Shown here: positions 1 to 64,000 of the stretch, in pieces
How positions within the stretch are numbered: the stretch's first letter is position 1
How the letters are laid out: each line of letters starts with the position of its first letter
Assembly: GCA_014607495.2 (NCBI GenBank)
Contig: CP053155.1
Coordinates: 8,804,001-8,868,000 of the forward strand
Direction of reading: 5' to 3'
DNA length: 64,000 bases
Source of the DNA: Carposina sasakii
Lineage: Eukaryota > Arthropoda > Insecta > Lepidoptera > Carposinidae
Translations under genes and position numbers: made by a program
The notes under the pieces: generated by a model
Databases searched by the model: none
What the model saw: the letters and a program-made list of their open reading frames with translations, nothing else
What the model was told of the DNA's origin: nothing

Positions 1-149
1 GGCATACATACCTACATACCTATACAAACTTCCCTTGAGCAGTAACGTTTGCACACTATGTTCGGTAACTTAAGTATTTGGATAATGTACATTGATTATA
101 TTAGATTAGATTCATTTATTGCATGATTCAGATAAATGTCTTATCTCCA

Positions 150-229
150 AGGTGGCGGGTATCAGCTGGATGCAAGCCGCTTCCGATCGGTCGGAGTTTA
201 GCAGTGGACTTCTCATGACTGGTGACGAT
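150..229 (+). repeat. 3'-end fragment of the RTE-like LINE
   Basis: About 80 bases match the last part of the LINE copy at 52165-52245 (ggatgcaagccgcttcc... cagtggacttctca) with many substitutions. It lies in the IFT172 intron that leaves the window. The rest of 1-457 shows nothing I can name. Confidence 0.7.
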
Positions 230-457
230 ATTGATGAAATGTTTTATAGGATTTCTAACGGATAAGATTTAGTACACGGATAGCTGGATTTCGAACATTG
301 TGGCTAGTAGTAGATGGTGAGTTGATCTTCAAGTCCGATGATCGTCGGCTTTTATATAATCAAAGATCGTCGGTTTCCTTGGTGCTCTTTTTGCACGCTT
401 AGTCTTGTACCAATATTTTTTTTAAACAACCTTTACATTTATCTAAATAAAACTTAC

Positions 458-3400
458 CTCACTCGTCAATCCGCGAGCAATATCGCAAAGAATCAATGAA
501 TTGCTAGTTCGGCAAACGGCATACCAATCGTTACCTGTAAAAACATATTTTGCGGCATTCATGTTAAGACTGAAGAAGAATCATAAGAAAACAGACTTGT
601 TAAATAACTTCATTTTTTATAGAACAACACCTGAATGCGAAAATATTTTGACACTCACAACTAAGACAAATCTAATATCTCTCAAGCCCAAATGCAACAA
701 CCCGTTTCGGCTCTAGGGTGTGCCAAAGAAATATACATACGAGTATGTGGCGCAGTCACAAGGGTGACAAGAGAAACATACCTATAAACCTAACATTAAA
801 TATGTCAGGAGCGAGTTTGCTTGTGACGGTGAAAGAAGGCGCGTCGTTGGCCAGTCGCGTCAGGACCAACTGCTTCGGGCTCACATGCTGCACTTCCACC
901 GAATCGTGCCATATCCAGCGCCTGAAATTGTGATCATACATACATATAATCACGCCTTTATCCCTTACAGGGTAGGCAAGGCCTATAGAACCACATGGTG
1001 CCACTTCAGGCCAATTTTTAGGGTATAGTTGAGATGTACAAGTTCGGTTAGTAGTAACAGGTGGTCAGCGGTCGTGACAGGGCCCGGCGGGCTCGGCCGG
1101 GTTGAAAAACATACCGGGTTGCAATCTCTACTCGGAGGAGTATGGTAACAGTGTGATAGATATAAAATACATATAAAATGTAGGGTCGAGGCGGCCACAG
1201 TGGATCACTTTTTTTCCAGTGACCCTACACTAGATTTGGAAGAGTATTATGGACAAGTAAAGGAATTAATACATAGTATAACTAACGAACTTTCATAATA
1301 CAAATCGATATAGGTAAAAAAAAGTAATATGCTTAGAAATAAAAAGCATTAAAAAAATCATTTGAGCCACTGTGTGTGTGTGTGGGGGTCGGATACAGTG
1401 AATAGGCTCTCAGTTCACAGTGAATCAAGTAGGTCCAGCGTGAATCATCAATAATATAACCTGAATAATAATACACTTTTTTACGTTTTATCAGTTTTTA
1501 TTTATTAATTTCAGAAAATAAGAAATGTTACATTTATCATAATGACTTTTCAATCAACATGACGTTAGTGAAAATCCAATATGGCGACTACTGGAAGCCA
1601 TATTGTGAAAATGAAAACAAAAGTCGACAAACTATATTAAGTATCGGGGTATCGTTGAATAGGCATTTAAAAATTATTTTAAGTTGTCTTTCAACATTTT
1701 TCGATTCGACTGATCGTTTAGGATCTATATCGATTTAAAGTTGCGTAACAACCATTCTCACATATAAGTTTTTAGACAGTAGAAAACGATGAAAAGACGA
1801 GATTTCTTGCTGCCGAGCATGTTGAGCATGTTTCTTGTAGTGTTGAGTAGGACACGACTTGAAAAAGAGTTTGTAAGAGTAGCCTCTTTTTTGTCCTGAG
1901 CCAGTACAATGTCCCACTTCAAATGAGGCGAGGCGTACCTACTGACTGAACCATTTGAAGTTATTATAGTACGAAATATGCGCGCCTCCTGACGCCTCAA
2001 ATGTCAGACGCGACGTGCTTTTGTCATGGCGCCTCGCCTCGCATGGAAGACAATATATTTCTCTCTCGCTCAAAATGTCAGACGCGACGACCGTGACGTG
2101 ATCACGTGACGTGCTTGTCGTTTGTCTGCCTGCCTCGCTCGACCGTTCAAGCTCGACCGCGACAAGAAAATTGAAGTAGTACAATTTAAAATTTCGAGGC
2201 ACTCTTACATTTTGACGTCATGTCCGGGACAAATGAAGTGCCTCTTGTATGTCCTACTCAACACTAGTTTCTTGAAGCGTACCTATTAGTAGCTAGGTAC
2301 TCATAACTAAAAAGTATAAAATAAATAAACAATTTAAAAAAAATCCAAAAACCCGTCGGGATCCATTAACTAATATAATAATCCGACAACCAATATAATA
2401 TTTCAATGGATCCTGGCTGTTCAGTTATGTTCCATTATTAGAAAATATTTTATTCATTCAATATATGACAGAATTCTAGACCACCGGACATCCATGTGCT
2501 TGTTTTTTTATTTCAGATTTTTATTGTACCTACATAGTTTTGTTATTTTTTACTAGTTTTAGTCGGGTTTTTGAATTTATATTTTTCAAGGCTGTTTTCA
2601 TGTCATCAGATGTATGTTTTCCGATTTTACGGGGCCTTGCCGGACGACCCATGCTGTAAAAGAAATATACCGAAAATTATAATATTTTTTCTAGGATTAA
2701 ATTAAAGTATGGATATCATCTATTAACAGTTAGTACACAGTGGATCATGAGCCACTGTGTACTCAAGCAGTATGAGCTACTGTGTACACAACCGCCATTT
2801 TGAATTTAACCTTTACCACGCACGACAATTTTGCTTAAATGTAATTGAAATATACAGGGTATTTTTTGGTCGTCAACGTTTTTGAATACCACGCATTCTC
2901 CTCATCATCACGAACATTTTTCTCTATGGAAGCATACCTGGGAAGTGTCTGGTTTCCAAGATATTGAGGTCTAAAGTCTACTTATCAAGTTGCATTTTTT
3001 GGCAGAAATGCATGTAGGCATGACTAACAAATATCTTTCCCGAAGAAACGTTAGTTAAATTCCAAACATTTCCTATCAAAAATCCAAGGCAAAAGTTACA
3101 GCGCGCGGTGGGTAATGCTACGAGTAGGTCTACTCTAGCTTCTCGCGCGAAGCACACTAGGCTAACCTAGAAACCTAGACTAGGCTACACTGGCAGCAAC
3201 AACCAACACGAAAAATCCAGCTAAGACAAAACTACTACTTTGTTACTAACACAAAAAAGTTAGTTTTTATTATTAATTAAGTAGGTACCTACCTACATTT
3301 ACGATCGTATCCTTAGTGGAAAAGTTCGAGGACACACAAATGAGAGATGGTGCACAATACCTACTAGGTATGACAGGAACGTGGTTCGCAGCGATCAGCT

Positions 3401-6400
3401 GATTACCCGGTCGGGCTCTTGCCGGCTATCGATCGAGACTTCTCCAGTTTCCAGTGTCTATTTCTTACTAATCCTCATAACATACAGGAATAACCTAGCT
3501 ACGAGTAGGTAGGCACACTAACTTGGAACGTACAGTGTAAATTATTAATAATAGTAGTAGGTACTATTGACTACCAACGCGATACGCGGGAAACTTCCTT
3601 AATTTAGGTTCTTTCGAGCTACCTAAGCTACGAAACAATTGAGTAAGTAAGTAGGTACCTTTTCTAGGGCAAAAATCACAATCCCAAACTTCTTCATCAA
3701 TAACTTCTTCAAGTTTAATAAAATGACGAAGTCACACATAACATAAATAACGGAAAATTAATTATAAACAGTAAACACCATTGTCAAAATTAACGTAACA
3801 ACAATAAATTCTTCGTCGGTATTAGCATTTAGGTAACGAAATTCGAAAGCTATCACGCTACAGACGGTGGCTCGTGTAAAGCTGCCCGCCCTTGAACCCG
3901 TGCACGCATGTCGACCGACCGGCGGTGTTTGTTTGTAGCAGCGAGCGGTATCTTTGTCAACGCCTTTGAACAACCGAAAGCCGCGCGGCGCACGCGCTCG
4001 CTCGCACATTTATTTGCGCTCTTTCTTACATATCGATATTCCTCCGGGACTGATGTTCAATGCATTCGTTGATATCGTGCGTTTAGTTAGGTTCAATCAC
4101 ATTCAACCATTCAAAAATAACTGGTACTTATGCTTAAGACACAGCCATTTATGTTAAGAATGGAGAGAGATGGGAGAGACCTGACTAAGATTAGGTTTAG
4201 GTTTAAGTGTGAATGCCGGAATCGACCCTATTATCTACCTAAATATCATAAATTTCTATTCAAAATAGCAAAGCATAATTACAGCGCATTACGCGTTAAA
4301 TATCTGCTACTTACTCTAGTCTAGTAATAACAAACAACACGAAAAACCTAGGATAAAACCGGAATTTGTAAGTACCTAAAGTAAAAAAAAAAAGTAAAGT
4401 TTAAAAAGCAAGTTCCTCAATAGTTCCTGATTTCGAAAATTCAGTGAACCAGATGGTCACATACTAACTAGCGCCATCATCCATCAAAACTATGGTGAAT
4501 CGTACTCTAGTATGTATTTAATGGTACTTTATTTAGTTTGTACATACTTTGTTTTTTAATTAACTAAATTAATAGCACAATTAACATCCTTCACAATAAT
4601 CAGAAACTTCTTCAAACTTCAATAAAATCGACAAGTTACCTACACCTACCTACATAAAATTCATACTATCAAGCACAAAAGTATTGAACAAATAAATAAT
4701 TGAAAAATAAATTGTATGGGAAGCATCCATTAAAATGTAATGTTAGCTGTCATGGCGGTTAGTGAGAGTTATAGAAAAGGTGACGGCTGACATGTCGTGC
4801 CTGGGAGTCTACTTAATAAGTCCACCGCCTTGCCCTCAACAGGATTTAGAAGTTCCCCATACTAAATGTATGGGGAGTATCGACTTTATCAAATATTGGC
4901 TATAGCGGATAGTGGAAATCATAGAAGAGATCTACTTTAACCCTAACTAACCGCCACTGCTTACACTTTTACCCCTTTCGATATTTACAGTTTTTACTTT
5001 TTGTCCATACAAAAAAAAACAATATTTTTTTAAGAAAAGTTTTTCAAATAAAAGTTGTTTGTTTTTATAAAATGAGTACACAGAAAAAAATTGACGTGAT
5101 TTGCAACTTCAATCCATAATTCTCATTTTTTTCAATCCTAGCCCCTAGCCCACGTGCGCTGTGTCCTTGCCTTGAAGCATATGTAGTCTGTGGCTTGAAG
5201 AAATAATTATTTTTAAAATTCAGTTCCGGTCTGTGTGTCACAGGAGATGCGCGCATGCATATCCATTTTTTTTTGCGAAATAAGTAGTAATAAGTGCAAT
5301 AACATTAATTTTGTAATTTGCTTATTTTATAGTAATAGTATGTGTGTTTTTATGTTATTATTTGTTTTGCTGTACTGGTTACGGAAATACAGAATCACTG
5401 AAAGTAACAAAGGAACCGGTTTTCTCTAAGATTTGAGTGATAGTGGTGATAGTAGGTGATAGTGTTCTTTAGTTAGTAATTGTGAATACACACGAGTGTC
5501 TTTGTGATGATTAGTGGCTTCTAACACAGGACACAAAAGTGCAGCAGCATTAGGTAAGTGTAGGTACATACCTAGCCATTTTAAGTAGGTAATTAACGTT
5601 GGTAAGTTTATGTCTGGTTGGGATGCTCGAAGTTGTTGACGAGTATGTTTACCTGCGACAGACGGTCAAACTAGGTAAGTCCAACTTTGAGAAGGAGGTA
5701 AATCGGCGAATCCAACTCGGCTGGGCAGCGTTCGGGAAGCTACTAAGCTTATTTGTGTCCAAGATACCCCAGTCCTTAAAGACGAAGGTATTCAACCAGT
5801 GCGTGGTCTCTAACTATGTGCCTCATAAAGAAGCTCAGGATCGTACAGCGAGCGATGGAGAGAGCTATGCTTGGGATCTCTCTGCGTGATCGAATCAGAA
5901 ATGAGGAGATCCGCAGACGTACAAAGATCACTGACATTGCTCAACGGTCCAGCAAGCTGAAGTGGCAATGGGCAGGGCACATAGCTCGAAGAACTGATGG
6001 CCGATGGAGTCGGAAAGTTCTAGAGTTGATACCACGTATCGGCAAATGCAGCGTTGGAAGGCCACCCGCGAGGTGGACGGACGACCTGGCCAAGCTAGGT
6101 CGCGGGCGTCGGTTGGATGCAGGCTGCTTCCGACCGGTCGGAGTGGAGGTTGTTAGGGGAGGCCTATGTCCAACAGTGGACTTCTCAGGGCTGTAAATGA
6201 TGATGATGATGAAGTTTATGTTTACAACATAAGGCAGACATGCCCCGGCATGCGGTTTCGCTTGCCCCATTTTCGTACGTTTCGTAGCGTCAATATGTAT
6301 TAGGTACATTGCTTGCTACCGATTGAATAAAAAAAATGGACCCCAAAAATTAAACTCGTTTCCCAGCATTTTTATTTTCATAAACTAACTTTATTTGATG

Positions 6401-9400
6401 TGCAGAATACGTACCTCTTATATACGTTTGGCACAAAAAAATACCCTGTATGCGAAAATTGCCTTAATTAAACTTATTTCATGCTCAAAACATAAAATCA
6501 TTGGTGCAGTGAAACTATAGTAAACAAATACCAAGTGTATCTTACCTTAAAACTCACTTTTTCACTAACCGAAACAAAAAATTGCCCACTGCGCTTACTC
6601 CTTAGACCGCCGATGCGAGCGAACTGGTTGTTACATGAACATATACCGAGACCTTTCGAGGAGTGAGAGAGATAGAAACCCATCTCTAATTCTTTCTACG
6701 CAACGGCCTCTGCGCCACTATTGCCGCTATAGCCACTGTTGCCGCTTCGACCCTATACAGAGTGCTTGTGAAAGCCAGGCTAATATTAATACTTTGACTT
6801 CAGATCATGATTCTAAGGCGGAAAATATTGAAAATTTTCTGAAATGAAAGTCTTAAATACAAACCTTCTGAAATAATCTGTAGGTACCAATCTGGGAACA
6901 CTTAAAGTTACGTATATGTAAGTATACAGCACTATTAATATTGTAATGTAATCACCTTAACACCGCCTCTAACTGTATAACCGCCCCAGTCTGCGAGGCC
7001 ACCGCGAGCCTGGTCCCGTCGCCGCTCCACGCCAGCGCCCGCACCGCGTACATGTGCGGCAGACTGAGCAGCGACAGCTCCACGCCGCCTGACTCCTTCA
7101 GCTCGCCGATTACACAGCCGTCGAACACACCAAAGGCTACCGTCTAAAAATTTACATATAGACAAGGGATGCGTTCCCGAAATGGAGTAGCCAGAGCTAT
7201 AGAGGTCATAGATCATAGAGGTCCCACAGGTACGTTTAGCATAACGGGAAAAACAGCTGTCGAACACACCGAAGGCTACCGTCTAAACAATTGACTTATA
7301 GATCGGACTGTGTTCCTGATATGGGGTAGCCAAAACTGTTCCCACACGTTTAGCGGGGATTGATTTAAAATACTCAATGACAAGTTGCTACGAGCTAAGT
7401 TAACTAAGGACTAAGGAGTCATCATATTTTATCACACAGATATACCTACCTATATGAATAACTTAAAGAGGGCTAAAAGTTCATCATTATCGGTACAGAA
7501 TTATCGTTTCCCTACAACTTTATCTAATTATGTTCCATTCCATTCATTACCTGGCCTGAAGGACTAGGCAACGCAGCGATCAGATCCCTCCGGTCAGGAG
7601 GCAGCTGTGGCTCCACGCTTCGAATCAGCGCTCCTCTCTGCGCTTCATACACCGATACCCGTCCGTCGCAGGAACCCACTAGCAGCTGGCGAATAAACAT
7701 AACTATCAGTCTTAAAAAAGGTCTCCCTATGTTTTGTTATCAGTAGAATATCTGTCGTTGTAAAAATATATAAATAAACTGAAGAGCAAACGTGAAATCA
7801 TACTAGATATCAAGCCAAAAACACCTTACATCTCAAATTCTCACCTAGCTAGCTTTTAATCGTGAAACAAAACTTACATAAGGAGCAATGAGCACCAGTG
7901 CGGTCGGTGGTAACGCATATCGTAGGAGAAGCCGACCGTTTAGGTACAGAGTTCCGTCGACGTGGCCTGAAGCCAGGGCGTCCCCACCGCGGGCTAGAGA
8001 CACGCAACAACAGCCTGCCGTCCAGATACTGGAGCTCTTATTGCTCTTGCAGTCTAGGGATCTGCAAGTGGAAATGCGTGTTCTAAAGAAAAGGAGTGGC
8101 CTTAATGTTCATTGAAAATTGTATTTGAATGGTCCTCATGTCAATACATAATTCCCTATTTAACCGACTCTCGGCCCTACCACATGGACCCTTTGGATCC
8201 TGGTAAAATCTTAATAGCAACCTCAGAACTCGAAAATATAAAAACATTGGTCAATACCTAATTTTCCCGTCGCTAGTGCCAGTGTAGAATCCATTCTCAG
8301 CTGCCAGAAGCCGCATGGGTGCACCAGTCAGCGGGAACTTGTTGCAAATCACCTTTTTACCACTCCAGTCCGCTCCCACGCGGTAAACAAACACCATGTT
8401 ATCGCTCTGAGCCACGCCCAAAAGTTCGGAGTTGTCGCTGAACGCTAGACCTAGATCCAAGGTTTTATTATATGTAATTATTATTTTTTTATCCTACAGA
8501 TACAATCAATGACAGAACCATATAAAATTATTATAAAGGGTAAGCTATCACTGCTTATTAGATTTAATAAAAATCATCGTCATTTCAGCCATGGGAATTC
8601 CACTGCTGGACGCAGGCTTACCCCAATGACATCAACTACGACAGGTTGGACGCGGCCTGCATTCAGAAGATACCCGCGCCCCTGACTTATAGTCCTTCCA
8701 TTTCGCGGATGGCCTTTCCACGCAATTAAAATCTTAAATGGGAAGATCACATAACAGTCATTACCAAAAACGCAAGAAGCTTCATCTACCTTGTGCGAAA
8801 GGCCTTCGGTATCTTAACCCCAGACCTTACACTGAAGATCTACAAGACATACATTTGCCCAACTTTAGAATACGCTTTTCAGGTCTGGAGTCCATATTTT
8901 GTCAAGGACATTGATTTGCTTGAAAAGGTACAACGCAGTTTCACTAAGATACCGAAGAAGCTCACACAGCAATCCCCGCAATTACAATTTATTACCAACA
9001 GGGTGGTGAACCCTTGGAACAAACTACCAGAAGAAGTGGTTTTGGCACCAAGTGTCAATAATTTCAAAAACAAACTGGACAAACACATTAAAGGACATAG
9101 AAAAACCTAAGAAGAGAACATTCAGATACAGGCAAAATCAGTTGCCTCAACTGCCTGCCTGTTTACATATATAATAATAATAATAACGGCTGGGCAGAGT
9201 GGAGTCGCGAGAGCTATGACAGCTCGAGGGTGGACGTGCCCGTCAGTAAATGGCAAGTTGGCTTCGGTCGGCAAAGTCCAGGGGCACCCTTCCACCCTAG
9301 CCGCTCACCAAATGTTGCCCCCTTTGTCGCTCCATGCGTGCGGCCCATGAAATGAGCCTGCCACCAAACATTTATGAGACTTGGTTGTAATGACAGGCGT

Positions 9401-12014
9401 CCGTTAGTCTCCTTCAATAGCCCAGTTACCCAACCCCACGCAACATTCAGCCCCATAGCCCATGACCTTTGTTTCCATCGCATGACATAGCTCTGCAGTC
9501 CAATAGTCTTGCACATGGCGGGGACCATCGCCGGGTGTACCATATTGTGCGCTCGGTGATGGTATCCGCCATGTGTATCCCACACCAAAAGTTCTCTAAA
9601 AAGGTTCTCTCTACATCTTGGCCACGGCCCGATGCACGCCACTCAAAGGACCGGGACTCTGTAGTCCCGAGAATTTAAACAGAGATACAAATAATAATAA
9701 AATAATACCCTGAATATTAATTATACTATACTCACAAGTAATGACATATGACCGTTTCCCCGCTGCCGCATCAGCTGGCTTGGTGCTAAACTTGTCGCGC
9801 CTAACGCCATCCTTGTCGAACAACAGCACCGACCGTTCGCAAGTAGCTACCGCCAATTTCACATTATTTGGTGACCAGCTAAGATCTGCTATTGGGCTGT
9901 CGCTTTCCTGTAAGAGTTTAGTTTTTGTTTAGAGCTTTTATTCTGTGCCTTGTAGAAGAAAATCTTGAATCACCTATAAGTAGTACCTAGCTAACGTACA
10001 ACCTGGTTACTACAGTAAACATCCCACTAACCTAACCTAACCCACTACCTTAGAATAAGGAGGGTCCAGAACCCATGATCACGAAAACTTTTGAAGCAAA
10101 TTGAAGTCGGTTGAATCAACCTATTTCATCCAGTCGGGCTGTAGACATCAGTGGGATAACATTAAACTAATAATATTAATTAATCCAAATTGCGAGCTTC
10201 CTTATTCTATGCCGACTACTGAGATATTGCTAAAAGGACTTTGCTGCTCATGTTCAAGATGCCCGTTGCGAATGCATTACACCGCGCATCGTCACTGACG
10301 TTTCGTCTTTCGTTTCGACGATTCGTCAGTACCTTCCGACCTTTAGAAGGGATTATGCGAAAATCACGTTTCTATGTAAGTTTTTTGTTTGTGGTCAAAT
10401 CTGTTTGTAATTTCTTCAAATGTGAATGGCTCTTTGACCATGCCGATTTAATAAACCTCTACTTCAATATTTTCTAAAATTGAATCTCTTAAATGGTAAA
10501 AGCGTTTACACGCATACTTTGTAGATTTGTTTATATCCATACTTTGTGGATTTTTTTATAGATAGAGATATTTAAGACGAAGGTTTCTGATCTGATCTGA
10601 ATGCTGGGCCGTAAAGAAGAAGGATGAAAATCGACTGCATGTAAGCGAGATGAGAATGTTGAGATGGATGTGTGGAATTACAAGAATGGATAAACTAAGA
10701 AATGAGTATATAAGAGAAAGTCTGAAAGTTGCGCCGATCACAGACAAGTTACGAACCTAACCGTCTGTTTTGGTACGGGCATGTAAAGTGACGGGATGAA
10801 AGGCATATTTTACAGAGAGGAGAGCATTGTGCATGAATTTGGATGGATATAAAGGAAGAGGTAGACCAAAGAAATGTCGGATGGACTGTGTGAGAGAGAA
10901 TATGCGTGTACTGGGCGTGTAGTGAGCAATGAGATGACGGATAATAAGGATGAATGGAAGAAAAGTATATATTGCGCCGACCCCAAATAAATGCAAACAG
11001 GGCAGGAAGATGATGATTTAAGAGGAAGGTTTATACGTATGTCTAGGGACACGCCCCGGCTTCGCACGGGTGCAATGCCACCTCACGCGGACGAAGACAC
11101 AGGCGTCCATTAGTTCATGATATAGACGAAATTAGGCATGTAGGTACAGTCAGCATCAAAAGTCGATGAACACATTCAAATTTTCAAAATCACTGAACAC
11201 TATAATAACACATAAATCGCTTAACAAGATAGGCGCCAGAGTTGAATAAACATTATTAAAGTTCAACATTTTCTTGACTGAACACTACTCGTCAAAAGTC
11301 ACTGAACACCATTTTGTCAAAAATTGCTGATCATTATAATATCCAAAAACATCATAACATTCAGTTTATCAAAAGTCACTGAACAATATAAAATTATTGT
11401 TTTGGTTATCTAGTGTCAATCACGGCTATGTCCAAAAATAACTTGACATCATAAATGACAAAAGTAACTGACTAAGCCGAGTAATTCTATAAAGCGGAGC
11501 AAGCGAATCATTATTCTAAGATTATTATAGTGTTCAGTGATTTTGAAAATCTGAATGTGTTAATCGAATTTTGATGCTGACTGTACCAACCGCATTTGCC
11601 TATGTTTGTCAGGGAGTTTAAAGCAATGAGATGGTATTTTTGAAAAATCCTACGGGAATGAAAAGAACGTTTATCAACAAAACCGCTTGACATAATAAAG
11701 ATTAAATAAGGGAATATTAAGGAATAAATATGATAGGTAAACGGAATTCCAAATCTTACTAAGAGAAAGCCGTAGGCTTCCTCTGTATGAAATGTATGGT
11801 ATATGGTATGCTAAGAATAGCAAAGCAGACCCGTAATTCGTAGATAAAGCTTTGATAATTGAAAACTTTAATAATAATTTAATAAGTATCTATCATAATC
11901 ATGTATCATTCTTCTAGCACATGCACTCAATCAGTGTAACAATGACGACTGGTTTTAGATAAAAGCAGCAATTACCTGAGCTTCCAAAATTGTTTTAGAA
12001 TACTTCAACCTCAT
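458..12014 (-). CDS. IFT172: Intraflagellar transport protein 172, N-terminal part (8 exons, 3' part off the window)
   Basis: IFT172 is the largest IFT-B subunit and carries cargo along cilia. Eight coding exons read from right to left: 11976-12014, 9736-9907, 8258-8450, 7878-8061, 7551-7685, 6956-7143, 782-921 and 458-534. Each has an AG acceptor and GT donor, and codon phase is kept through all eight (1128 nt, 376 residues of a protein of about 1750). Exon 1 gives MRLKYSKTILEAQ, like the family start. Later exons show RRDKFSTKPAD, KKVICNKFPLTG, CKSNKSSSIW, LPSPSGQ, VRALAWSGDGTRLAV and RRWIWHDSVEVQHVSPKQ, all in the order expected for the N-terminal WD40 propellers. The 6 kb intron 922-6955 and the introns 8451-9735 and 9908-11975 are filled with repeats. 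The ending donor at 458 is intact, so the gene continues leftwards. Identity is firm; the start is chosen as the first ATG of the conserved peptide. Confidence 0.93.
2341..2600 (+). repeat. Interspersed repeat, family A copy
   Basis: Contains the signatures gatccattaac, tttcaatggatcctggctg, ttatgttccattattag, ctagaccaccggacatc and agtgcttg-like text. The same text occurs near 24480-24560 and 24975-25075, 36700-36935 (reverse) and 48505-48725 (mixed). It lies in the large IFT172 intron. Confidence 0.65.
2853..3090 (+). repeat. MITE with TACAGGGT end, left part only
   Basis: Starts TACAGGGTATTTTTTGGTCG and shares tctcctcatcatcacga and ggaagcatacctgggaagtg with the complete copies at 24589-24974 and 44750-45123. 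The right end is missing. The rest of intron 922-6955 outside the listed repeats holds AT-rich sequence, a GC-rich island near 3860-4010 and no exon I can support. Confidence 0.7.
5615..6213 (+). repeat. RTE-like LINE, 5'-truncated copy
   Basis: Matches the 3' part of the copy at 49795-52258. The reading frame gives reverse-transcriptase C-terminal text ([27 protein letters not shown]) with breaks near 5810 and 6110. It ends in a short (gat)n tail at 6196-6213, typical of RTE 3' ends. Dead copy inside the IFT172 intron. Confidence 0.85.
6330..6446 (+). repeat. Right end of the TACAGGGT-type MITE
   Basis: Shares cccagcattttt, aactttatttgatgt, gaatacgtacc and terminal aaaaaataccctgta with the right ends at 24974 and 45123. 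Only the right third is present. Confidence 0.65.
8745..9113 (+). repeat. CR1/Jockey-type LINE fragment (RT C-terminus)
   Basis: The plus strand encodes LTLKIYKTYICPTLEYAFQVW, ending PWNKLPEEVVLAPSVNNF then FKNKLDKHIK. This is the C-terminal tail of CR1-like reverse transcriptases. The middle is deleted. It lies in IFT172 intron 2 and is non-functional. Confidence 0.75.
9214..9642 (-). other. GC-rich block with an open 142-codon frame, probably repeat-derived
   Basis: GC content is clearly higher than in the surrounding intron. An open minus-strand frame runs through it, but I recognise no domain. It sits between the IFT172 exons at 8258-8450 and 9736-9907 and directly follows the CR1-like fragment, so a transposon 5' region is the likely source. 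No function is assigned. Confidence 0.4.
10565..11015 (+). repeat. LINE fragment, reverse-transcriptase C-terminus with stops
   Basis: Reading the plus strand with stops ignored gives SEMRMLRWMCGITRMDKLRN followed by EYIRESLKVAPITDKLR and GRGRPKKC. This is a common LINE C-terminal block. Frameshifts and stops show it is dead. It ends in gatgatga. It lies in IFT172 intron 1. Confidence 0.8.
11143..11587. mobile_element. MITE with long terminal inverted repeats
   Basis: The left end (GGTACAGTCAGCATCAAAAG...) and right end are near-perfect inverted copies over about 65 bases, enclosing about 310 bases. Internal copies of aaaagtcactgaaca recur. No coding capacity. It sits in IFT172 intron 1. Confidence 0.85.
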
Positions 12015-12740
12015 TTTAGTCTTATTTGCTTGCCATTAATTTTATTTATGTTTTCTCAGTCGTCTCGCGTACAAATTTCGTTGCCAAGACAACATACAAC
12101 AAACAAGGCTACAAAAATCTAAATTCCCACTAAAATCAAAAAAGAAGTAAAAAACAACAATGAACTTCCGGTTCAAAAGTCACATTCAAACATACGGCCA
12201 ACTTAATACATGTTTCTTAATGTACTTTTGGTCTTTAAAAATAAATTGGCTTGGAAATGTTTTATAAACTAGAATAATGCCACAAATATAAAATTTCTAG
12301 TAACTTTTAGTTAATTCAAATATAATTTTTTACTAGTGCAATTTAAAATTGTGGTGATACGATCCCTGCCATACGGTACGGACGATAGGTTTTGCTGGCC
12401 TTGCTTGACTTACTAAATCAATTCAATTCAATCTTTCGTATATGGCTCCGTCGATTGACCGACGATTCTGCCAATGTCAGGGTTTGACAGGACAGTGCTC
12501 CGGTGAAAGAAAATAAATTTAAAAAAAAACGAATGAAACTACTTGCCGACAGAGGGCAAACGTTGAGTATCCTGTGAACAATAAAACAAAACAACAATAA
12601 AATATATACCCAACACCGTTAAATAATATAGGGAAGGGAACTATGTACAAGGTAAGAATAACATTTAGCTATCTACAGGAATTAATAATACAAAATTTAC
12701 ATACTTACAAAAATTACAAGCTACCTACAAGTTATTACAC
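12015..12740. promoter_or_regulatory. Upstream region of IFT172
   Basis: No coding exon is visible. Because exon 1 starts at 12014, the IFT172 promoter should lie in the first few hundred bases here. I see no clear TATA box or initiator. The stretch is AT-rich with several T-runs. Confidence 0.4.
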
Positions 12741-12747
12741 ATATCCA

Positions 12748-12793
12748 TTAAACTCAATAGCCTCGAACTAAAGTTTGAGGCTATTGAGTTTAA
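12748..12793. repeat. 17-bp hairpin at the LINE 3' end
   Basis: Bases 12748-12764 are the perfect reverse complement of 12777-12793, leaving a 12-base loop. The hairpin overlaps the last codons and stop of the LINE C-terminal frame. It may be the 3' structure bound by the element's own RT, or an artefact of rearrangement. Confidence 0.8.
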
Positions 12794-14045
12794 TAAATTT
12801 GGCTAAAATATATACAAATTTGGTATCAACTAAAGTTAAAAGGAAATTTACATTAATGGGACGAATAATATTCACAGGTAAAAGATCATACAAGGGGACA
12901 GATATTTTAGGGCAGTAAAAGAACATGTGTTCCAACGATCCTTCCTCGAGACCACATTCACAAATAGAATGATCACGGACATGGATTTTGGCTAGAAAAA
13001 CTGGTGTGCAAATGTGACCCAACCTTAGTCGGCTGATGACAGATGTAACAGACTTGGTGAAATTGCGATGAGTAAAGAACCAGGGCCTGGTTTGGGATTG
13101 AAGTTTGTAGAGACCCGTAATGTTTACCCTTGATTTGACGGGTTCTTTGCCAAGACTCATTCCATGCTTTAACCATTGCAGACCGAGCGGAGCACTGAAC
13201 GTCACGAGCAAAACAGCCACTATGTGAGTTTATGCCAGTTACAATTGCACTCTTTGCACAGGCATCAGCTGCCTCATTACCAACTATACCACTGTGACCC
13301 GGAATCCAAGCCAGAGCAACATTAATGCCAGACTTGTGGCAGTCCAACAAGACTTCCTTTATTTGAAAGACAATGCTGAGAGACTTTTTGGAACGAAAGG
13401 GCAATGCAACAATATCCTGAAGGCAGCTTAGACAATCAGAGAAGATCAGAGATTTATCAAGTTTATGGGATTTAACAAAGGAGACTGCTTCGAGGATGGC
13501 AATAGCCTCTCCCGAATAAACAGTTGATAAAGGTGAACATTTGAAGCTTAATATTAATTTATACCTGGGGATCCAGACTGCAGATCCTACCGGACCATTT
13601 TCCTCGAGTTTGGAAGCATCAGTAAATATTGTGATCCATTCTGGCCAGTCTTGGGAAAGTTTACTGATAAAAAAATTATTTGCATCCGGGTTGTCTTTAT
13701 TAATACCAAAGTTGAGAATGACTTGAGGATGAAAAATGAGGGATTCAAATGGGGATAAATAGATAGGATTTTTGGAAGTTTGGACAACTGGGAAGTAAGA
13801 TTTTTGACTTTATGAAAACTGTTAACTAATGGAGGTAGGACCTTATGGGTCCAATAATTAGAGGAAGAGGTCAATTGGGATAAATCTAGTAATTTGTTAT
13901 GGAGAGGATGTGAGGAGTATTGAGACACATTAAAATAATATCTGTCGCTCATATACTGACGCCTCAGATGTAAGGGGGGTTCTAAACACTCTACCTGTAA
14001 CGCGTTTATTGGTGATGACCTCATAGCGCCAATGATTATTCTCAA
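12768..14045 (-). pseudogene. LINE ORF2 distal part: RNase H and C-terminal finger, frameshifted
   Basis: The part next to the RT (KCLRIIIGAMRSSPINALQV) is at 13590-14045. RNase H text follows in other frames: FTDASKLEENGPVGSAVW near 13560-13640, YSGEAIAILEAV near 13500 and WIPGHSGIVGNEAADACAKS near 13240-13310. The C-terminal finger (CECGLEEGSLEHMFFYCP) is near 12905-12960. At least three frame changes separate these pieces, so no functional product is possible. Confidence 0.85.
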
Positions 14046-14074
14046 GCATTTAGATTGTATCTTGATAAGTTTAT

Positions 14075-16516
14075 CTAATGTAACTTACTGCATGGTTCTA
14101 GTATAAAGCAGCCATAATCAAAGTGACTCCGCACGATCGCGTTATATAGAAGTTTTTGACTATAAGGATGCGATCCCCAATGGACGTTAGAAAGAGAACG
14201 TAAGATGTTAACGCCTTTTTCTGCCTTGCCACAGATATATTTGAGATGGTGTATACCATTTAGTTTAGAGTCGAAAAAAATGCCTAAAAATTTTGTGTGG
14301 TTTTGGACGGGAATTGGGCAGTCATCAATACGTATGTCAACATTGGGTAGGTTTTTTCTACGAGAAAATATCACTGTTGTGGATTTCGGAGGAGACAGTG
14401 ACAAGCCGTGGTCTGATAGCCATATATTGAGATACGACAGAGCTGAATTGAGTCTAGAAGCGGCAATATCTAGAGATCTGGCTGAGGAGTAAAGAGCAAT
14501 GTCATCGGCGTATTGTAAGATGTCACAAAAGCTAGTCACTGATCTTTCAAGGTCATATGTATAAAGATTGTATAGCAGCGGACTTAAGACCGACCCCTGG
14601 GGGAGGCCTTTCCATATAAGCCTCGTCGAGTGTATATGGCCATTCACGCGAATTGAAATGGATCTAGCCATGAGCATGTGACATATTATATGAACTAGCC
14701 TCACTGGTAGGCTCAGCTGTAGCAATTTCGCTCTGAGCTCAGGAAGTAGAACATTATCATACGCCGAGGAAACATCCAAGAATACGCCAATGACAGATTC
14801 ATTGTTGGAAAATGCACGCCGAATATCTGTGGTAAAGATGCTCAGGCTATCGAGTGTGCTTCTACCTCTACGGAAACCATATTGGGAATTTGGTAGAATG
14901 TTCTTATTTTCTACAATCCATTCGAGACGATTTTTAATAAGATGCTCAAATATTTTTACCAAAGTGGATGATAACGCAATCGGTCTGTAAGAAGACGACT
15001 CGGATGGAATTTTTCCGGGTTTTAAGATCGGGATTATAATCTGAGTTTTCCAAGATGGGGGAAGAATCCCACTAGTAAATATAAGGTTTATTAAATCTAA
15101 GAAAAATAATTTAGCGGCTTGAGAACAGTTAATAATAAAAGAATAAGGAATTCCGTCAGCACCTGGGGCAGAATCTTTTAGACCATCCAGAGCACAGAGC
15201 AGTTCGGTGTATAGGAAAGGTGAGTCCATAGGGTCATTACTGGAAAGAGGAAGAGGAAAAGAAGATGGGAAGTAATTTAAAGGAGGAACGTATGGGGGTG
15301 CAAGCTTATCTATGAATCCGGGGAGCCAAGAGTCTGTCATGTTGGTGGATGTGGCATTGTGATCATTACATGAGCGTCGAAAGCTGCTAATTCTTCTCCA
15401 GACTATAGAGGAAGGTGTACGCGGCGATAACGATTCACAAAAGGTTCGCCACCCCAGGCGTTTTTTATTCAATAAGAACCTCTTAGACTCCGCGTTGGTT
15501 TTTTTATAATGGACGTAATTCGTTATAGACGTAGGATTACGGACAAAGTTTTTTTCTGCTGTATTCCTTATTTTAATTTGTTTTGTGCAATCTGCATCCC
15601 ACCAGGGAGGGGAAGGAATTTTGTTACGAGCCGAATTCTTAATAGGGATGGATTGATCCGCTGCAGATAACAAGGCGGCTGTAAAATTATCATAAGAAAC
15701 ATTTAGGTTTGATAGGTTGATTGAAGGAAGATGGGAGATAATAGAGTCGACAAGAGCAGTAAAAGTTTCCCAATCGGCTGACTTTATTTTATATTTAAGC
15801 AAAGGAGACGGAGCGAGCGATGGACGACTGACAATATTTACTGATGTAACTATCGGATAGTGATCACTACCAAACGTTAAGGGAAGTACATCCCAAGATA
15901 TAGAGGATATTAAGTTTGGAGAGGCTAGAGTCAGATCAACACAACTTTTTCTTTCCCGGGGGGATGGAATGCGAGTTGCTCGTCCATCATTGGCCACACA
16001 AACGTTCAACTCATCAAGAAGATCAATCAGAGCGTCTGAATAAGAACAACAGTAGGGAGAGCCCCAAAGGAAATGATGGCAGTTGAAATCACCGAGGATG
16101 ATGATATCGCCTGAAATAGAGGAAAGAAGGACTGATTTAAGGTCACAGAGGATGTTATTGGAAGGATGTGGAACATAAACAGAAACGAAGGATATATTTA
16201 AAGCTTTGACAGCTATAACATGAAAATCCTCATTATGAGGAGGGATAGGAATTTGGGAAAATGGTACGGAACGATTTATTAATAAGGCACATCCTGCATG
16301 ACCAAGGGGTCTGTCATCGCGGAGACAGAAGTATCCTGGCAATCTAAACCGTGAATCCGGTTTAAGCCAGGTCTCTGAAACAGCGAGGACGGCAGGTTTG
16401 TGTTGATTGATTAAATAAATGATATCAGATTTTTTGTGTGTAATGCTTTTACAATTCCATTGAAGAAGGTTGAATGTTATAAATCGATAGAATAGATTGA
16501 AGTGTAGGAATGACAT
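14075..16516 (-). pseudogene. LINE ORF2 proximal part: AP endonuclease and reverse transcriptase
   Basis: Open frame of about 813 codons from the ATG at 16516. The N-terminal endonuclease shows QWNCKS, SETWLKP, GDFNCHHFLWGS and GSDHYP, the expected metal-binding and catalytic motifs. The reverse transcriptase shows SYRPIALSSTLVKIFEHLI, QYGFRRGRSTLD, FLDVSSAYDNV, LPQGSVLSPLLYNLY and the catalytic box YADD. The frame ends at a premature stop at 14075, after which the normal continuation lies in another frame. This long stretch is unusually well kept for an otherwise broken copy. Confidence 0.92.
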
Positions 16517-16678
16517 TGGGCGGTAGGCTATCACTAAATTTAGACAATATATTAACTAAAGCAGATACTAATAACTGAATTAAATTTTCATTCGGTGACG
16601 GAGAATAGGATAAAGGTTGAGGTTGAGAAGTCCCAGAGAGAGCAGCACCATTTGGGAGAGAGGAAGAGGGTGGGTGGA

Positions 16679-17874
16679 TTATATCCTGGAGTTCGGGATC
16701 GTAGGAGCTAATAGGTAAGGGACGGGGGAGCGGTGGGTAACAACGGTTTTCCTATAGGATCGGACTGGGGTGTTTGGAGTAGAAATGGGTTGGGAGACAG
16801 ACGAAGCATGGGGGGCAGAGGTAGTCTTAGTTTTCTCCGCGTATGACGGACGTGCAGGACGGAAACGTTGAGAGGCTTCAGTAAAGCTAAGATTTTCGTC
16901 AGACATCACCACTTTTATAGCTTTCTGCCTGGCGTGTTCTGGACACCTTGCATCTGTTGCAATGTGTCTGCCTAAGCATAGAAGACAGGAGACTCTATCA
17001 TCTGGGACTGAGCAAGATGAACCTGCGTGACTTTGGGCACATCTGAAGCATCTTGGGAAGAACGGCATTGGTCGGCTACGTGTCCGAAACGACAGCAGTT
17101 TCGGCATTGGATTGTCGGCAGTTGATATGTATCGACGACAATAGAAGAGTGGAAGCAATAAACCTTTTCAGGTAAAATCTGTCCCTTGAAAGTCACTACT
17201 ACTGAGGATGTTGGTATCCATTGTGCAACACCGTCATTGAAAGTCTTTTTATTAAGGCGTCTAGCTCTGATCACCGGGCCACAAGAGTTAGTATAGGTAA
17301 GGCCATGAACTAGTTCTTCGAGAGTCCATTCTGTAGGGATTCCACGTAAGACACCCATGCGTGTTACGTGAAATTTAGGAATTTGTTTCAAAAAAGCTTC
17401 ACCTAGACTGTTGCTACCAAGAAAGATGTTTGCTGACTCAGCATTTGAAAACTCAACCCCAATTTTATTGCGGCCGAGCGGTTTAATACCTCCATCTACA
17501 ATTCCTACGACATGAGCTTTATGCAACATTTGAGCCAGTTTGAGAACTCGTATAGAAAGTCCTGAAGAAGGATCGGGCTCAGCACGCGAAACGTGTACGA
17601 TAAATGGGCCATCATCGCTGGGCGTGTATGTTAACGGGGAGTCCCCTTCAAAGTCGGGATGAATATATGTACTCTGGATCGAGTTAGAAGGGCGTGTGTT
17701 GGTTTTTGCCGGTACAACTGGTGTCATTTTATCCGTGGCTTGCCTCTTCAAAGCTGTTGTGACATGTTCTATATCCATATCAACTTGTGTAAACAAGTCT
17801 GGAGACATCGTTACTTGTGCAGTAGACTCACCGTTAACACCACCACCCCCATCAGGGGGTTCCTTATTGGACAT
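16679..17874 (-). pseudogene. LINE ORF1, nucleic-acid-binding protein with CCHC knuckles, frameshifted
   Basis: Starts at the ATG 17874 (MSNKEPPDGGGG). The first frame runs to about 16972 and contains CRNCCRFGHVADQC. The second, overlapping frame runs on to 16679 with CFRCAQSHAGSSC and CLLCLGRHIATDARCPEH, then the family phrase SDENLSFTEASQRF. A frameshift between 17040 and 17120 splits the knuckle array. ORF1 proteins of this kind chaperone the LINE RNA. Confidence 0.85.
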
Positions 17875-18104
17875 CACAATTTAAAACAAATAAAATTAAC
17901 TCCTTACCAATCTAAAGTATTATTATAACCTTCACCACCGAAAAATAAACAAAATCTCAAAGTTTTTTTTAAAGAAAAAGCAAAATTCCTATCGAGCACG
18001 TGTTCCACCAAAAACACCTAACGACAGAATCCCTTGACTTACTAAATAAAAAAAATAAAAGTTAGCTGTCAGTTTGACATTTGTGACAATTGCAACCGGA
18101 AATA

Positions 18105-18356
18105 TATTCTTTTTCGATAGAAGTTTGTTTCTGTGAAGACGTAAGGTTAGAATTATTTTTAAATCTGTTATAATCTGCTAAAATTTTGTATAAAATGTGG
18201 TCAAAGTGTATAATTTTAGTGTATTGCCAAATGTATCACACGGGTTTTGCAGTATTTCAACAATTACTTGTGCTACATGAAATCACCAGATAGCGGTTAT
18301 GTCGTGTTGTTTTGACTTCACAATGGAAATAAGTATTTCTTTGGCGTATGTTGCAG
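18105..18356 (+). promoter_or_regulatory. RpL14 5' leader and 5'-UTR intron
   Basis: A pyrimidine run (attctttttc) near 18108-18116 fits the TOP/TCT start of ribosomal protein genes. A consensus donor (gac|gtaagg) lies at 18141 and a ttgcag acceptor ends at 18356, six bases before the ATG. This suggests a short non-coding exon 1 and a 216-base intron in the leader. The transcription start is inferred. Confidence 0.65.
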
Positions 18357-18362
18357 GTCGAA

Positions 18363-18866
18363 ATGCCCTTTGAAAGGTACGTGGAACCAGGGCGTGTAGC
18401 CCTGGTAGCTGATGGCACCTTGAAGGGAAAGTTGGTGAGCGTGGTAGATGTCATCGACCAAACCCGTGTTCTAGTTGATGGTCCATGCAGCGGTGTCAGC
18501 CGGCAGCAAATCCGCTTGAACCAGCTGCATCTCACAAAGTTCCGCCTAAAGTATCCATTCACAGCACCCACACGTGTGGTCAGAAAAGCTTGGACAGACG
18601 CTAAGTTAAACGAGAAATGGGCAGCAAGTCAATGGGCTACCAAATTAGCCAACAAAGAGAAACGTGCTCAGATGACCGATTACGACAGATTCAAACTCAC
18701 CTCCGCACGTGTAAAGAGGAATCGCGCAAGAACCGCCGTCTTCAAAAGCCTCAAAGTTAAGGCCGCACGCAGTGGTGCCTTTGGCAAGAAACAGATTCCC
18801 AAGAAAGCAGTCAAGAAGCAGCGTGTGAAGAAACCTGTTGCCAAGAAAACTCCAGCAAAGAAGTAA
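18363..18866 (+). CDS. RpL14: 60S ribosomal protein L14 (eL14)
   Basis: A structural protein of the large ribosomal subunit, 167 residues. It begins MPFERYVEPGRVALV, like insect and vertebrate L14, and the ATG at 18363 is the first after the leader intron acceptor. The KOW-like N-terminal fold (GKLVSVVDVIDQTRVLVDG) is followed by LTKFRLKYPFTAPTRVVRKA, then a basic Lys/Ala-rich tail (KKPVAKKTPAKK) typical of animal L14. The coding part is in one exon. An AATAAA at 18911 follows the stop by 45 bases. Immediately downstream on the same strand is the snoRNA host gene; the two could share a promoter. Confidence 0.98.
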   Translation: MPFERYVEPGRVALVADGTLKGKLVSVVDVIDQTRVLVDGPCSGVSRQQIRLNQLHLTKFRLKYPFTAPTRVVRKAWTDAKLNEKWAASQWATKLANKEKRAQMTDYDRFKLTSARVKRNRARTAVFKSLKVKAARSGAFGKKQIPKKAVKKQRVKKPVAKKTPAKK

Positions 18867-18910
18867 TTCTTTTGTGACTTACACAGTTACTAGTGTATTA
18901 AGGACAATCA

Positions 18911-18916
18911 AATAAA
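18911..18916 (+). terminator. RpL14 poly(A) signal
   Basis: AATAAA 45 bases after the stop, followed by a GU-rich stretch (cttgtgttgttttc) at about 18933-18946. The first donor of the downstream host gene is only 60 bases further on. Confidence 0.8.
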
Positions 18917-19144
18917 GAATTACTCTAAGCTAAATCTTGTGTTGTTTTCTAAAAATGTCCTATGACATACATCAGGTGAGTTATTTCTTTATTACTTCTG
19001 TTATGTTTGTTTTTTTACTGAATTTATTTTGCTTTTCAGGTGGTCAACTACAAAATGACAATGTCATGATGCTTAATTGAATGAAGGTATGTAGATTTCC
19101 TTTCCCTTAGTCTTAGATGTATAAATTTTAATACACTGATTTCA

Positions 19145-19207
19145 ATGATGATATTGTTAAGTCTCGTTCATATGAACTTTATGATTTCAATCTTAGCACC
19201 TTACTGA
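19145..19207 (+). ncRNA. Box C/D snoRNA, U30-like copy 1
   Basis: C box ATGATGA at 19145 and D box CTGA at 19204. The guide GTCTCGTTC before an ATGA-type D' pairs with the conserved 18S stretch GAACGAGAC, as human U30 does. It is a diverged copy; the two further copies are better. It lies in the intron carrying the foldback transposon. Confidence 0.75.
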
Positions 19208-19233
19208 TGTTTATTTTGTGTTATTATAAATGA

Positions 19234-20565
19234 AATTGTATTAGGCGTTACAATTCGGAAGTTCAAACATTCACTATGGGTGCACCCACCACTGGGCCCT
19301 ACACCCTCCACTCACCCTCAGATCTGATAACTCATAACTGCAAAAACAGGCACTTGCACTAACTACAGTCGCCACGAGAAACCAGATCCCAGCACCTAGC
19401 ATGCAAGACATTAGTAAACCACTAATTATTATGAGACTCTAAAACCCAACACATTACCTACACAGAATTAACTAGCCTCTCATGTCTCTACATTTATTAT
19501 TACTAATTTCTATAATCCTGAGGATGCCAGTTGTTGGCGAAACATATGTAGATTATTTATCTAGTTTTCCCAGCATTCACTCTCCTTGCAATATCTTTGT
19601 CATGCTTACCATTCCTTGTAAACAAAGTCCCCAGATACACGAACTCAGTCACTTGCTCCAATCTTTCTTCGCCAATCATTATTTTGCAATCCGCCATTAC
19701 CTCATCCTTTTCAAAAACCATCACTTTCGCCTTACTTACATTCTCTATTGAGGGATCACCTGCCACCGGGCCTTATACCCTCCGCTGACCCTCGGATCTG
19801 CCTACTCATGATCACGAACACAAGACACTACAGTCACAACGAGAAGCCAGATCCAAGCACCTAGCATGCAACCATAAATACATAGCTGCTAATCCGAAAA
19901 CCAATAAAAATTTTAATCAACATATGTTTCGCCAACACCCGTGGCATCATCAGGATTAGTTTTCCATGTTAGTTCTATCTACCGATCCAACTAACTAACT
20001 AACAACTAAAACCAATGTATTGCAAAGGATTTTTATACCCTCAATCAAAATAAAAAATGTTAATACCTACATATTAGTTTTTAATATAAAATTATTATAG
20101 ATAAATAAATATTAAAAATATACATATTAGTTTTATATTATTTATTTATTTATATTTTTAATATTTATTTATCTATAATTTTATATTTCAAACTAATATG
20201 TAGGTATTAACATTTTTTATTTTATATTTTGATTGAGGGTATAAAAATGATTTGCAATACATTGGTTTTAGTTGTTAGTTAGTTGGTTCGGTAGATAGAA
20301 CTAACATGGAACACTAATCCTGATGATGCCACGGGTGTTGGCGAAACATATGTTGATTAAAATTTTTATTCGTTTTCGGATTAGCAGCTATGTATTTATG
20401 GTTGCATGCTAGGTGCTTGGTTCTGGCTTCTCGTTGCGACTGTAGTGTCTTGTGTTCGTGATCATGAGTAGGCAGATCCGAGGGTCAGCGGAGGGTATAG
20501 GGCCCGGTGGCGGGCGATCCCTAAATAGAGATTTGAACTTCCGAATAGTGACGCCTGATACAATT
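19234..20565. mobile_element. Composite foldback transposon inside a host-gene intron
   Basis: The ends are inverted repeats (AATTGTATTAGGCGTTAC... and its complement with few changes) of about 34 bases. Inside, 19750-20040 and 20150-20520 form a second, much longer inverted repeat (caccgggcc, gatctgcctactcatgatca, cgaaacatatgttgatt). Another related arm lies at 19270-19560. A reverse-transcriptase scrap (VYLGTLFTRNGKHDKDIARR, minus strand 19560-19766) is nested inside. The element is 1332 bp with no intact gene. Confidence 0.8.
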
Positions 20566-20739
20566 CAATATTTACTTACATTCATCTTCATCCCGCAGAT
20601 TTTTAAGATCATGTAAAAAATAATTACTTTTATTTCTAGCAGGCATCCAGTATGATACTTCAAGACTGATGAGGTAAGCTAGTTTTTTGGTACATTTGTT
20701 ACACAAATATTATTGGCAATCTATTAACTAAAATGTTAA

Positions 20740-20792
20740 ATGATGACTTTTGTATCGCCCCTAGCTGATTCTTGATGATTGATTGTTCCTGA
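20740..20792 (+). ncRNA. Box C/D snoRNA, U31-like copy 1
   Basis: C box ATGATGA at 20740, guide TTGTATCGCCCCTAG, D' CTGA at 20765, C' TGATGAT at 20773 and D CTGA at 20789. TGTATCGCCCC can pair with the conserved 28S GGGGCGGUACA (one G-U pair). The fifth base from D' faces the second G, the same target geometry as human U31. It is centred in a 192-base intron. Confidence 0.88.
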
Positions 20793-20968
20793 TATAAACT
20801 TATAATAGTTACCATTTTTATGTCTTAACATTATTTTGTTAATTAATTATTTAATTCCTTTACAGGTCATGGCAATAAAAGATGATCCTGTAATAATTTA
20901 AAATGAAAATTGGAAAGTAAGTGAACACAATATTTTGTATGACATATTTTGAATTTCTAGTATACACT

Positions 20969-21021
20969 ATGATGACTTTTGTATCGCCCCTATCTGAATT
21001 CTGATGACCGATCATTACTGA
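20969..21021 (+). ncRNA. Box C/D snoRNA, U31-like copy 2
   Basis: C box at 20969, guide TTGTATCGCCCCTAT, D' CTGA and D box CTGA at 21018. It carries the same 28S antisense element as copy 1, with a changed base next to D'. It lies in the intron 20917-21087. Confidence 0.88.
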
Positions 21022-21280
21022 TAAAATATATATATATATTAAATGCCTTTTTAAAATCAAATCACTTATTTACATTTTTTTTTTCAGATACTCAAGAGAA
21101 GTTAAAATTAGTGTCACATCATTTACAGCTAACAATGTTGGCCCTACATGGCTGATGAATGTAAGTAGTGTTTGTCCTTAGCTGGTTTCAAATATCTGAT
21201 AAATGTGTTTATCTACCTAACCTACCCTGTAGAGTTCTATTAGTCAAGCAGGTACTTAAGTCTGAAACTTGACATTTTAT

Positions 21281-21346
21281 ATGATGATTTATATTGTAGT
21301 CTCGTTCGTATGATCTCAATGATTTTAAAACATACCACCTTACTGA
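21281..21346 (+). ncRNA. Box C/D snoRNA, U30-like copy 2
   Basis: C box ATGATGA at 21281 and D box CTGA at 21343. The guide GTCTCGTTCGT before ATGA pairs over 11 bases with 18S ACGAACGAGAC. The fifth base faces the A methylated by U30 in vertebrates. It lies in the intron 21161-21418. Confidence 0.85.
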
Positions 21347-21588
21347 TATTATTTTATTGGCATTGTTAATAGAAGTTAAGTTTTCAAAAGTCTTAACATT
21401 TCTATTTATTTTTTTCAGGTATTACATGAGGTGGAGCCTTCTGTACAGACAATAACTGGCACAGTGAGTATTATTTATATTTGTTTCTAAATTTAAATGT
21501 ATATTTGTATGCATTTTGTCTAATAAATGAAAATTAAATGAGATAACTAATGTTAAAAGAGATGGTAAAATTCGTCATCCGAGTAATT

Positions 21589-21660
21589 GACCCGGTAACT
21601 CAGAGGTTAGAGCGGCTGGCACAGTTTGCAGTGGTTGTGGGTTCGATTCCCACTAGGGTC
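21589..21660 (+). repeat. tRNA-like insertion (SINE head or tRNA pseudogene)
   Basis: 72 bases with A-box-like taactcagaggttagag and B box ggttcgattcc. The T stem is perfect (GTGGG/CCCAC), but the acceptor stem has a mismatch and the anticodon stem does not form. It is absent from the duplicated sister unit near 23145, so it inserted after the duplication. I do not call it a functional tRNA. Confidence 0.75.
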
Positions 21661-21783
21661 AAGAATTTTTTCCATTTCTTTATTAATCATTTAATAACTA
21701 ATGTAATGGAACTGTTACTGTAGCCTACTCAAATCAGTATAAGTCTCCATGCTTTGTCTAATATGTATAAGTCGTTTTTGTAC

Positions 21784-21907
21784 CCTACCAAAGCCGATGT
21801 GTGTACAGAATCTACTGTCATACGTGACTCTGGCTAGGAACATTAGCACATTCTGTGTAAATTGTGTGGTTGCATAGCCATACGATCAAGGGTTGAATGT
21901 GACAAAT
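21784..21907 (+). ncRNA. Box H/ACA snoRNA candidate, copy 1
   Basis: A 5' hairpin closes with AGCC/GGCT and an inner ACAG/CTGT stem. The H box ACATTA is at 21840-21845. The 3' hairpin is closed by CACATTC (21847) with GAATGTG (21895), with an apical GTGTGG/CCATAC stem and an open pocket between. ACA at 21902 is followed by three bases. This is the full hairpin-hinge-hairpin-tail layout. The rRNA target is not worked out. Confidence 0.75.
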
Positions 21908-22074
21908 ATAATTTATTTCAATCTATAATTAAAATCCTTTATTTTATACTGATTAACTAACTTTATATCTGTTACTTTCAGGTTGTCTGTGTTAATAGAA
22001 CTAGAATATGGTGCTTCAGTCAATATTGTAAGGTGAATGTCTGTTTGAATTAAGAAGTTTAAAGTTTAATTTCA

Positions 22075-22127
22075 ATGATGACTTTTGTATCGCCCCTAGC
22101 TGTATTTTGATGATTGATTGTTTCTGA
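22075..22127 (+). ncRNA. Box C/D snoRNA, U31-like copy 3
   Basis: C box ATGATGA at 22075, the U31 guide TTGTATCGCCCCTAG, D' changed to CTGT, C' TGATGAT and D CTGA at 22124. It sits in the spacer between the two duplicated units. The altered D' could weaken it. Confidence 0.82.
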
Positions 22128-22302
22128 TTATTATATTTCAATTAACATTATGCAGATTTTTAAGATCATGTAAAAAATAATTACTTTTATTTCCGGCAGG
22201 CATCCAGTATGATACTTCAAGGCTTAGACTGATGAGGTAAGCTAGTTTTTTGGTACATTTGTTACACAAATATTATTTGCAATCTATGAACTAAAATGTT
22301 AA

Positions 22303-22355
22303 ATGATGACTTTTGTATCGCCCCTAGCTGATTCTTGATGATTGATTGTTCCTGA
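22303..22355 (+). ncRNA. Box C/D snoRNA, U31-like copy 4
   Basis: Identical in boxes and guide to copy 1. C box at 22303 and D box at 22352. It is the sister of copy 1 in the second duplicated unit, in the intron 22237-22428. Confidence 0.88.
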
Positions 22356-22531
22356 TATAAACTTGTAATAGTTACCATTTTTATGTCTTAACATTATTTT
22401 GTTAATGAATTATTTAATTCTTTTACAGGTCATGGCAATAAAAGATGATCTTGTAATTATTTAAAATGAAAATTGGAAAGTAAGTGAACACAATATTTTG
22501 TATGACATATTTTGAATTTCTAGTATACACT

Positions 22532-22584
22532 ATGATGACTTTTGTATCGCCCCTATCTGAATTCTGATGACCGATCATTACTGA
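22532..22584 (+). ncRNA. Box C/D snoRNA, U31-like copy 5
   Basis: C box at 22532 and D box CTGA at 22581. It is the sister of copy 2, with the same guide. It lies in the intron 22480-22657. Confidence 0.88.
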
Positions 22585-22850
22585 TAAAAATATATACATA
22601 TATATATATTAAATGCCTTTTTAAAATCAAATCACTTATTTACGTTTTCTTTTTCAGATACTCAAGAGAAGTTAAAATTAGTGTCACGTCATTTACAGCT
22701 AACAATGTTGGCCTTACATGGATGTTGAATGTAAGTAGTGTTTGTCCTTAGCTGGTTTCAAATATCTGATAAATGTGTTTATCTACCTAACCTACCCTGT
22801 AGAGTTCTATTAGTCAAGCAGGTACTTAAGTCTGAAACTTGACATTTTAT

Positions 22851-22915
22851 ATGATGATTTATATTGTAGTCTCGTTCGTATGATCTTAATGATTTCAAAC
22901 ATACCACCTTACTGA
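22851..22915 (+). ncRNA. Box C/D snoRNA, U30-like copy 3
   Basis: C box ATGATGA at 22851, guide GTCTCGTTCGT and D box CTGA at 22912. It is the sister of U30-like copy 2 in the second unit, in the intron 22731-22987. Confidence 0.85.
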
Positions 22916-23273
22916 TATTATTTTATTGGCATTGTTAATAGAAGTTAAGTTTTCAAAAGTCTTAACATTTCTATTTATTTTTTTCAGGTATTACATGATG
23001 TGGAGCCTTCTGTACAGACAATAACTGGCACAGTGAGTATTATTTATATTTGTTTCTAAATTTAAATGTATATTTGTATGCATTTTGTCTAATAAAGGAA
23101 AATTAAATGAGATGACTAATGTTAAAAGAGATGGTAAAATTTGGGGGAAGAATTTTTTCCATTTCTTTATTAATAATTTAATAACTCATGTTGTAATGGA
23201 ACTGTTATTGTAGCCTACTCAAATCAGTATAAGTCTCCATGCTTTGTCTAATATGTATAAGTCGTTTTTGTAC

Positions 23274-23397
23274 CCTACCAAAGCCGATGTGTGTACAGAA
23301 TCTACTGTCATACGTGACTCTGGCTAGGAACATTAGCACATTCCGTGTAAATTGTGTGGTTGCATAGCCATACAATCAAGGGTTGAATGTGACAAAT
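23274..23397 (+). ncRNA. Box H/ACA snoRNA candidate, copy 2
   Basis: Nearly identical to the candidate at 21784-21907, with H box at 23330 and ACA at 23392. The few differences (ttccgtg for ttctgtg, catacaatc for catacgatc) leave the closing 7-bp stem intact. It lies in the intron 23033-23519. Confidence 0.75.
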
Positions 23398-23688
23398 ATT
23401 TCTATTGTAATCTAAGTAGTACCTGGTGTATTTACTGTGTAAGCCATAAAATATTTTTTACTGAACAACTATTATTGGGCAATGAAGTATTTTTTAATGA
23501 GTCATATTTTTTGTTTCAGGTTTACATCTAAAGCTTCTTGTTATAAACACAGGTATGTTCATTTTATCCCAATTCATATTATTATTTTAGTTTATTATAC
23601 ACACTTAAAAACAAATACCAAGACATGAAAGATCTTAAGAAGTACATTTACCATTTACCTGTAGATGATAATGAATTTGTATGTTTTT

Positions 23689-23742
23689 ATGATGACTTTT
23701 GTATCGCCCCTATCTGAAATCCTGTTGATTGATAGTAACTGA
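23689..23742 (+). ncRNA. Box C/D snoRNA, U31-like copy 6
   Basis: C box ATGATGA at 23689, guide TTGTATCGCCCCTAT, D' CTGA, C' TTGATTGAT-like and D CTGA at 23739. It lies in the intron 23553-23817. Confidence 0.87.
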
Positions 23743-23917
23743 TTATATCTTTCCTATCCTTTTTACTTCATTGTCAGTGATGATTTCCAAAAATAATAAA
23801 TTACTTTTCTTTTTCAGAACAAGTTAGTCGACTAATGAAATTATTGGAGAAAATACTTGGTAAACACCTTTGGATACCTAATTTAATTATGAACATCATA
23901 TTACTTACTCATTTACT

Positions 23918-23972
23918 ATGATGACTTCTAGTATCGCCCCTATCTGAAAACCTGTTGATTGATGTATTCTGA
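23918..23972 (+). ncRNA. Box C/D snoRNA, U31-like copy 7, altered guide
   Basis: C box ATGATGA at 23918, then cttctaGTATCGCCCCTAT, D' CTGA and D CTGA at 23969. The outer end of the guide differs from the other copies, shortening the pairing to about GTATCGCCCC. It lies in the intron 23860-24043. Confidence 0.84.
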
Positions 23973-24150
23973 TTTTTTCCCCAAAATTCAAAATTACATT
24001 TCAATTGGTCAAAATTGTAATAATCAAATTAAATGTTTTTCAGAAATAGTCACCTTGGCAATGAAGGGTCTTCAATTGTGTACCTACACACCTGCTAATA
24101 AATTGGTAAGCAATCAAAATATTACTGTTATGAATACATATTTAAGCTTT

Positions 24151-24205
24151 TATGTTGACTTTTGTATCGCCCCTATCTGAGAACCTGCTGATTGATTGTT
24201 TCTGA
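24151..24205 (+). ncRNA. Box C/D snoRNA, U31-like copy 8, altered C box
   Basis: The guide TTGTATCGCCCCTAT, D' CTGA at 24177 and D CTGA at 24202 are kept, but the C box reads ATGTTGA. That change is expected to weaken snoRNP assembly. It lies in the intron 24106-24278. Confidence 0.78.
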
Positions 24206-24375
24206 GAATAAATAATACTTTATAATTTTACAACCATCTAGGAATTTGCATTAACTGTATTTTTTTCTTTTCTTTTAGGGTTTCCTTTTGTAATCTACAT
24301 AGTGATGGTGAGACAGAAGACAAATTTTTAAAAAGGTTGGTAAATGGAATATGAGACGTAATTTTCTTACAACTG

Positions 24376-25325
24376 GTTGCGCGTGCAAAGCCGCGTAAGG
24401 GCCGAAACGAAAAACCGCGTTGCGGCGCGAATTCCAGCGTTGTTACGCCATACTTGGTGATAGACGTAACATAACAACTAAACAAAAAAGGATCCCGACG
24501 ATCTTTTATCCGACAGCCAAGCTAATATTTCAATTGATCCTGGCTGCTCAGTTGTTATGTTACGATCATTAGAAAATATCTATCATTATACAGGTGATTT
24601 TTGGTCGTCAACGTTCCCGAAAACTACGGAATCTCCTCATCATCACGATCATTTTTCTCCATGGAAGCATACCTGGGAAGTGTCTGGTTTCCAAAATATT
24701 TGGGTCCAAAGTTGAGTAAATAGACAGCGTTTTTTCTGCATAAATGCACATAGACGCGCGTAGCAGGATTTTTTCACGAAAAATAATTAATATCTGTCTA
24801 TAAAAAAACTAACATAAACACTAGACACTATAAATTTCGCACGATCAAGGAATTAAAAAAATTTTTCAAAAAAAAAATTTTTTTTCCCAGCATTTTTTTT
24901 GGCAAAAACTTACTTTATTTCATGTATAGAATACGTATCCTTCGTTAAAGGTGGCCACAAAAAAACATCCTGTAGAATTCTAGACCACCGGACATCTAAG
25001 TGCTTGTTTTTTTTCAGTTTTTTATTATGTACATTATTTGGTTCTTTTTTAAGCAGCCAGGTTTTCTGGATTTTTTTAATTATGTTTTTTTATTCTGTAA
25101 TGGATTTTTGCATAAGCGCGAAAGTGACTTCACTGAATCTAAACAAGTTATGGGTAAAATTACTTTTGTTTCAATTAAATAAGTCGCAAAGAAGTAGCTA
25201 TGAAGTTCAGTCAGTAATACATAGTTACAATGACTTAAGATATCACGTTTTTCTTCCTGTGAAATCGTGAAAAAGTAGATACGCGGTATTAACAAATAGA
25301 TCATACGCGGCTTTGCACGCGCAAC
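24376..25325. mobile_element. 950-bp DNA transposon with perfect 22-bp inverted ends, nested composite
   Basis: GTTGCGCGTGCAAAGCCGCG... at 24376-24397 is exactly inverted at 25304-25325. The interior is built of other repeats: family A text at 24480-24560 and 24975-25075, and a complete TACAGG-type MITE at 24589-24974. No transposase gene is seen. It splits a host-gene intron, next to a U27-like candidate. Confidence 0.85.
24589..24974 (+). mobile_element. TACAGGGT-type MITE, complete copy
   Basis: The ends TACAGGTGATTTTTGGTCG and ...AAAAAACATCCTGTA are inverted repeats flanked by TA, suggesting a Tc1/mariner-type target. It is 386 bp and very similar to 44750-45123. Confidence 0.8.
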
Positions 25326-25343
25326 GACGATATAATGATATAT

Positions 25344-25399
25344 GTGATGCTAATTCACAAGCATATATCATATCATTTTGATGATAGTTTTTTTACTGA
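25344..25399 (+). ncRNA. Box C/D snoRNA candidate, U27-like, next to a transposon
   Basis: A degenerate C box GTGATGC at 25344 is followed by ACAAGCATATATC, the antisense element of U27 (pairs with 18S AUAUGCUUGU). C' TTGATGAT and D CTGA at 25396 follow. The upstream flank was replaced by the 950-bp transposon ending at 25325, only 18 bases away, so it may be damaged. Confidence 0.6.
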
Positions 25400-25758
25400 T
25401 TGAATATGAGTTGAACTACAAGTTTTTAGTCTCAGAAATAAGTTCTATTAACAATTTATTATTTGTTTCAGACTTTTAAGAAACATGGGAAATTAAATTA
25501 GGAATAAAAGGTACATAAGATTTCTTAATTTAAAACACTAAAGCAGGGTAGCCAACTTGGTTAGACCCAAGATGCACTGTTTACTGACAACCTATCAATT
25601 ACATACTACTTAAAATGTCAAATAAAATGGCATAGTTCAATACACAATTAATGTAGTGTGTAGATTTCCTTACCCTATATCAACAAAGACTAATAGTTGT
25701 GATCGATGGGTTGACCACTCCTGCTCTAGAGAGATGCACTACAAAACTTTTGACTTAT

Positions 25759-25824
25759 ATGATGATTATCTGTTATCCCTGTCTCACTAAGCCATGGGGA
25801 AAAATATGGTATGGTAACTACTGA
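25759..25824 (+). ncRNA. Box C/D snoRNA, snR38-like copy 1
   Basis: C box ATGATGA at 25759 and D box CTGA at 25821. GTTATCCCTGT before a CTCA-type D' pairs over 11 bases with the universally conserved 28S ACAGGGAUAAC at the peptidyl-transferase centre. The fifth base faces the middle G, the position guided by snR38 in yeast (from memory). It lies in the intron 25511-25892. Confidence 0.82.
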
Positions 25825-26051
25825 ATACATTACCACGTTAGTTAACCTTATTGTGGTTATTATACAGTTTACCATCATTGTTTTTATTTTAGGTTTAATA
25901 TTGCTGTAGAAAATACTACCTGCCTAACAAGAGAGGAATGAAAATGTAAGCACCTACATACCTTTTTAGTTTCTTAATGTTAAAAAGAAATGCACCAATC
26001 TGGTGCATATCTTAACAAACTGTTTATAAGTAGCAGTATAAGACCTGTTAC

Positions 26052-26117
26052 ATGATGATTATCTGTTATCCCTGTCTCACTAAGCCATGGGGATAAATAT
26101 GGTATGGTAACTACTGA
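26052..26117 (+). ncRNA. Box C/D snoRNA, snR38-like copy 2
   Basis: C box ATGATGA at 26052 and D box CTGA at 26114, with the same 28S guide as copy 1 and near-identical overall. It lies in the intron after exon 25893-25945. Confidence 0.82.
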
Positions 26118-26164
26118 GTAAATTCAAAAGGTACTTTCCATTATACTTGGTCTGTATTTATTCT

Positions 26165-26375
26165 AAATATTTTTTCTGTTTTTCCATTACTACTATAAAA
26201 TGGTCTGCCACCTTAACGAAGGGTACGTATTCTATACATTAAAGTAAGTTTATTCTAAATATTTTTTCTGTGTTATATAGACAGGCTAACATATACAGAA
26301 CTACCCTATAAAATCCCAGGGCTTCCATGGAGAAAAATGATCGTGATGATGAGGAGACGTAGTTTTCGGGAACTA
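26165..26375 (-). repeat. Degenerate TACAGGGT-type MITE in reverse orientation
   Basis: ccttaacgaagggtacgtattctatacat and gcttccatggagaaaaatga / gatgatgaggaga are reverse complements of the MITE at 24589-24974, with the middle lost. Part of it lies inside the putative host exon ending at 26386. Confidence 0.75.
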
Positions 26376-26502
26376 CTATATTTCAGGTAAGCAATTTTTA
26401 GTCAAAATTGTGTCGTTAGTCAATTATTAGTAGATTAGCAAATTCACCCATGGAATATCTGTCATACTCGTAATTAGACGATGCTTAGCTAATGCAATAA
26501 TA

Positions 26503-26567
26503 ATGATGAATAACTGTTATCCCTGTCTCACAAAGCCATGGGGAAAATATGGTATGGTAACTACTGA
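26503..26567 (+). ncRNA. Box C/D snoRNA, snR38-like copy 3
   Basis: C box ATGATGA at 26503, guide GTTATCCCTGT and D box CTGA at 26564. It lies in the intron 26387-26636. Confidence 0.82.
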
Positions 26568-26824
26568 AAATAGTGTTTTATATTTTGTCTTATAATAGTA
26601 TTGAATTAGGACACTGTACTTATAACTTTTTTACAGGAAATTAACAACTGGCTTCTGCATGTTATGCAATAGAATTTGCAGGTAAAGAACCTTTTGTGTT
26701 TTATTTTAAAAAATCAATATATTCATCCTGTTTATCCATATTGTGTACTGGATAATTATTTCATTGGTGACAACATAATGATGTAATTAAATGAAGTTTT
26801 ACATATTGTACATTATTATAATTG

Positions 26825-26883
26825 ATGATGATTTTTCTGACAAGCATATATCTTGAATATTTTTGAAGATCTTTTCAATCTGA
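26825..26883 (+). ncRNA. Box C/D snoRNA, U27-like
   Basis: C box ATGATGA at 26825 and D box CTGA at 26880. GACAAGCATAT pairs with 18S AUAUGCUUGUC near the 5' end of 18S. Taking CTTGA as a degenerate D', the fifth base faces the same A as in human U27 (A27). It lies in the last intron, 26682-26952. Confidence 0.8.
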
Positions 26884-27082
26884 TTAACTTCAGTATGTAT
26901 TGCATTAATGATAAAAAAATTGAAAAATAATAATTTTGGCATTTCTTTTCAGAATGAATGTGGACGACAAGAAGATATTGAAATAGACTTTAACTTTGAA
27001 GTTTCGTGTTTTATTTCTAAATAAATATTAAGTTAATTTAAATTGATACTTCTTAATTTCTTAGAGTAATCCCTAAAATACA

Positions 27083-28336
27083 TAGGGGAGAGCAGGTACG
27101 GGTAGGATTCGTGCAGAGGGAGCATTCGTACAGTAGGCATATCATATCTACACTATTCTACTTCTACATGTTGATGCGTTTGTATTTGTATGCGAGAGTG
27201 AGACCCCCACATCCTTTTCCCAATAAGTTTTGCTCAAATTGTTAAAGTAATTTATAATAGTTATTGAATAAGTACCTTAAGGTATTCAACCAGTGCGTGC
27301 TGCCGGTGTTGACCTACGGTGCCGAGACGTGGTCTCTAACTGTGCCTCATAAAGAAGCTCGGGATCGCACAGCGAGCGATGGAGAGCTATGCTCAAAATC
27401 TCTGCGTGATCGAATCAGAAATGAGGGCATCCGCAGACGTACAAAGATCACCGACAGCTCAATGGTCTAGCAAGCTGAAGTGGCAATGGGCAGGGCACAT
27501 AGCTCGAAGAACTGATGGCCGATGGAGTCGGAAAGTTCTAGAGTGGATACCACGTATCGGCAAGCGCAGCGTGGGAAGGCCACCCGCGAGGTGGGCGGAC
27601 GACCTGGCCAAGGTCGCGGGCGTCGGTTGGAATTATCTGCATCATTCAATTCTTGAAAAGGCAATACTTTTTGCTGCGCGAACGCACACAGTTTAGAAAG
27701 AATCAAAATCTGGAATCCATTTAGCTCGTAGCTCTTCACCAGTGCAATGGAAGACGTATTTAAGCTCCTCGAATGGAAAGAACTCTTCAATATCAATGGC
27801 GAATACATACTCTTTGGTTGGCAGACGACATCGTGGTCATGCCAGAAACACTAAAGCACAATGCTCGACGGCTTCAGTCTTATTTCTTAGGTTTAAGTTA
27901 AACTGTGACAGCCCGAATGTCCAATACGAAATGCGAGTAATCCCATATACTATAACTACAATGAAACTTCACAGGTGCCATGACTACCGGGGTGGTAAAC
28001 GCCACTTATTAGTGTCAATCACCACCCCAGTGGTAAACTCGAGGGTGGTAGATGGGAATAAAGGCGTTTCAGGTGTACTCTGTCGTGATTTGGATCTCAA
28101 TAAATGTTTAATTTCATATAAACAGCGTTTTCAATTATTGTGTACGGAGGCGTGTGGCGTGAAAATGGATCATAGTTTTGTCATGTTACATTAATTCAAA
28201 CCTGAGCTACATTATTATTAAAGCCAGATAACTAGGTGATTCAATAGCATTATATTTATTGTGGAATAGCTATTAGTTTAGTATTTAAATGACCTAGTGT
28301 AATAAAAAGTGTACGAATCCTACCTGCTCTCCCCTA
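27083..28336. mobile_element. DNA element with inverted ends, carrying LINE fragments
   Basis: TAGGGGAGAGCAGGTA... at 27083 is inverted at 28336 (TACCTGCTCTCCCCTA), and both are followed inward by a form of TAGGATTCGT. Inside lie two RTE-like LINE pieces, 27279-27628 and 27731-27880. It occupies most of the space between the snoRNA host gene and the next gene; the remaining 28337-28892 shows nothing recognisable. Confidence 0.75.
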
Positions 28337-28892
28337 CCTACAGCGCCCGTAGAATTAACAGGTGAGAGCGAGAGAGATTTATGTGACGAATCCATATCAG
28401 AGTCCATTCTGTTTTGACACGCAAAGTACCTACATTACACTTTGTCTTGTTATTACATGGCTCTGGATTTGATGTTTAAAATATGTATGTGAGATAGATG
28501 ACTCGCTCGGACCAAGTTCATTCTGCGACTGCTTGATGTCTCCAAAAGGGTAGATAGAGATCCATGACCAAATCAGACGAGATAGTAAAAGTTGCACCGT
28601 TTTCGAGAAATGCATACAATATTTGTAGTCATGGTTAATTTATAGGTTACACGCATATAGGTAAGTACCTAGATTTCAGTTAAACGGAACAGCCAGTTCT
28701 GATGAAAGGGATCCAGCAGACATTGGCAAGTAAATATCGATAAAATCTTTATCGAAGGTTTTACAAAAACCACAAATTGTCCTTTGGTCTACCACTGACT
28801 AGCGATTATTCAGTTAAATGCAAATAAAAAGAGCATGCCATGCAATTAATAGTTAAAATCATATCTTACCAATACTAGATACAACACGAAAC

Positions 28893-31132
28893 ATGCGATA
28901 TTTACAAGTTATAGAAGAGGAATCATTTGAAAATGTATTGTGTAAAATAAAGGTAATGTAGGCAGCCACGTACCCTTTGCCTGTATCTTAGAAGGGCTCA
29001 AAGAAACCATATAAACACGTTGCCCTTTGCAGCAAATTTAAAAAGGCGCCCTTATAATTTAATACCATGTAGTATGTATGTATAAATCTATCAATCAAGT
29101 GTGTGTTTTAGGGACTGATTGGCACTGAATACGATGTTTTTAAAAGAAAATTAAGACAGTCGCAGCAATCTACAGTAGCGGAATGTTTGGAAATTAACAC
29201 CACCGGTGTATCTGTGTTGAATATACTTGGTAGTTCCGAATTTGGGTATGTACGTAAAGTAGAATTAATTGCTTGTCTTGAAATCTGAAATCAAACAACA
29301 TAGATTCCGTATTATGTAGTACCTATGTATCTTGCTATGATCGACTGGACTAATAGTCGCGATCGACCGGTTGGCCACCTGTATGTACCTGTAACTTATA
29401 CAGACAGATAGTAGGTAAGTTATATAGAGTAATTTGTAAAATCATAGAGTGGGACAAATACCTACATAGAAATGTTAGTTCCGAAATGGGAGGGAGTTAT
29501 TTGATGAACCGGACTATTACGAAAATGATATTTATTACCTAGGTGGGTAGGTAGATGAATTTATTAAAAAACGTAGGTAACATACCCAACTAACAATTTT
29601 TTCCTATAACCTAAGGTTAAATCTCCAAAAAGCTCGGTAAACGATGTGTAAAGGTTTTGGCGGTGACCCATTGTTGTATAATTGTGTTTCGTAACATGTA
29701 TTAGCTCTATAAGCTTATAGAGCAAAACCGACATATAAATAATTGATGTAAAGGTTTACTTCGCTAATTTATGTAGCTGTTATAAATAGGAGTTGTAATA
29801 TGCAACCATAGAACTCTATAGCTGTGTTCACAATTTCCCTTACGTCTCTGATTTACACAATAAAGGTTCCACACGAACTATAATGAGTTTTTGTTATCGT
29901 AGAAATTGAACTAATTCAATATAGGGCGAAATTGTGAAAAATGGCTCGTTATAGTTCTAGTGATAAACCTGTCACAAAGACACTCTTTTAGGACTATATG
30001 GTTTTCTTTGCAATTATTATAGTTCTTCCATTAAACATAGTACTGAAACGTAGTCAATATCTCTTCTAAAACCTAATTACGGTTTATAATGGTAGGCCAA
30101 TGTTGCTTTTAAATTATAAATTAGTTTTGTAAAGGCATTTTTGTATGTACTTCATAACAATATTGAATAAGTAAAAATCAAGTTGAACAATCAATTATAA
30201 AAAATGGTTCCGTTATCCTTCTGAGCAAATAAGCGACTATATCACAAAAACTGTGTATGTTAATTAATAATTAGTATGACCGTAATGTTCTAGAAGTCTG
30301 GATCTAAACCTGTCTTACCTGATAACATTATATTTATTAAAAATTAAAAATATAATAAGATAATTTCATTTATGAGGAACATTTGGAGGGAACCCTAACT
30401 TTATATAATGGTGGCTGGGATCTCTAATGCAAGTGCTATAGTAGTGTTCTGAACACTGAAAGTATTTTTATGACTTAAAATTTGTAATTATTTTAGTAAA
30501 TGCTTAATTATTTGAGGGGGGCATTAAAATATTGTCTTTAACCCATGGATAGTTTATAAGTAAAATCTCAATCCCATGTCATTTTCCCCGTAAGAGACGA
30601 ATATTTTCCTAAAAAACATCAATCGCCCATAATATAATATAATATTTTCGTAGTCATTTTGTATTATTTTTGTGTCAAATACTTGTAAGTTTTCCTTGAT
30701 GTTTTTTTCTCTTAAATAACACTGCGATACAGCAATGAACGAATGTAAAATGAACGAATGAATCATAAATGTTAGTGTCATAATGGAATAATGAACTCTT
30801 TTACAGTACAAAAGGGTACTTTAGTAGCGTTGCGGTGGCTTGTAAATCACCAAAAGGAAATTGAATTACTGTTACATCAACTTTATGGACCAAAATTGTC
30901 ATACTACTTCTATAGGTGCAATTTAGAGCAAATTGGAAAAATAAATGCGCCACTTTCTATGGACGTACTACCTTGTTTGACTAATTATAGAATCCCGATT
31001 GGTAAGCCCGAAACGTTCTAAGGTCTTCTATACAACCAACTATTGTTAGTTGGGATAGGTTTACCAACTTTATTATTTTTTTTAGATTCACAGTATGCGG
31101 ACAATCTATGGTTATGGAAGAAACGTACATAG
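28893..31132 (+). CDS. Unrecognised four-exon gene, 147 residues
   Basis: Exons 28893-28952, 29112-29253, 30807-31001 and 31086-31132 join in phase with GT-AG sites and end at a TAG. The product begins MRYLQVIEEESFENVLCKIK, has a Ser/Thr-rich part (RQSQQSTVAECLEINTTG), then a helix-like stretch (GTLVALRWLVNHQKEIELLL) and ends KKRT. I see no signal peptide or membrane helix, and I do not recognise the family. AATAAA at 31178 closes it. The exon 2 donor at 29254 (gtaaag) was chosen over gtatgt at 29246 because only it keeps frame. It faces SPAG6 tail to tail, with stops 133 bases apart. Exon 1 as the true start is likely but unproven. Confidence 0.6.
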
Positions 31133-31177
31133 GCGGAAGAAATGTAAAGATACAAAAAATTTACTGGACAGTCGGAA

Positions 31178-31183
31178 AATAAA
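31178..31183 (+). terminator. Poly(A) signal of the four-exon gene
   Basis: AATAAA 46 bases after the stop at 31132 and 83 bases from the SPAG6 stop on the other strand, so the two 3' UTRs probably overlap. Confidence 0.6.
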
Positions 31184-31265
31184 TAACTATAAGCAGTAAA
31201 AGTTATAAATTACTTAAGTAATGATGATTTGTAAATGTAAAACATTGTAAATCTATTAAAAAATA

Positions 31266-34200
31266 TTAATTTGCATTTTTTATCGTTAATTCACTTTGGC
31301 AGTCGCTAGGAACCCTGTCTGTAAACAGCTCTGGTATCTGTAAAAATATATTTGAAAGTGAGAACACTCAAACTAGGTACACATTGCAACTAACTAAGTT
31401 TTAAATTACAGGTAGCTAGGTACCTAAGAAAGTTAGTAGGTACTTTGTCCCAGGCCCTACGCAGAATTGGAGCAGGTAAGAAAGTATGTAGGTACCCACT
31501 TATATTACCAAAAATCTAAGTAGGCTACTAAACCCTGGGTGTAGGGTTACCAGATGAAAAAACCGGAGAAATGGCCTGATTTCCATGGAAAAGTCCTGAA
31601 ATTTTATACAGCTTAAAAATTTTCTCTCAAAAGCGTAATATTATCGTTTTATAGCCCATACGTTGCAACTTGCACATCGCACTCGAAGCGGCGGAACGGG
31701 GTTGTTTAGTTTGTTTCACTTCGATAAATAAGTATAGACTTTAACTGTTCAGTTGTTACCAAAAGAAGGTTATAGTTAGTTGGTTTAACTTTTGATTAAA
31801 GACATCTTTAAAAATCCTGAGATATCACGAGATTTGCAAAATTCGGCCGCAATCCTGAGAAAAGTCGAAAAATCCTGAGATATGGTAACCCTACATGGGT
31901 GAGTTGCAGACGGTTTTTAACCCGTAATTCAAGAAAAACGTAATTAGTATGCCTCCTTATTAACCCCTAAAACGATTTAACATATTCTAATGCCGTATTA
32001 TGTAGGTCAAATAACATACCTGTGGTGTATAAGCTTCAACTCTATCGAGTAGGGAGTCGGAATATCCTGGCGTATAGTACCTGGGAAGGTAGATCACAGA
32101 CCTTTTATATTAGACGTATGAATCAGGCTCTAGTCAAGAAGTAAAGAAAGATGTAAGAGACGTATCTGATTGACGCCACGTGGGTAACAGTATGCATATT
32201 AGCTTACCTAACGATTTCTTCTGGGAAGCAACTGTTTATAATGTTAACATATTCTTTCAGCGAAGTTCCAGGGACTGTATCTATTTCTTGTATCCTCTTT
32301 AGTGCACCAGTCGACACAAATAGCCTTCGAGCTCTTGCATCATTTGGCAGTATCTGTTAAATTTAAATTGACTCATCAAATAAGCTGTAAGTAGCCTATT
32401 ATTTCTAGAAAAATAACACGAAACATAATTTTTTTGTTGAGTTGGCAAAACATTTCCAGAACGAATGTTTAGTGATTTCTTTGTTGGCATGTCTGTTATG
32501 TATTTTAAAAAAAACACATAACCTCAAAATGTCATGTCTGTCTCTTTTGTTTGTTGTAGTTTCGTGTTATTTTCCTTGTTGAATTTATGCTGTCTAAAGT
32601 TGTTATACAGAAAAGTTAGTGATGGCGGGAAGAGGAAGAGGTCGAGGTGGCAGCGGCCTTTCGTTAACCCATGAACAGTTGCAAGCATTAGGAGCTGCGC
32701 GAGGAGAAAGCAGTGCCGCAGTTGTTGCTCCACCTCCCTTATTTCCTAAATTAGAACGTAAGCCCTTGCCGCTAACATCTGACGCAGCCACCGATTATAT
32801 GCTTATCGTAAAAGATCAGTTCATTGAGTACTTGCACAACTCCCCAGCGTATGTCAGAGCGAAGGAACAGACAGATGGTGTAGAACGTTATTCTGATAAA
32901 TACAAGATTTTAGCACAGAATGCTAAAAAGGGAAAAGTGTTAGATTGCGTTTGGTCTAATATGCCCAGTGAGTTACATCCCCAAGCCAGAAGAATAAAAC
33001 CTCAACGTAAACGCAAATCAAATGATGCAGAAGAGATAGCTAAGAAATTACAGACGCTGGAGAAAAAGGAGACACAGGAAGAACTCGGAGATGCCGCAGA
33101 TAATAATGAGACTGAGCAGGCTAAGAAGAATGATGATGATGAGGAATTGGAAGAAGAAATTGAACAAGATGAAGACATTGATGATGGCACAGACTATGCA
33201 AATCAATACTTTGATAATGGAGAAGATTATGAAGAGGAAGATGATAACCTTGATGATGGTCCAGTCTATTAAACTATGAACTGAAAGTAGAACACATGTG
33301 TTTATCAAATGTAGGTATAACACCAACATGACTTGACAGGACTTCGTCATTGATAAAGTGGACCACAACAAAGATTACAATCTTCTTCTTAACAGAATGA
33401 ACAGAAAAGACTATCTTTTCTCTTCTCTTTACAAATTAATAAGTGAAGTATAGATGTGCTATCAACTAAGTAACTTGTGATATTACTGGGTAGTTTAGTT
33501 TATTAGCCATAGTTTTTAAGTAGTTTAATTTCTCCAGTTCATATCATTTACTGCCATTAAATTTAATAGACATTTTGAAATAATAGTTAATTAAGAAATT
33601 GTACAGCAGCATCTTAATAAATACCCAAAAGCACCTTGTTAATATTTGTAACATTCTAGTCACTACCAAGTTGGTTAGGTAACCATGATTCTTGTGAACA
33701 GTTTGTTATTATTATGGCCACTTATAACAGCTGATAACTTGTGATTTTAAAGGTTGCTGTCTATATTGAAAAAATACTCATTTGTGAGTAAGGGCCAATT
33801 TTTCCAAACATCAGATACCCTATCAGAGGAATAAAGTTGATGCTGTCTCTATTACGATCAAGTTTTAGAGAAAGACAACATCAACTTTATTCTTCTGATA
33901 GGCTATCTGACATGTTTGGAAAAATCTGCACTAAATCAACCTGACATAATTAATGTTTAAACCAGAGGCTAAATTAGTTCTCAGAAATGTAATATTTTGC
34001 ACTACATATTTTAAATCAATTTTATTAAATAATGTAAAAAGTATTGTACTTAGTGGAAATTATTTAATCCTTAACACCTAAATTAATATATTCATCAGGC
34101 TAGATCTCACATTATGGGAATATCATTTTAACTTTAGGATTGTAAGGTGTAATGTATAGAGTATATTATATTCTAGTATAGAGCTACTGTCCATAATCCT

Positions 34201-37200
34201 AGCAGCACATTTCTTTCTCATTGTCAGTTACAGGTTACTTGGTACTAATAATAATAATAATAAAACACTTTATTGTACACACAAAAATTTTGGCACATGG
34301 GCGAACTTAATGCAATATAGCATTTTCTACCAGTTAACCCAATTACTGGAGAAAAGCTTAAGGCCATACAATAAAAACGAATAACATTGTAAAAAAATAA
34401 AATAACTTAAGAACTACTTACACTGACAAAGACAAATCACAATATACACTACTTATGTCTCATTTTGCAGCGTCGTGTGGTACTAACTAAATTATTATAT
34501 ATATTTCGTAAAATACCTTAGCATACTGTGCCAGTACATATTTGAGGATACAGGCCGGGGCTGCATGGAGCAATGGTTCTAATGCAGGCCTGTGCAGACA
34601 ACACTGCAGGGTTTGCTTCAGAGCGCAGCACGCTCGAGCTCTCACCTCATTCGAGGACTTCGGGTTTGTATACAGCTGCACGTAAAGTTGGATTAGTAAT
34701 CATGTTTGGTCTGTATAGTGCTACAGTCAATCTGAATCAGGCTTGACGCGACATACCGTGACATTTTGTCTGATGACATGCATTCGCTAAGACTGAATGG
34801 AAGAAACGCACTTTACGCGAAATGGGCGCATAGTCGGCGAGTTGCGGAAACCAGCCGATACATTAACTAAGAAACGCTCTTTAGTTACCTACATAGGTGT
34901 ACTAGCTGTTGCCCGCGACTCGGCTCGCATGGCTATCGCCTATTGCGTGGAAGGGGTATAAAAACAGTTTACGACCTATTCTCAGTCCTACAGAATATAC
35001 ACACAACATTTCAAAAATAATTTTAAAAAATCCAAAAACCTGACTATGTAAATAATTTTTTTAAAACGAAAAACCGACTTCCTCCCAAAACTCGAGCTTA
35101 CTAAAGTAAAATTTAACTAAATGGCAAATATATATTGCGTTAAGCCGTGTACGAAGTTTAGGAGGCATAATATTGTCAGATTTATATAATTTTTAATATA
35201 AAATAGGCCACATGACAAAAGAGAAAAAGGACTAGGCTTCGAAACTTTACGTCTGACAATATGATGATTATGATGATAATGATGACCTCCGACCAATTTC
35301 GGTCATGGCGACCACTTCTACTCCTAGATATTACTAAGTTGGCGTTCATGCGCTCGGAGATGGCTTACATTTACATAGCCAATCTTCGCCCTGAACGCCC
35401 GCGCACACAGAGGACAGGTTAGTGCGCCATTATTGTATTATAGATAATGGCAGCAGGAGGACAAGTCTTTACTTCATCACGTTTAGCGTCAAGGTCAGCT
35501 TGACGCTGCTCCTCGAACTCGTGTTCTTGCTTTATCACCGTCCTGCGCCACTCTGGTCGTTGTGCTGACAAAACTTCCCATTTAGATGGATCTATATTGC
35601 ATCTCTTCATGTCTTTTCTGAACATCTATCATCAGCTGAGGAGTTGCCCGCCGCGTTTCCGCTTGCCCTCCTCTAGTTTAGAAAAGAAGATGCTCTTAGA
35701 TCTCTCCTCCGCCATACGAGACACATGACCGCACCACCGAAGCTGCCGACGCATTAAGTAGGCCTCAATGGCACTTACATTGGCTCTTCGCAATACTTCG
35801 GTATTACGCACTCGGTTGGACCATCTGATTCTCATGATGGATCGGAGGCACTTGAGGTGGAATCGATCCAGAGTGCGTATATGGCGACGGTACATGCACC
35901 AGCTCGGAGGAATATAAGAGATTTGGCAGCACAACAGCCATGTACACACTTATTTAAGCAACATATAATTACACTCCTTCTTCCTGCCCTGTTCCCAATC
36001 ATTTGGGGTCGGTGCAATATGTAGGTACTCTTTTTCATTCATCCCTATTATCCGTCATCTCGTTATTCTCAAGTCCACCTCTTCCTCTATAACCATCTTA
36101 CTTCGGACACGGCTTAACGCAACATATAATTTAATGACTTAACACAATTATCTTCATCTTCATAAGCCTATTGCAGTCCATTACTGGACGTAGGCCCCCC
36201 CTGCCATAGGGGGATGTTACTAAAAAGTTCCACTATCTGTTTTTCGGCGGCTCCATCATCAGACCCTCGCTTTATATTATGTGTAGCTGACCAAAATTCT
36301 CTATAAAAATCTAAAAACGGACTACTCGTGCCTTTTATATTTGAGGATATCCCTAGATTCCTTAGAGATTCCATCATCAGATGTTATGTTTTATATGTAG
36401 GTGATCAAAACGCTCAGTAAAAGTATAAAAACAGACTACATGTGCCTACAATATTCGAGGATTGCCCTCGATTTCTCCAAGATCCCATCATCAGATCCTG
36501 ATATGGTGAATATGGGACCAACCTGGAAGTATACTATGACCAACTATAAAAAAAATATTGAAATCGGTTCATAAATGACGGAGTTCTGAGGTAACACACA
36601 TAAAAAATAAAAAAAATAAAAAAAAACATACAGACGAATTGATAACCTCTCTTTTTGAAGTCGGTTAAAAATAACGAAACTAGCTATGTACATAATAATA
36701 ATAATAAAAAAAAACTGAAAAGAAAAAAACAAGCACTTAGATGTCCTAGATAGGTCTAGAATTCTATGATATATTATTGAATGAATACCTAGCTACTATT
36801 GAAGAAAATAAAATATTTTCTAATAATGGAACATAACAAACAACTGAACAGCCAGGATCCATTTGAAATATTAGATTGGTTGTCCGATAAATGGATCCCG
36901 ACTGTTCAGTTGTTATGTTCCATTATTAAAATATATTTAATTTTCTTCAAAACTATTCATAACGCAGTAACCTGCAATAATCTGGGCAGGGCATTAGCTA
37001 CAGCGACGGCCATGCTGTGCTGCGGGGAGTGTTTGGCGATGTGGCCGAGCGTCCACGCGGCGGCGCACAGGTCCGCGTCCTCCGCCGCCGGGTGCTGCAG
37101 GATCTCCACCAACGCTGGGATTGCCTGCTCGGAAGAAAATTATCACACTTCTGCACAACGAATTTTGTAAAGATATGGCGACTAGCAACTTATCACCGAT

Positions 37201-40200
37201 CATTTACGTTTATCCCCGCACGCTAATCGCTGTGCTAAACGTGGCTGTGGGATAACCTTAATGACCGTGCAGTTCTGGCTACCCCATTTCGGGAAACAGT
37301 CGTGTGTATGTAAGTATATTGTATACTTAATATGTGTAGGGTGAAGAAGGAATGGGATAAAAATAGGACAGCAGTTTCAACTAACACGTCTCGCAACCAA
37401 TCATAACTTTAGTTGAAGGCCTGGACTCCTGGAGTCAGATTTTATAAAGTCAGATGTAGCAGGCTGGACTTGGATAGTAGACACAACAACCAGTTGTCAT
37501 TGATTGGTAGATCACTTCAACGTGTACTTTCTTCCAGTGGTTATTCTGAGGACTATACTCGATGTCAGTCATTTTATCAGAGCGAATCATTAGCCCTTAA
37601 TCAAGATCCAAATCGGTATACCTATCTGGATATATAATCATCTATCGTCGTCCTACTATCAGGCACCTACAGGAGGGTAGCTACGTAAACCTTGGCTTCC
37701 ACAACGGCCATGGCCAGCTGGTCGGACTGCCCGGCGATGAACCCGAGCGCCATGCAGGCGGGCACGCGCACTCCGCCCGCCGTCTGCTTCAGCAGCTCCA
37801 CCAGGGGGCCGCAGCCGCCCGTGTTCACCACCAACTGGGCTAGCTGCAGAACTATGTGTATGTAATCGGAACTAAGGAAGATCTATCACAATAATCTGTG
37901 GATCGGACTCATCAAAGAAGTATTGACCATATTTTCGCATGTATATTTTTAACATGGATGGAAATCCTTAGTTCAGGTAACTTATTATGTTACATTATTG
38001 ATGAAAGCTCCTGGACAATCATTTAACATATGTAGGTAAAGAAATATTTCTACAGCTACGTCAGCTACTGCTATCTACTATTTGTTATTCTTCGGCAGAG
38101 ATAAATATCTAGCAAATAATCCACCTTTATTGAAAACCTTTCAATTCTGCTAAAATACTCCACAGCTACTACTTAAAACAAGTATATTACATCAACAGAA
38201 TGTTTGACAATGTCCCGTATAAGACAGGCAGCAGCCCTGCGCACCGGCGCGGCGTCATGCCCTGCATGCAGCAGCGCGGGCGGCAGCGCTCCGCCGGCCA
38301 CCACCGCCTCGGCTAGCTCGCCACGCGCGCCCGCAACCGCGCCCAGCGCGCACAGCGTGCTGCGCTGAACCACCAGACTGATGATAACACTAGCCTGTCA
38401 GGAGCGCTACTGACGGTCTAAAGTCGCGGGTGTTGGGAAAAATAGGCAAAGCATACTGCATAGGTAGCTATTGAGACGCTCGTATTCTTATTGGAAACTA
38501 GGGTCTTGCTTGAGGGTAGGTACACGGGTGGGAGATAGTCGTGGGTACGTATGCACTTTGTTTTTTGAGTGGATGTGGACGACCTGGCAATGGTCATTCT
38601 GGGAAGTGGTCCTTTTGGGAAGAGGTCAGAGTGTCAGAAGTGGTTTGAAAGGGTTGAGAGTGGTTGAAGTTTTAGTCAAATGATACCTATAGGAGTTAGA
38701 TAATGTAAGATCGACGAGGACAGTAACAATGATTACACAACCTACTGACAGATAAAAATTAGAGGCAGTTTACCTTCAGTTTAGGATCTTGATTCTCTAG
38801 TCCCCTGACCAGATGGCAAATGGCTCCAGCATCGACCACCGCCTCGGGCTTGAACTGTGCCAGGTCTACCAAGGCTCCCGCAGTTATCTAAAAATACACA
38901 CATACATTTAAAACACGGCTGTACCCGAAATGGGGTAGCCAGAACTACAAAATCATATACAAGATCCCACAGTAAGATTTAGCAAAGTTATGGCCTAGTT
39001 ATGTACCAAATAGTATTGTGTTAAATAGAACAAGTTAGGTCGATCCTTTGTCAATAAGTACTGACTGACTGACGAAATGAATTTCGACCACCAGGACTAG
39101 GTCTATTGTAGGTAGGTACCTATAACACTTAAAAGCAAAGTCACATGCTAAAATCGGTATTAGTTTTAACCAGGTATGGAATGGAACGCAGAACCTGTAG
39201 CTCAAAAGATATCAAAAGCATTTATCGTGTATCCCCCAACCTGTTTTAGACTCATTTCAGGTTCTTGGTAGGCCAGCACTAGCAGTGGCAGGGTTCCCGC
39301 ATCGACCACCAGTCCTGCGAGATGCTCGCTATGCTTGCCGATATACCCTAGAGCCCAGGCTGCATTTTCTTTCACCTGAAAATGGATGTAGGACCTGGAT
39401 TTTGATCGTTCGTGCGTTGATGTGCGAAATCGAACCTAGGCTCTTTATCTCATGCAAACAAGCAAATCGATCGTCCATACCTGGGTATCAAAATCCTCTA
39501 GACACGACACAACATGCTCCAATGCTCCGAGACGCACTATGGTCGACGCCAACTCTTCATTATGTCTATAAAGTAGCATATATGACAGGCAGGTCTTATA
39601 AGTTTAGGTATAAACAAATGACATAGGTATTTCTATAGGGTAGATACACTAAGGAACTCCCTATATGTAGATAGTTGTGACTGGATGGTAGGCTCAAAGT
39701 AGACAATTGAGAGGGGCTGGTCAACCTGACTTCGACTGACCCTCTAAACAACAAATGGTTAGAATATTATCGTGTCTACTTACTTAGCAACAGCTCTGAT
39801 TAAGTACAGGGCCGATCGTTTGTAATAGACCTGTGGAATTAATTTCTCGTCATTTATTTCAGGATTACATAGACAAAATACAGAGTACCTACCTGTAACA
39901 TTTTTCGCCAAGTAAGTAGGTGGGTTCCACACTATAGGTATGCTGCGTGAGTGGGATGGCCACGAAGAAATGTGGAGAATATGAGGGATGAACCATTAAA
40001 CAAACAACGATGAATACAAAGTGCACTACTTGCACATACATACTACTTATAAACTCACTGCCTTCCTACAATGTTTCAAAGATATTTACATTATACTTGT
40101 TAAGGTTTTCCAACACAATGGAGATGGTGCCACCATTGATAAACTGCCTAGCAACGCTCTCGTCGTGTTCAGCGAGCCGGGATGCCGCCACCACGGCGCA

Positions 40201-40758
40201 TTGCCGGACCGTGCTGCACGAATCTGACAGCAATGGACGGAGAAGGTCTGCAAGGTTTGAACCTTGATTGAGCACTCTCGACAAGAGCTAGCACACAGAG
40301 CAGTATTGCCTAAATGCGTTCATCTAATCTGATGTCTAGCTCGAGCATCATCATTGTCTAAATAGCGGACACTTAATCTGCCATCTTTCAACTTTCTGAT
40401 GTGTCCCACTTGTGGTTGCTGGCCTACTTGTGATGGAATCTATCTAATGGCACCTGAGGTGTACCTACTTACTTCTCATTATCACTCAACACAGGGATCT
40501 ACTTCAAAGTTTGGAAATCAGGGGAAAATGGGCATGTAGGTACTACTAGCAATTGTGCAAAGTTAGGTAATACCTAGAACTCCAGCGCTCTCTAAGCATT
40601 TAACATTGGTGGCTCTCGTCGCTAACTCTGCAATGGTCTGCACGAAGATAAGCCTAGCCTTCTGGTATGTTTCAAATACTAGAACAAAACGGATATTTTA
40701 TACACTTACTTTCAAAATAGGTAAACGCTGTCCGTTTTCTTCCTAAAATAGCTTCCAT
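31266..40758 (-). CDS. SPAG6: Sperm-associated antigen 6 (PF16-type armadillo protein), 14 coding exons
   Basis: SPAG6/PF16 is an armadillo-repeat protein of the axonemal central apparatus, needed for flagellar motility. Exons from right to left: 40710-40758, 40574-40678, 40090-40247, 39784-39830, 39481-39565, 39241-39375, 38774-38887, 38191-38364, 37691-37843, 36972-37124, 34517-34675, 32208-32353, 32020-32080 and 31266-31337. They join in phase to 536 residues (human about 509). Conserved phrases run throughout: [139 protein letters not shown] and [11 protein letters not shown]. Exons 8-10 are GC-rich compared with their surroundings. The first exon ([12 protein letters not shown]) is less certain than the rest. 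The intron 32354-34516 contains POLR3G on the other strand. Confidence 0.95.
31540..31895. mobile_element. MITE with TGTAGGGTTACCA ends
   Basis: TGTAGGGTTACCA at 31540 is inverted at 31895 (TGGTAACCCTACA). Both sides are flanked by tggg, a possible 4-bp target duplication. The interior repeats ctgagata/cctgaaat-like text. It lies in the last SPAG6 intron. Confidence 0.75.
32622..33272 (+). CDS. POLR3G: DNA-directed RNA polymerase III subunit RPC7
   Basis: RPC7 belongs to the Pol III RPC3-RPC6-RPC7 subcomplex that acts in initiation at tRNA and 5S genes. The protein is 216 residues in one exon. It has an N-terminal Gly/Arg tract ([12 protein letters not shown]), then [15 protein letters not shown] and [14 protein letters not shown], the conserved family core, then [13 protein letters not shown] and [18 protein letters not shown] long Glu/Asp-rich tail (about residues 135-216) ends [14 protein letters not shown]... 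DDGPVY, as in human POLR3G. The ATG at 32622 is the first in frame and fits the family start. The gene lies wholly inside SPAG6 intron 11 on the opposite strand, 270 bases from SPAG6 exon 12, and has no intron of its own. AATAAA occurs at 33616. Confidence 0.94.
   Translation: MAGRGRGRGGSGLSLTHEQLQALGAARGESSAAVVAPPPLFPKLERKPLPLTSDAATDYMLIVKDQFIEYLHNSPAYVRAKEQTDGVERYSDKYKILAQNAKKGKVLDCVWSNMPSELHPQARRIKPQRKRKSNDAEEIAKKLQTLEKKETQEELGDAADNNETEQAKKNDDDEELEEEIEQDEDIDDGTDYANQYFDNGEDYEEEDDNLDDGPVY
33616..33621 (+). terminator. Likely POLR3G poly(A) signal
   Basis: AATAAA 344 bases after the POLR3G stop and still inside the SPAG6 intron. Confidence 0.5.
33799..33926. repeat. Hairpin-forming MITE-like element
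   Basis: The arm TTTTTCCAAACATCAGATA.. with CAGAGGAATAAAGTTGATG is inverted as CATCAACTTTATTCTTCTG.. with ACATGTTTGGAAAAA, giving about 55 paired bases with a short loop. It lies in SPAG6 intron 11. It could be a tiny MITE or the source of a small RNA. 33927-34516 otherwise shows only a short aat repeat at 34248. Confidence 0.7.
35280..35960 (-). repeat. LINE fragment, RT C-terminus
   Basis: The minus strand gives [20 protein letters not shown], then [20 protein letters not shown] and, after a stop, [20 protein letters not shown]. This is the well-known LINE tail. A stop and frame change near 35630 make it dead. It lies in SPAG6 intron 10 (34676-36971). Confidence 0.85.
36700..36935. repeat. 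Family A repeat, palindromic copy
   Basis: cagccaggatccatttgaaatattagattgg and ggatcccgactgttcagttgttatgttccattatta face each other. caagcacttagatgtcc and tctagaattcta lie at the left end. Related copies are at 2341-2600, 24480-25075 and 48505-48725. Confidence 0.7.
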
Positions 40759-41532
40759 ACAAATCCAATACATGTCTTATAGAAAAATGTAATCAAAATG
40801 CATTGCACTTATCTAGTACTCGTACCCGGAGAAAATGTTGAAGTTAAAGCCAGATGGATTTTGACCTTATTCATAACTGAATCTGGCTCCGTTTAAGAAC
40901 GGGAAGCGTTGTACCTACCTACATATATTTCTATGCCCATAATTCCCTCCGGAAGTTTTCCAGGCTTACATATTATCCTAAGTTAATGGGATAACCAAGA
41001 TAGGGGGCAGCTTGACACTACTTTACTAAATCTGAACTACATTATCTCTACTTCCTTCCTGATTCCACTGCAGTGTAAACCACTCTTTAAAGGTTTCTCT
41101 CCTTCAATAGGACCAGGGATTCCACTTGCTCGCTCTATAAGATCCAACTACCATCAAACCAAGACCATAATATAAACACGTAGGTATGCGATAAGAATAT
41201 GTATATATACCCAATTGTATATTTCTTGGACTGCTCATAGAATGACTCATGGTTGCAGATCAAATATACTTAGTAGGTATTGTTTTATACAATTTTATCA
41301 AATTAAATTACACCAACGAACGATGTTTACACGGTTGTTTGAAAGTCAAGTTTTCAAAATAATGTCAACGTCACAATGACTAACTTTTCATTTACTTTTT
41401 CGAGCAGTATTAATCTATGCTGCTCCCATGCGTTTACAATTCAAGGAGTACCTATATATTTAATATCTTCAAGCCTGGTCATTCTTCAGGTTTAATCAAA
41501 TGACTTTGCAAAAGGCTAAAAGAATCGAATTA

Positions 41533-43107
41533 TTCCCGGTCGTCCCACCATGACGGTGAGTGGGACGAACGGGAATAAAATTTTAATATTTTATTAATTT
41601 CCCGTTCGTCCCACTGCAATGAAATGAAAAACAATTTTGGGGTGGGTTGTAGGAAATCATATATTAAGAAATTATGAACGACGCTCTATCCGATTATTTC
41701 GGTTATTCCGACTTGTTTTGTTGTCTTGAGATGTTCGATGACGTTATAACGGTAACTGAAACGCTGATTATTCAGAGATTTCCTTCTTTTAATCTGCTAT
41801 ATTTATAAAAAGGATGAACCAATATTGATATCTATTAGGTTAATAATAAAGTTTTATGTTGCAATGTTAGTTATAAGATATATAAATGAGGTTTCAGTTT
41901 CAATTAGGGATCAATAATAATAAGACTAATTGATCCCTTACTAATGATATCTATTTATTCAATAACACTGATTAGATTAATCTTTGATTTTAAGCATAAT
42001 AATTATTCAGAAGCTTTTTACTACTTTGAGTCTGCTATTGTCCTTAAAATGATGAACCTGTCTATACTATGTATACAAATATTTTAAAGCTGTAGATTTT
42101 GTTTTTTTTGTTTGGTTAAACGCGCTAGTCTCGTGAACTACCTACTGGTCCGACTTGAAAAATTATTTAATGTTAGATAGCCCATTTATCGAGGAAGGCT
42201 ATAGGCTATATAGCAACTCGCCCCGGCTTGGCACGGGTGCATCGCTCCCTCACGCGGACAAAGTCGTGGGCGGCCGCTAGTACATTCACATAATTTATTA
42301 GGTTAGTATAAAAGTTTCACTATCTAAGTAATTATACGAGTATAAAATTCTCATGTCGCTGTGTTTGTTACCAAACTCCTCCGAAACGGCTTGACCGATT
42401 TTTATGATATTTTGTGTGTAGGTACTCGTATATTCGGTAGGTCTGAGAAAAGATCGTAAACTATTTCCTATACTCCTTCCACGCAATAAAGGACATTCGC
42501 TGGCAACAACTAGTAAGTAATATATCAAAATAAGGGTTTCAATTAGGGGTCAATTATAATAAGACTAATAGATGCTGTACTAATTATCTCACTCGGGTAA
42601 AGAGTTTTTTCATTTTCTTATTAATATTTTATAACTATTTATTAAATAAGACTGATTGATCTGTTATTTTAAGTTATTGTAGACTTAAATTTATCAGTAC
42701 TAGGGGACGCCCGCGACTCAGACCGCGGGAACTGCAGGAAAAACGAAATGCCGAAATTATCCGGGATAGAATGTATTCTATGTCCGTCTCCTGGTTCAAA
42801 GCTACCTCTCCACCAGCCAAATCCGTACAGTCGTTGATGAGTTATAAATAGTATAACTAACACGTCTTTCTTTTATATATGTATATAGATTAACATTGAA
42901 TACGATTTATTTGGTGTTTTTTATTTTACCTACTCGTATCACCGAACTTTTATTTTAAACGTTACCTCTAAAACTAATTGTCGCATTAGTGGGACCTACG
43001 GGTATCATATAAAATGTACTTCCCGTTCGTCCCACTCAGCGTCATGGTGGGACGAACGGAAATACAATTTTAATATTTTATTAATTTACCGTTCGTCCCA
43101 CTGGTGG
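41533..43107. repeat. Twin palindromic repeats bounding a 1.5-kb segment
   Basis: gtgggacgaacgggaa followed by ttttaatattttattaattt and ccgttcgtcccact occurs at 41560-41616 and again at 43046-43107. In addition 41533-41575 is the near-perfect reverse complement of 43020-43062. No coding frame is found between them. Confidence 0.7.
42700..42880 (+). repeat. Lepidoptera-type interspersed repeat
   Basis: ctaggggacgcccgcgactcagaccgcgggaactgcag, aaattatccgggata and the phrase positions match the repeats at 49060-49205 and 49440-49640. Confidence 0.65.
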
Positions 43108-44188
43108 GACGAAGCCTGGTGGGCCAAAGGGAATGAACCAAAGAATCTAGTAGACTAGAAGTATCAGGCATACCTACCTACAAAAAAAAACGTCCTAAGC
43201 AACAGGTCCCGCGCGCCTCCAGGCTGCGCACACGCAGAGCAAACCACCCGTGAAGGCCATACGATTGCCGACGTCACGTGTCTAACCGACGCTCACATGC
43301 ACATTGACCGACACAGCTGAACCACGTAGACTGCACCTATAGGCACGGCTATAGTCTACAACTCACACATACTTATTAACCTGTTGTAATAGCGAAGGAA
43401 GGATAGAGCGGAGCTGGCATAACGTCTGTTCAAGTTTGTTCATAGAAAGAAAAATGTTAACGGGCAAAATTGGTAGACAAATGGCAGGGAAATGTTAGCC
43501 AGTGATTGGCTTTAGCCTAAATTAAATATCTAGTTCATAGGATACATCAGTCTCGGCCGGGGGCCCCTTACTATGTAGATTAGATAAATAAAATACAAAC
43601 CGCCACGACTTAGTTCCCGTTTAGAATTTCCCGATTCTCCCGTTAGGAAAATCGGAAAGTCCCTTCTTATGCTAGGTCATACAAAGAACCCACCCACGTT
43701 TCACGTCTCTAAGATTAGCGATCAGTCATTTTACATTAGAAGATAAACTAGATAGAGATTTACATATAGAAATTACAGATAAGATCATCAAATTGCACAA
43801 CTTTCGCGTTCGTATAATATTGCTTTTGCAAAATACGTAAAAAGTCAGTTCAATGGTCGATCCTGACTGTCACAGTTAAACGTAAACTTAAACAGGTCTG
43901 TCCCTCTCCATTCTTAACATAAATGGCTGCGACAGATAGGGACAGGTAGGACTAAATTTAAGTTTAGGTTTAAGTGTGATAGTTAAAATCGACCATATTG
44001 ATAATCGCATCTCCTCCTCGCGTCTCATCGTCCTACATTCATGGTCATAATGTAACCATGCCATAAGCAGTGCCATAATCGGTCTCGCAGCGCGTGCTAG
44101 AAACTGTGCTCATTTAGATTTGAATACAAGTTTGTTCACTCGTAAAATGCATTTAGTGCGGTGATTGTGTCTATCGTCTATGTCCAAA

Positions 44189-45905
44189 ATGCCGTACATC
44201 ATGGTGATGGGAAGCCTCTCCAAAGAGCGGGACGGAGTACGAGGAACGTGTAGTTATGGAGTAGCAATCGGGCCAGAAGTAACCGTGAGACTTATAGAAC
44301 GTGTATCATCATCATTTCCACTGTTGGACATAGGCCTTACTCCGATTTACAACCTTTCATCGAGTCCCAGCTTTAGTATTCTAGTTTCCGACTCCATCGG
44401 CCATCAGTCGAGCATGTGGTGCCATTTCAGTTATCAGCTATGTTGATCTTTGTACGTCTGCGGATCTCCTCATTTCTTTCGATCTCCCAAGCGCCACTGT
44501 GCGATCCTGAGCTTTTTTATGAGGCACATAGTTAGAGACCACGTCTACCGTGTCATCAGCAGCACGCACTGGTTATACGTCACTTGGTAAATTCACGCTA
44601 GTATGGACCTACCTCCTTCTAGTAAAGGGTCAAGCATCGAGCTCCCAACCAGTACAGGAGTGGGCGGCACATGGACGTTCGAATGATCTTCGTCTTGTCC
44701 AGATCTTATTTTTTCATCGGGCTTAGAAGCGGAAACGATATATGTACTATACAGGATGATTTTTGGTCGTCAACGTTCCCGAAAACTACGGAATCTCCTC
44801 ATCATCACGATCATTTTTCTCCATGGAAGCATACCTGGGAAGTGTCTGGTTTCCAAAATATTAGGGTCCAAAGTTGAGTAAATAGACTGTGTTTTTCTGC
44901 ATAAATGCACATAGACGCGCGTAGCGGGATTTTTTCACTAAAAATAATTAATATCTGTCTATAAAAAAACTAACATAAACACTAGACACTATAAATTTCG
45001 CACGATCAAGGAATTAAAAAAATTTAAAAAAATTCCCAGCATTTTTTTTGGCATAAACTTACTTTATTTGATGTATAGAGTACGTACCCTTCGTTAAGGG
45101 TGGCCACAAAAAAACACCCTGTATCTGCGTGCCAAATTTTAACTGGCTTTGTTTAATCGTTCAAATGTGCTGAACCATTCGCATTTTCACAAAAACTACT
45201 TGATTACTCTACGAATATCCTGTGTATTTCCTCCTATGAATGTAGGTACCCGCCTACTTATACATAGATATCACTCCATAATTTTCTATTCATATTTTTT
45301 TTTAATTTTTGGCTGGCTATTCTTCGAAACGGCTGGGCAGGTTCAATCACAAACACTGGCAAATTAAACGGATATAATAAGGAGTACATAATTTAGGCTA
45401 CTTTTATTCCCGATATAATGGGAATTTTAGGCGGATGAAGTCGTGGGCGTCCACTAGTTATGTTACTAGGATGTACTTACCTACTCATATTTTTCTAAAC
45501 ATCAAAAATTCTGAATCTATTGGTGACAATAACTTCCTCATCTCATAGCAAACTTATTTGCAGGAACTAAACACATCATTCAACATGGTGATAGCAACAT
45601 CGTCGGACACGGACCGCACAGTCCGCCTCACGCAGAAAGGACTGACCATAGTTCTCGTAAACCGACTGCACGGTCTACTGGGCTATGACGTCATATCGCA
45701 CTCTATGGCCATGACCAACGCTAACCGCGAGCTCATCACTTACACCATGTACAAGAAGTCAAGTCCACACCGGCCTCAAAGCCATAGTCATAGTCAAAGC
45801 CACAGTCACAGTCAAACCCATAGTCAGAGTCACAGCAGTCCGCACAGGAGTCAGAGCAGCAGTACTCAAAAGGGTCACACTCACGGAAATGTGGTCACGA
45901 TTTGA
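44189..45905 (+). CDS. GCHFR: GTP cyclohydrolase I feedback regulatory protein-like, two exons
   Basis: GFRP binds GTP cyclohydrolase I and passes on end-product inhibition by tetrahydrobiopterin and stimulation by phenylalanine. Exon 1 is 44189-44278 and exon 2 is 45564-45905, joined in phase (gaa|gtaacc ... tttgcag|gaa), giving 143 residues. The start MPYIMVMGSL matches the MPY start of the family. An in-frame ATG nine bases upstream at 44180 is an alternative start. The exon 2 core (LTIVLVNRLHGLLGYDVIS then ANRELITYTMYKK) parallels the conserved C-terminal half of vertebrate GFRP (about 84 residues). Beyond that, a 45-residue Ser/His/Gln-rich tail (SHSHSQSHSHSQTHSQSH) is absent from vertebrate forms. 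The intron holds a reversed LINE piece and a MITE. AATAAA is at 46461. The assignment rests on a short, moderately similar core. Confidence 0.8.
44300..44720 (-). repeat. RTE-like LINE fragment, reverse orientation
   Basis: ccactgttggacataggcc, gactccatcggccatc, gtctgcggatctcctcat and gtactggttgggagc-type text are reverse complements of parts of 51640-52240, with internal gaps. It lies in the GFRP intron. Confidence 0.8.
44750..45123 (+). mobile_element. TACAGGGT-type MITE, complete copy
   Basis: The ends TACAGGATGATTTTTGGTCG and ...AAAAAAACACCCTGTA are inverted, with TA at the borders; 374 bp. It is close to 24589-24974 along its whole length. It lies in the GFRP intron. Confidence 0.85.
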
Positions 45906-47018
45906 GTTGACCAAAAGTCGCGTCTCCAGCTTACACGAAACTTTTTACAAAATCCTCGATACTGATTGGTTGGGAAAAACAGAAACCTTTATCTAATTCT
46001 GGTGAAAATTCCAGCTGAAACAAAACCTTTTTGGAACATTTACCTGAATTGCAGATTAGAGCAGTTGCTCAACCAACGAAACAGTATAGTATCGAGGATT
46101 TTGTTAAGTATTGTACACGGACACGGCTTTACGTGATGATAATTCTGTAAGAAACCCATTTGACATTATTGTTGAAAAGTGAATTTAAAATCAAGAAAGT
46201 TGTTTAGATGTTACCTAGCTATCGTAATATATGGTTTTCAAATGCTCTTTTAGAGTTACGTAGTTAATTTAACACCAAACAATTAATTAATTAACAAGCA
46301 AAAGATCAAGTGGGTTTACTACAAGCTTTTCTTATGCCTAGCGCCTGGCCGCAAATACGACAGGGTGTTATAAATTTTTATACTACTAGTAGATATTTTT
46401 GTTTGTGTTGTTTGTAAACATTTTCATATTGTAATCCATTTGTATAAGGGGTTCTTTTAAAATAAAATACTGTAATTTCTATTGACTATGAGTATATTCT
46501 TATAATAATCAATATAAAATCAGTGCAATGTTTACAAAGCACGTAAAAACCATACAAAATCCATGTCAGTCTAAACTTAATAAGTAGGTATGATCTAATA
46601 ATAATTTAACAATTAATAACATATACGTAGTAATTTATAAAATTCGCAAACACATTCGTTATTCGCACCAATTATTTATTGATACCGGCCCACCCACCTA
46701 TACAAAAATGTAAAGATTTATCATACACACATATGGACACAGCTGTCTCTGCAATGGGTCGACTAGAACTGCAGGATCATAAAGATCCGTCACTTTTAGC
46801 ACAACAGGAACATAATGTAAATGAGATTTATCATAACTGAATTTATTTTAAAAGTGGGAATATTTCTAATAAAAACGGCATGCTTATCACATTACTCATG
46901 TCTCGACACTTAGGTACCTTTGTATACATAGTTAACTCAAACCCTCCTCACCCATTGAAGGATGTAGGACATGCAACTAATTATGCCGAGGTCAAAATGT
47001 ACTATTACGATATGCGGC

Positions 47019-47345
47019 GATAGCCCAATGGTTAAGGACATGCACCTTAAGTCGGAAGGCGTGTAGGTTCGATTCCAGTCATGGGCTCTGTACCACTGAT
47101 TTTATTTAATGTACGGATTTTAATATTCTTAAATTATCACTTGGCTATACCTGAGGAGGGTTGGCGTCAAGCAGACAGCCTGCCGTAAAAGAAACGCCAA
47201 ATCCTTGACAATATGAGCTTCGAAATAAACCATTCGAAACCAAATCTGTACATGAAATAAAATTCATTGTTACAGGCCCGTGACCGGGATCGAACCTGCA
47301 CGATGATACTATGCGGTGATAGACCAATGGTATAGACACACCAAT
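47019..47345. repeat. Pair of tRNA-related SINE pieces in opposite orientation
   Basis: 47022-47095 has A-box-like tagcccaatggttaagg and B box ggttcgattcc. 47275-47300 has the B box reversed (ggatcgaacc), followed by gcggtgatagaccaatggta at 47313-47335. Neither folds into a clean tRNA by eye. Confidence 0.6.
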
Positions 47346-47689
47346 TTAACAAGCAATATGGCCGCGATTGTTTAGATATCACCCACGCAATCGATAAAGA
47401 CGGCAAATGTGGACCGTGTGACTGGAAGTAATCATTTTCATATAGACTTCCGACCACCCACATATTGTAATGTGGTTGAAGTGTGTGTGAGACAAGCCTT
47501 ATTGATTAAAGCCCATTTACATGATACCATTTTCCTATACATTCAAAAGCAATCATTCATTATTATTGATACACCATTATTGACCAGTAAAATCTTTAAC
47601 AATGTGTCAAAATGGAAGTTAACAAAATTGCATGTAACAGGCAAGAAAAATTGTATTTTTTTAATATTAAATAGCCTTACGCTTGACCA

Positions 47690-48002
47690 CAACGCGCCTG
47701 GTGGTAAGCACCGCTGCAGTCTAAGATGGAGCGCGCTTGCCTAAAAGAAACCGGTTAACTCTCGACTTGAAGACCGCAAGATTATAGTTCATGGGGAACA
47801 GGGATTCAGGCAGGGAGTTCCACAGCTTGGCCGTTCGCACTATGAATGTAGAAGCAAAACGCTTAGTACGAGTTTTCGGCACTTCAACTGTGAACCGGTG
47901 TCGCTTTGACGTTTCCCTGGTCGTCCGGTGGTAGAAGCGTGTATAATGTAAATAAGGCTTTATTGTTTTATTGTGGCAGTAGTTCGCTATAATATCGCTC
48001 AT
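47690..48002 (-). repeat. LINE fragment, C-terminal tail
   Basis: The minus strand encodes [20 protein letters not shown], then [14 protein letters not shown], the tail common to lepidopteran CR1/Jockey-type LINEs. It is truncated on the 5' side and lies just downstream of the CCDC93 stop. Confidence 0.8.
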
Positions 48003-48138
48003 TTAAAAATCCCTTACCTATTTCCTTTGTTCGATTTAGTTTATCGTTAACATTTTTATAGTTAAATTCACTGGTAAATTTTTGTCTATGATATCTACAT
48101 TTTACACAACCTAGAAATACCTGATTCCACCGAGTTAA

Positions 48139-51100
48139 CTAAGTCTGCTCGTCATATTTCTGTTTTCCCGCTAATTTCTTCAATGCCGCGGCGTATTGTC
48201 GTTGCACGTCCATAAGTCGCGTGTATTCCGTGTGTAGGTTGGCTTTGCGTTCCTTTTCACTGATAAACTTTAGTTCCACTTTCTTCACCGTTTGATTGAC
48301 CCAGTCCACAATCGACTCGAATTGTGTCATAAACTCTTCCCTTTTACGAGTAGAAGACATCGCTCTATAAAAAATAGGTGAAAATGTGAAGCTCGATAAT
48401 GGGGGAGGGGTCAGCTGAAATCACGATATATCACAAGGGCATGGGGGAGGGGTCAGCTGAAATCACGATATATCACAATGGGACAGGGGTGTACCGAGTA
48501 TGTACATTATAAAAAACTGAAAAGAAAAAACAAGCACTTGGATGTCCGGTGTTCCAGCATCCATTGAAAAATTAGATTAGTTGTCGGATAATGGATCCCG
48601 ACTGTTCAGTTGTTATGTTCCATTAGGTATTAGAAAATATTTTTGTTGTTTGTTTTTTCTTTTCAGTTTTTTATAATGTATATAGTTTGGTTCTTTTTTA
48701 CCCAGTCGGGTTTTTGGATTTTATAAATTAAGTATTTTTTATTTATACCTATACCTATTTAAAGGTACTATTTTTAAAAAATATGATTCCTTAGAGTCCT
48801 AACTAGGTACAAAAATATATGTACGTACTGCGACGAGTTTCGGACGAATTACACAATAGCAAAAAACGAACATGTCACATTTTCGAACATGATAATCGAT
48901 TCTGACCATCAAACTTAAAACATATTCTACCTGTTCCCTTCTCTCTCTTACGTTAAGAATAAAAAGGGACAGACGTAACTGAGTTTATGTGCAAGTTTTA
49001 CAGTACCGACCACAATGTGTAAGTATATTATATGAAAATTCGTCCGTGTGGACTGCAGAAAAAAACAAAATTTTAAAATTATCCGGGATAAAAAGTAGCC
49101 TATGTGTCAGCTAACTCCATACCAAATTTTATTAAAACCGTTTTCATGTGAAAGAGTAACAAACATCCATCCATACTTACAAACTTTCGCGTTTATAATA
49201 TTAGTAGGATACTCACTCATCATAATTATCCAGTATAGAATTGAGCAAACTTAACTCCTTTGTTGTATAAAGTTTGACTTCATACAAAGTGTTATAAAAT
49301 ATGTAATACTGTTTGGTTTCTTTGTGCTTTGATGCCACTAAAAAAAATAATTAATAATTATTATATACTCCAAGCAAAAAGGTTTGAAAAAGGAATCCTT
49401 AAGAAGTATAGTATTTTCTTTGACTTATTTATTATGTACTAGTGGAAGCCCGCGACTCCGTCTGCGTGGACTACAGAAAAAATAAAATGTCGAAATTATC
49501 CGGGATAAAAACATTTTCCTGGAATAAAAAGTAGCCTATATGTTAAGTGGGACCTGTCACAATATATTCCTTCAAAGCCGTTCAACCGTTTCTGAGATTA
49601 GCGTGCACAAACGCACAGACAGACAAACAGACAAAAACCATTCTTTTGGGTATTATTGCGTTGATAAAGGCGTCCTATAATATTATTTCTCATATATCTC
49701 CCATGTACAGAGAGCGATCTGTTACAATTTTATTGCATATACATTTTTATTATATGTATAGATACGGGTTCCAACTGTACGACGGAAAATGCTTCGAAAA
49801 TGGACCATAGGCGTGGGTTATCGCTGGTGACGTACAATGCGCGCACGTTGAGGGAGGACACAAAGCTCGATGAGCTGGAAGAGGAAATGAGTAAGTTGCG
49901 GTGGGATATTGTAGGGTTATCTGAGGTCCGAAGACAGGGAGAGGTTACGATAACCCTGAAATCTGGCAACTTACTCTACCACCGGGAAGGTGATCATAAG
50001 TCCCAGGATGGTGTTGGGTTTATCGTCAACAAGTCCCTCGTAAACAGCATCGAATCCATCACGAGTGTGTCGAGCAGGGTAGCATACCTGATACTCAGAG
50101 TATCAAAGAGGTACTCGTTGAAGGTCATCCAGGTGTACGCGCCGACCTCGACACATCCGGATGACGAGGTGGAGTTATGTATGAGGACATAAGTACAGCC
50201 ATAGATACCTCTAAAACTCATTTCTGTGTTGTTATGGGGGACTTCACTACGTGGGGTCTAAATTCTTTAGACCTAACCGTAGAAATAGACCCCAGAAACT
50301 AACTGATCATACCCTCAACCTCATGGCGGAAAGGCGCGCAATGTCTCTGCAGTCCTCTGATGACGCTGAAGCATATCGGCAGCTCAATAGACGTATCTCC
50401 AAGTCTCTGCGACACGACATCCGCAGTTTTAATACTTTTTTTTTTCAAATTCAAAATCATTTATTCGACATGAAAGCATTAACACTTGTTTGTCGATTGT
50501 CTAATTATATGTTACTTTCTATGATCGCACCCCAAAAATGAAACCGCTACCAAACAAAAAAGGAGGTGAATTTAAACAACCCAAAATTAAATTAATCGCA
50601 AAGCTTTTGCTTTGGCAACGGTCACCACCCCAAGGTGCGATTTGTTACGGTCTGTCAGGCATAAGTTAGCGATTCGGGGCTTAATAGCCACCAACGTGGA
50701 GAATAAGAGTTAAGGTCGCCTAAAGACGAAATCCAGAAGAGCTGCTACACAGTTCTCCTTTATGGCAAAACCAACATTAGGTCTGACACACCGCATGATT
50801 CTACTATTACTGTTACACTATCTCAGTGAAGTGTCACTGCTTGGAAGAAGAAATAGCAAGAAAACTCCCAGCGACACAGTCAAAACTAAGTAACATATTA
50901 ACAAAAGAATCTTACATTGGATAAGATATCAGATAGTAACACTTAACTCATTTAGTGTGTATAAATTCAATTATCATAACATAATTAATTTAAATTCATA
51001 TAAATTACATACCCACTTACACAAAGTAAGTACAGGTCCATGTCAAATTTAAACTGTATAAATAAAAATAAAAATGTGTACTCGCTGCATTATGGAGACA

Positions 51101-54100
51101 ATAGAGCAAAACCAAGGCTCCAAAGTGTTCGCAAGAGAATTGTTTGACGAGCGCCAGTTGACGAAGCTGAAGATTATACAAAAAACGGAAGAGTATAATC
51201 AGCCACTATGCCTAGCGGTTGTGGACTATGAGAAAGCATTTGATTCGATCGAGTGGGCATGGGACATGCGCAGTGCTGCAGCCTCTCCAGCGGTGCCATA
51301 TTGACCATCGATATATCGAAGTGCTGAAGAGTTTATACAGCAACGCCACCATGTCGGTACGAGTACAGGAGCGGAGCACTGAGCCGATTTCATTGCAGAG
51401 GGGAGTGAGACAAGAAGATGTTATTTCTCTTCACTAATGCAGTGGAAGACGCCTTTAAGCTTCTCGAATGGAAAGGACTCGGCATTAATATCAATAGCGA
51501 ATACATCACTCACCTTCGATTCGCAGACGACATCGTGGTCATGGCAGAATCGCTGAAGGATCTAAGCACAATGCTGAAGATGAACATAGACAAGACCAAG
51601 ATAATGTCGAACGTCCATGTGCCGCCCACTCCTGTACTAGTTGGGAGCTCGATGCTCGAAGTTGTTGACGAGTAGGTTTACCTGGGACAGACGGTCAAAC
51701 TAGGTAGGTCCAACTTTGAGAATAGGTAAATCGGCGAATCCAACTCGGCTGGGCAGCGTTCGGGAAACTACGAAACTTATTTGTGTCCAAGATACCCCAG
51801 TCCTTAAAGACGAAGGTATTCAACCAGTGCGTGCTGCCGGTAATGACCTACGGTGTCGAGACGTGGTCTCTAGCTATGTGCCTCATAAAGAAGCTCAGGA
51901 TCGCACAGCGAGCGATGGAGAGCTATGCTTGGGATCTCTTTGCGTAATCGAATCAGAAATGAGGAGATCCGCAGACGTACAAAGATCACCGACATAGCTC
52001 AACGGTCCAGCAAGCTGAAGTGGCAATGGGCAGGGCACATAGCTCGAAGAACTGATGGCCGATGGAGTCGGAAAGTTCTAGAGTGGAGACCACGTATCGG
52101 CAAGCGCAGCGTGGGAAGGCCACCCGCGAGGTGGACGGACGACCTGGCCAAGGTCGCGGGCGTCGGTTGGATGCAGGCTGCTTCCGACCGGTCGGAGTGG
52201 AGGTTGTTGGGGGAGGCCTATGCCCAACAGTGGACTTCTCAGGGCTGTAAATGATGATATGTATAGATATAGATGTATGTAACTAATTCATTACAATCTG
52301 TCCTATAATGTTTGCTTCTAAAAGCTCAACCTAGCTTTTACATTTCGTTAGCAGTTCAGACAAAATTAAATTCAAGATTCTGCTTGGTGCCTTAATGAAA
52401 AAAATCGGTCAAGTGAGAGTTAAAATTGCGTGAAGGGTATTAAATTTTTTTTGTATGGAACCCTAATAATTCCTTACCTTGGTTATACAATTCTACAAAT
52501 CGTTTCTCGTACTGCAATAGCTCAGCCGTGCCAGGCACTTCGTCAATCGCCATCGAGTACCTCAATATATCGCGATTCAATTTAGCCAGTTCTAATCTCA
52601 TTTCACTTATAAATGCCTTTAGTTTTTCCTCTCTTAGCGTGAACTCTTTTATTTCTTCAGGAGATAAGGGTTGCTCCTTTATTACGTTTCTAGGATCTTG
52701 TGCAACTCTGAAAAAATATTTTTAATTGTCAATTTAAGCCAAGTCAACAGTTCTAATATAGAGGAAATTAAAGATATTCGATAATCATCTTGCATTTGTA
52801 CTTGTCAATTTAGGCTATGCAGCACAGTATGAACCGAACAGACTAATGATATTTAGCCATATCTCTCCGCCCGTCAATCGCGCATTGCATTCTACGGTTC
52901 TCTATAAATAAATGATGTTGCCCTCCCTTATTTCATGTTTACTTAATATTTGCAATGTTTATTGACATTTGCTACAAATTAACATATATTTCAATAAAGA
53001 AATTATGAAAATTATCTAATAAATATTATTTTACCTCAATTCATCTTCTAACTTTTTATGTTCCTTCTCTCTGTGTTTCACTACCTGAAGTAATTCATTC
53101 CTTTCAGTTGCTAACTCTTTCAGTGATTTAATGAAGCCCTTGACTTGTTTATCACTGAAAAATGTAAATACACAACTGGACTTTAATTCTCAATCCTGTT
53201 AGCAATTATTTAGCTTTCAGTAAAAAAGTAGGTAAACCTTAGCAAAAATATAGCAGGCAGTTGGCAGTAAAAAATATTACCTTAAATCATTAGACTTTGC
53301 CAACTTCTGTGTGATCTTTTGCAGCTTTGAAACCACATTGGTATACTGTTTCTTTGCATCCTCCATTTTACTTTCATGTTCCGTTTTTACTTTATCTATA
53401 TCTTTTTCTAAAGATTCTATGTTTTTAGTGAAATTGTCAATATCGTCCAAATATTTCAGCTTTTCCAATTCCTCCTGTTCTTTTGAAACTTCACCGGTGA
53501 GCTCTGAATATAATACAGCATAATGTACTTTCATCCCAGCGGCATCTAAATTATGATCTGATTCTTTAATGAATATGTGAGTCTGAAATAATTAATTCAG
53601 TAGCTTAGAATTAAAAAAGAATGGATTTTTAAGTAAAATTTTATAACAAAAAATAATTAACTTACCTCAGTTGTAACTTCAGAAGGGTCAGCAAGTGTTT
53701 TATCATAATCATACTGCAATAAAGAAGTGAAAAGGCATTTATCCTAATTTTCTAGAAGTTTTTGAAATTATGTATTATATATTTTTTTTAAATGAGTCAT
53801 ATACTATCAAAGGCGGCAGTGTCCACTCATTTAGGAAATTGTACTATGAATGCCATTTTATTTGTCTATGGACGTTGCATGCATTGGAAAAATCTGTGTG
53901 TGCCAAAAACGGCTTTGTCACAGCCAAAACTCAATTTTAATAAACTAGTTTGTGTCAAACCCGGCAGAGTCCGTAGTATTCCGAAACAAATATGGCAGTG
54001 TCCGCGTCAGCCAATCAGAGCACTGCATCTAGTATGGCGGACCGACGCGCAGCTTAGGTGAATTGTCTGTTGTTTTTCGTGGTTTAAATTAGTTATTTGC

Positions 54101-57100
54101 TGTTCATTAACCCAGATTGATAGTAAAACTCAAGATATGGAGTGTAGAGCGTCCCCTTGCACTTCAGGAAAGACGCGGAAACGCGTAGCTAAACCAGAAA
54201 ACTGGAAAAGAAACATCGCAAAAAGGAAGCGGTAAGTTACTTTGACTGAGCATGTTTGATACTTGAAATATTTTTGTACATTCAAAACTTGTAACAAGTT
54301 GTTGTGTTGTGTCAAATACTCTCTACGAACATAAGCGGACAAACGTAAGATAGACAGATCACACGCTTTTCTGTAGGTACATACTTCATCATTGTTTCTT
54401 CTTATTTTTTAGGTACTCATCTGTACAACTGTCCATAAAACCTACGTGTCAACATAAGTCCCCGGGACCCTATAAATGCAATTCGTTGACTATGCAAGAT
54501 TTGATGACATTCCATAACAATTTTTACAAACATCCGAGTAAAGAAATTCAAGATGCATTTTTACTTAACTGTTGTGTTCCAAAAAAACCAACACGAAAAA
54601 GACCACGCAAAGGAAATCATCAGTCAAAGAAATTCCAAACGGAATTCAATGTTTACAGTAAGATGCAAAAGAAGAAAATCCGCGTATGCCAAACAGCATT
54701 TCTGGGCATCTTACACATTACAAAACATCGTGTGCAGTATATTGCAAAGTCATTTGTGGAATCTGGAGGACAAGTGGTTAAAGAAAAGAGAGGAGGAGAC
54801 CGCAAATCTAGAAAATTTTCCGAGAAGAAAAAAGCAGTGATGCTATTTATCAATATGTTTCATGTGGATGAGCCGCATTACTGTCGAGGACACTCTGAGA
54901 GGCGTTATTTGCCTGCTGAGCTTTCTATCAATAAAATGTGGAAAATGTACAACAAGCAGTTTGGGTTGGAAGAAGATCTGAAAGTAAAGAAAGGATATTT
55001 CCGAAGAATATTTAATACCAATTACAACCTCGGCTTTGGCAGCCCCAGGACGGATGTGTGTTCTTTTTGTCTTCGGCTCATTGAACAAATAAAAAGGGAG
55101 AGTGATGAAACAGCAAAACAACGACTACGTGTAGAATGGAGAGTACACAAGTTAAAAGCTAAAGCATTCTTTGCCTTAGTAAAAGAAGAACAAGCAGACT
55201 TGAAAACTCTATCTTTTGATTGTCAAAAAAATCTCCCACTGCCAAAAACTCCTGATCAAATAACATACTATTCTCGGCAGGTGTACCTGTATAATTGCAC
55301 GGTAGTAGAAGGTTCATCAAAGTCTCCACTAACCCCAGAAAATGTTTTTGCCTATTGCTGGACTGAAGACGAATATGCTAAAGGTGCCAATGAAATTGCG
55401 TCCATAATATACCATCGACTAAGAAACACTGACTTTACTGGTATATCAACTATAAGGCTGATAGCCGATGGATGTCCAGGACAAAACAAAAACTCTATCA
55501 TGCTGACAATGTGCTCCAAATGGCTAGTCACTTCGGCTCCAATTAATGTGCATGAAATACAAATAGTTTTTCCTGTCGTTGGCCATTCCTTCATACCTCC
55601 GGACCGAGTATTTGCTCATGCAGAAAAGGAGAGCAGAAAATTAGAGTGCATTACCTAGAAAACTACCTGGATATAATTGGAGCACATAGCACTATTGTGC
55701 GTTTGGGCACTGACTGTGAGGTGTTCAACTTTAAGAAAAGTATGGCTACTACAATGAAAGATGTTGGATCCTGGCACTTTCAGTTTAAGACATGCAAGAG
55801 ATTTTTCATTAAACGATCTGTTAAGCCAGGAAATGTCGTAATAAATGGTGAGGTAAACTTTAACAATCGTGAGGGAGTTTTTAAAAAAGTTACCCGAAAA
55901 AACAAAAATGTCTGCGATATAAACCCCGACGCAATCGAAATGAAATCGGTAAAACTAAAACCCGCAAAATTAGTGGACGTCAAAAAGCTCCTTTGTTGCC
56001 ATTTTGGTGAAGATTGGGAAAACCAAGAGGGATTAAGTTTTTACAAAAAGATTCTTCAAGCTCCCACGGAAGAAGAAGAAAATGATTCGTCTGAAGCCTT
56101 CTGCGAGCGACGAACAGAAGAAAATTGTTTTATTTATAGCAATTCTTATCCGTCTGATAGAGTTATATAGCGATCTTCTAATCACACGATCATTTTTAAA
56201 TAAAACTTTGAACTTATATTAATGCAAGTTTTTATTTGTAAAAATAAAGTTATAAAACTTCTGCTATTTTGTTCATAAAAGAGAATGGGTACTTTTGTAT
56301 GAGACCTGTAATTTTAATGTGACTCAATAGCAATATGTAATCAATTATATATTTTTCACTGATTGATTATGACATTAATTTATTTTTACCGACTTCACCC
56401 TACGTACTCATAGGTATCAAAATCATAATTGCGACTATGACAGCCAAGAAACATGGCCGACATTTGTATCAAAGACGGCAGTGTCCATGGCTGTTCCAAT
56501 CATATACGGCAGTGTCCAAATGACTCTATCAAAACCGGCAGTGTCCGTCAGATTTTTGCAATTAACGAGTTTAATTAGCCAAGATTGTATAAATTTACAG
56601 GTCTAAAGTGTTTTGTAAAGCTTTTAGCTAAAGATGTAATTTTTTTTTAAATAGCTTACTGATAAAATGTAATACTAATCGTTTTTTTCGCTTACCTTAA
56701 AGTGTGTTCCAATGGACACTGCCGCCTTTGATAGTATATGACTCAAATATAATATTGTCCTCAAACTACATACAATTTTTACAATACAGGTTTCCAAATG
56801 GGGTAGTCAGGACTCCGGGATCCCAAAAAATATCAAGCAATATACCATTTAGGCAATCATACAAATGTACAATCCGTGTAATATATCTGTAAAAACATAC
56901 CAAGAAATCAAGACCTTCATCTTTGCCATTTTCAGTATTGGTTGAGACATGCATCAGCATTCTCTGATCATATTCTGACAATGTCCCATTGACCTGCTCT
57001 AACTCATTAGATGGAAACACTCCTTTTCTCTTGCGAACTCGACATGGTTTGTATAAATTCTGCAAATATCAATGGACTATGACACAAGCAACACTACAAG

Positions 57101-58098
57101 AAATATATGGGTAATCAATTCTTAAAATCAACTGTTAAGATTTATCTGTTTGCAATTTTCTGATTTATAGGAGTAAGCTGTTCATATATCTGCTAGCTGC
57201 TAGGTTCTTTGTAAATAAATAGTAGGTCATCATGTGTGTTCACTACTTAATTATAAATAATATAGGATTCATTTCAATTATATTATACATGTCTTAAGTA
57301 ATTAGAAACATACCTGAATAGCAACTAAATTTCTCAATAACTTTTCTTTTTGGGCAAACCTAGCCTTATCAGACTGGAAAATATATTCCTTATCATATTG
57401 AAGAACAGCAACACGGCGTAGCTCATCAGCTTTAACTTCCCGAAACTCACTTGAATATTTTATCAACCACTGTATAAGTGGATAAATATTAATAAAGTCC
57501 AATCCTTGAATTTGATGAGGTTCAATTATGTATGGGCATTTCATAGAAGGCAATATCTTCACAATTTTCTCTGTAAGAGCACTGTTGAAAAAGTTGAGAA
57601 CATTAACAATAACTAAACAAGGCATATTACTTAATACATTCATATATAGGTATACATGGCTGTGTTTCCTAATGGATGGATTTTAAGTAGATTCTGGGAT
57701 GTCATGAAAGAGCTTACATTTTCTTTCCAATGGTAAGATTTTCTTCAAATAAAAGACTGATATCCACATCTATGTCACATAGCTCGATGCACCATGTAAT
57801 GCCGCCCACTATTTTGTCAAAAGCCGAAAGGCCTTGTAACTGGGCTCTAAAATATCCAGCTAACACTAAGGCATCTGCTATTTCATGCCACTTTACTAAT
57901 TGTTCGGCATCTTCGCGGACTTCAACCTGTGATAAAATATATCAAATTTTAGTACTAAAATATAAAATGATTACCAATGAAAGTATAGCAACATAATATA
58001 ATTTGATTTCGTACCTCTTTTCCTTCATGGTCTAATCCGCTATAAATATTTATAAGCGGTTTACTTCGAGTAAAAACACTCTTTTGTTTGGCAGCCAT
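48139..58098 (-). CDS. CCDC93: Coiled-coil domain-containing protein 93 (CCC/Commander complex), 10 coding exons
   Basis: CCDC93 works with CCDC22 and COMMD proteins in the Commander complex, which recycles endosomal cargo. Exons from right to left: 58015-58098, 57718-57926, 57314-57581, 56901-57059, 53666-53713, 53281-53582, 53035-53154, 52478-52707, 49217-49337 and 48139-48364. They join in phase to 588 residues (human 631). The N-terminal calponin-like domain shows [55 protein letters not shown] and [19 protein letters not shown]. The C-terminal coiled coil shows [34 protein letters not shown] and ELSLLNSI. The start MAAKQKSVF is the first ATG of exon 1. Intron 4 holds a DNA transposon and intron 8 an RTE LINE. 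A Ty3 element lies just upstream of exon 1. Confidence 0.95.
48505..48725. repeat. Family A repeat, palindromic copy
   Basis: aaaactgaaaagaaaaaacaagcacttgg at the left is inverted at the right (gttttttcttttcagtttttta). ggatcccgactgttcagttg and ttatgttccatta lie between. It sits in the last CCDC93 intron. Confidence 0.7.
49060..49205 (+). repeat. Lepidoptera-type interspersed repeat
   Basis: gtgtggactgcagaaaaaaac, aattatccgggataaaaagt, agcctatgtgtcagctaact and cataccaaattttatt-type text, ending ttcgcgtttataatattagtagg. A second copy is at 49440-49640 (cgcgactccgtctgcgtgg... cagacagacaaacagac). Both lie in CCDC93 introns beside exon 9. Confidence 0.75.
49440..49640 (+). repeat. Lepidoptera-type interspersed repeat, second copy
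   Basis: Begins ctagtggaagcccgcgactccg and carries aaattatccgggataaa and caaagccgttcaaccgtttc. It lies immediately upstream of the RTE-like LINE. Confidence 0.75.
49795..52258 (+). mobile_element. RTE-like LINE, decayed, interrupted
   Basis: The endonuclease start gives [35 protein letters not shown] and [11 protein letters not shown] (49800-50165). The RT part gives [18 protein letters not shown] (51200-51260), [11 protein letters not shown] (51515-51550) and [10 protein letters not shown] after an in-frame stop at 51675. The tail ends in gtaaatgatgat at 52258. Between 50430 and 51070 the order is broken by foreign sequence. Many stops and shifts show it is dead. Fragments of the same family occur at 150-229, 5615-6213, 27279-27880 and 44300-44720. 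It lies in CCDC93 intron 8. Confidence 0.88.
50431..51070. repeat. Unidentified insertion inside the RTE-like LINE
   Basis: Starts with a T run and caaattcaaaatcatttattc and ends aataaaaataaaaat. It interrupts LINE coding text on both sides. The poly-T left end suggests a reverse-oriented retroposon. No target-site duplication was found by eye. Confidence 0.5.
53794..56744 (+). mobile_element. DNA transposon with perfect 32-bp terminal inverted repeats (Sola-like?)
   Basis: GAGTCATATACTATCAAAGG... at 53794-53825 is exactly inverted at 56713-56744. Both are flanked by AAAT (53790 and 56745), a 4-bp target duplication. Subterminal copies of ggcagtgtcc occur at 53816, 53993, 56479, 56509 and 56537, plausible transposase-binding sites. 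It encodes a DDE/DDD-type transposase. The 4-bp duplication and protein style suggest the Sola superfamily; this is tentative. It sits in CCDC93 intron 4, only 80 bases from exon 5. Confidence 0.88.
54137..56170 (+). pseudogene. Transposase of the DNA transposon, two exons, one frameshift
   Basis: Exon 1, 54137-54231, begins [16 protein letters not shown] and has a gtaagt donor. Exon 2 begins at 54413 after an ag acceptor and runs open to 55658. The remaining C-terminal part ([20 protein letters not shown] to the stop at 56170) is in another frame, so a single indel near 55640-55655 breaks the gene. Cys pairs (CSFCLRL) and [25 protein letters not shown] and [11 protein letters not shown] hold the likely catalytic Asp residues. 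The N-terminal basic [12 protein letters not shown] may bind DNA. The frameshift could be real decay or a sequencing error, given the perfect inverted ends. Confidence 0.82.
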
Positions 58099-58243
58099 CA
58101 CATCAGTCCTTGTTACACGTTTAATTTAAAATAATGTAACCACTACATAACCACCCCTAAATATAAATAAAAGTCAAAAATTCTTAAAACTTTTGTACGT
58201 TCAGCAAAAATATTTATTTATTTATGTTTAGTTTTTTTTTGTA

Positions 58244-58925
58244 TGACGGCGCATCTGTCACTGTCACACGTCAGGTTGATTTTTTTTTTTTTTTTTAAGT
58301 TTATCCCGAAGGAAAGGCATGGGGAACTAAGCCCATACAGCCTAATCATTGTTAAGTAAAATGTATTCTGAATTTATGATGGATGGTAATGATGATGATG
58401 AATGGAAACGTCGGGAAAATCCTCAAGAACAAGTGTAAAGTTAGTCAAAATTAAAAATTATTGCAGAAACAACTTACATGCGCCCATGAAGAGATCGTAA
58501 TCCGGCTAAAGTTTCACTCGGCTTACCTGCGTATAAAACCATGCACACGCACTAGATTCACAGCACAAGTAATCAAAATATAACTTATCTACCAGAAAAC
58601 ATCACTTTACGGACACATGCAAGCCATTTACAAATAATTTTTGATTTTCACAAGAAAATTACACCTGCACCCTTCCAGCTTTTCCCGCCGAATCCGTCAG
58701 GTTGACTTTTAGTAGCCATAGTCAGCCTAGCGGAGCGTTATTTGTCGATGGTAGCGAGGGCGGCCATCTTGACAGCACTGACACTGACGTTCAGGACGGC
58801 GCCCGCGTTCCACGCATTTTTAACGAATCGCTTTGGATTAAACGATTTATTGGTTTAATTGAGTTAAATTGTTATATTACTGTGATTGCTAATTACTTAT
58901 TTCACTAGATATCTCCTTATTTGAA
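58244..58925 (+). repeat. 5' LTR of the Ty3-type element, split by an insertion
   Basis: 58244-58279 and 58706-58923 match the 3' LTR (63747-63782 and 63783-64000) with two substitutions in 254 bases. The LTR begins TG. Its right end lies somewhere between 58924 and 59007 and cannot be fixed because the 3' LTR runs off the window. The LTR start is 145 bases upstream of the CCDC93 start codon, on the opposite strand. Confidence 0.88.
58280..58694 (-). mobile_element. Small retroposon inserted in the 5' LTR
   Basis: 415 bases flanked by the exact 11-base duplication CGTCAGGTTGA (58269-58279 and 58695-58705). The left end is a run of about 19 T, so the inserted strand is minus with a poly(A) tail. 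These are the marks of target-primed reverse transcription. No tRNA-like promoter or coding frame is recognised inside. Confidence 0.88.
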
Positions 58926-59007
58926 GACTGTGCTGATTAAATAACTTTGTGAGAGTAGAACTTGATATTTATCTGTCCACGCCTGCTACTCTCATATTTT
59001 ATGAAAG

Positions 59008-62000
59008 ATGAATTCTGATGAAGTTCCTCCTGCCCCTTCATCAGAAGTGGGATCGAACGGAGATCGGATTGAGCAAGAAAGAACCAAGTCGGATACAGAA
59101 AAACTTCTTAGTAACATGGAAATGCTGCTATCTCGTGTTCTCGCAGCCCAACAAACATCGACTGTGAGTTCTAACCAGCCAGCGCACTTTTTGCCTTTTA
59201 ATCCTGACGAACCGGACTGTGACATAGATGGCTGGTGCAATATTACCGAAGCGATCGTTCAAAGTAAGCGCTTAGAAGGCATAGACTTACTTATGGCCCT
59301 AACTAGCGCTCTAAAGGGGCGTGCTGCTGCTTGTATCACTAAGATGAATTTAAATGATATGACTTGGAGCATCGTCAAGCAGACACTGTTAGCAAAATTC
59401 TCAAAACCGAAGCTTTTTCAGGACTACTTTGATGATATACTCCGTTTTCAAATTGGAGCTAAGGAAACTGCCTCGGAATGTGCTCTTCGATTATGGAATT
59501 TGATTGAACGTATACCTAAAACTGTGATGCCTGAAGAAGTGGTGACCGGATTTGTCATTTCAGTACTTTGTCAAAAGGATGGATTGATAAGACGCGAACT
59601 GAATGCACACAACATAACAACTCGCAGTCAATTGTTCCGAATTCTGGGAGGTGTGTCTTTTAAGCGGCGTCTGGATAACGTTGAAAGTAGTGAACCTGAA
59701 ACGAAACGTGTTCGTACTACTGAAAGATTTACTGGCAGATGTAATTTCTGTGGCATTACAGGACATCGGTTCGCAGAATGCCGGAAACGTCGCGATGAAT
59801 TTGGGTCAGTTAAACCTCAAGACAATGCGGGTTCTTCTCGTTCATTAGAGAATGCGGCTCTTGTTACATGCTACTCGTGTGGGAAAAAGGGTCATGTGGC
59901 AACTAACTGTCCCGATAGAAAGAATGGTGGTAAAGCTGCGGTCAAGGAAGTCCACAATTGTGAACATCGTCCTTCAAGAGGTATTCTAGCAACATCTTCC
60001 GGTGAGTCTCTACCTTTTTTATTTGACAGTGGGTCATCTTGCTCTCTCGTAAAAGAAAGTTATAGCGATAAACTCTTGGGTACTGTGTGTAAAAGTCTCG
60101 TGTATCTTAGCGGCATTGGAGGTAATGACATACAATGTACTTTACAAATTCAGGCTGAGGTTAAAATTGCTGATGATTTGGTTAGCTTACTCTTTCATGT
60201 GGTTTCTGACAACATTATATCGGAACCTATAATTATTGGTAGAGATATTTTTGATCAAGGATTAAGTGTCAAAATTAATAACGATAATCTTATTATATAC
60301 TCTAAACAACGTTCTAATGTTTGTAACGTAACATCGAATCTTCTAGATTTGACGAAAATTGATACGGATTTACAGGGTCAGTTTAAAGAGACGTTAATTT
60401 CTATACTGGGTAAATACGCGAATAGTTTTGTTGAAGGTATACCTACCAAACGTGTGAAGACTGGAGTATGCGAAATTAAATTAGTAGATCCACATAGAGT
60501 CGTACAGAGATGTCCCCATAAAAGAGCACCCATAGAAAAACAAATAATTAGGGAAAGGGTTCAACAATTATTAGACGCAGGAGTGATCCAGGAGAGTACG
60601 TCCCCATTTGCTAGCCCAGTTGTCATTGTAAAGAAGAAGGATAATTCTGACCGACTTTGTATTGATTTTAGGGAGTTAAATTCCAATACTGTACCGGAAC
60701 ATTATCCCTTACCGCGTATAGACGAACAGATCGATCAACTGACGGGAGCTAACTTCTTCTCTTCTTTAGATATGGCTTCCGGTTTTCACCAGATCCCTAT
60801 TCACCCTAATTCAGTGAATAAAACGGCTTTCGTAACAAATGAAGGGCAATATGAGTATTTAGCGATGCCATTCGGTTTGCGAAATGCCCCTTCAGTGTTT
60901 CAGAGGTGTATCACAAAAGCATTTAGTCATTTAGCGAATAAACCGTTGATATACATGGATGATGTATTATGTCATTCCATTAATATCTCTGAAGGACTGA
61001 AGCAGCTTGATCTTGTTTTAGGTGCGTTGTCGGAAGCTGGGTTTTCACTTAATCTTAAGAAATGTAAATTCATGAAACAACAAATAGACTATTTGGGATA
61101 TTCCATACAATCAGGTGAGATTAGACCCAACTCCCGGAAAATTCGGGCATTAGCGGATGCCCCTGAAGCGAAATCAGCTACTAATGTCCGCCAATTTCTT
61201 GGGTTGGCCTCTTATTTCCGTAGATTCATCCCCGATTTTACACATATAGTCGGACCGCTATATCCCCTAACGAAACTGAAAGGACGAATAACTTGGACCA
61301 GCGAACATGAAAAGATTCGCAATAAAATTATAGGTATCCTCACGTTAGAACCGGTACTGACTATATTTGACCCGGAACTTCCCGTAGAGCTACATACCGA
61401 TGCTAGCTCGGAAGGTTATGGAGCAATTCTCTTACAAAAGTTAAATAATTTCCTCCACGTCGTTGAGTACTTTAGCCGCCGAACATCTGATTCAGAATCT
61501 CGTTATCATTCCTACGAGTTAGAGACGTTAGCGGTGGTTAGAGCGGTAGAGCATTTCCGGCATTACCTTTACGGCCGGCGATTTGTTGTAGTTACCGACT
61601 GTAATTCACTCAAGGCGTCCAAATCGAAGAAAGACTTAACACCCCGTGTCTATCGATGGTGGGCTTACTTACAAGCGTATGATTTCGACATTGTATACCG
61701 CGAAGGAAGTAAAATGGAGCATGCTGACTATTTGTCCCGAAATCCGCTGCCGAGTTCGGATACTGCTGCCCCTACTACCCTTGAAAAGACTCGACTTAAA
61801 ATTGTTAACTATGTTGAACTTCACCGGGGTTGGTTGTCAGTGGAGCAGAAACGAGATCCAGAGATACAAGATCTTATCTCGAAACATCACGATAACAGCT
61901 TTCCAGAAACAGTAGCTCGTACGTACGATGTTAGAAATAGCATTCTTTATAGGAAAGTTTGTCGTAATAAGTCAGTTGCATGGTTACCTGTAGTTCCCCG

Positions 62001-63285
62001 GTCCCTCATTTGGACACTCATAAATCACGTTCACAATGAATTGCAACATTTAGGTAGCGACAAAACACTAGATAAGCTGTATGAAATGTATTGGTTTCCG
62101 AACATGTCCAAATGTGTGCGAAAATTTATAGAGTCGTGCATCATCTGTAAAGCCTCGAAAGGTCCATCGGGCGCTCAGCCTGTTAAGCTTCACCCGATTC
62201 CTAAAGTATCGGTGCCTTGGCATACAATTCATATAGACTTTACAGGGAAGCTGAGCGGGAAGAGCGACCGAAAGGAATATTGCTCTGTAATTATAGACGC
62301 TTTTACTAAGTACGTTTTGCTGGAACATACTTTATCTGTCGATACAAAGTGTGCCATTAAAGCTCTACAAAAAGCGGTGTGTCTCTTTGGTGCTCCAAAG
62401 AGAATTATTGCGGATCAGGGCCGCTGCTACATCAGCTCTGATTTCAAAAACTTTTGTGAAGAGTATAAAATAGAACTCCATTTCATTGCGACTGGTTCCA
62501 GTAGGGCTAATGGTCAGGTCGAACGAGTAATGCGAACCCTTAAGAGCCTCCTTACAATTGTTGAGAACGACCCTAACAAAGCGTGGCGTGACGAGCTGGG
62601 CAATATTCAACTTGCTCTAAATAGTTCAAAATCAAGTGTAACCAAATATTCAGCATCAGAATTGATGCTTGGAATCCGCTCTAATTCTTTGGGAATGTCT
62701 AGGTTGAATGATAATAATAACGAACACGAGGTTCGCTTGGATTTGGATACAGTTAGAGCTGATGCATCAGCTAACATTCGGAAAGCTGCTGAATCCGAAA
62801 CTCTTCGATTTAATCGCGGTCGGGCCACAGTAAGACCATTCTCTAAAGGAGACTTCGTATTCATAAAAAACTGCGAACGTAACCAAACGAAGCTAGATAG
62901 AAAGTTTAGAGGCCCGTTCGTTATAGTAGAAGTTCTTAATAACGATCGGTACGAACTTAAGAGTTTAGGTGGTTCTCATAGGACTTATAAATACGCTCAC
63001 GAGAATTTGCGCGCAGTGCCCCAGGGGCATATTGGCTTAACTGAAATAGCAACTAGTCTTTTAAATGATGGAGAGGCCGAGACGGCGTCGGAAGATGAAG
63101 TAGATGTGATTAGTTCAAATCGTGACAATGATAATTCCGACACCTTGACTGTATGCTCGCGCGCTGATTCTGCAGATTCATGTACGCTCACAGCAGGGTC
63201 AGACACCCTTAGCACATACTCAGATCCTGACACGTGGGAAATTTCACATGAGATTGAAGTTCATACAGAGCAGGACGATTCATAA
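59008..63285 (+). CDS. Ty3-type retrotransposon gag-pol polyprotein, intact
   Basis: A single 1425-residue frame. Gag has two CCHC knuckles (CNFCGITGHRFAEC near 245, CYSCGKKGHVATNC near 288). The protease has FDSGSS near 340. The reverse transcriptase has SSLDMASGFHQIPIHP near 586 and the YMDD box near 649-652. RNase H has HTDASSEGYGA near 797. Integrase has an HHCC finger (HNELQHLG near 1008 to CIICKASKG near 1042) and a D-D-35-E core (about D1077, D1136, E1172). The C-terminal tail is Ser/Asp-rich. There is no separate env. The order RT-RNase H-integrase defines Ty3/gypsy (Metaviridae-like elements); the clade is not assigned. No stop or frameshift is present, so the copy is recent and may be active. 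Confidence 0.97.
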   Translation: MNSDEVPPAPSSEVGSNGDRIEQERTKSDTEKLLSNMEMLLSRVLAAQQTSTVSSNQPAHFLPFNPDEPDCDIDGWCNITEAIVQSKRLEGIDLLMALTSALKGRAAACITKMNLNDMTWSIVKQTLLAKFSKPKLFQDYFDDILRFQIGAKETASECALRLWNLIERIPKTVMPEEVVTGFVISVLCQKDGLIRRELNAHNITTRSQLFRILGGVSFKRRLDNVESSEPETKRVRTTERFTGRCNFCGITGHRFAECRKRRDEFGSVKPQDNAGSSRSLENAALVTCYSCGKKGHVATNCPDRKNGGKAAVKEVHNCEHRPSRGILATSSGESLPFLFDSGSSCSLVKESYSDKLLGTVCKSLVYLSGIGGNDIQCTLQIQAEVKIADDLVSLLFHVVSDNIISEPIIIGRDIFDQGLSVKINNDNLIIYSKQRSNVCNVTSNLLDLTKIDTDLQGQFKETLISILGKYANSFVEGIPTKRVKTGVCEIKLVDPHRVVQRCPHKRAPIEKQIIRERVQQLLDAGVIQESTSPFASPVVIVKKKDNSDRLCIDFRELNSNTVPEHYPLPRIDEQIDQLTGANFFSSLDMASGFHQIPIHPNSVNKTAFVTNEGQYEYLAMPFGLRNAPSVFQRCITKAFSHLANKPLIYMDDVLCHSINISEGLKQLDLVLGALSEAGFSLNLKKCKFMKQQIDYLGYSIQSGEIRPNSRKIRALADAPEAKSATNVRQFLGLASYFRRFIPDFTHIVGPLYPLTKLKGRITWTSEHEKIRNKIIGILTLEPVLTIFDPELPVELHTDASSEGYGAILLQKLNNFLHVVEYFSRRTSDSESRYHSYELETLAVVRAVEHFRHYLYGRRFVVVTDCNSLKASKSKKDLTPRVYRWWAYLQAYDFDIVYREGSKMEHADYLSRNPLPSSDTAAPTTLEKTRLKIVNYVELHRGWLSVEQKRDPEIQDLISKHHDNSFPETVARTYDVRNSILYRKVCRNKSVAWLPVVPRSLIWTLINHVHNELQHLGSDKTLDKLYEMYWFPNMSKCVRKFIESCIICKASKGPSGAQPVKLHPIPKVSVPWHTIHIDFTGKLSGKSDRKEYCSVIIDAFTKYVLLEHTLSVDTKCAIKALQKAVCLFGAPKRIIADQGRCYISSDFKNFCEEYKIELHFIATGSSRANGQVERVMRTLKSLLTIVENDPNKAWRDELGNIQLALNSSKSSVTKYSASELMLGIRSNSLGMSRLNDNNNEHEVRLDLDTVRADASANIRKAAESETLRFNRGRATVRPFSKGDFVFIKNCERNQTKLDRKFRGPFVIVEVLNNDRYELKSLGGSHRTYKYAHENLRAVPQGHIGLTEIATSLLNDGEAETASEDEVDVISSNRDNDNSDTLTVCSRADSADSCTLTAGSDTLSTYSDPDTWEISHEIEVHTEQDDS

Positions 63286-63746
63286 TCATAAGTAGGTATA
63301 AAAACCTCGTTGCATGTTTTTAGTTGTGTTGTGAGAGAGTCGAAAGACGAAATAATGTCGTCCAAGTCAGCTATCAGGTTGGCTTGTCTCTGTGGTTTGT
63401 TCTTTGAGACGAGAGCGTCGTCCGAGTCAGAGCCCTTTAAGTTGGATGACTTGTTTTTAATGTTCAATGGATTTTTTTGACGAATATTGTCGTCCGGGTC
63501 ATTTCTACGAAAGGATTGACTTGTCTAAAAGTAAATGTGGCTACTGTTGATAAGTGTGTTGCTTGACTGAGGGGCTGTGTTATCCGGCTTAATTGTAGCG
63601 ATACACTCGCCTCAAGTCTTTACTCATTACGCATGATTTAATGAAAATTGTTACATTCTCGTCAGGATGAACGAACGGACTATGTATTGTACTCGTCGCA
63701 TTGTTTCAGAGAATCGGCCGAGGACGGTCGAATGTCAGTCCGGCCG

Positions 63747-64000
63747 TGACGGCGCACCTGTCACTGTCACACGTCAGGTTGACTTTTAGTAGCCATAGTC
63801 AGCCTAGCGGAGCGTTATTTGTCGATGGTAGCGAGGGCGGCCATCTTGACAGCACTGACACTGACGTTCAGGACGGCGCCCGCGTTCCACGCATTTTTAA
63901 CGAATCGCTTTGGATCAAACGATTTATTGGTTTAATTGAGTTAAATTGTTATATTACTGTGATTGCTAATTACTTATTTCACTAGATATCTCCTTATTTG
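63747..64000 (+). repeat. 3' LTR of the Ty3-type element, cut by the window end
   Basis: Starts TGACGGCGCACCTG at 63747 and matches the 5' LTR to the last base shown. The 461 bases between the gag-pol stop and this LTR hold three related segments around gtcgtcc(a/g)(a/g)gtca at 63357, 63417 and 63490. No classic polypurine tract is visible just before the LTR. Confidence 0.9.

Follow-up and report, generated by a model that had tools for sequence, protein, structure and literature searches.

A candidate Uhg-type non-coding snoRNA host gene directly behind RpL14 in Carposina sasakii

The window analysed here is a stretch of 64,000 nucleotides (64 kb). On its plus strand, downstream of the ribosomal protein gene RpL14, a gene model assembled by hand from splice-site scans has 20 small exons and 19 introns and spans positions 18930-27045. 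All 19 introns have GT-AG borders, and 18 of them carry a single snoRNA candidate; intron 1, which is 64 nt long, has none. These counts bear out the preliminary description, which had proposed about 20 micro-exons hosting about 18 snoRNA candidates.

18363..18866, + strand: RpL14 (60S ribosomal protein eL14) coding exon (Pfam PF01929, E=1.2e-27; PDB eL14, E=5.3e-49)
18930..18975, + strand: host exon 1
19040-19086, 20643-20673, 20866-20916, 21088-21160, 21419-21463, 21982-22032, + strand: host exons 2-7
22200-22236, 22429-22479, 22658-22730, 22988-23032, 23520-23552, 23818-23859, + strand: host exons 8-13
24044-24105, 24279-24339, 25472-25510, 25893-25945, 26281-26386, 26637-26681, + strand: host exons 14-19
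26953..27045, + strand: last host exon, E20 (3' end approximate)

RpL14 is closest to PDB entries 6xu6 and 4v6w, the former being a Drosophila ribosome (PMC13228274). Motif scans place a full TCT/TOP-type initiator at 18107 and a poly(A) signal, AATAAA, at 18911-18916. The 5' end of exon 1 is uncertain: the exon may start near 18869, or else form the read-through end of the last RpL14 exon. Its donor, CAG/GTGAGT, matches the consensus at 9/9 positions, with intron 1 running from 18976. E20 contains AATAAA at 27020, and together with the GT-AG borders this makes a spliced, polyadenylated host transcript a candidate. The exons total 1063 nt. Their longest ORF has 71 aa, against 69 at the 95% level in shuffled sequence, and is therefore marginal by length; its counterpart in the internal duplication described below stops at 47 aa and shows replacement changes. 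By these two comparisons, the 20-exon model holds no convincing ORF. The earlier proposal of a non-coding, multi-intron snoRNA host gene is supported. That the exons look unconstrained, as was also proposed, agrees with differences at 7/200 exon positions between the duplicates vs 18/714 in other intron sequence, but the sample is small.

The snoRNA candidates comprise 16 box C/D units (eight U31-, three U30-, three snR38- and two U27-like) and two H/ACA units of the fly H1/snoR639 type.

20740..20792, + strand: U31-like C/D RNA a (intron 3; SNORD31 E=9.5e-4)
20969..21021, + strand: U31-like C/D RNA b (intron 4; SNORD31 E=0.0073)
22075..22127, + strand: U31-like C/D RNA c (intron 7; SNORD31 E=8.4e-4)
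22303..22355, + strand: U31-like C/D RNA d (intron 8; duplicate of a; SNORD31 E=9.5e-4)
22532..22584, + strand: U31-like C/D RNA e (intron 9; duplicate of b; SNORD31 E=0.0073)
23689..23742, + strand: U31-like C/D RNA f (intron 12; SNORD31 E=0.0041)
23918..23972, + strand: U31-like C/D RNA g (intron 13; SNORD31 E=3.3e-4)
24152..24205, + strand: U31-like C/D RNA h (intron 14; C box ATGTTGA; SNORD31 E=0.0055)
19145..19207, + strand: U30-like C/D RNA a (intron 2; C/D scans; guide aligned to snoU30 RF01283)
21281..21346, + strand: U30-like C/D RNA b (intron 5; C/D scan; weak family match)
22851..22915, + strand: U30-like C/D RNA c (intron 10; duplicate of b; C/D scan, alignment)
26825..26883, + strand: U27-like C/D RNA (intron 19; SNORD27 22.7 bits, guide aligned)
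25344..25399, + strand: second U27-like C/D RNA (intron 15; C box GTGATGC; weakest of the 18)
25759..25824, + strand: snR38/R38-like C/D RNA a (intron 16; snoR38 RF00213 27.2 bits, E=0.51)
26052..26117, + strand: snR38/R38-like C/D RNA b (intron 17; snoR38 25.5 bits, E=1.3)
26503..26567, + strand: snR38/R38-like C/D RNA c (intron 18; snoR38 28.4 bits, E=0.27)
21778..21907, + strand: H1/snoR639-like H/ACA RNA a (intron 6; snoR639 E=0.0055; fold z=-2.9)
23268..23397, + strand: H1/snoR639-like H/ACA RNA b (intron 11; snoR639 E=0.033; fold z=-3.4)

A strict C/D scan of both strands of the 64 kb ([AG]TGATGA, then CTGA 45-65 nt on, limits set after sight of the sequence) gave 14 matches, all on the plus strand inside 18930-27045; the whole window held none outside this interval and none on the minus strand. 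By a crude estimate on the 11 non-duplicate units, the chance of such clustering is 7e-14. A relaxed scan was restricted to the introns, which left it without a control; many of its 37 C-D pairings overlapped as alternatives, and keeping one per intron added the units at 24152 and 25344. The 14 strict and the two relaxed units all have a C box, a D box and a guide preceding D or D'. The snoRNA covariance-model scan for which the preliminary description had called placed 20 of 21 Rfam snoRNA-family matches (E<=10, whole window) in the region, several families often on one unit and the lone outside match being SNOR75 (E=6.9), but no snoRNA match reached its gathering score; a tRNA-like stretch alone reached its own.

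Among the three families shared with vertebrate UHG, U31 is the firmest identification. SNORD31 (RF00089) gave eight matches over the full model, with E-values of 3.3e-4 to 7.3e-3 in a search of 8.2 kb and 0.0026 to 0.057 on 64 kb; since the best score, 32.3 bits, lies below the gathering score of 40, we call these units U31-like. Their guide block, GTATCGCCCCTA, is invariant in 8/8 copies. The U30 assignment is tentative and made at the level of the clan, for which a UCUCGUU guide upstream of D' is expected; U30a aligns in its guide to the plant U30 family RF01283 at 19.5 bits (gathering score 45), a score that ranks fourth among 17 and corresponds to E=0.11 in a search of 86 nt. SNORD30 was absent at E<=10 in the 8.2-kb search, and its model does not discriminate here, scoring 18.6 bits on the second U30 copy (fifth of 24) and 16.6 bits on the U27 unit. 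For the U27 unit at 26825, SNORD27 (RF00086) reached 22.7 bits vs a gathering score of 52, with the guide GACAAGCAUAU upstream of D' in register; in the 8.2-kb search its E-value of 3.7 is weak alone. The unit at 25344 shares ACAAGCATAT with that at 26825 and may be decaying; SNORD27 is not among the matches listed for its 76 nt, of which TtnuCD28 is the best (E=0.043). The identities of U30 and U27 rest mainly on guides. Guides of U27, U30 and U31, which had been described as directly readable, do align, but the U27 and U30 family scores are weak and SNORD121A is ahead of SNORD27 by E-value (0.028 vs 0.041).

The snR38 guide, GUUAUCCCUGUCU, is identical in 3/3 copies, and the best snoR38 score of 28.4 bits vs a gathering score of 45 is weak alone. 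Folding R38a (z 0.08) and the U27 unit (z 0.87) did no better than shuffles, which is no bar for C/D RNAs. Because searches of the assembly turned up no rRNA of the species, guide pairing was confined to four short human rRNA pieces, chosen as expected targets. The longest pairing of the U27 unit fell on the wrong piece (14 pairs with G-U, overlapping the C box), and its expected 18S match has 11 pairs. Both H1-like units fold better than shuffles, have two hairpins, an H box and an ACA tail (in copy a, ACATTA at 21840 and ACA at 21902) and score 28.8 and 25.7 bits with snoR639/H1 (RF00291) vs a gathering score of 42. An H/ACA scan found only these two within the locus; against background it fires in 13/212 tiles, one of which, at -42.4, is better than H1 at -39.2. 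The preliminary description makes no mention of a strong 5' splice site behind RpL14, of the internal duplication, of the transposon insertions or of the snR38- and H1-like families.

The units stand out from the introns around them. Among older copies (6/8 U31, 3/3 R38 and 2/3 U30, a set that excludes U27 and the recent duplicates), identity between units is 80% or more, with family means of 82-95%, while their 39-nt flanks average 49-57% and are no more alike than unrelated intron stretches of the locus (51%, 5-95% range 43-60%; 47% for stretches from elsewhere in the window). For the recent duplicates, divergence in the snoRNAs (4/294) is not significantly below that of the remaining sequence (25/938; p=0.27). 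In 14/16 C/D introns, 66-75 nt separate the end of the D box from the 3' splice site (mean 71.3, sd 2.4), with a chance of about 6e-13 for 11/13 non-duplicate introns under a uniform-position null that was set after seeing the data. According to PMC8162545, most C/D units keep a conserved place before the 3' splice site. The exceptions, U30a (1435 nt) and R38b (163 nt), both lie in introns with insertions.

20595-21909 and 22152-23399 (span 20595..23399), + strand: segmental duplication, each copy with two U31, one U30 and one H1
19234..20565, unstranded: inverted-repeat sequence in intron 2, downstream of U30a and ahead of the 3' splice site, probably a mobile element
24376..25325, unstranded: element with 22-nt terminal inverted repeats, intron 15, 5' of the U27-like RNA
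26157..26373, unstranded: repeats in intron 17/exon 18, including a 26-nt direct repeat at 92-nt offset in intron 17

The duplication copies are about 97-98% identical. Divergence of about 2.5-3.5% is within the range of insect heterozygosity, and the duplication could be an assembly artefact that set two haplotypes in tandem, which would leave the gene in place with four snoRNA copies fewer. Such an artefact is unlikely, given that exon 7 and its U31 intron have no counterpart after the second copy and that a tRNA-like insert occurs in copy 1 alone. Parts of the intron-15 element recur elsewhere in the window, and related pieces lie at 26207-26259 and, inside exon 18, at 26314-26373. The insertions in introns 2, 15 and 17/exon 18, the altered C box of the second U27 copy and the lengthened distance of U30a and R38b from the 3' splice site could be taken to mean that the cluster has been degraded by transposons into a silent array with part of its copies dead. 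We consider this very improbable: splice dinucleotides are intact in 19/19 introns, guide blocks are invariant and older copies are conserved relative to their flanks. Insertion or decay appears to touch single copies at most.

Where the transcript starts bears on whether the array is a gene of its own. If RpL14's poly(A) site were skipped, the donor at 18976 could splice a lengthened last RpL14 exon onto the introns that bear snoRNAs. The cluster would then be a read-through 3' part of RpL14, with one TCT/TOP promoter making both a ribosomal protein and rRNA-modification guides. The 9/9 donor lies 65 nt behind the RpL14 poly(A) signal, with only 59 nt between them, and the full initiator at 18107 compares with just a 7/8 match at 18867, the array's presumed 5' end, a level that occurs 3.6 times per kb. 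There are fly precedents: RpL23A-RB runs into Uhg7, and poly(A) choice in mfl decides nested snoRNA output (PMC5932544, PMC1821038). Against these points stand another full TCT match at 19098, inside intron 2 (one of 26 on the plus strand of the window), and E-boxes (CACGTG) at 18571 and 18706 that could serve a separate promoter. Close spacing is no proof either, as it occurs between independent genes too. We regard read-through as a serious contender that falls somewhat short of even odds.

Our preferred reading is that the locus is probably a non-coding snoRNA host gene of the Uhg type, of which flies and vertebrates have known examples; we assign this reading a probability of about 0.93. 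It is based on the anatomy of the sequence, the clustering of the motifs, their spacing, the conservation of RNA units relative to flanks, and the family likeness of guides. From this we infer a course for transcription, splicing, RNA stability, targets and exon decay. RNA polymerase II would transcribe the host as one precursor, from which splicing would remove 19 introns; 18 of these, once debranched, would each be trimmed down to a single snoRNA, which its proteins would protect. The joined exons, with short frames only, would be a by-product that is probably degraded. The C/D RNAs would guide 2'-O-methylation of 28S (U30, U31 and snR38 sites) and 18S rRNA (U27 site), and H1 an 18S pseudouridine. 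Near-fixed spacing of about 71 nt suggests that C/D units may be assembled in step with splicing, and the two units moved out of the 66-75 nt range by insertions offer a natural test of splicing-coupled snoRNP assembly outside vertebrates. Adjacency to RpL14 suggests a direct link of a ribosomal protein with the supply of rRNA modification.

The locus adds an insect case to the known non-coding Uhg genes. Its guides overlap with those of vertebrate UHG (SNHG1), which makes it relevant to the question of whether the links between snoRNAs and their hosts are inherited or drift freely. Neither host shows convincing coding potential, and both have C/D snoRNAs in introns, with U27, U30 and U31 in vertebrate UHG and U27-, U30- and U31-like units here; according to PMC7277114, vertebrate UHG hosts U22 and U25-U31, eight C/D RNAs only, whereas the locus here has 16 C/D units in four families plus two H/ACA units, and a motif scan found no clear TOP start. 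U22, U25, U26, U28 and U29 were absent at Rfam E<=10 in 8.2 kb, a weak negative, as U30 was likewise absent at that level. With three of four C/D types in common, random assortment is unlikely (p about 0.001-0.02 when the pool is assumed to hold 100-40 types and U30 is taken as real). True descent from a bilaterian ancestral UHG that kept U27, U30 and U31 in one host would be compatible with the Uhg-type reading, and we give it an even chance. A low assortment p is no proof that the hosts share descent, the U30 identification is mostly guide-based, and the snR38- and H1-like RNAs fall outside the eight of vertebrate UHG, with fly H1 in mfl; moreover, PMC3511168 argues for a drift of snoRNA-host links by intragenomic mobility ("constrained drift"). 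A still broader proposal, that RpL14 and the array are operon-like, with a TCT/TOP promoter driving both, poly(A)/donor choice setting the ratio of mRNA to 18 guides and a U27/U30/U31 set dating from early animals, seems doubtful.

The Uhg-type reading has its nearest parallels in flies. Uhg1 reportedly hosts U27, U29, U31 and U76. Fly Uhg genes, according to PMC4430873, have no recognizable ORF, up to 16 introns with one snoRNA each, and rRNA targets; with non-coding Uhg genes already in print, the novelty claimed in the preliminary description was overstated. Uhg1 and the other Drosophila Uhg genes share with this locus non-coding exons, one snoRNA per intron and (here predicted) rRNA targets, and the locus differs from them in its added H1-like H/ACA RNAs and its position behind RpL14. 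In Drosophila RpL23A/Uhg7, too, a Uhg follows directly on a gene for a ribosomal protein, and PMC5932544 reports a common spliced precursor by RT-PCR; the ribosomal protein differs, and read-through here is predicted from sequence. Finally, Drosophila mfl (minifly/Nop60B, "Uhg6") hosts snoH1, a guide for 18S U1820 (PMC1821038), within a pseudouridine synthase gene, whereas the H1-like RNAs described here sit in a putative non-coding host behind RpL14.

The region at 18930-27045 on the forward strand is, by its anatomy, a non-coding snoRNA host gene of the class known in flies as Uhg, and it is predicted to work like one. Specifically, RNA polymerase II would produce a transcript whose introns, and not its spliced exons, are the product. 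Our model, written by hand on the basis of a splice-site scan (window C8:8804001-8868000, from an assembly of 399 Mb in 31 contigs), divides the gene into 20 exons of 31-106 nt, with both outermost ends uncertain, and 19 introns, all with GT-AG ends. The longest frame in the 1063-nt spliced product spans 71 aa, compared with a 95% value of 69 in shuffles, and its counterpart in an internal duplicate stops at 47 aa, with replacement changes. No frame is convincing, and a protein-coding reading was rejected, although the longest frame is marginal by length. The preliminary description, which had proposed about 20 micro-exons with about 18 snoRNA candidates, and good splice sites on short non-coding exons, was right in kind and in these particulars, 18 candidates being found.

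Features of the window
14075-16534, reverse strand: non-LTR-type retroelement ORFs (endonuclease, reverse transcriptase)
18363-18866: RpL14 coding sequence, just upstream of the snoRNA gene (Pfam PF01929, E=1.2e-27; closest PDB chains 6xu6 and 4v6w)
18930-27045, forward strand: predicted snoRNA host gene
32619-33272: likely coding exon of the RNA polymerase III subunit Rpc31, downstream of the snoRNA gene (Pfam E=5.9e-31)
59008-63285, forward strand: gag-pol-type retroelement ORFs (reverse transcriptase, RNase H, integrase)

Eighteen introns hold one candidate each: 8 U31, 3 U30, 2 U27, 3 R38 (snR38/snoR38-like C/D units in introns 16-18) and 2 H1 (snoR639-like H/ACA units in introns 6 and 11). 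Intron 1 has none. A strict C/D search ([AG]TGATGA, then CTGA 45-65 nt later) returned 14 matches in 64 kb, all 14 on the forward strand inside the gene. When the search was relaxed and confined to introns, it yielded 37 C-D pairings, many of them overlapping; keeping one per intron added the units at 24152 and 25344. Rfam models were run on the 8.2-kb region and on the whole window with a cut-off of E<=10. In the region they matched SNORD31 eight times (E 3.3e-4 to 7.3e-3), snoR639/H1 twice (E 0.0055 and 0.033), snoR38 three times (E 0.27-1.3) and SNORD27 once (E 3.7), with no SNORD30 match there at that threshold. Of the window's 21 snoRNA-family matches, 20 lay inside the region (often several on one unit); none attained its gathering score.

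Assignments to individual families varied in strength. In a narrow scan, SNORD27 was the best match by bits (22.7) for the U27 unit at 26825 (intron 19), whose guide aligned in register, while SNORD121A was ahead by E-value. The second U27 copy (25344, intron 15) had a TtnuCD28 match, a weak SNORD121A match over the guide and no SNORD27 match in a narrow scan of its own. The guide of the first U30 unit (19145, intron 2) aligns to the plant U30 family, fourth by bits of 17 matches. For the second U30 unit (21281, intron 5), SNORD30 ranked fifth of 24 matches in the narrow scan at 18.6 bits, compared with 16.6 bits that the same model gave the U27 unit at 26825. A reading of the R38 trio as U29 was set aside, the Rfam match being snoR38 (RF00213). 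Each of the two H1 copies folds into two hairpins, with the H box ACATTA between them and ACA behind the second (fold z = -2.9 and -3.4). Our own two-hairpin scan of 20 intron pieces (introns 1-19, minus parts of introns 2 and 15), which may miss weak ones, found no further H/ACA RNAs in the other 18.

The conservation and spacing of the units are more than chance; the nulls behind our chance probabilities were chosen after the data had been seen. Among the older copies compared, which make up 11 of 16 C/D units (6 U31, 3 R38, 2 U30), the RNA units are at least 80% identical, whereas their 39-nt flanks average 49-57%. As controls, unrelated intron stretches of the locus gave a mean of 51% (5-95% range 43-60%) and random stretches elsewhere in the window 47%. 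The guides are unchanged across all copies, namely eight for the U31 block, three for R38 and three for the U30 guide UCUCGUUC. Furthermore, box D lies 66-75 nt from the 3' splice site in 14 of the 16 C/D introns (mean 71.3, sd 2.4). Published work puts most box C/D RNAs at a conserved position ahead of the 3' splice site, the optimum being about 50 nt upstream of the branch point (PMC8162545). In intron 2, one of the exceptions, the distance is 1435 nt and the gap holds an inverted-repeat sequence of about 1.33 kb; some 100 nt are left without it by hand count, which we do not claim as a restored original spacing. The other is intron 17 (163 nt), where a 26-nt direct repeat recurs at a 92-nt offset; removing that shift would give 71 nt (163-92). 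Intron 15 carries an element with 22-nt terminal repeats 5' of its RNA, and spacing there is intact at 72 nt.

Within the locus, 20595-21909 and 22152-23399 are duplicates of each other. They differ at 7 of 200 exon sites, 18 of 714 other intron sites and none of 24 splice-donor sites, and within the RNAs at 0/106 sites for U31, 2/65 plus an indel for U30 and 2/123 for H1. Divergence of snoRNAs and the rest did not differ significantly between the duplicates (p=0.27; U31 alone, p=0.10). Introns 5 and 10 do not differ over their first 120 nt (21161-21280 and 22731-22850), ahead of the U30 units, in contrast to the 2-3% difference elsewhere in the duplicates; no RNA was recognised in these stretches. 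Of the two copies of the H1 intron, the first alone has a tRNA-like stretch (21576-21661), where the second reads GGGGG. Rfam gives this stretch 37 bits (at 21589), but ARAGORN finds no tRNA gene there, and we treated it as a tRNA-derived insert. Exon 18 includes 60 nt related to the intron 15 element. Behind the gene, inverted GAGCAGGTA-type copies, seen by eye, flank about 1.2 kb (27091-28335), which suggests another insertion.

Neither a 127-nt 28S query (very common words skipped) nor a 23-nt exact 28S pattern found 28S rRNA in the 31 contigs, and the assembly may lack the rDNA array. Pairing was therefore tried on human rRNA, using only four short pieces chosen as expected targets. On these, pairing extends over 12 nt with G-U for the U30 units, 11 nt for the R38 units, 10-11 nt for the U27 units, and 10-11 nt with one G-U for the U31 units. 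Counting against this, the longest scripted match of the 26825 U27 unit, 14 pairs, is to the wrong piece. By eye, TGGTAACT before box D of an R38 unit complements a stretch beside its expected 28S target and may provide extra pairing. By hand count from D', the U27 guide falls on a nucleotide that we take to be 18S A27. The same count places the U30 and U31 guides on nucleotides taken as Am3804 and Gm4166 (numbering from the table in PMC3511168).

No full TCT initiator was found at the presumed 5' end of the snoRNA gene; full matches lie in RpL14 at 18107 and in intron 2 at 19098. The exon 1 donor starts at 18976, and the RpL14 poly(A) signal begins 65 nt before it, at 18911. In flies, RpL23A and Uhg7 can form one common spliced precursor (PMC5932544), and poly(A) choice in mfl frees different nested snoRNAs (PMC1821038). 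Given that closeness and these precedents, a transcription unit shared with RpL14 is therefore plausible, at slightly under even odds. In the fly, RpL14 too is counted among snoRNA hosts (PMC13228274). Separately, the window has eight CACGTG E-boxes, of which three (17997, 18571, 18706) fall in a stretch of about 0.7 kb around RpL14, ahead of the snoRNA gene; at fly Uhg genes, E-boxes are bound by Myc (PMC4430873).

The U27-, U30- and U31-like types of this gene have counterparts in vertebrate UHG (SNHG1), as the preliminary description had anticipated. Tycowski and Steitz, in 2001, reportedly found U27-, U29- and U31-like RNAs in fly dUHG genes, so the overlap of guides across phyla is probably not new. 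Among the matches listed, titles and abstract openings described no lepidopteran snoRNA host gene, in a search whose coverage mostly excludes subscription journals; a Bombyx snoRNA study exists, cited in PMC6458620. Vertebrate UHG is described as host of U22 and U25-U31, with a spliced RNA degraded by NMD (PMC7277114). For flies, seven Uhg genes are recorded, with at most 16 introns each and one snoRNA per intron, and loss of Uhg1 leads to slower growth (PMC4430873). Finally, H1 resides in mfl in flies but in a non-coding host in C. sasakii, a difference that fits snoRNA mobility (PMC3511168).
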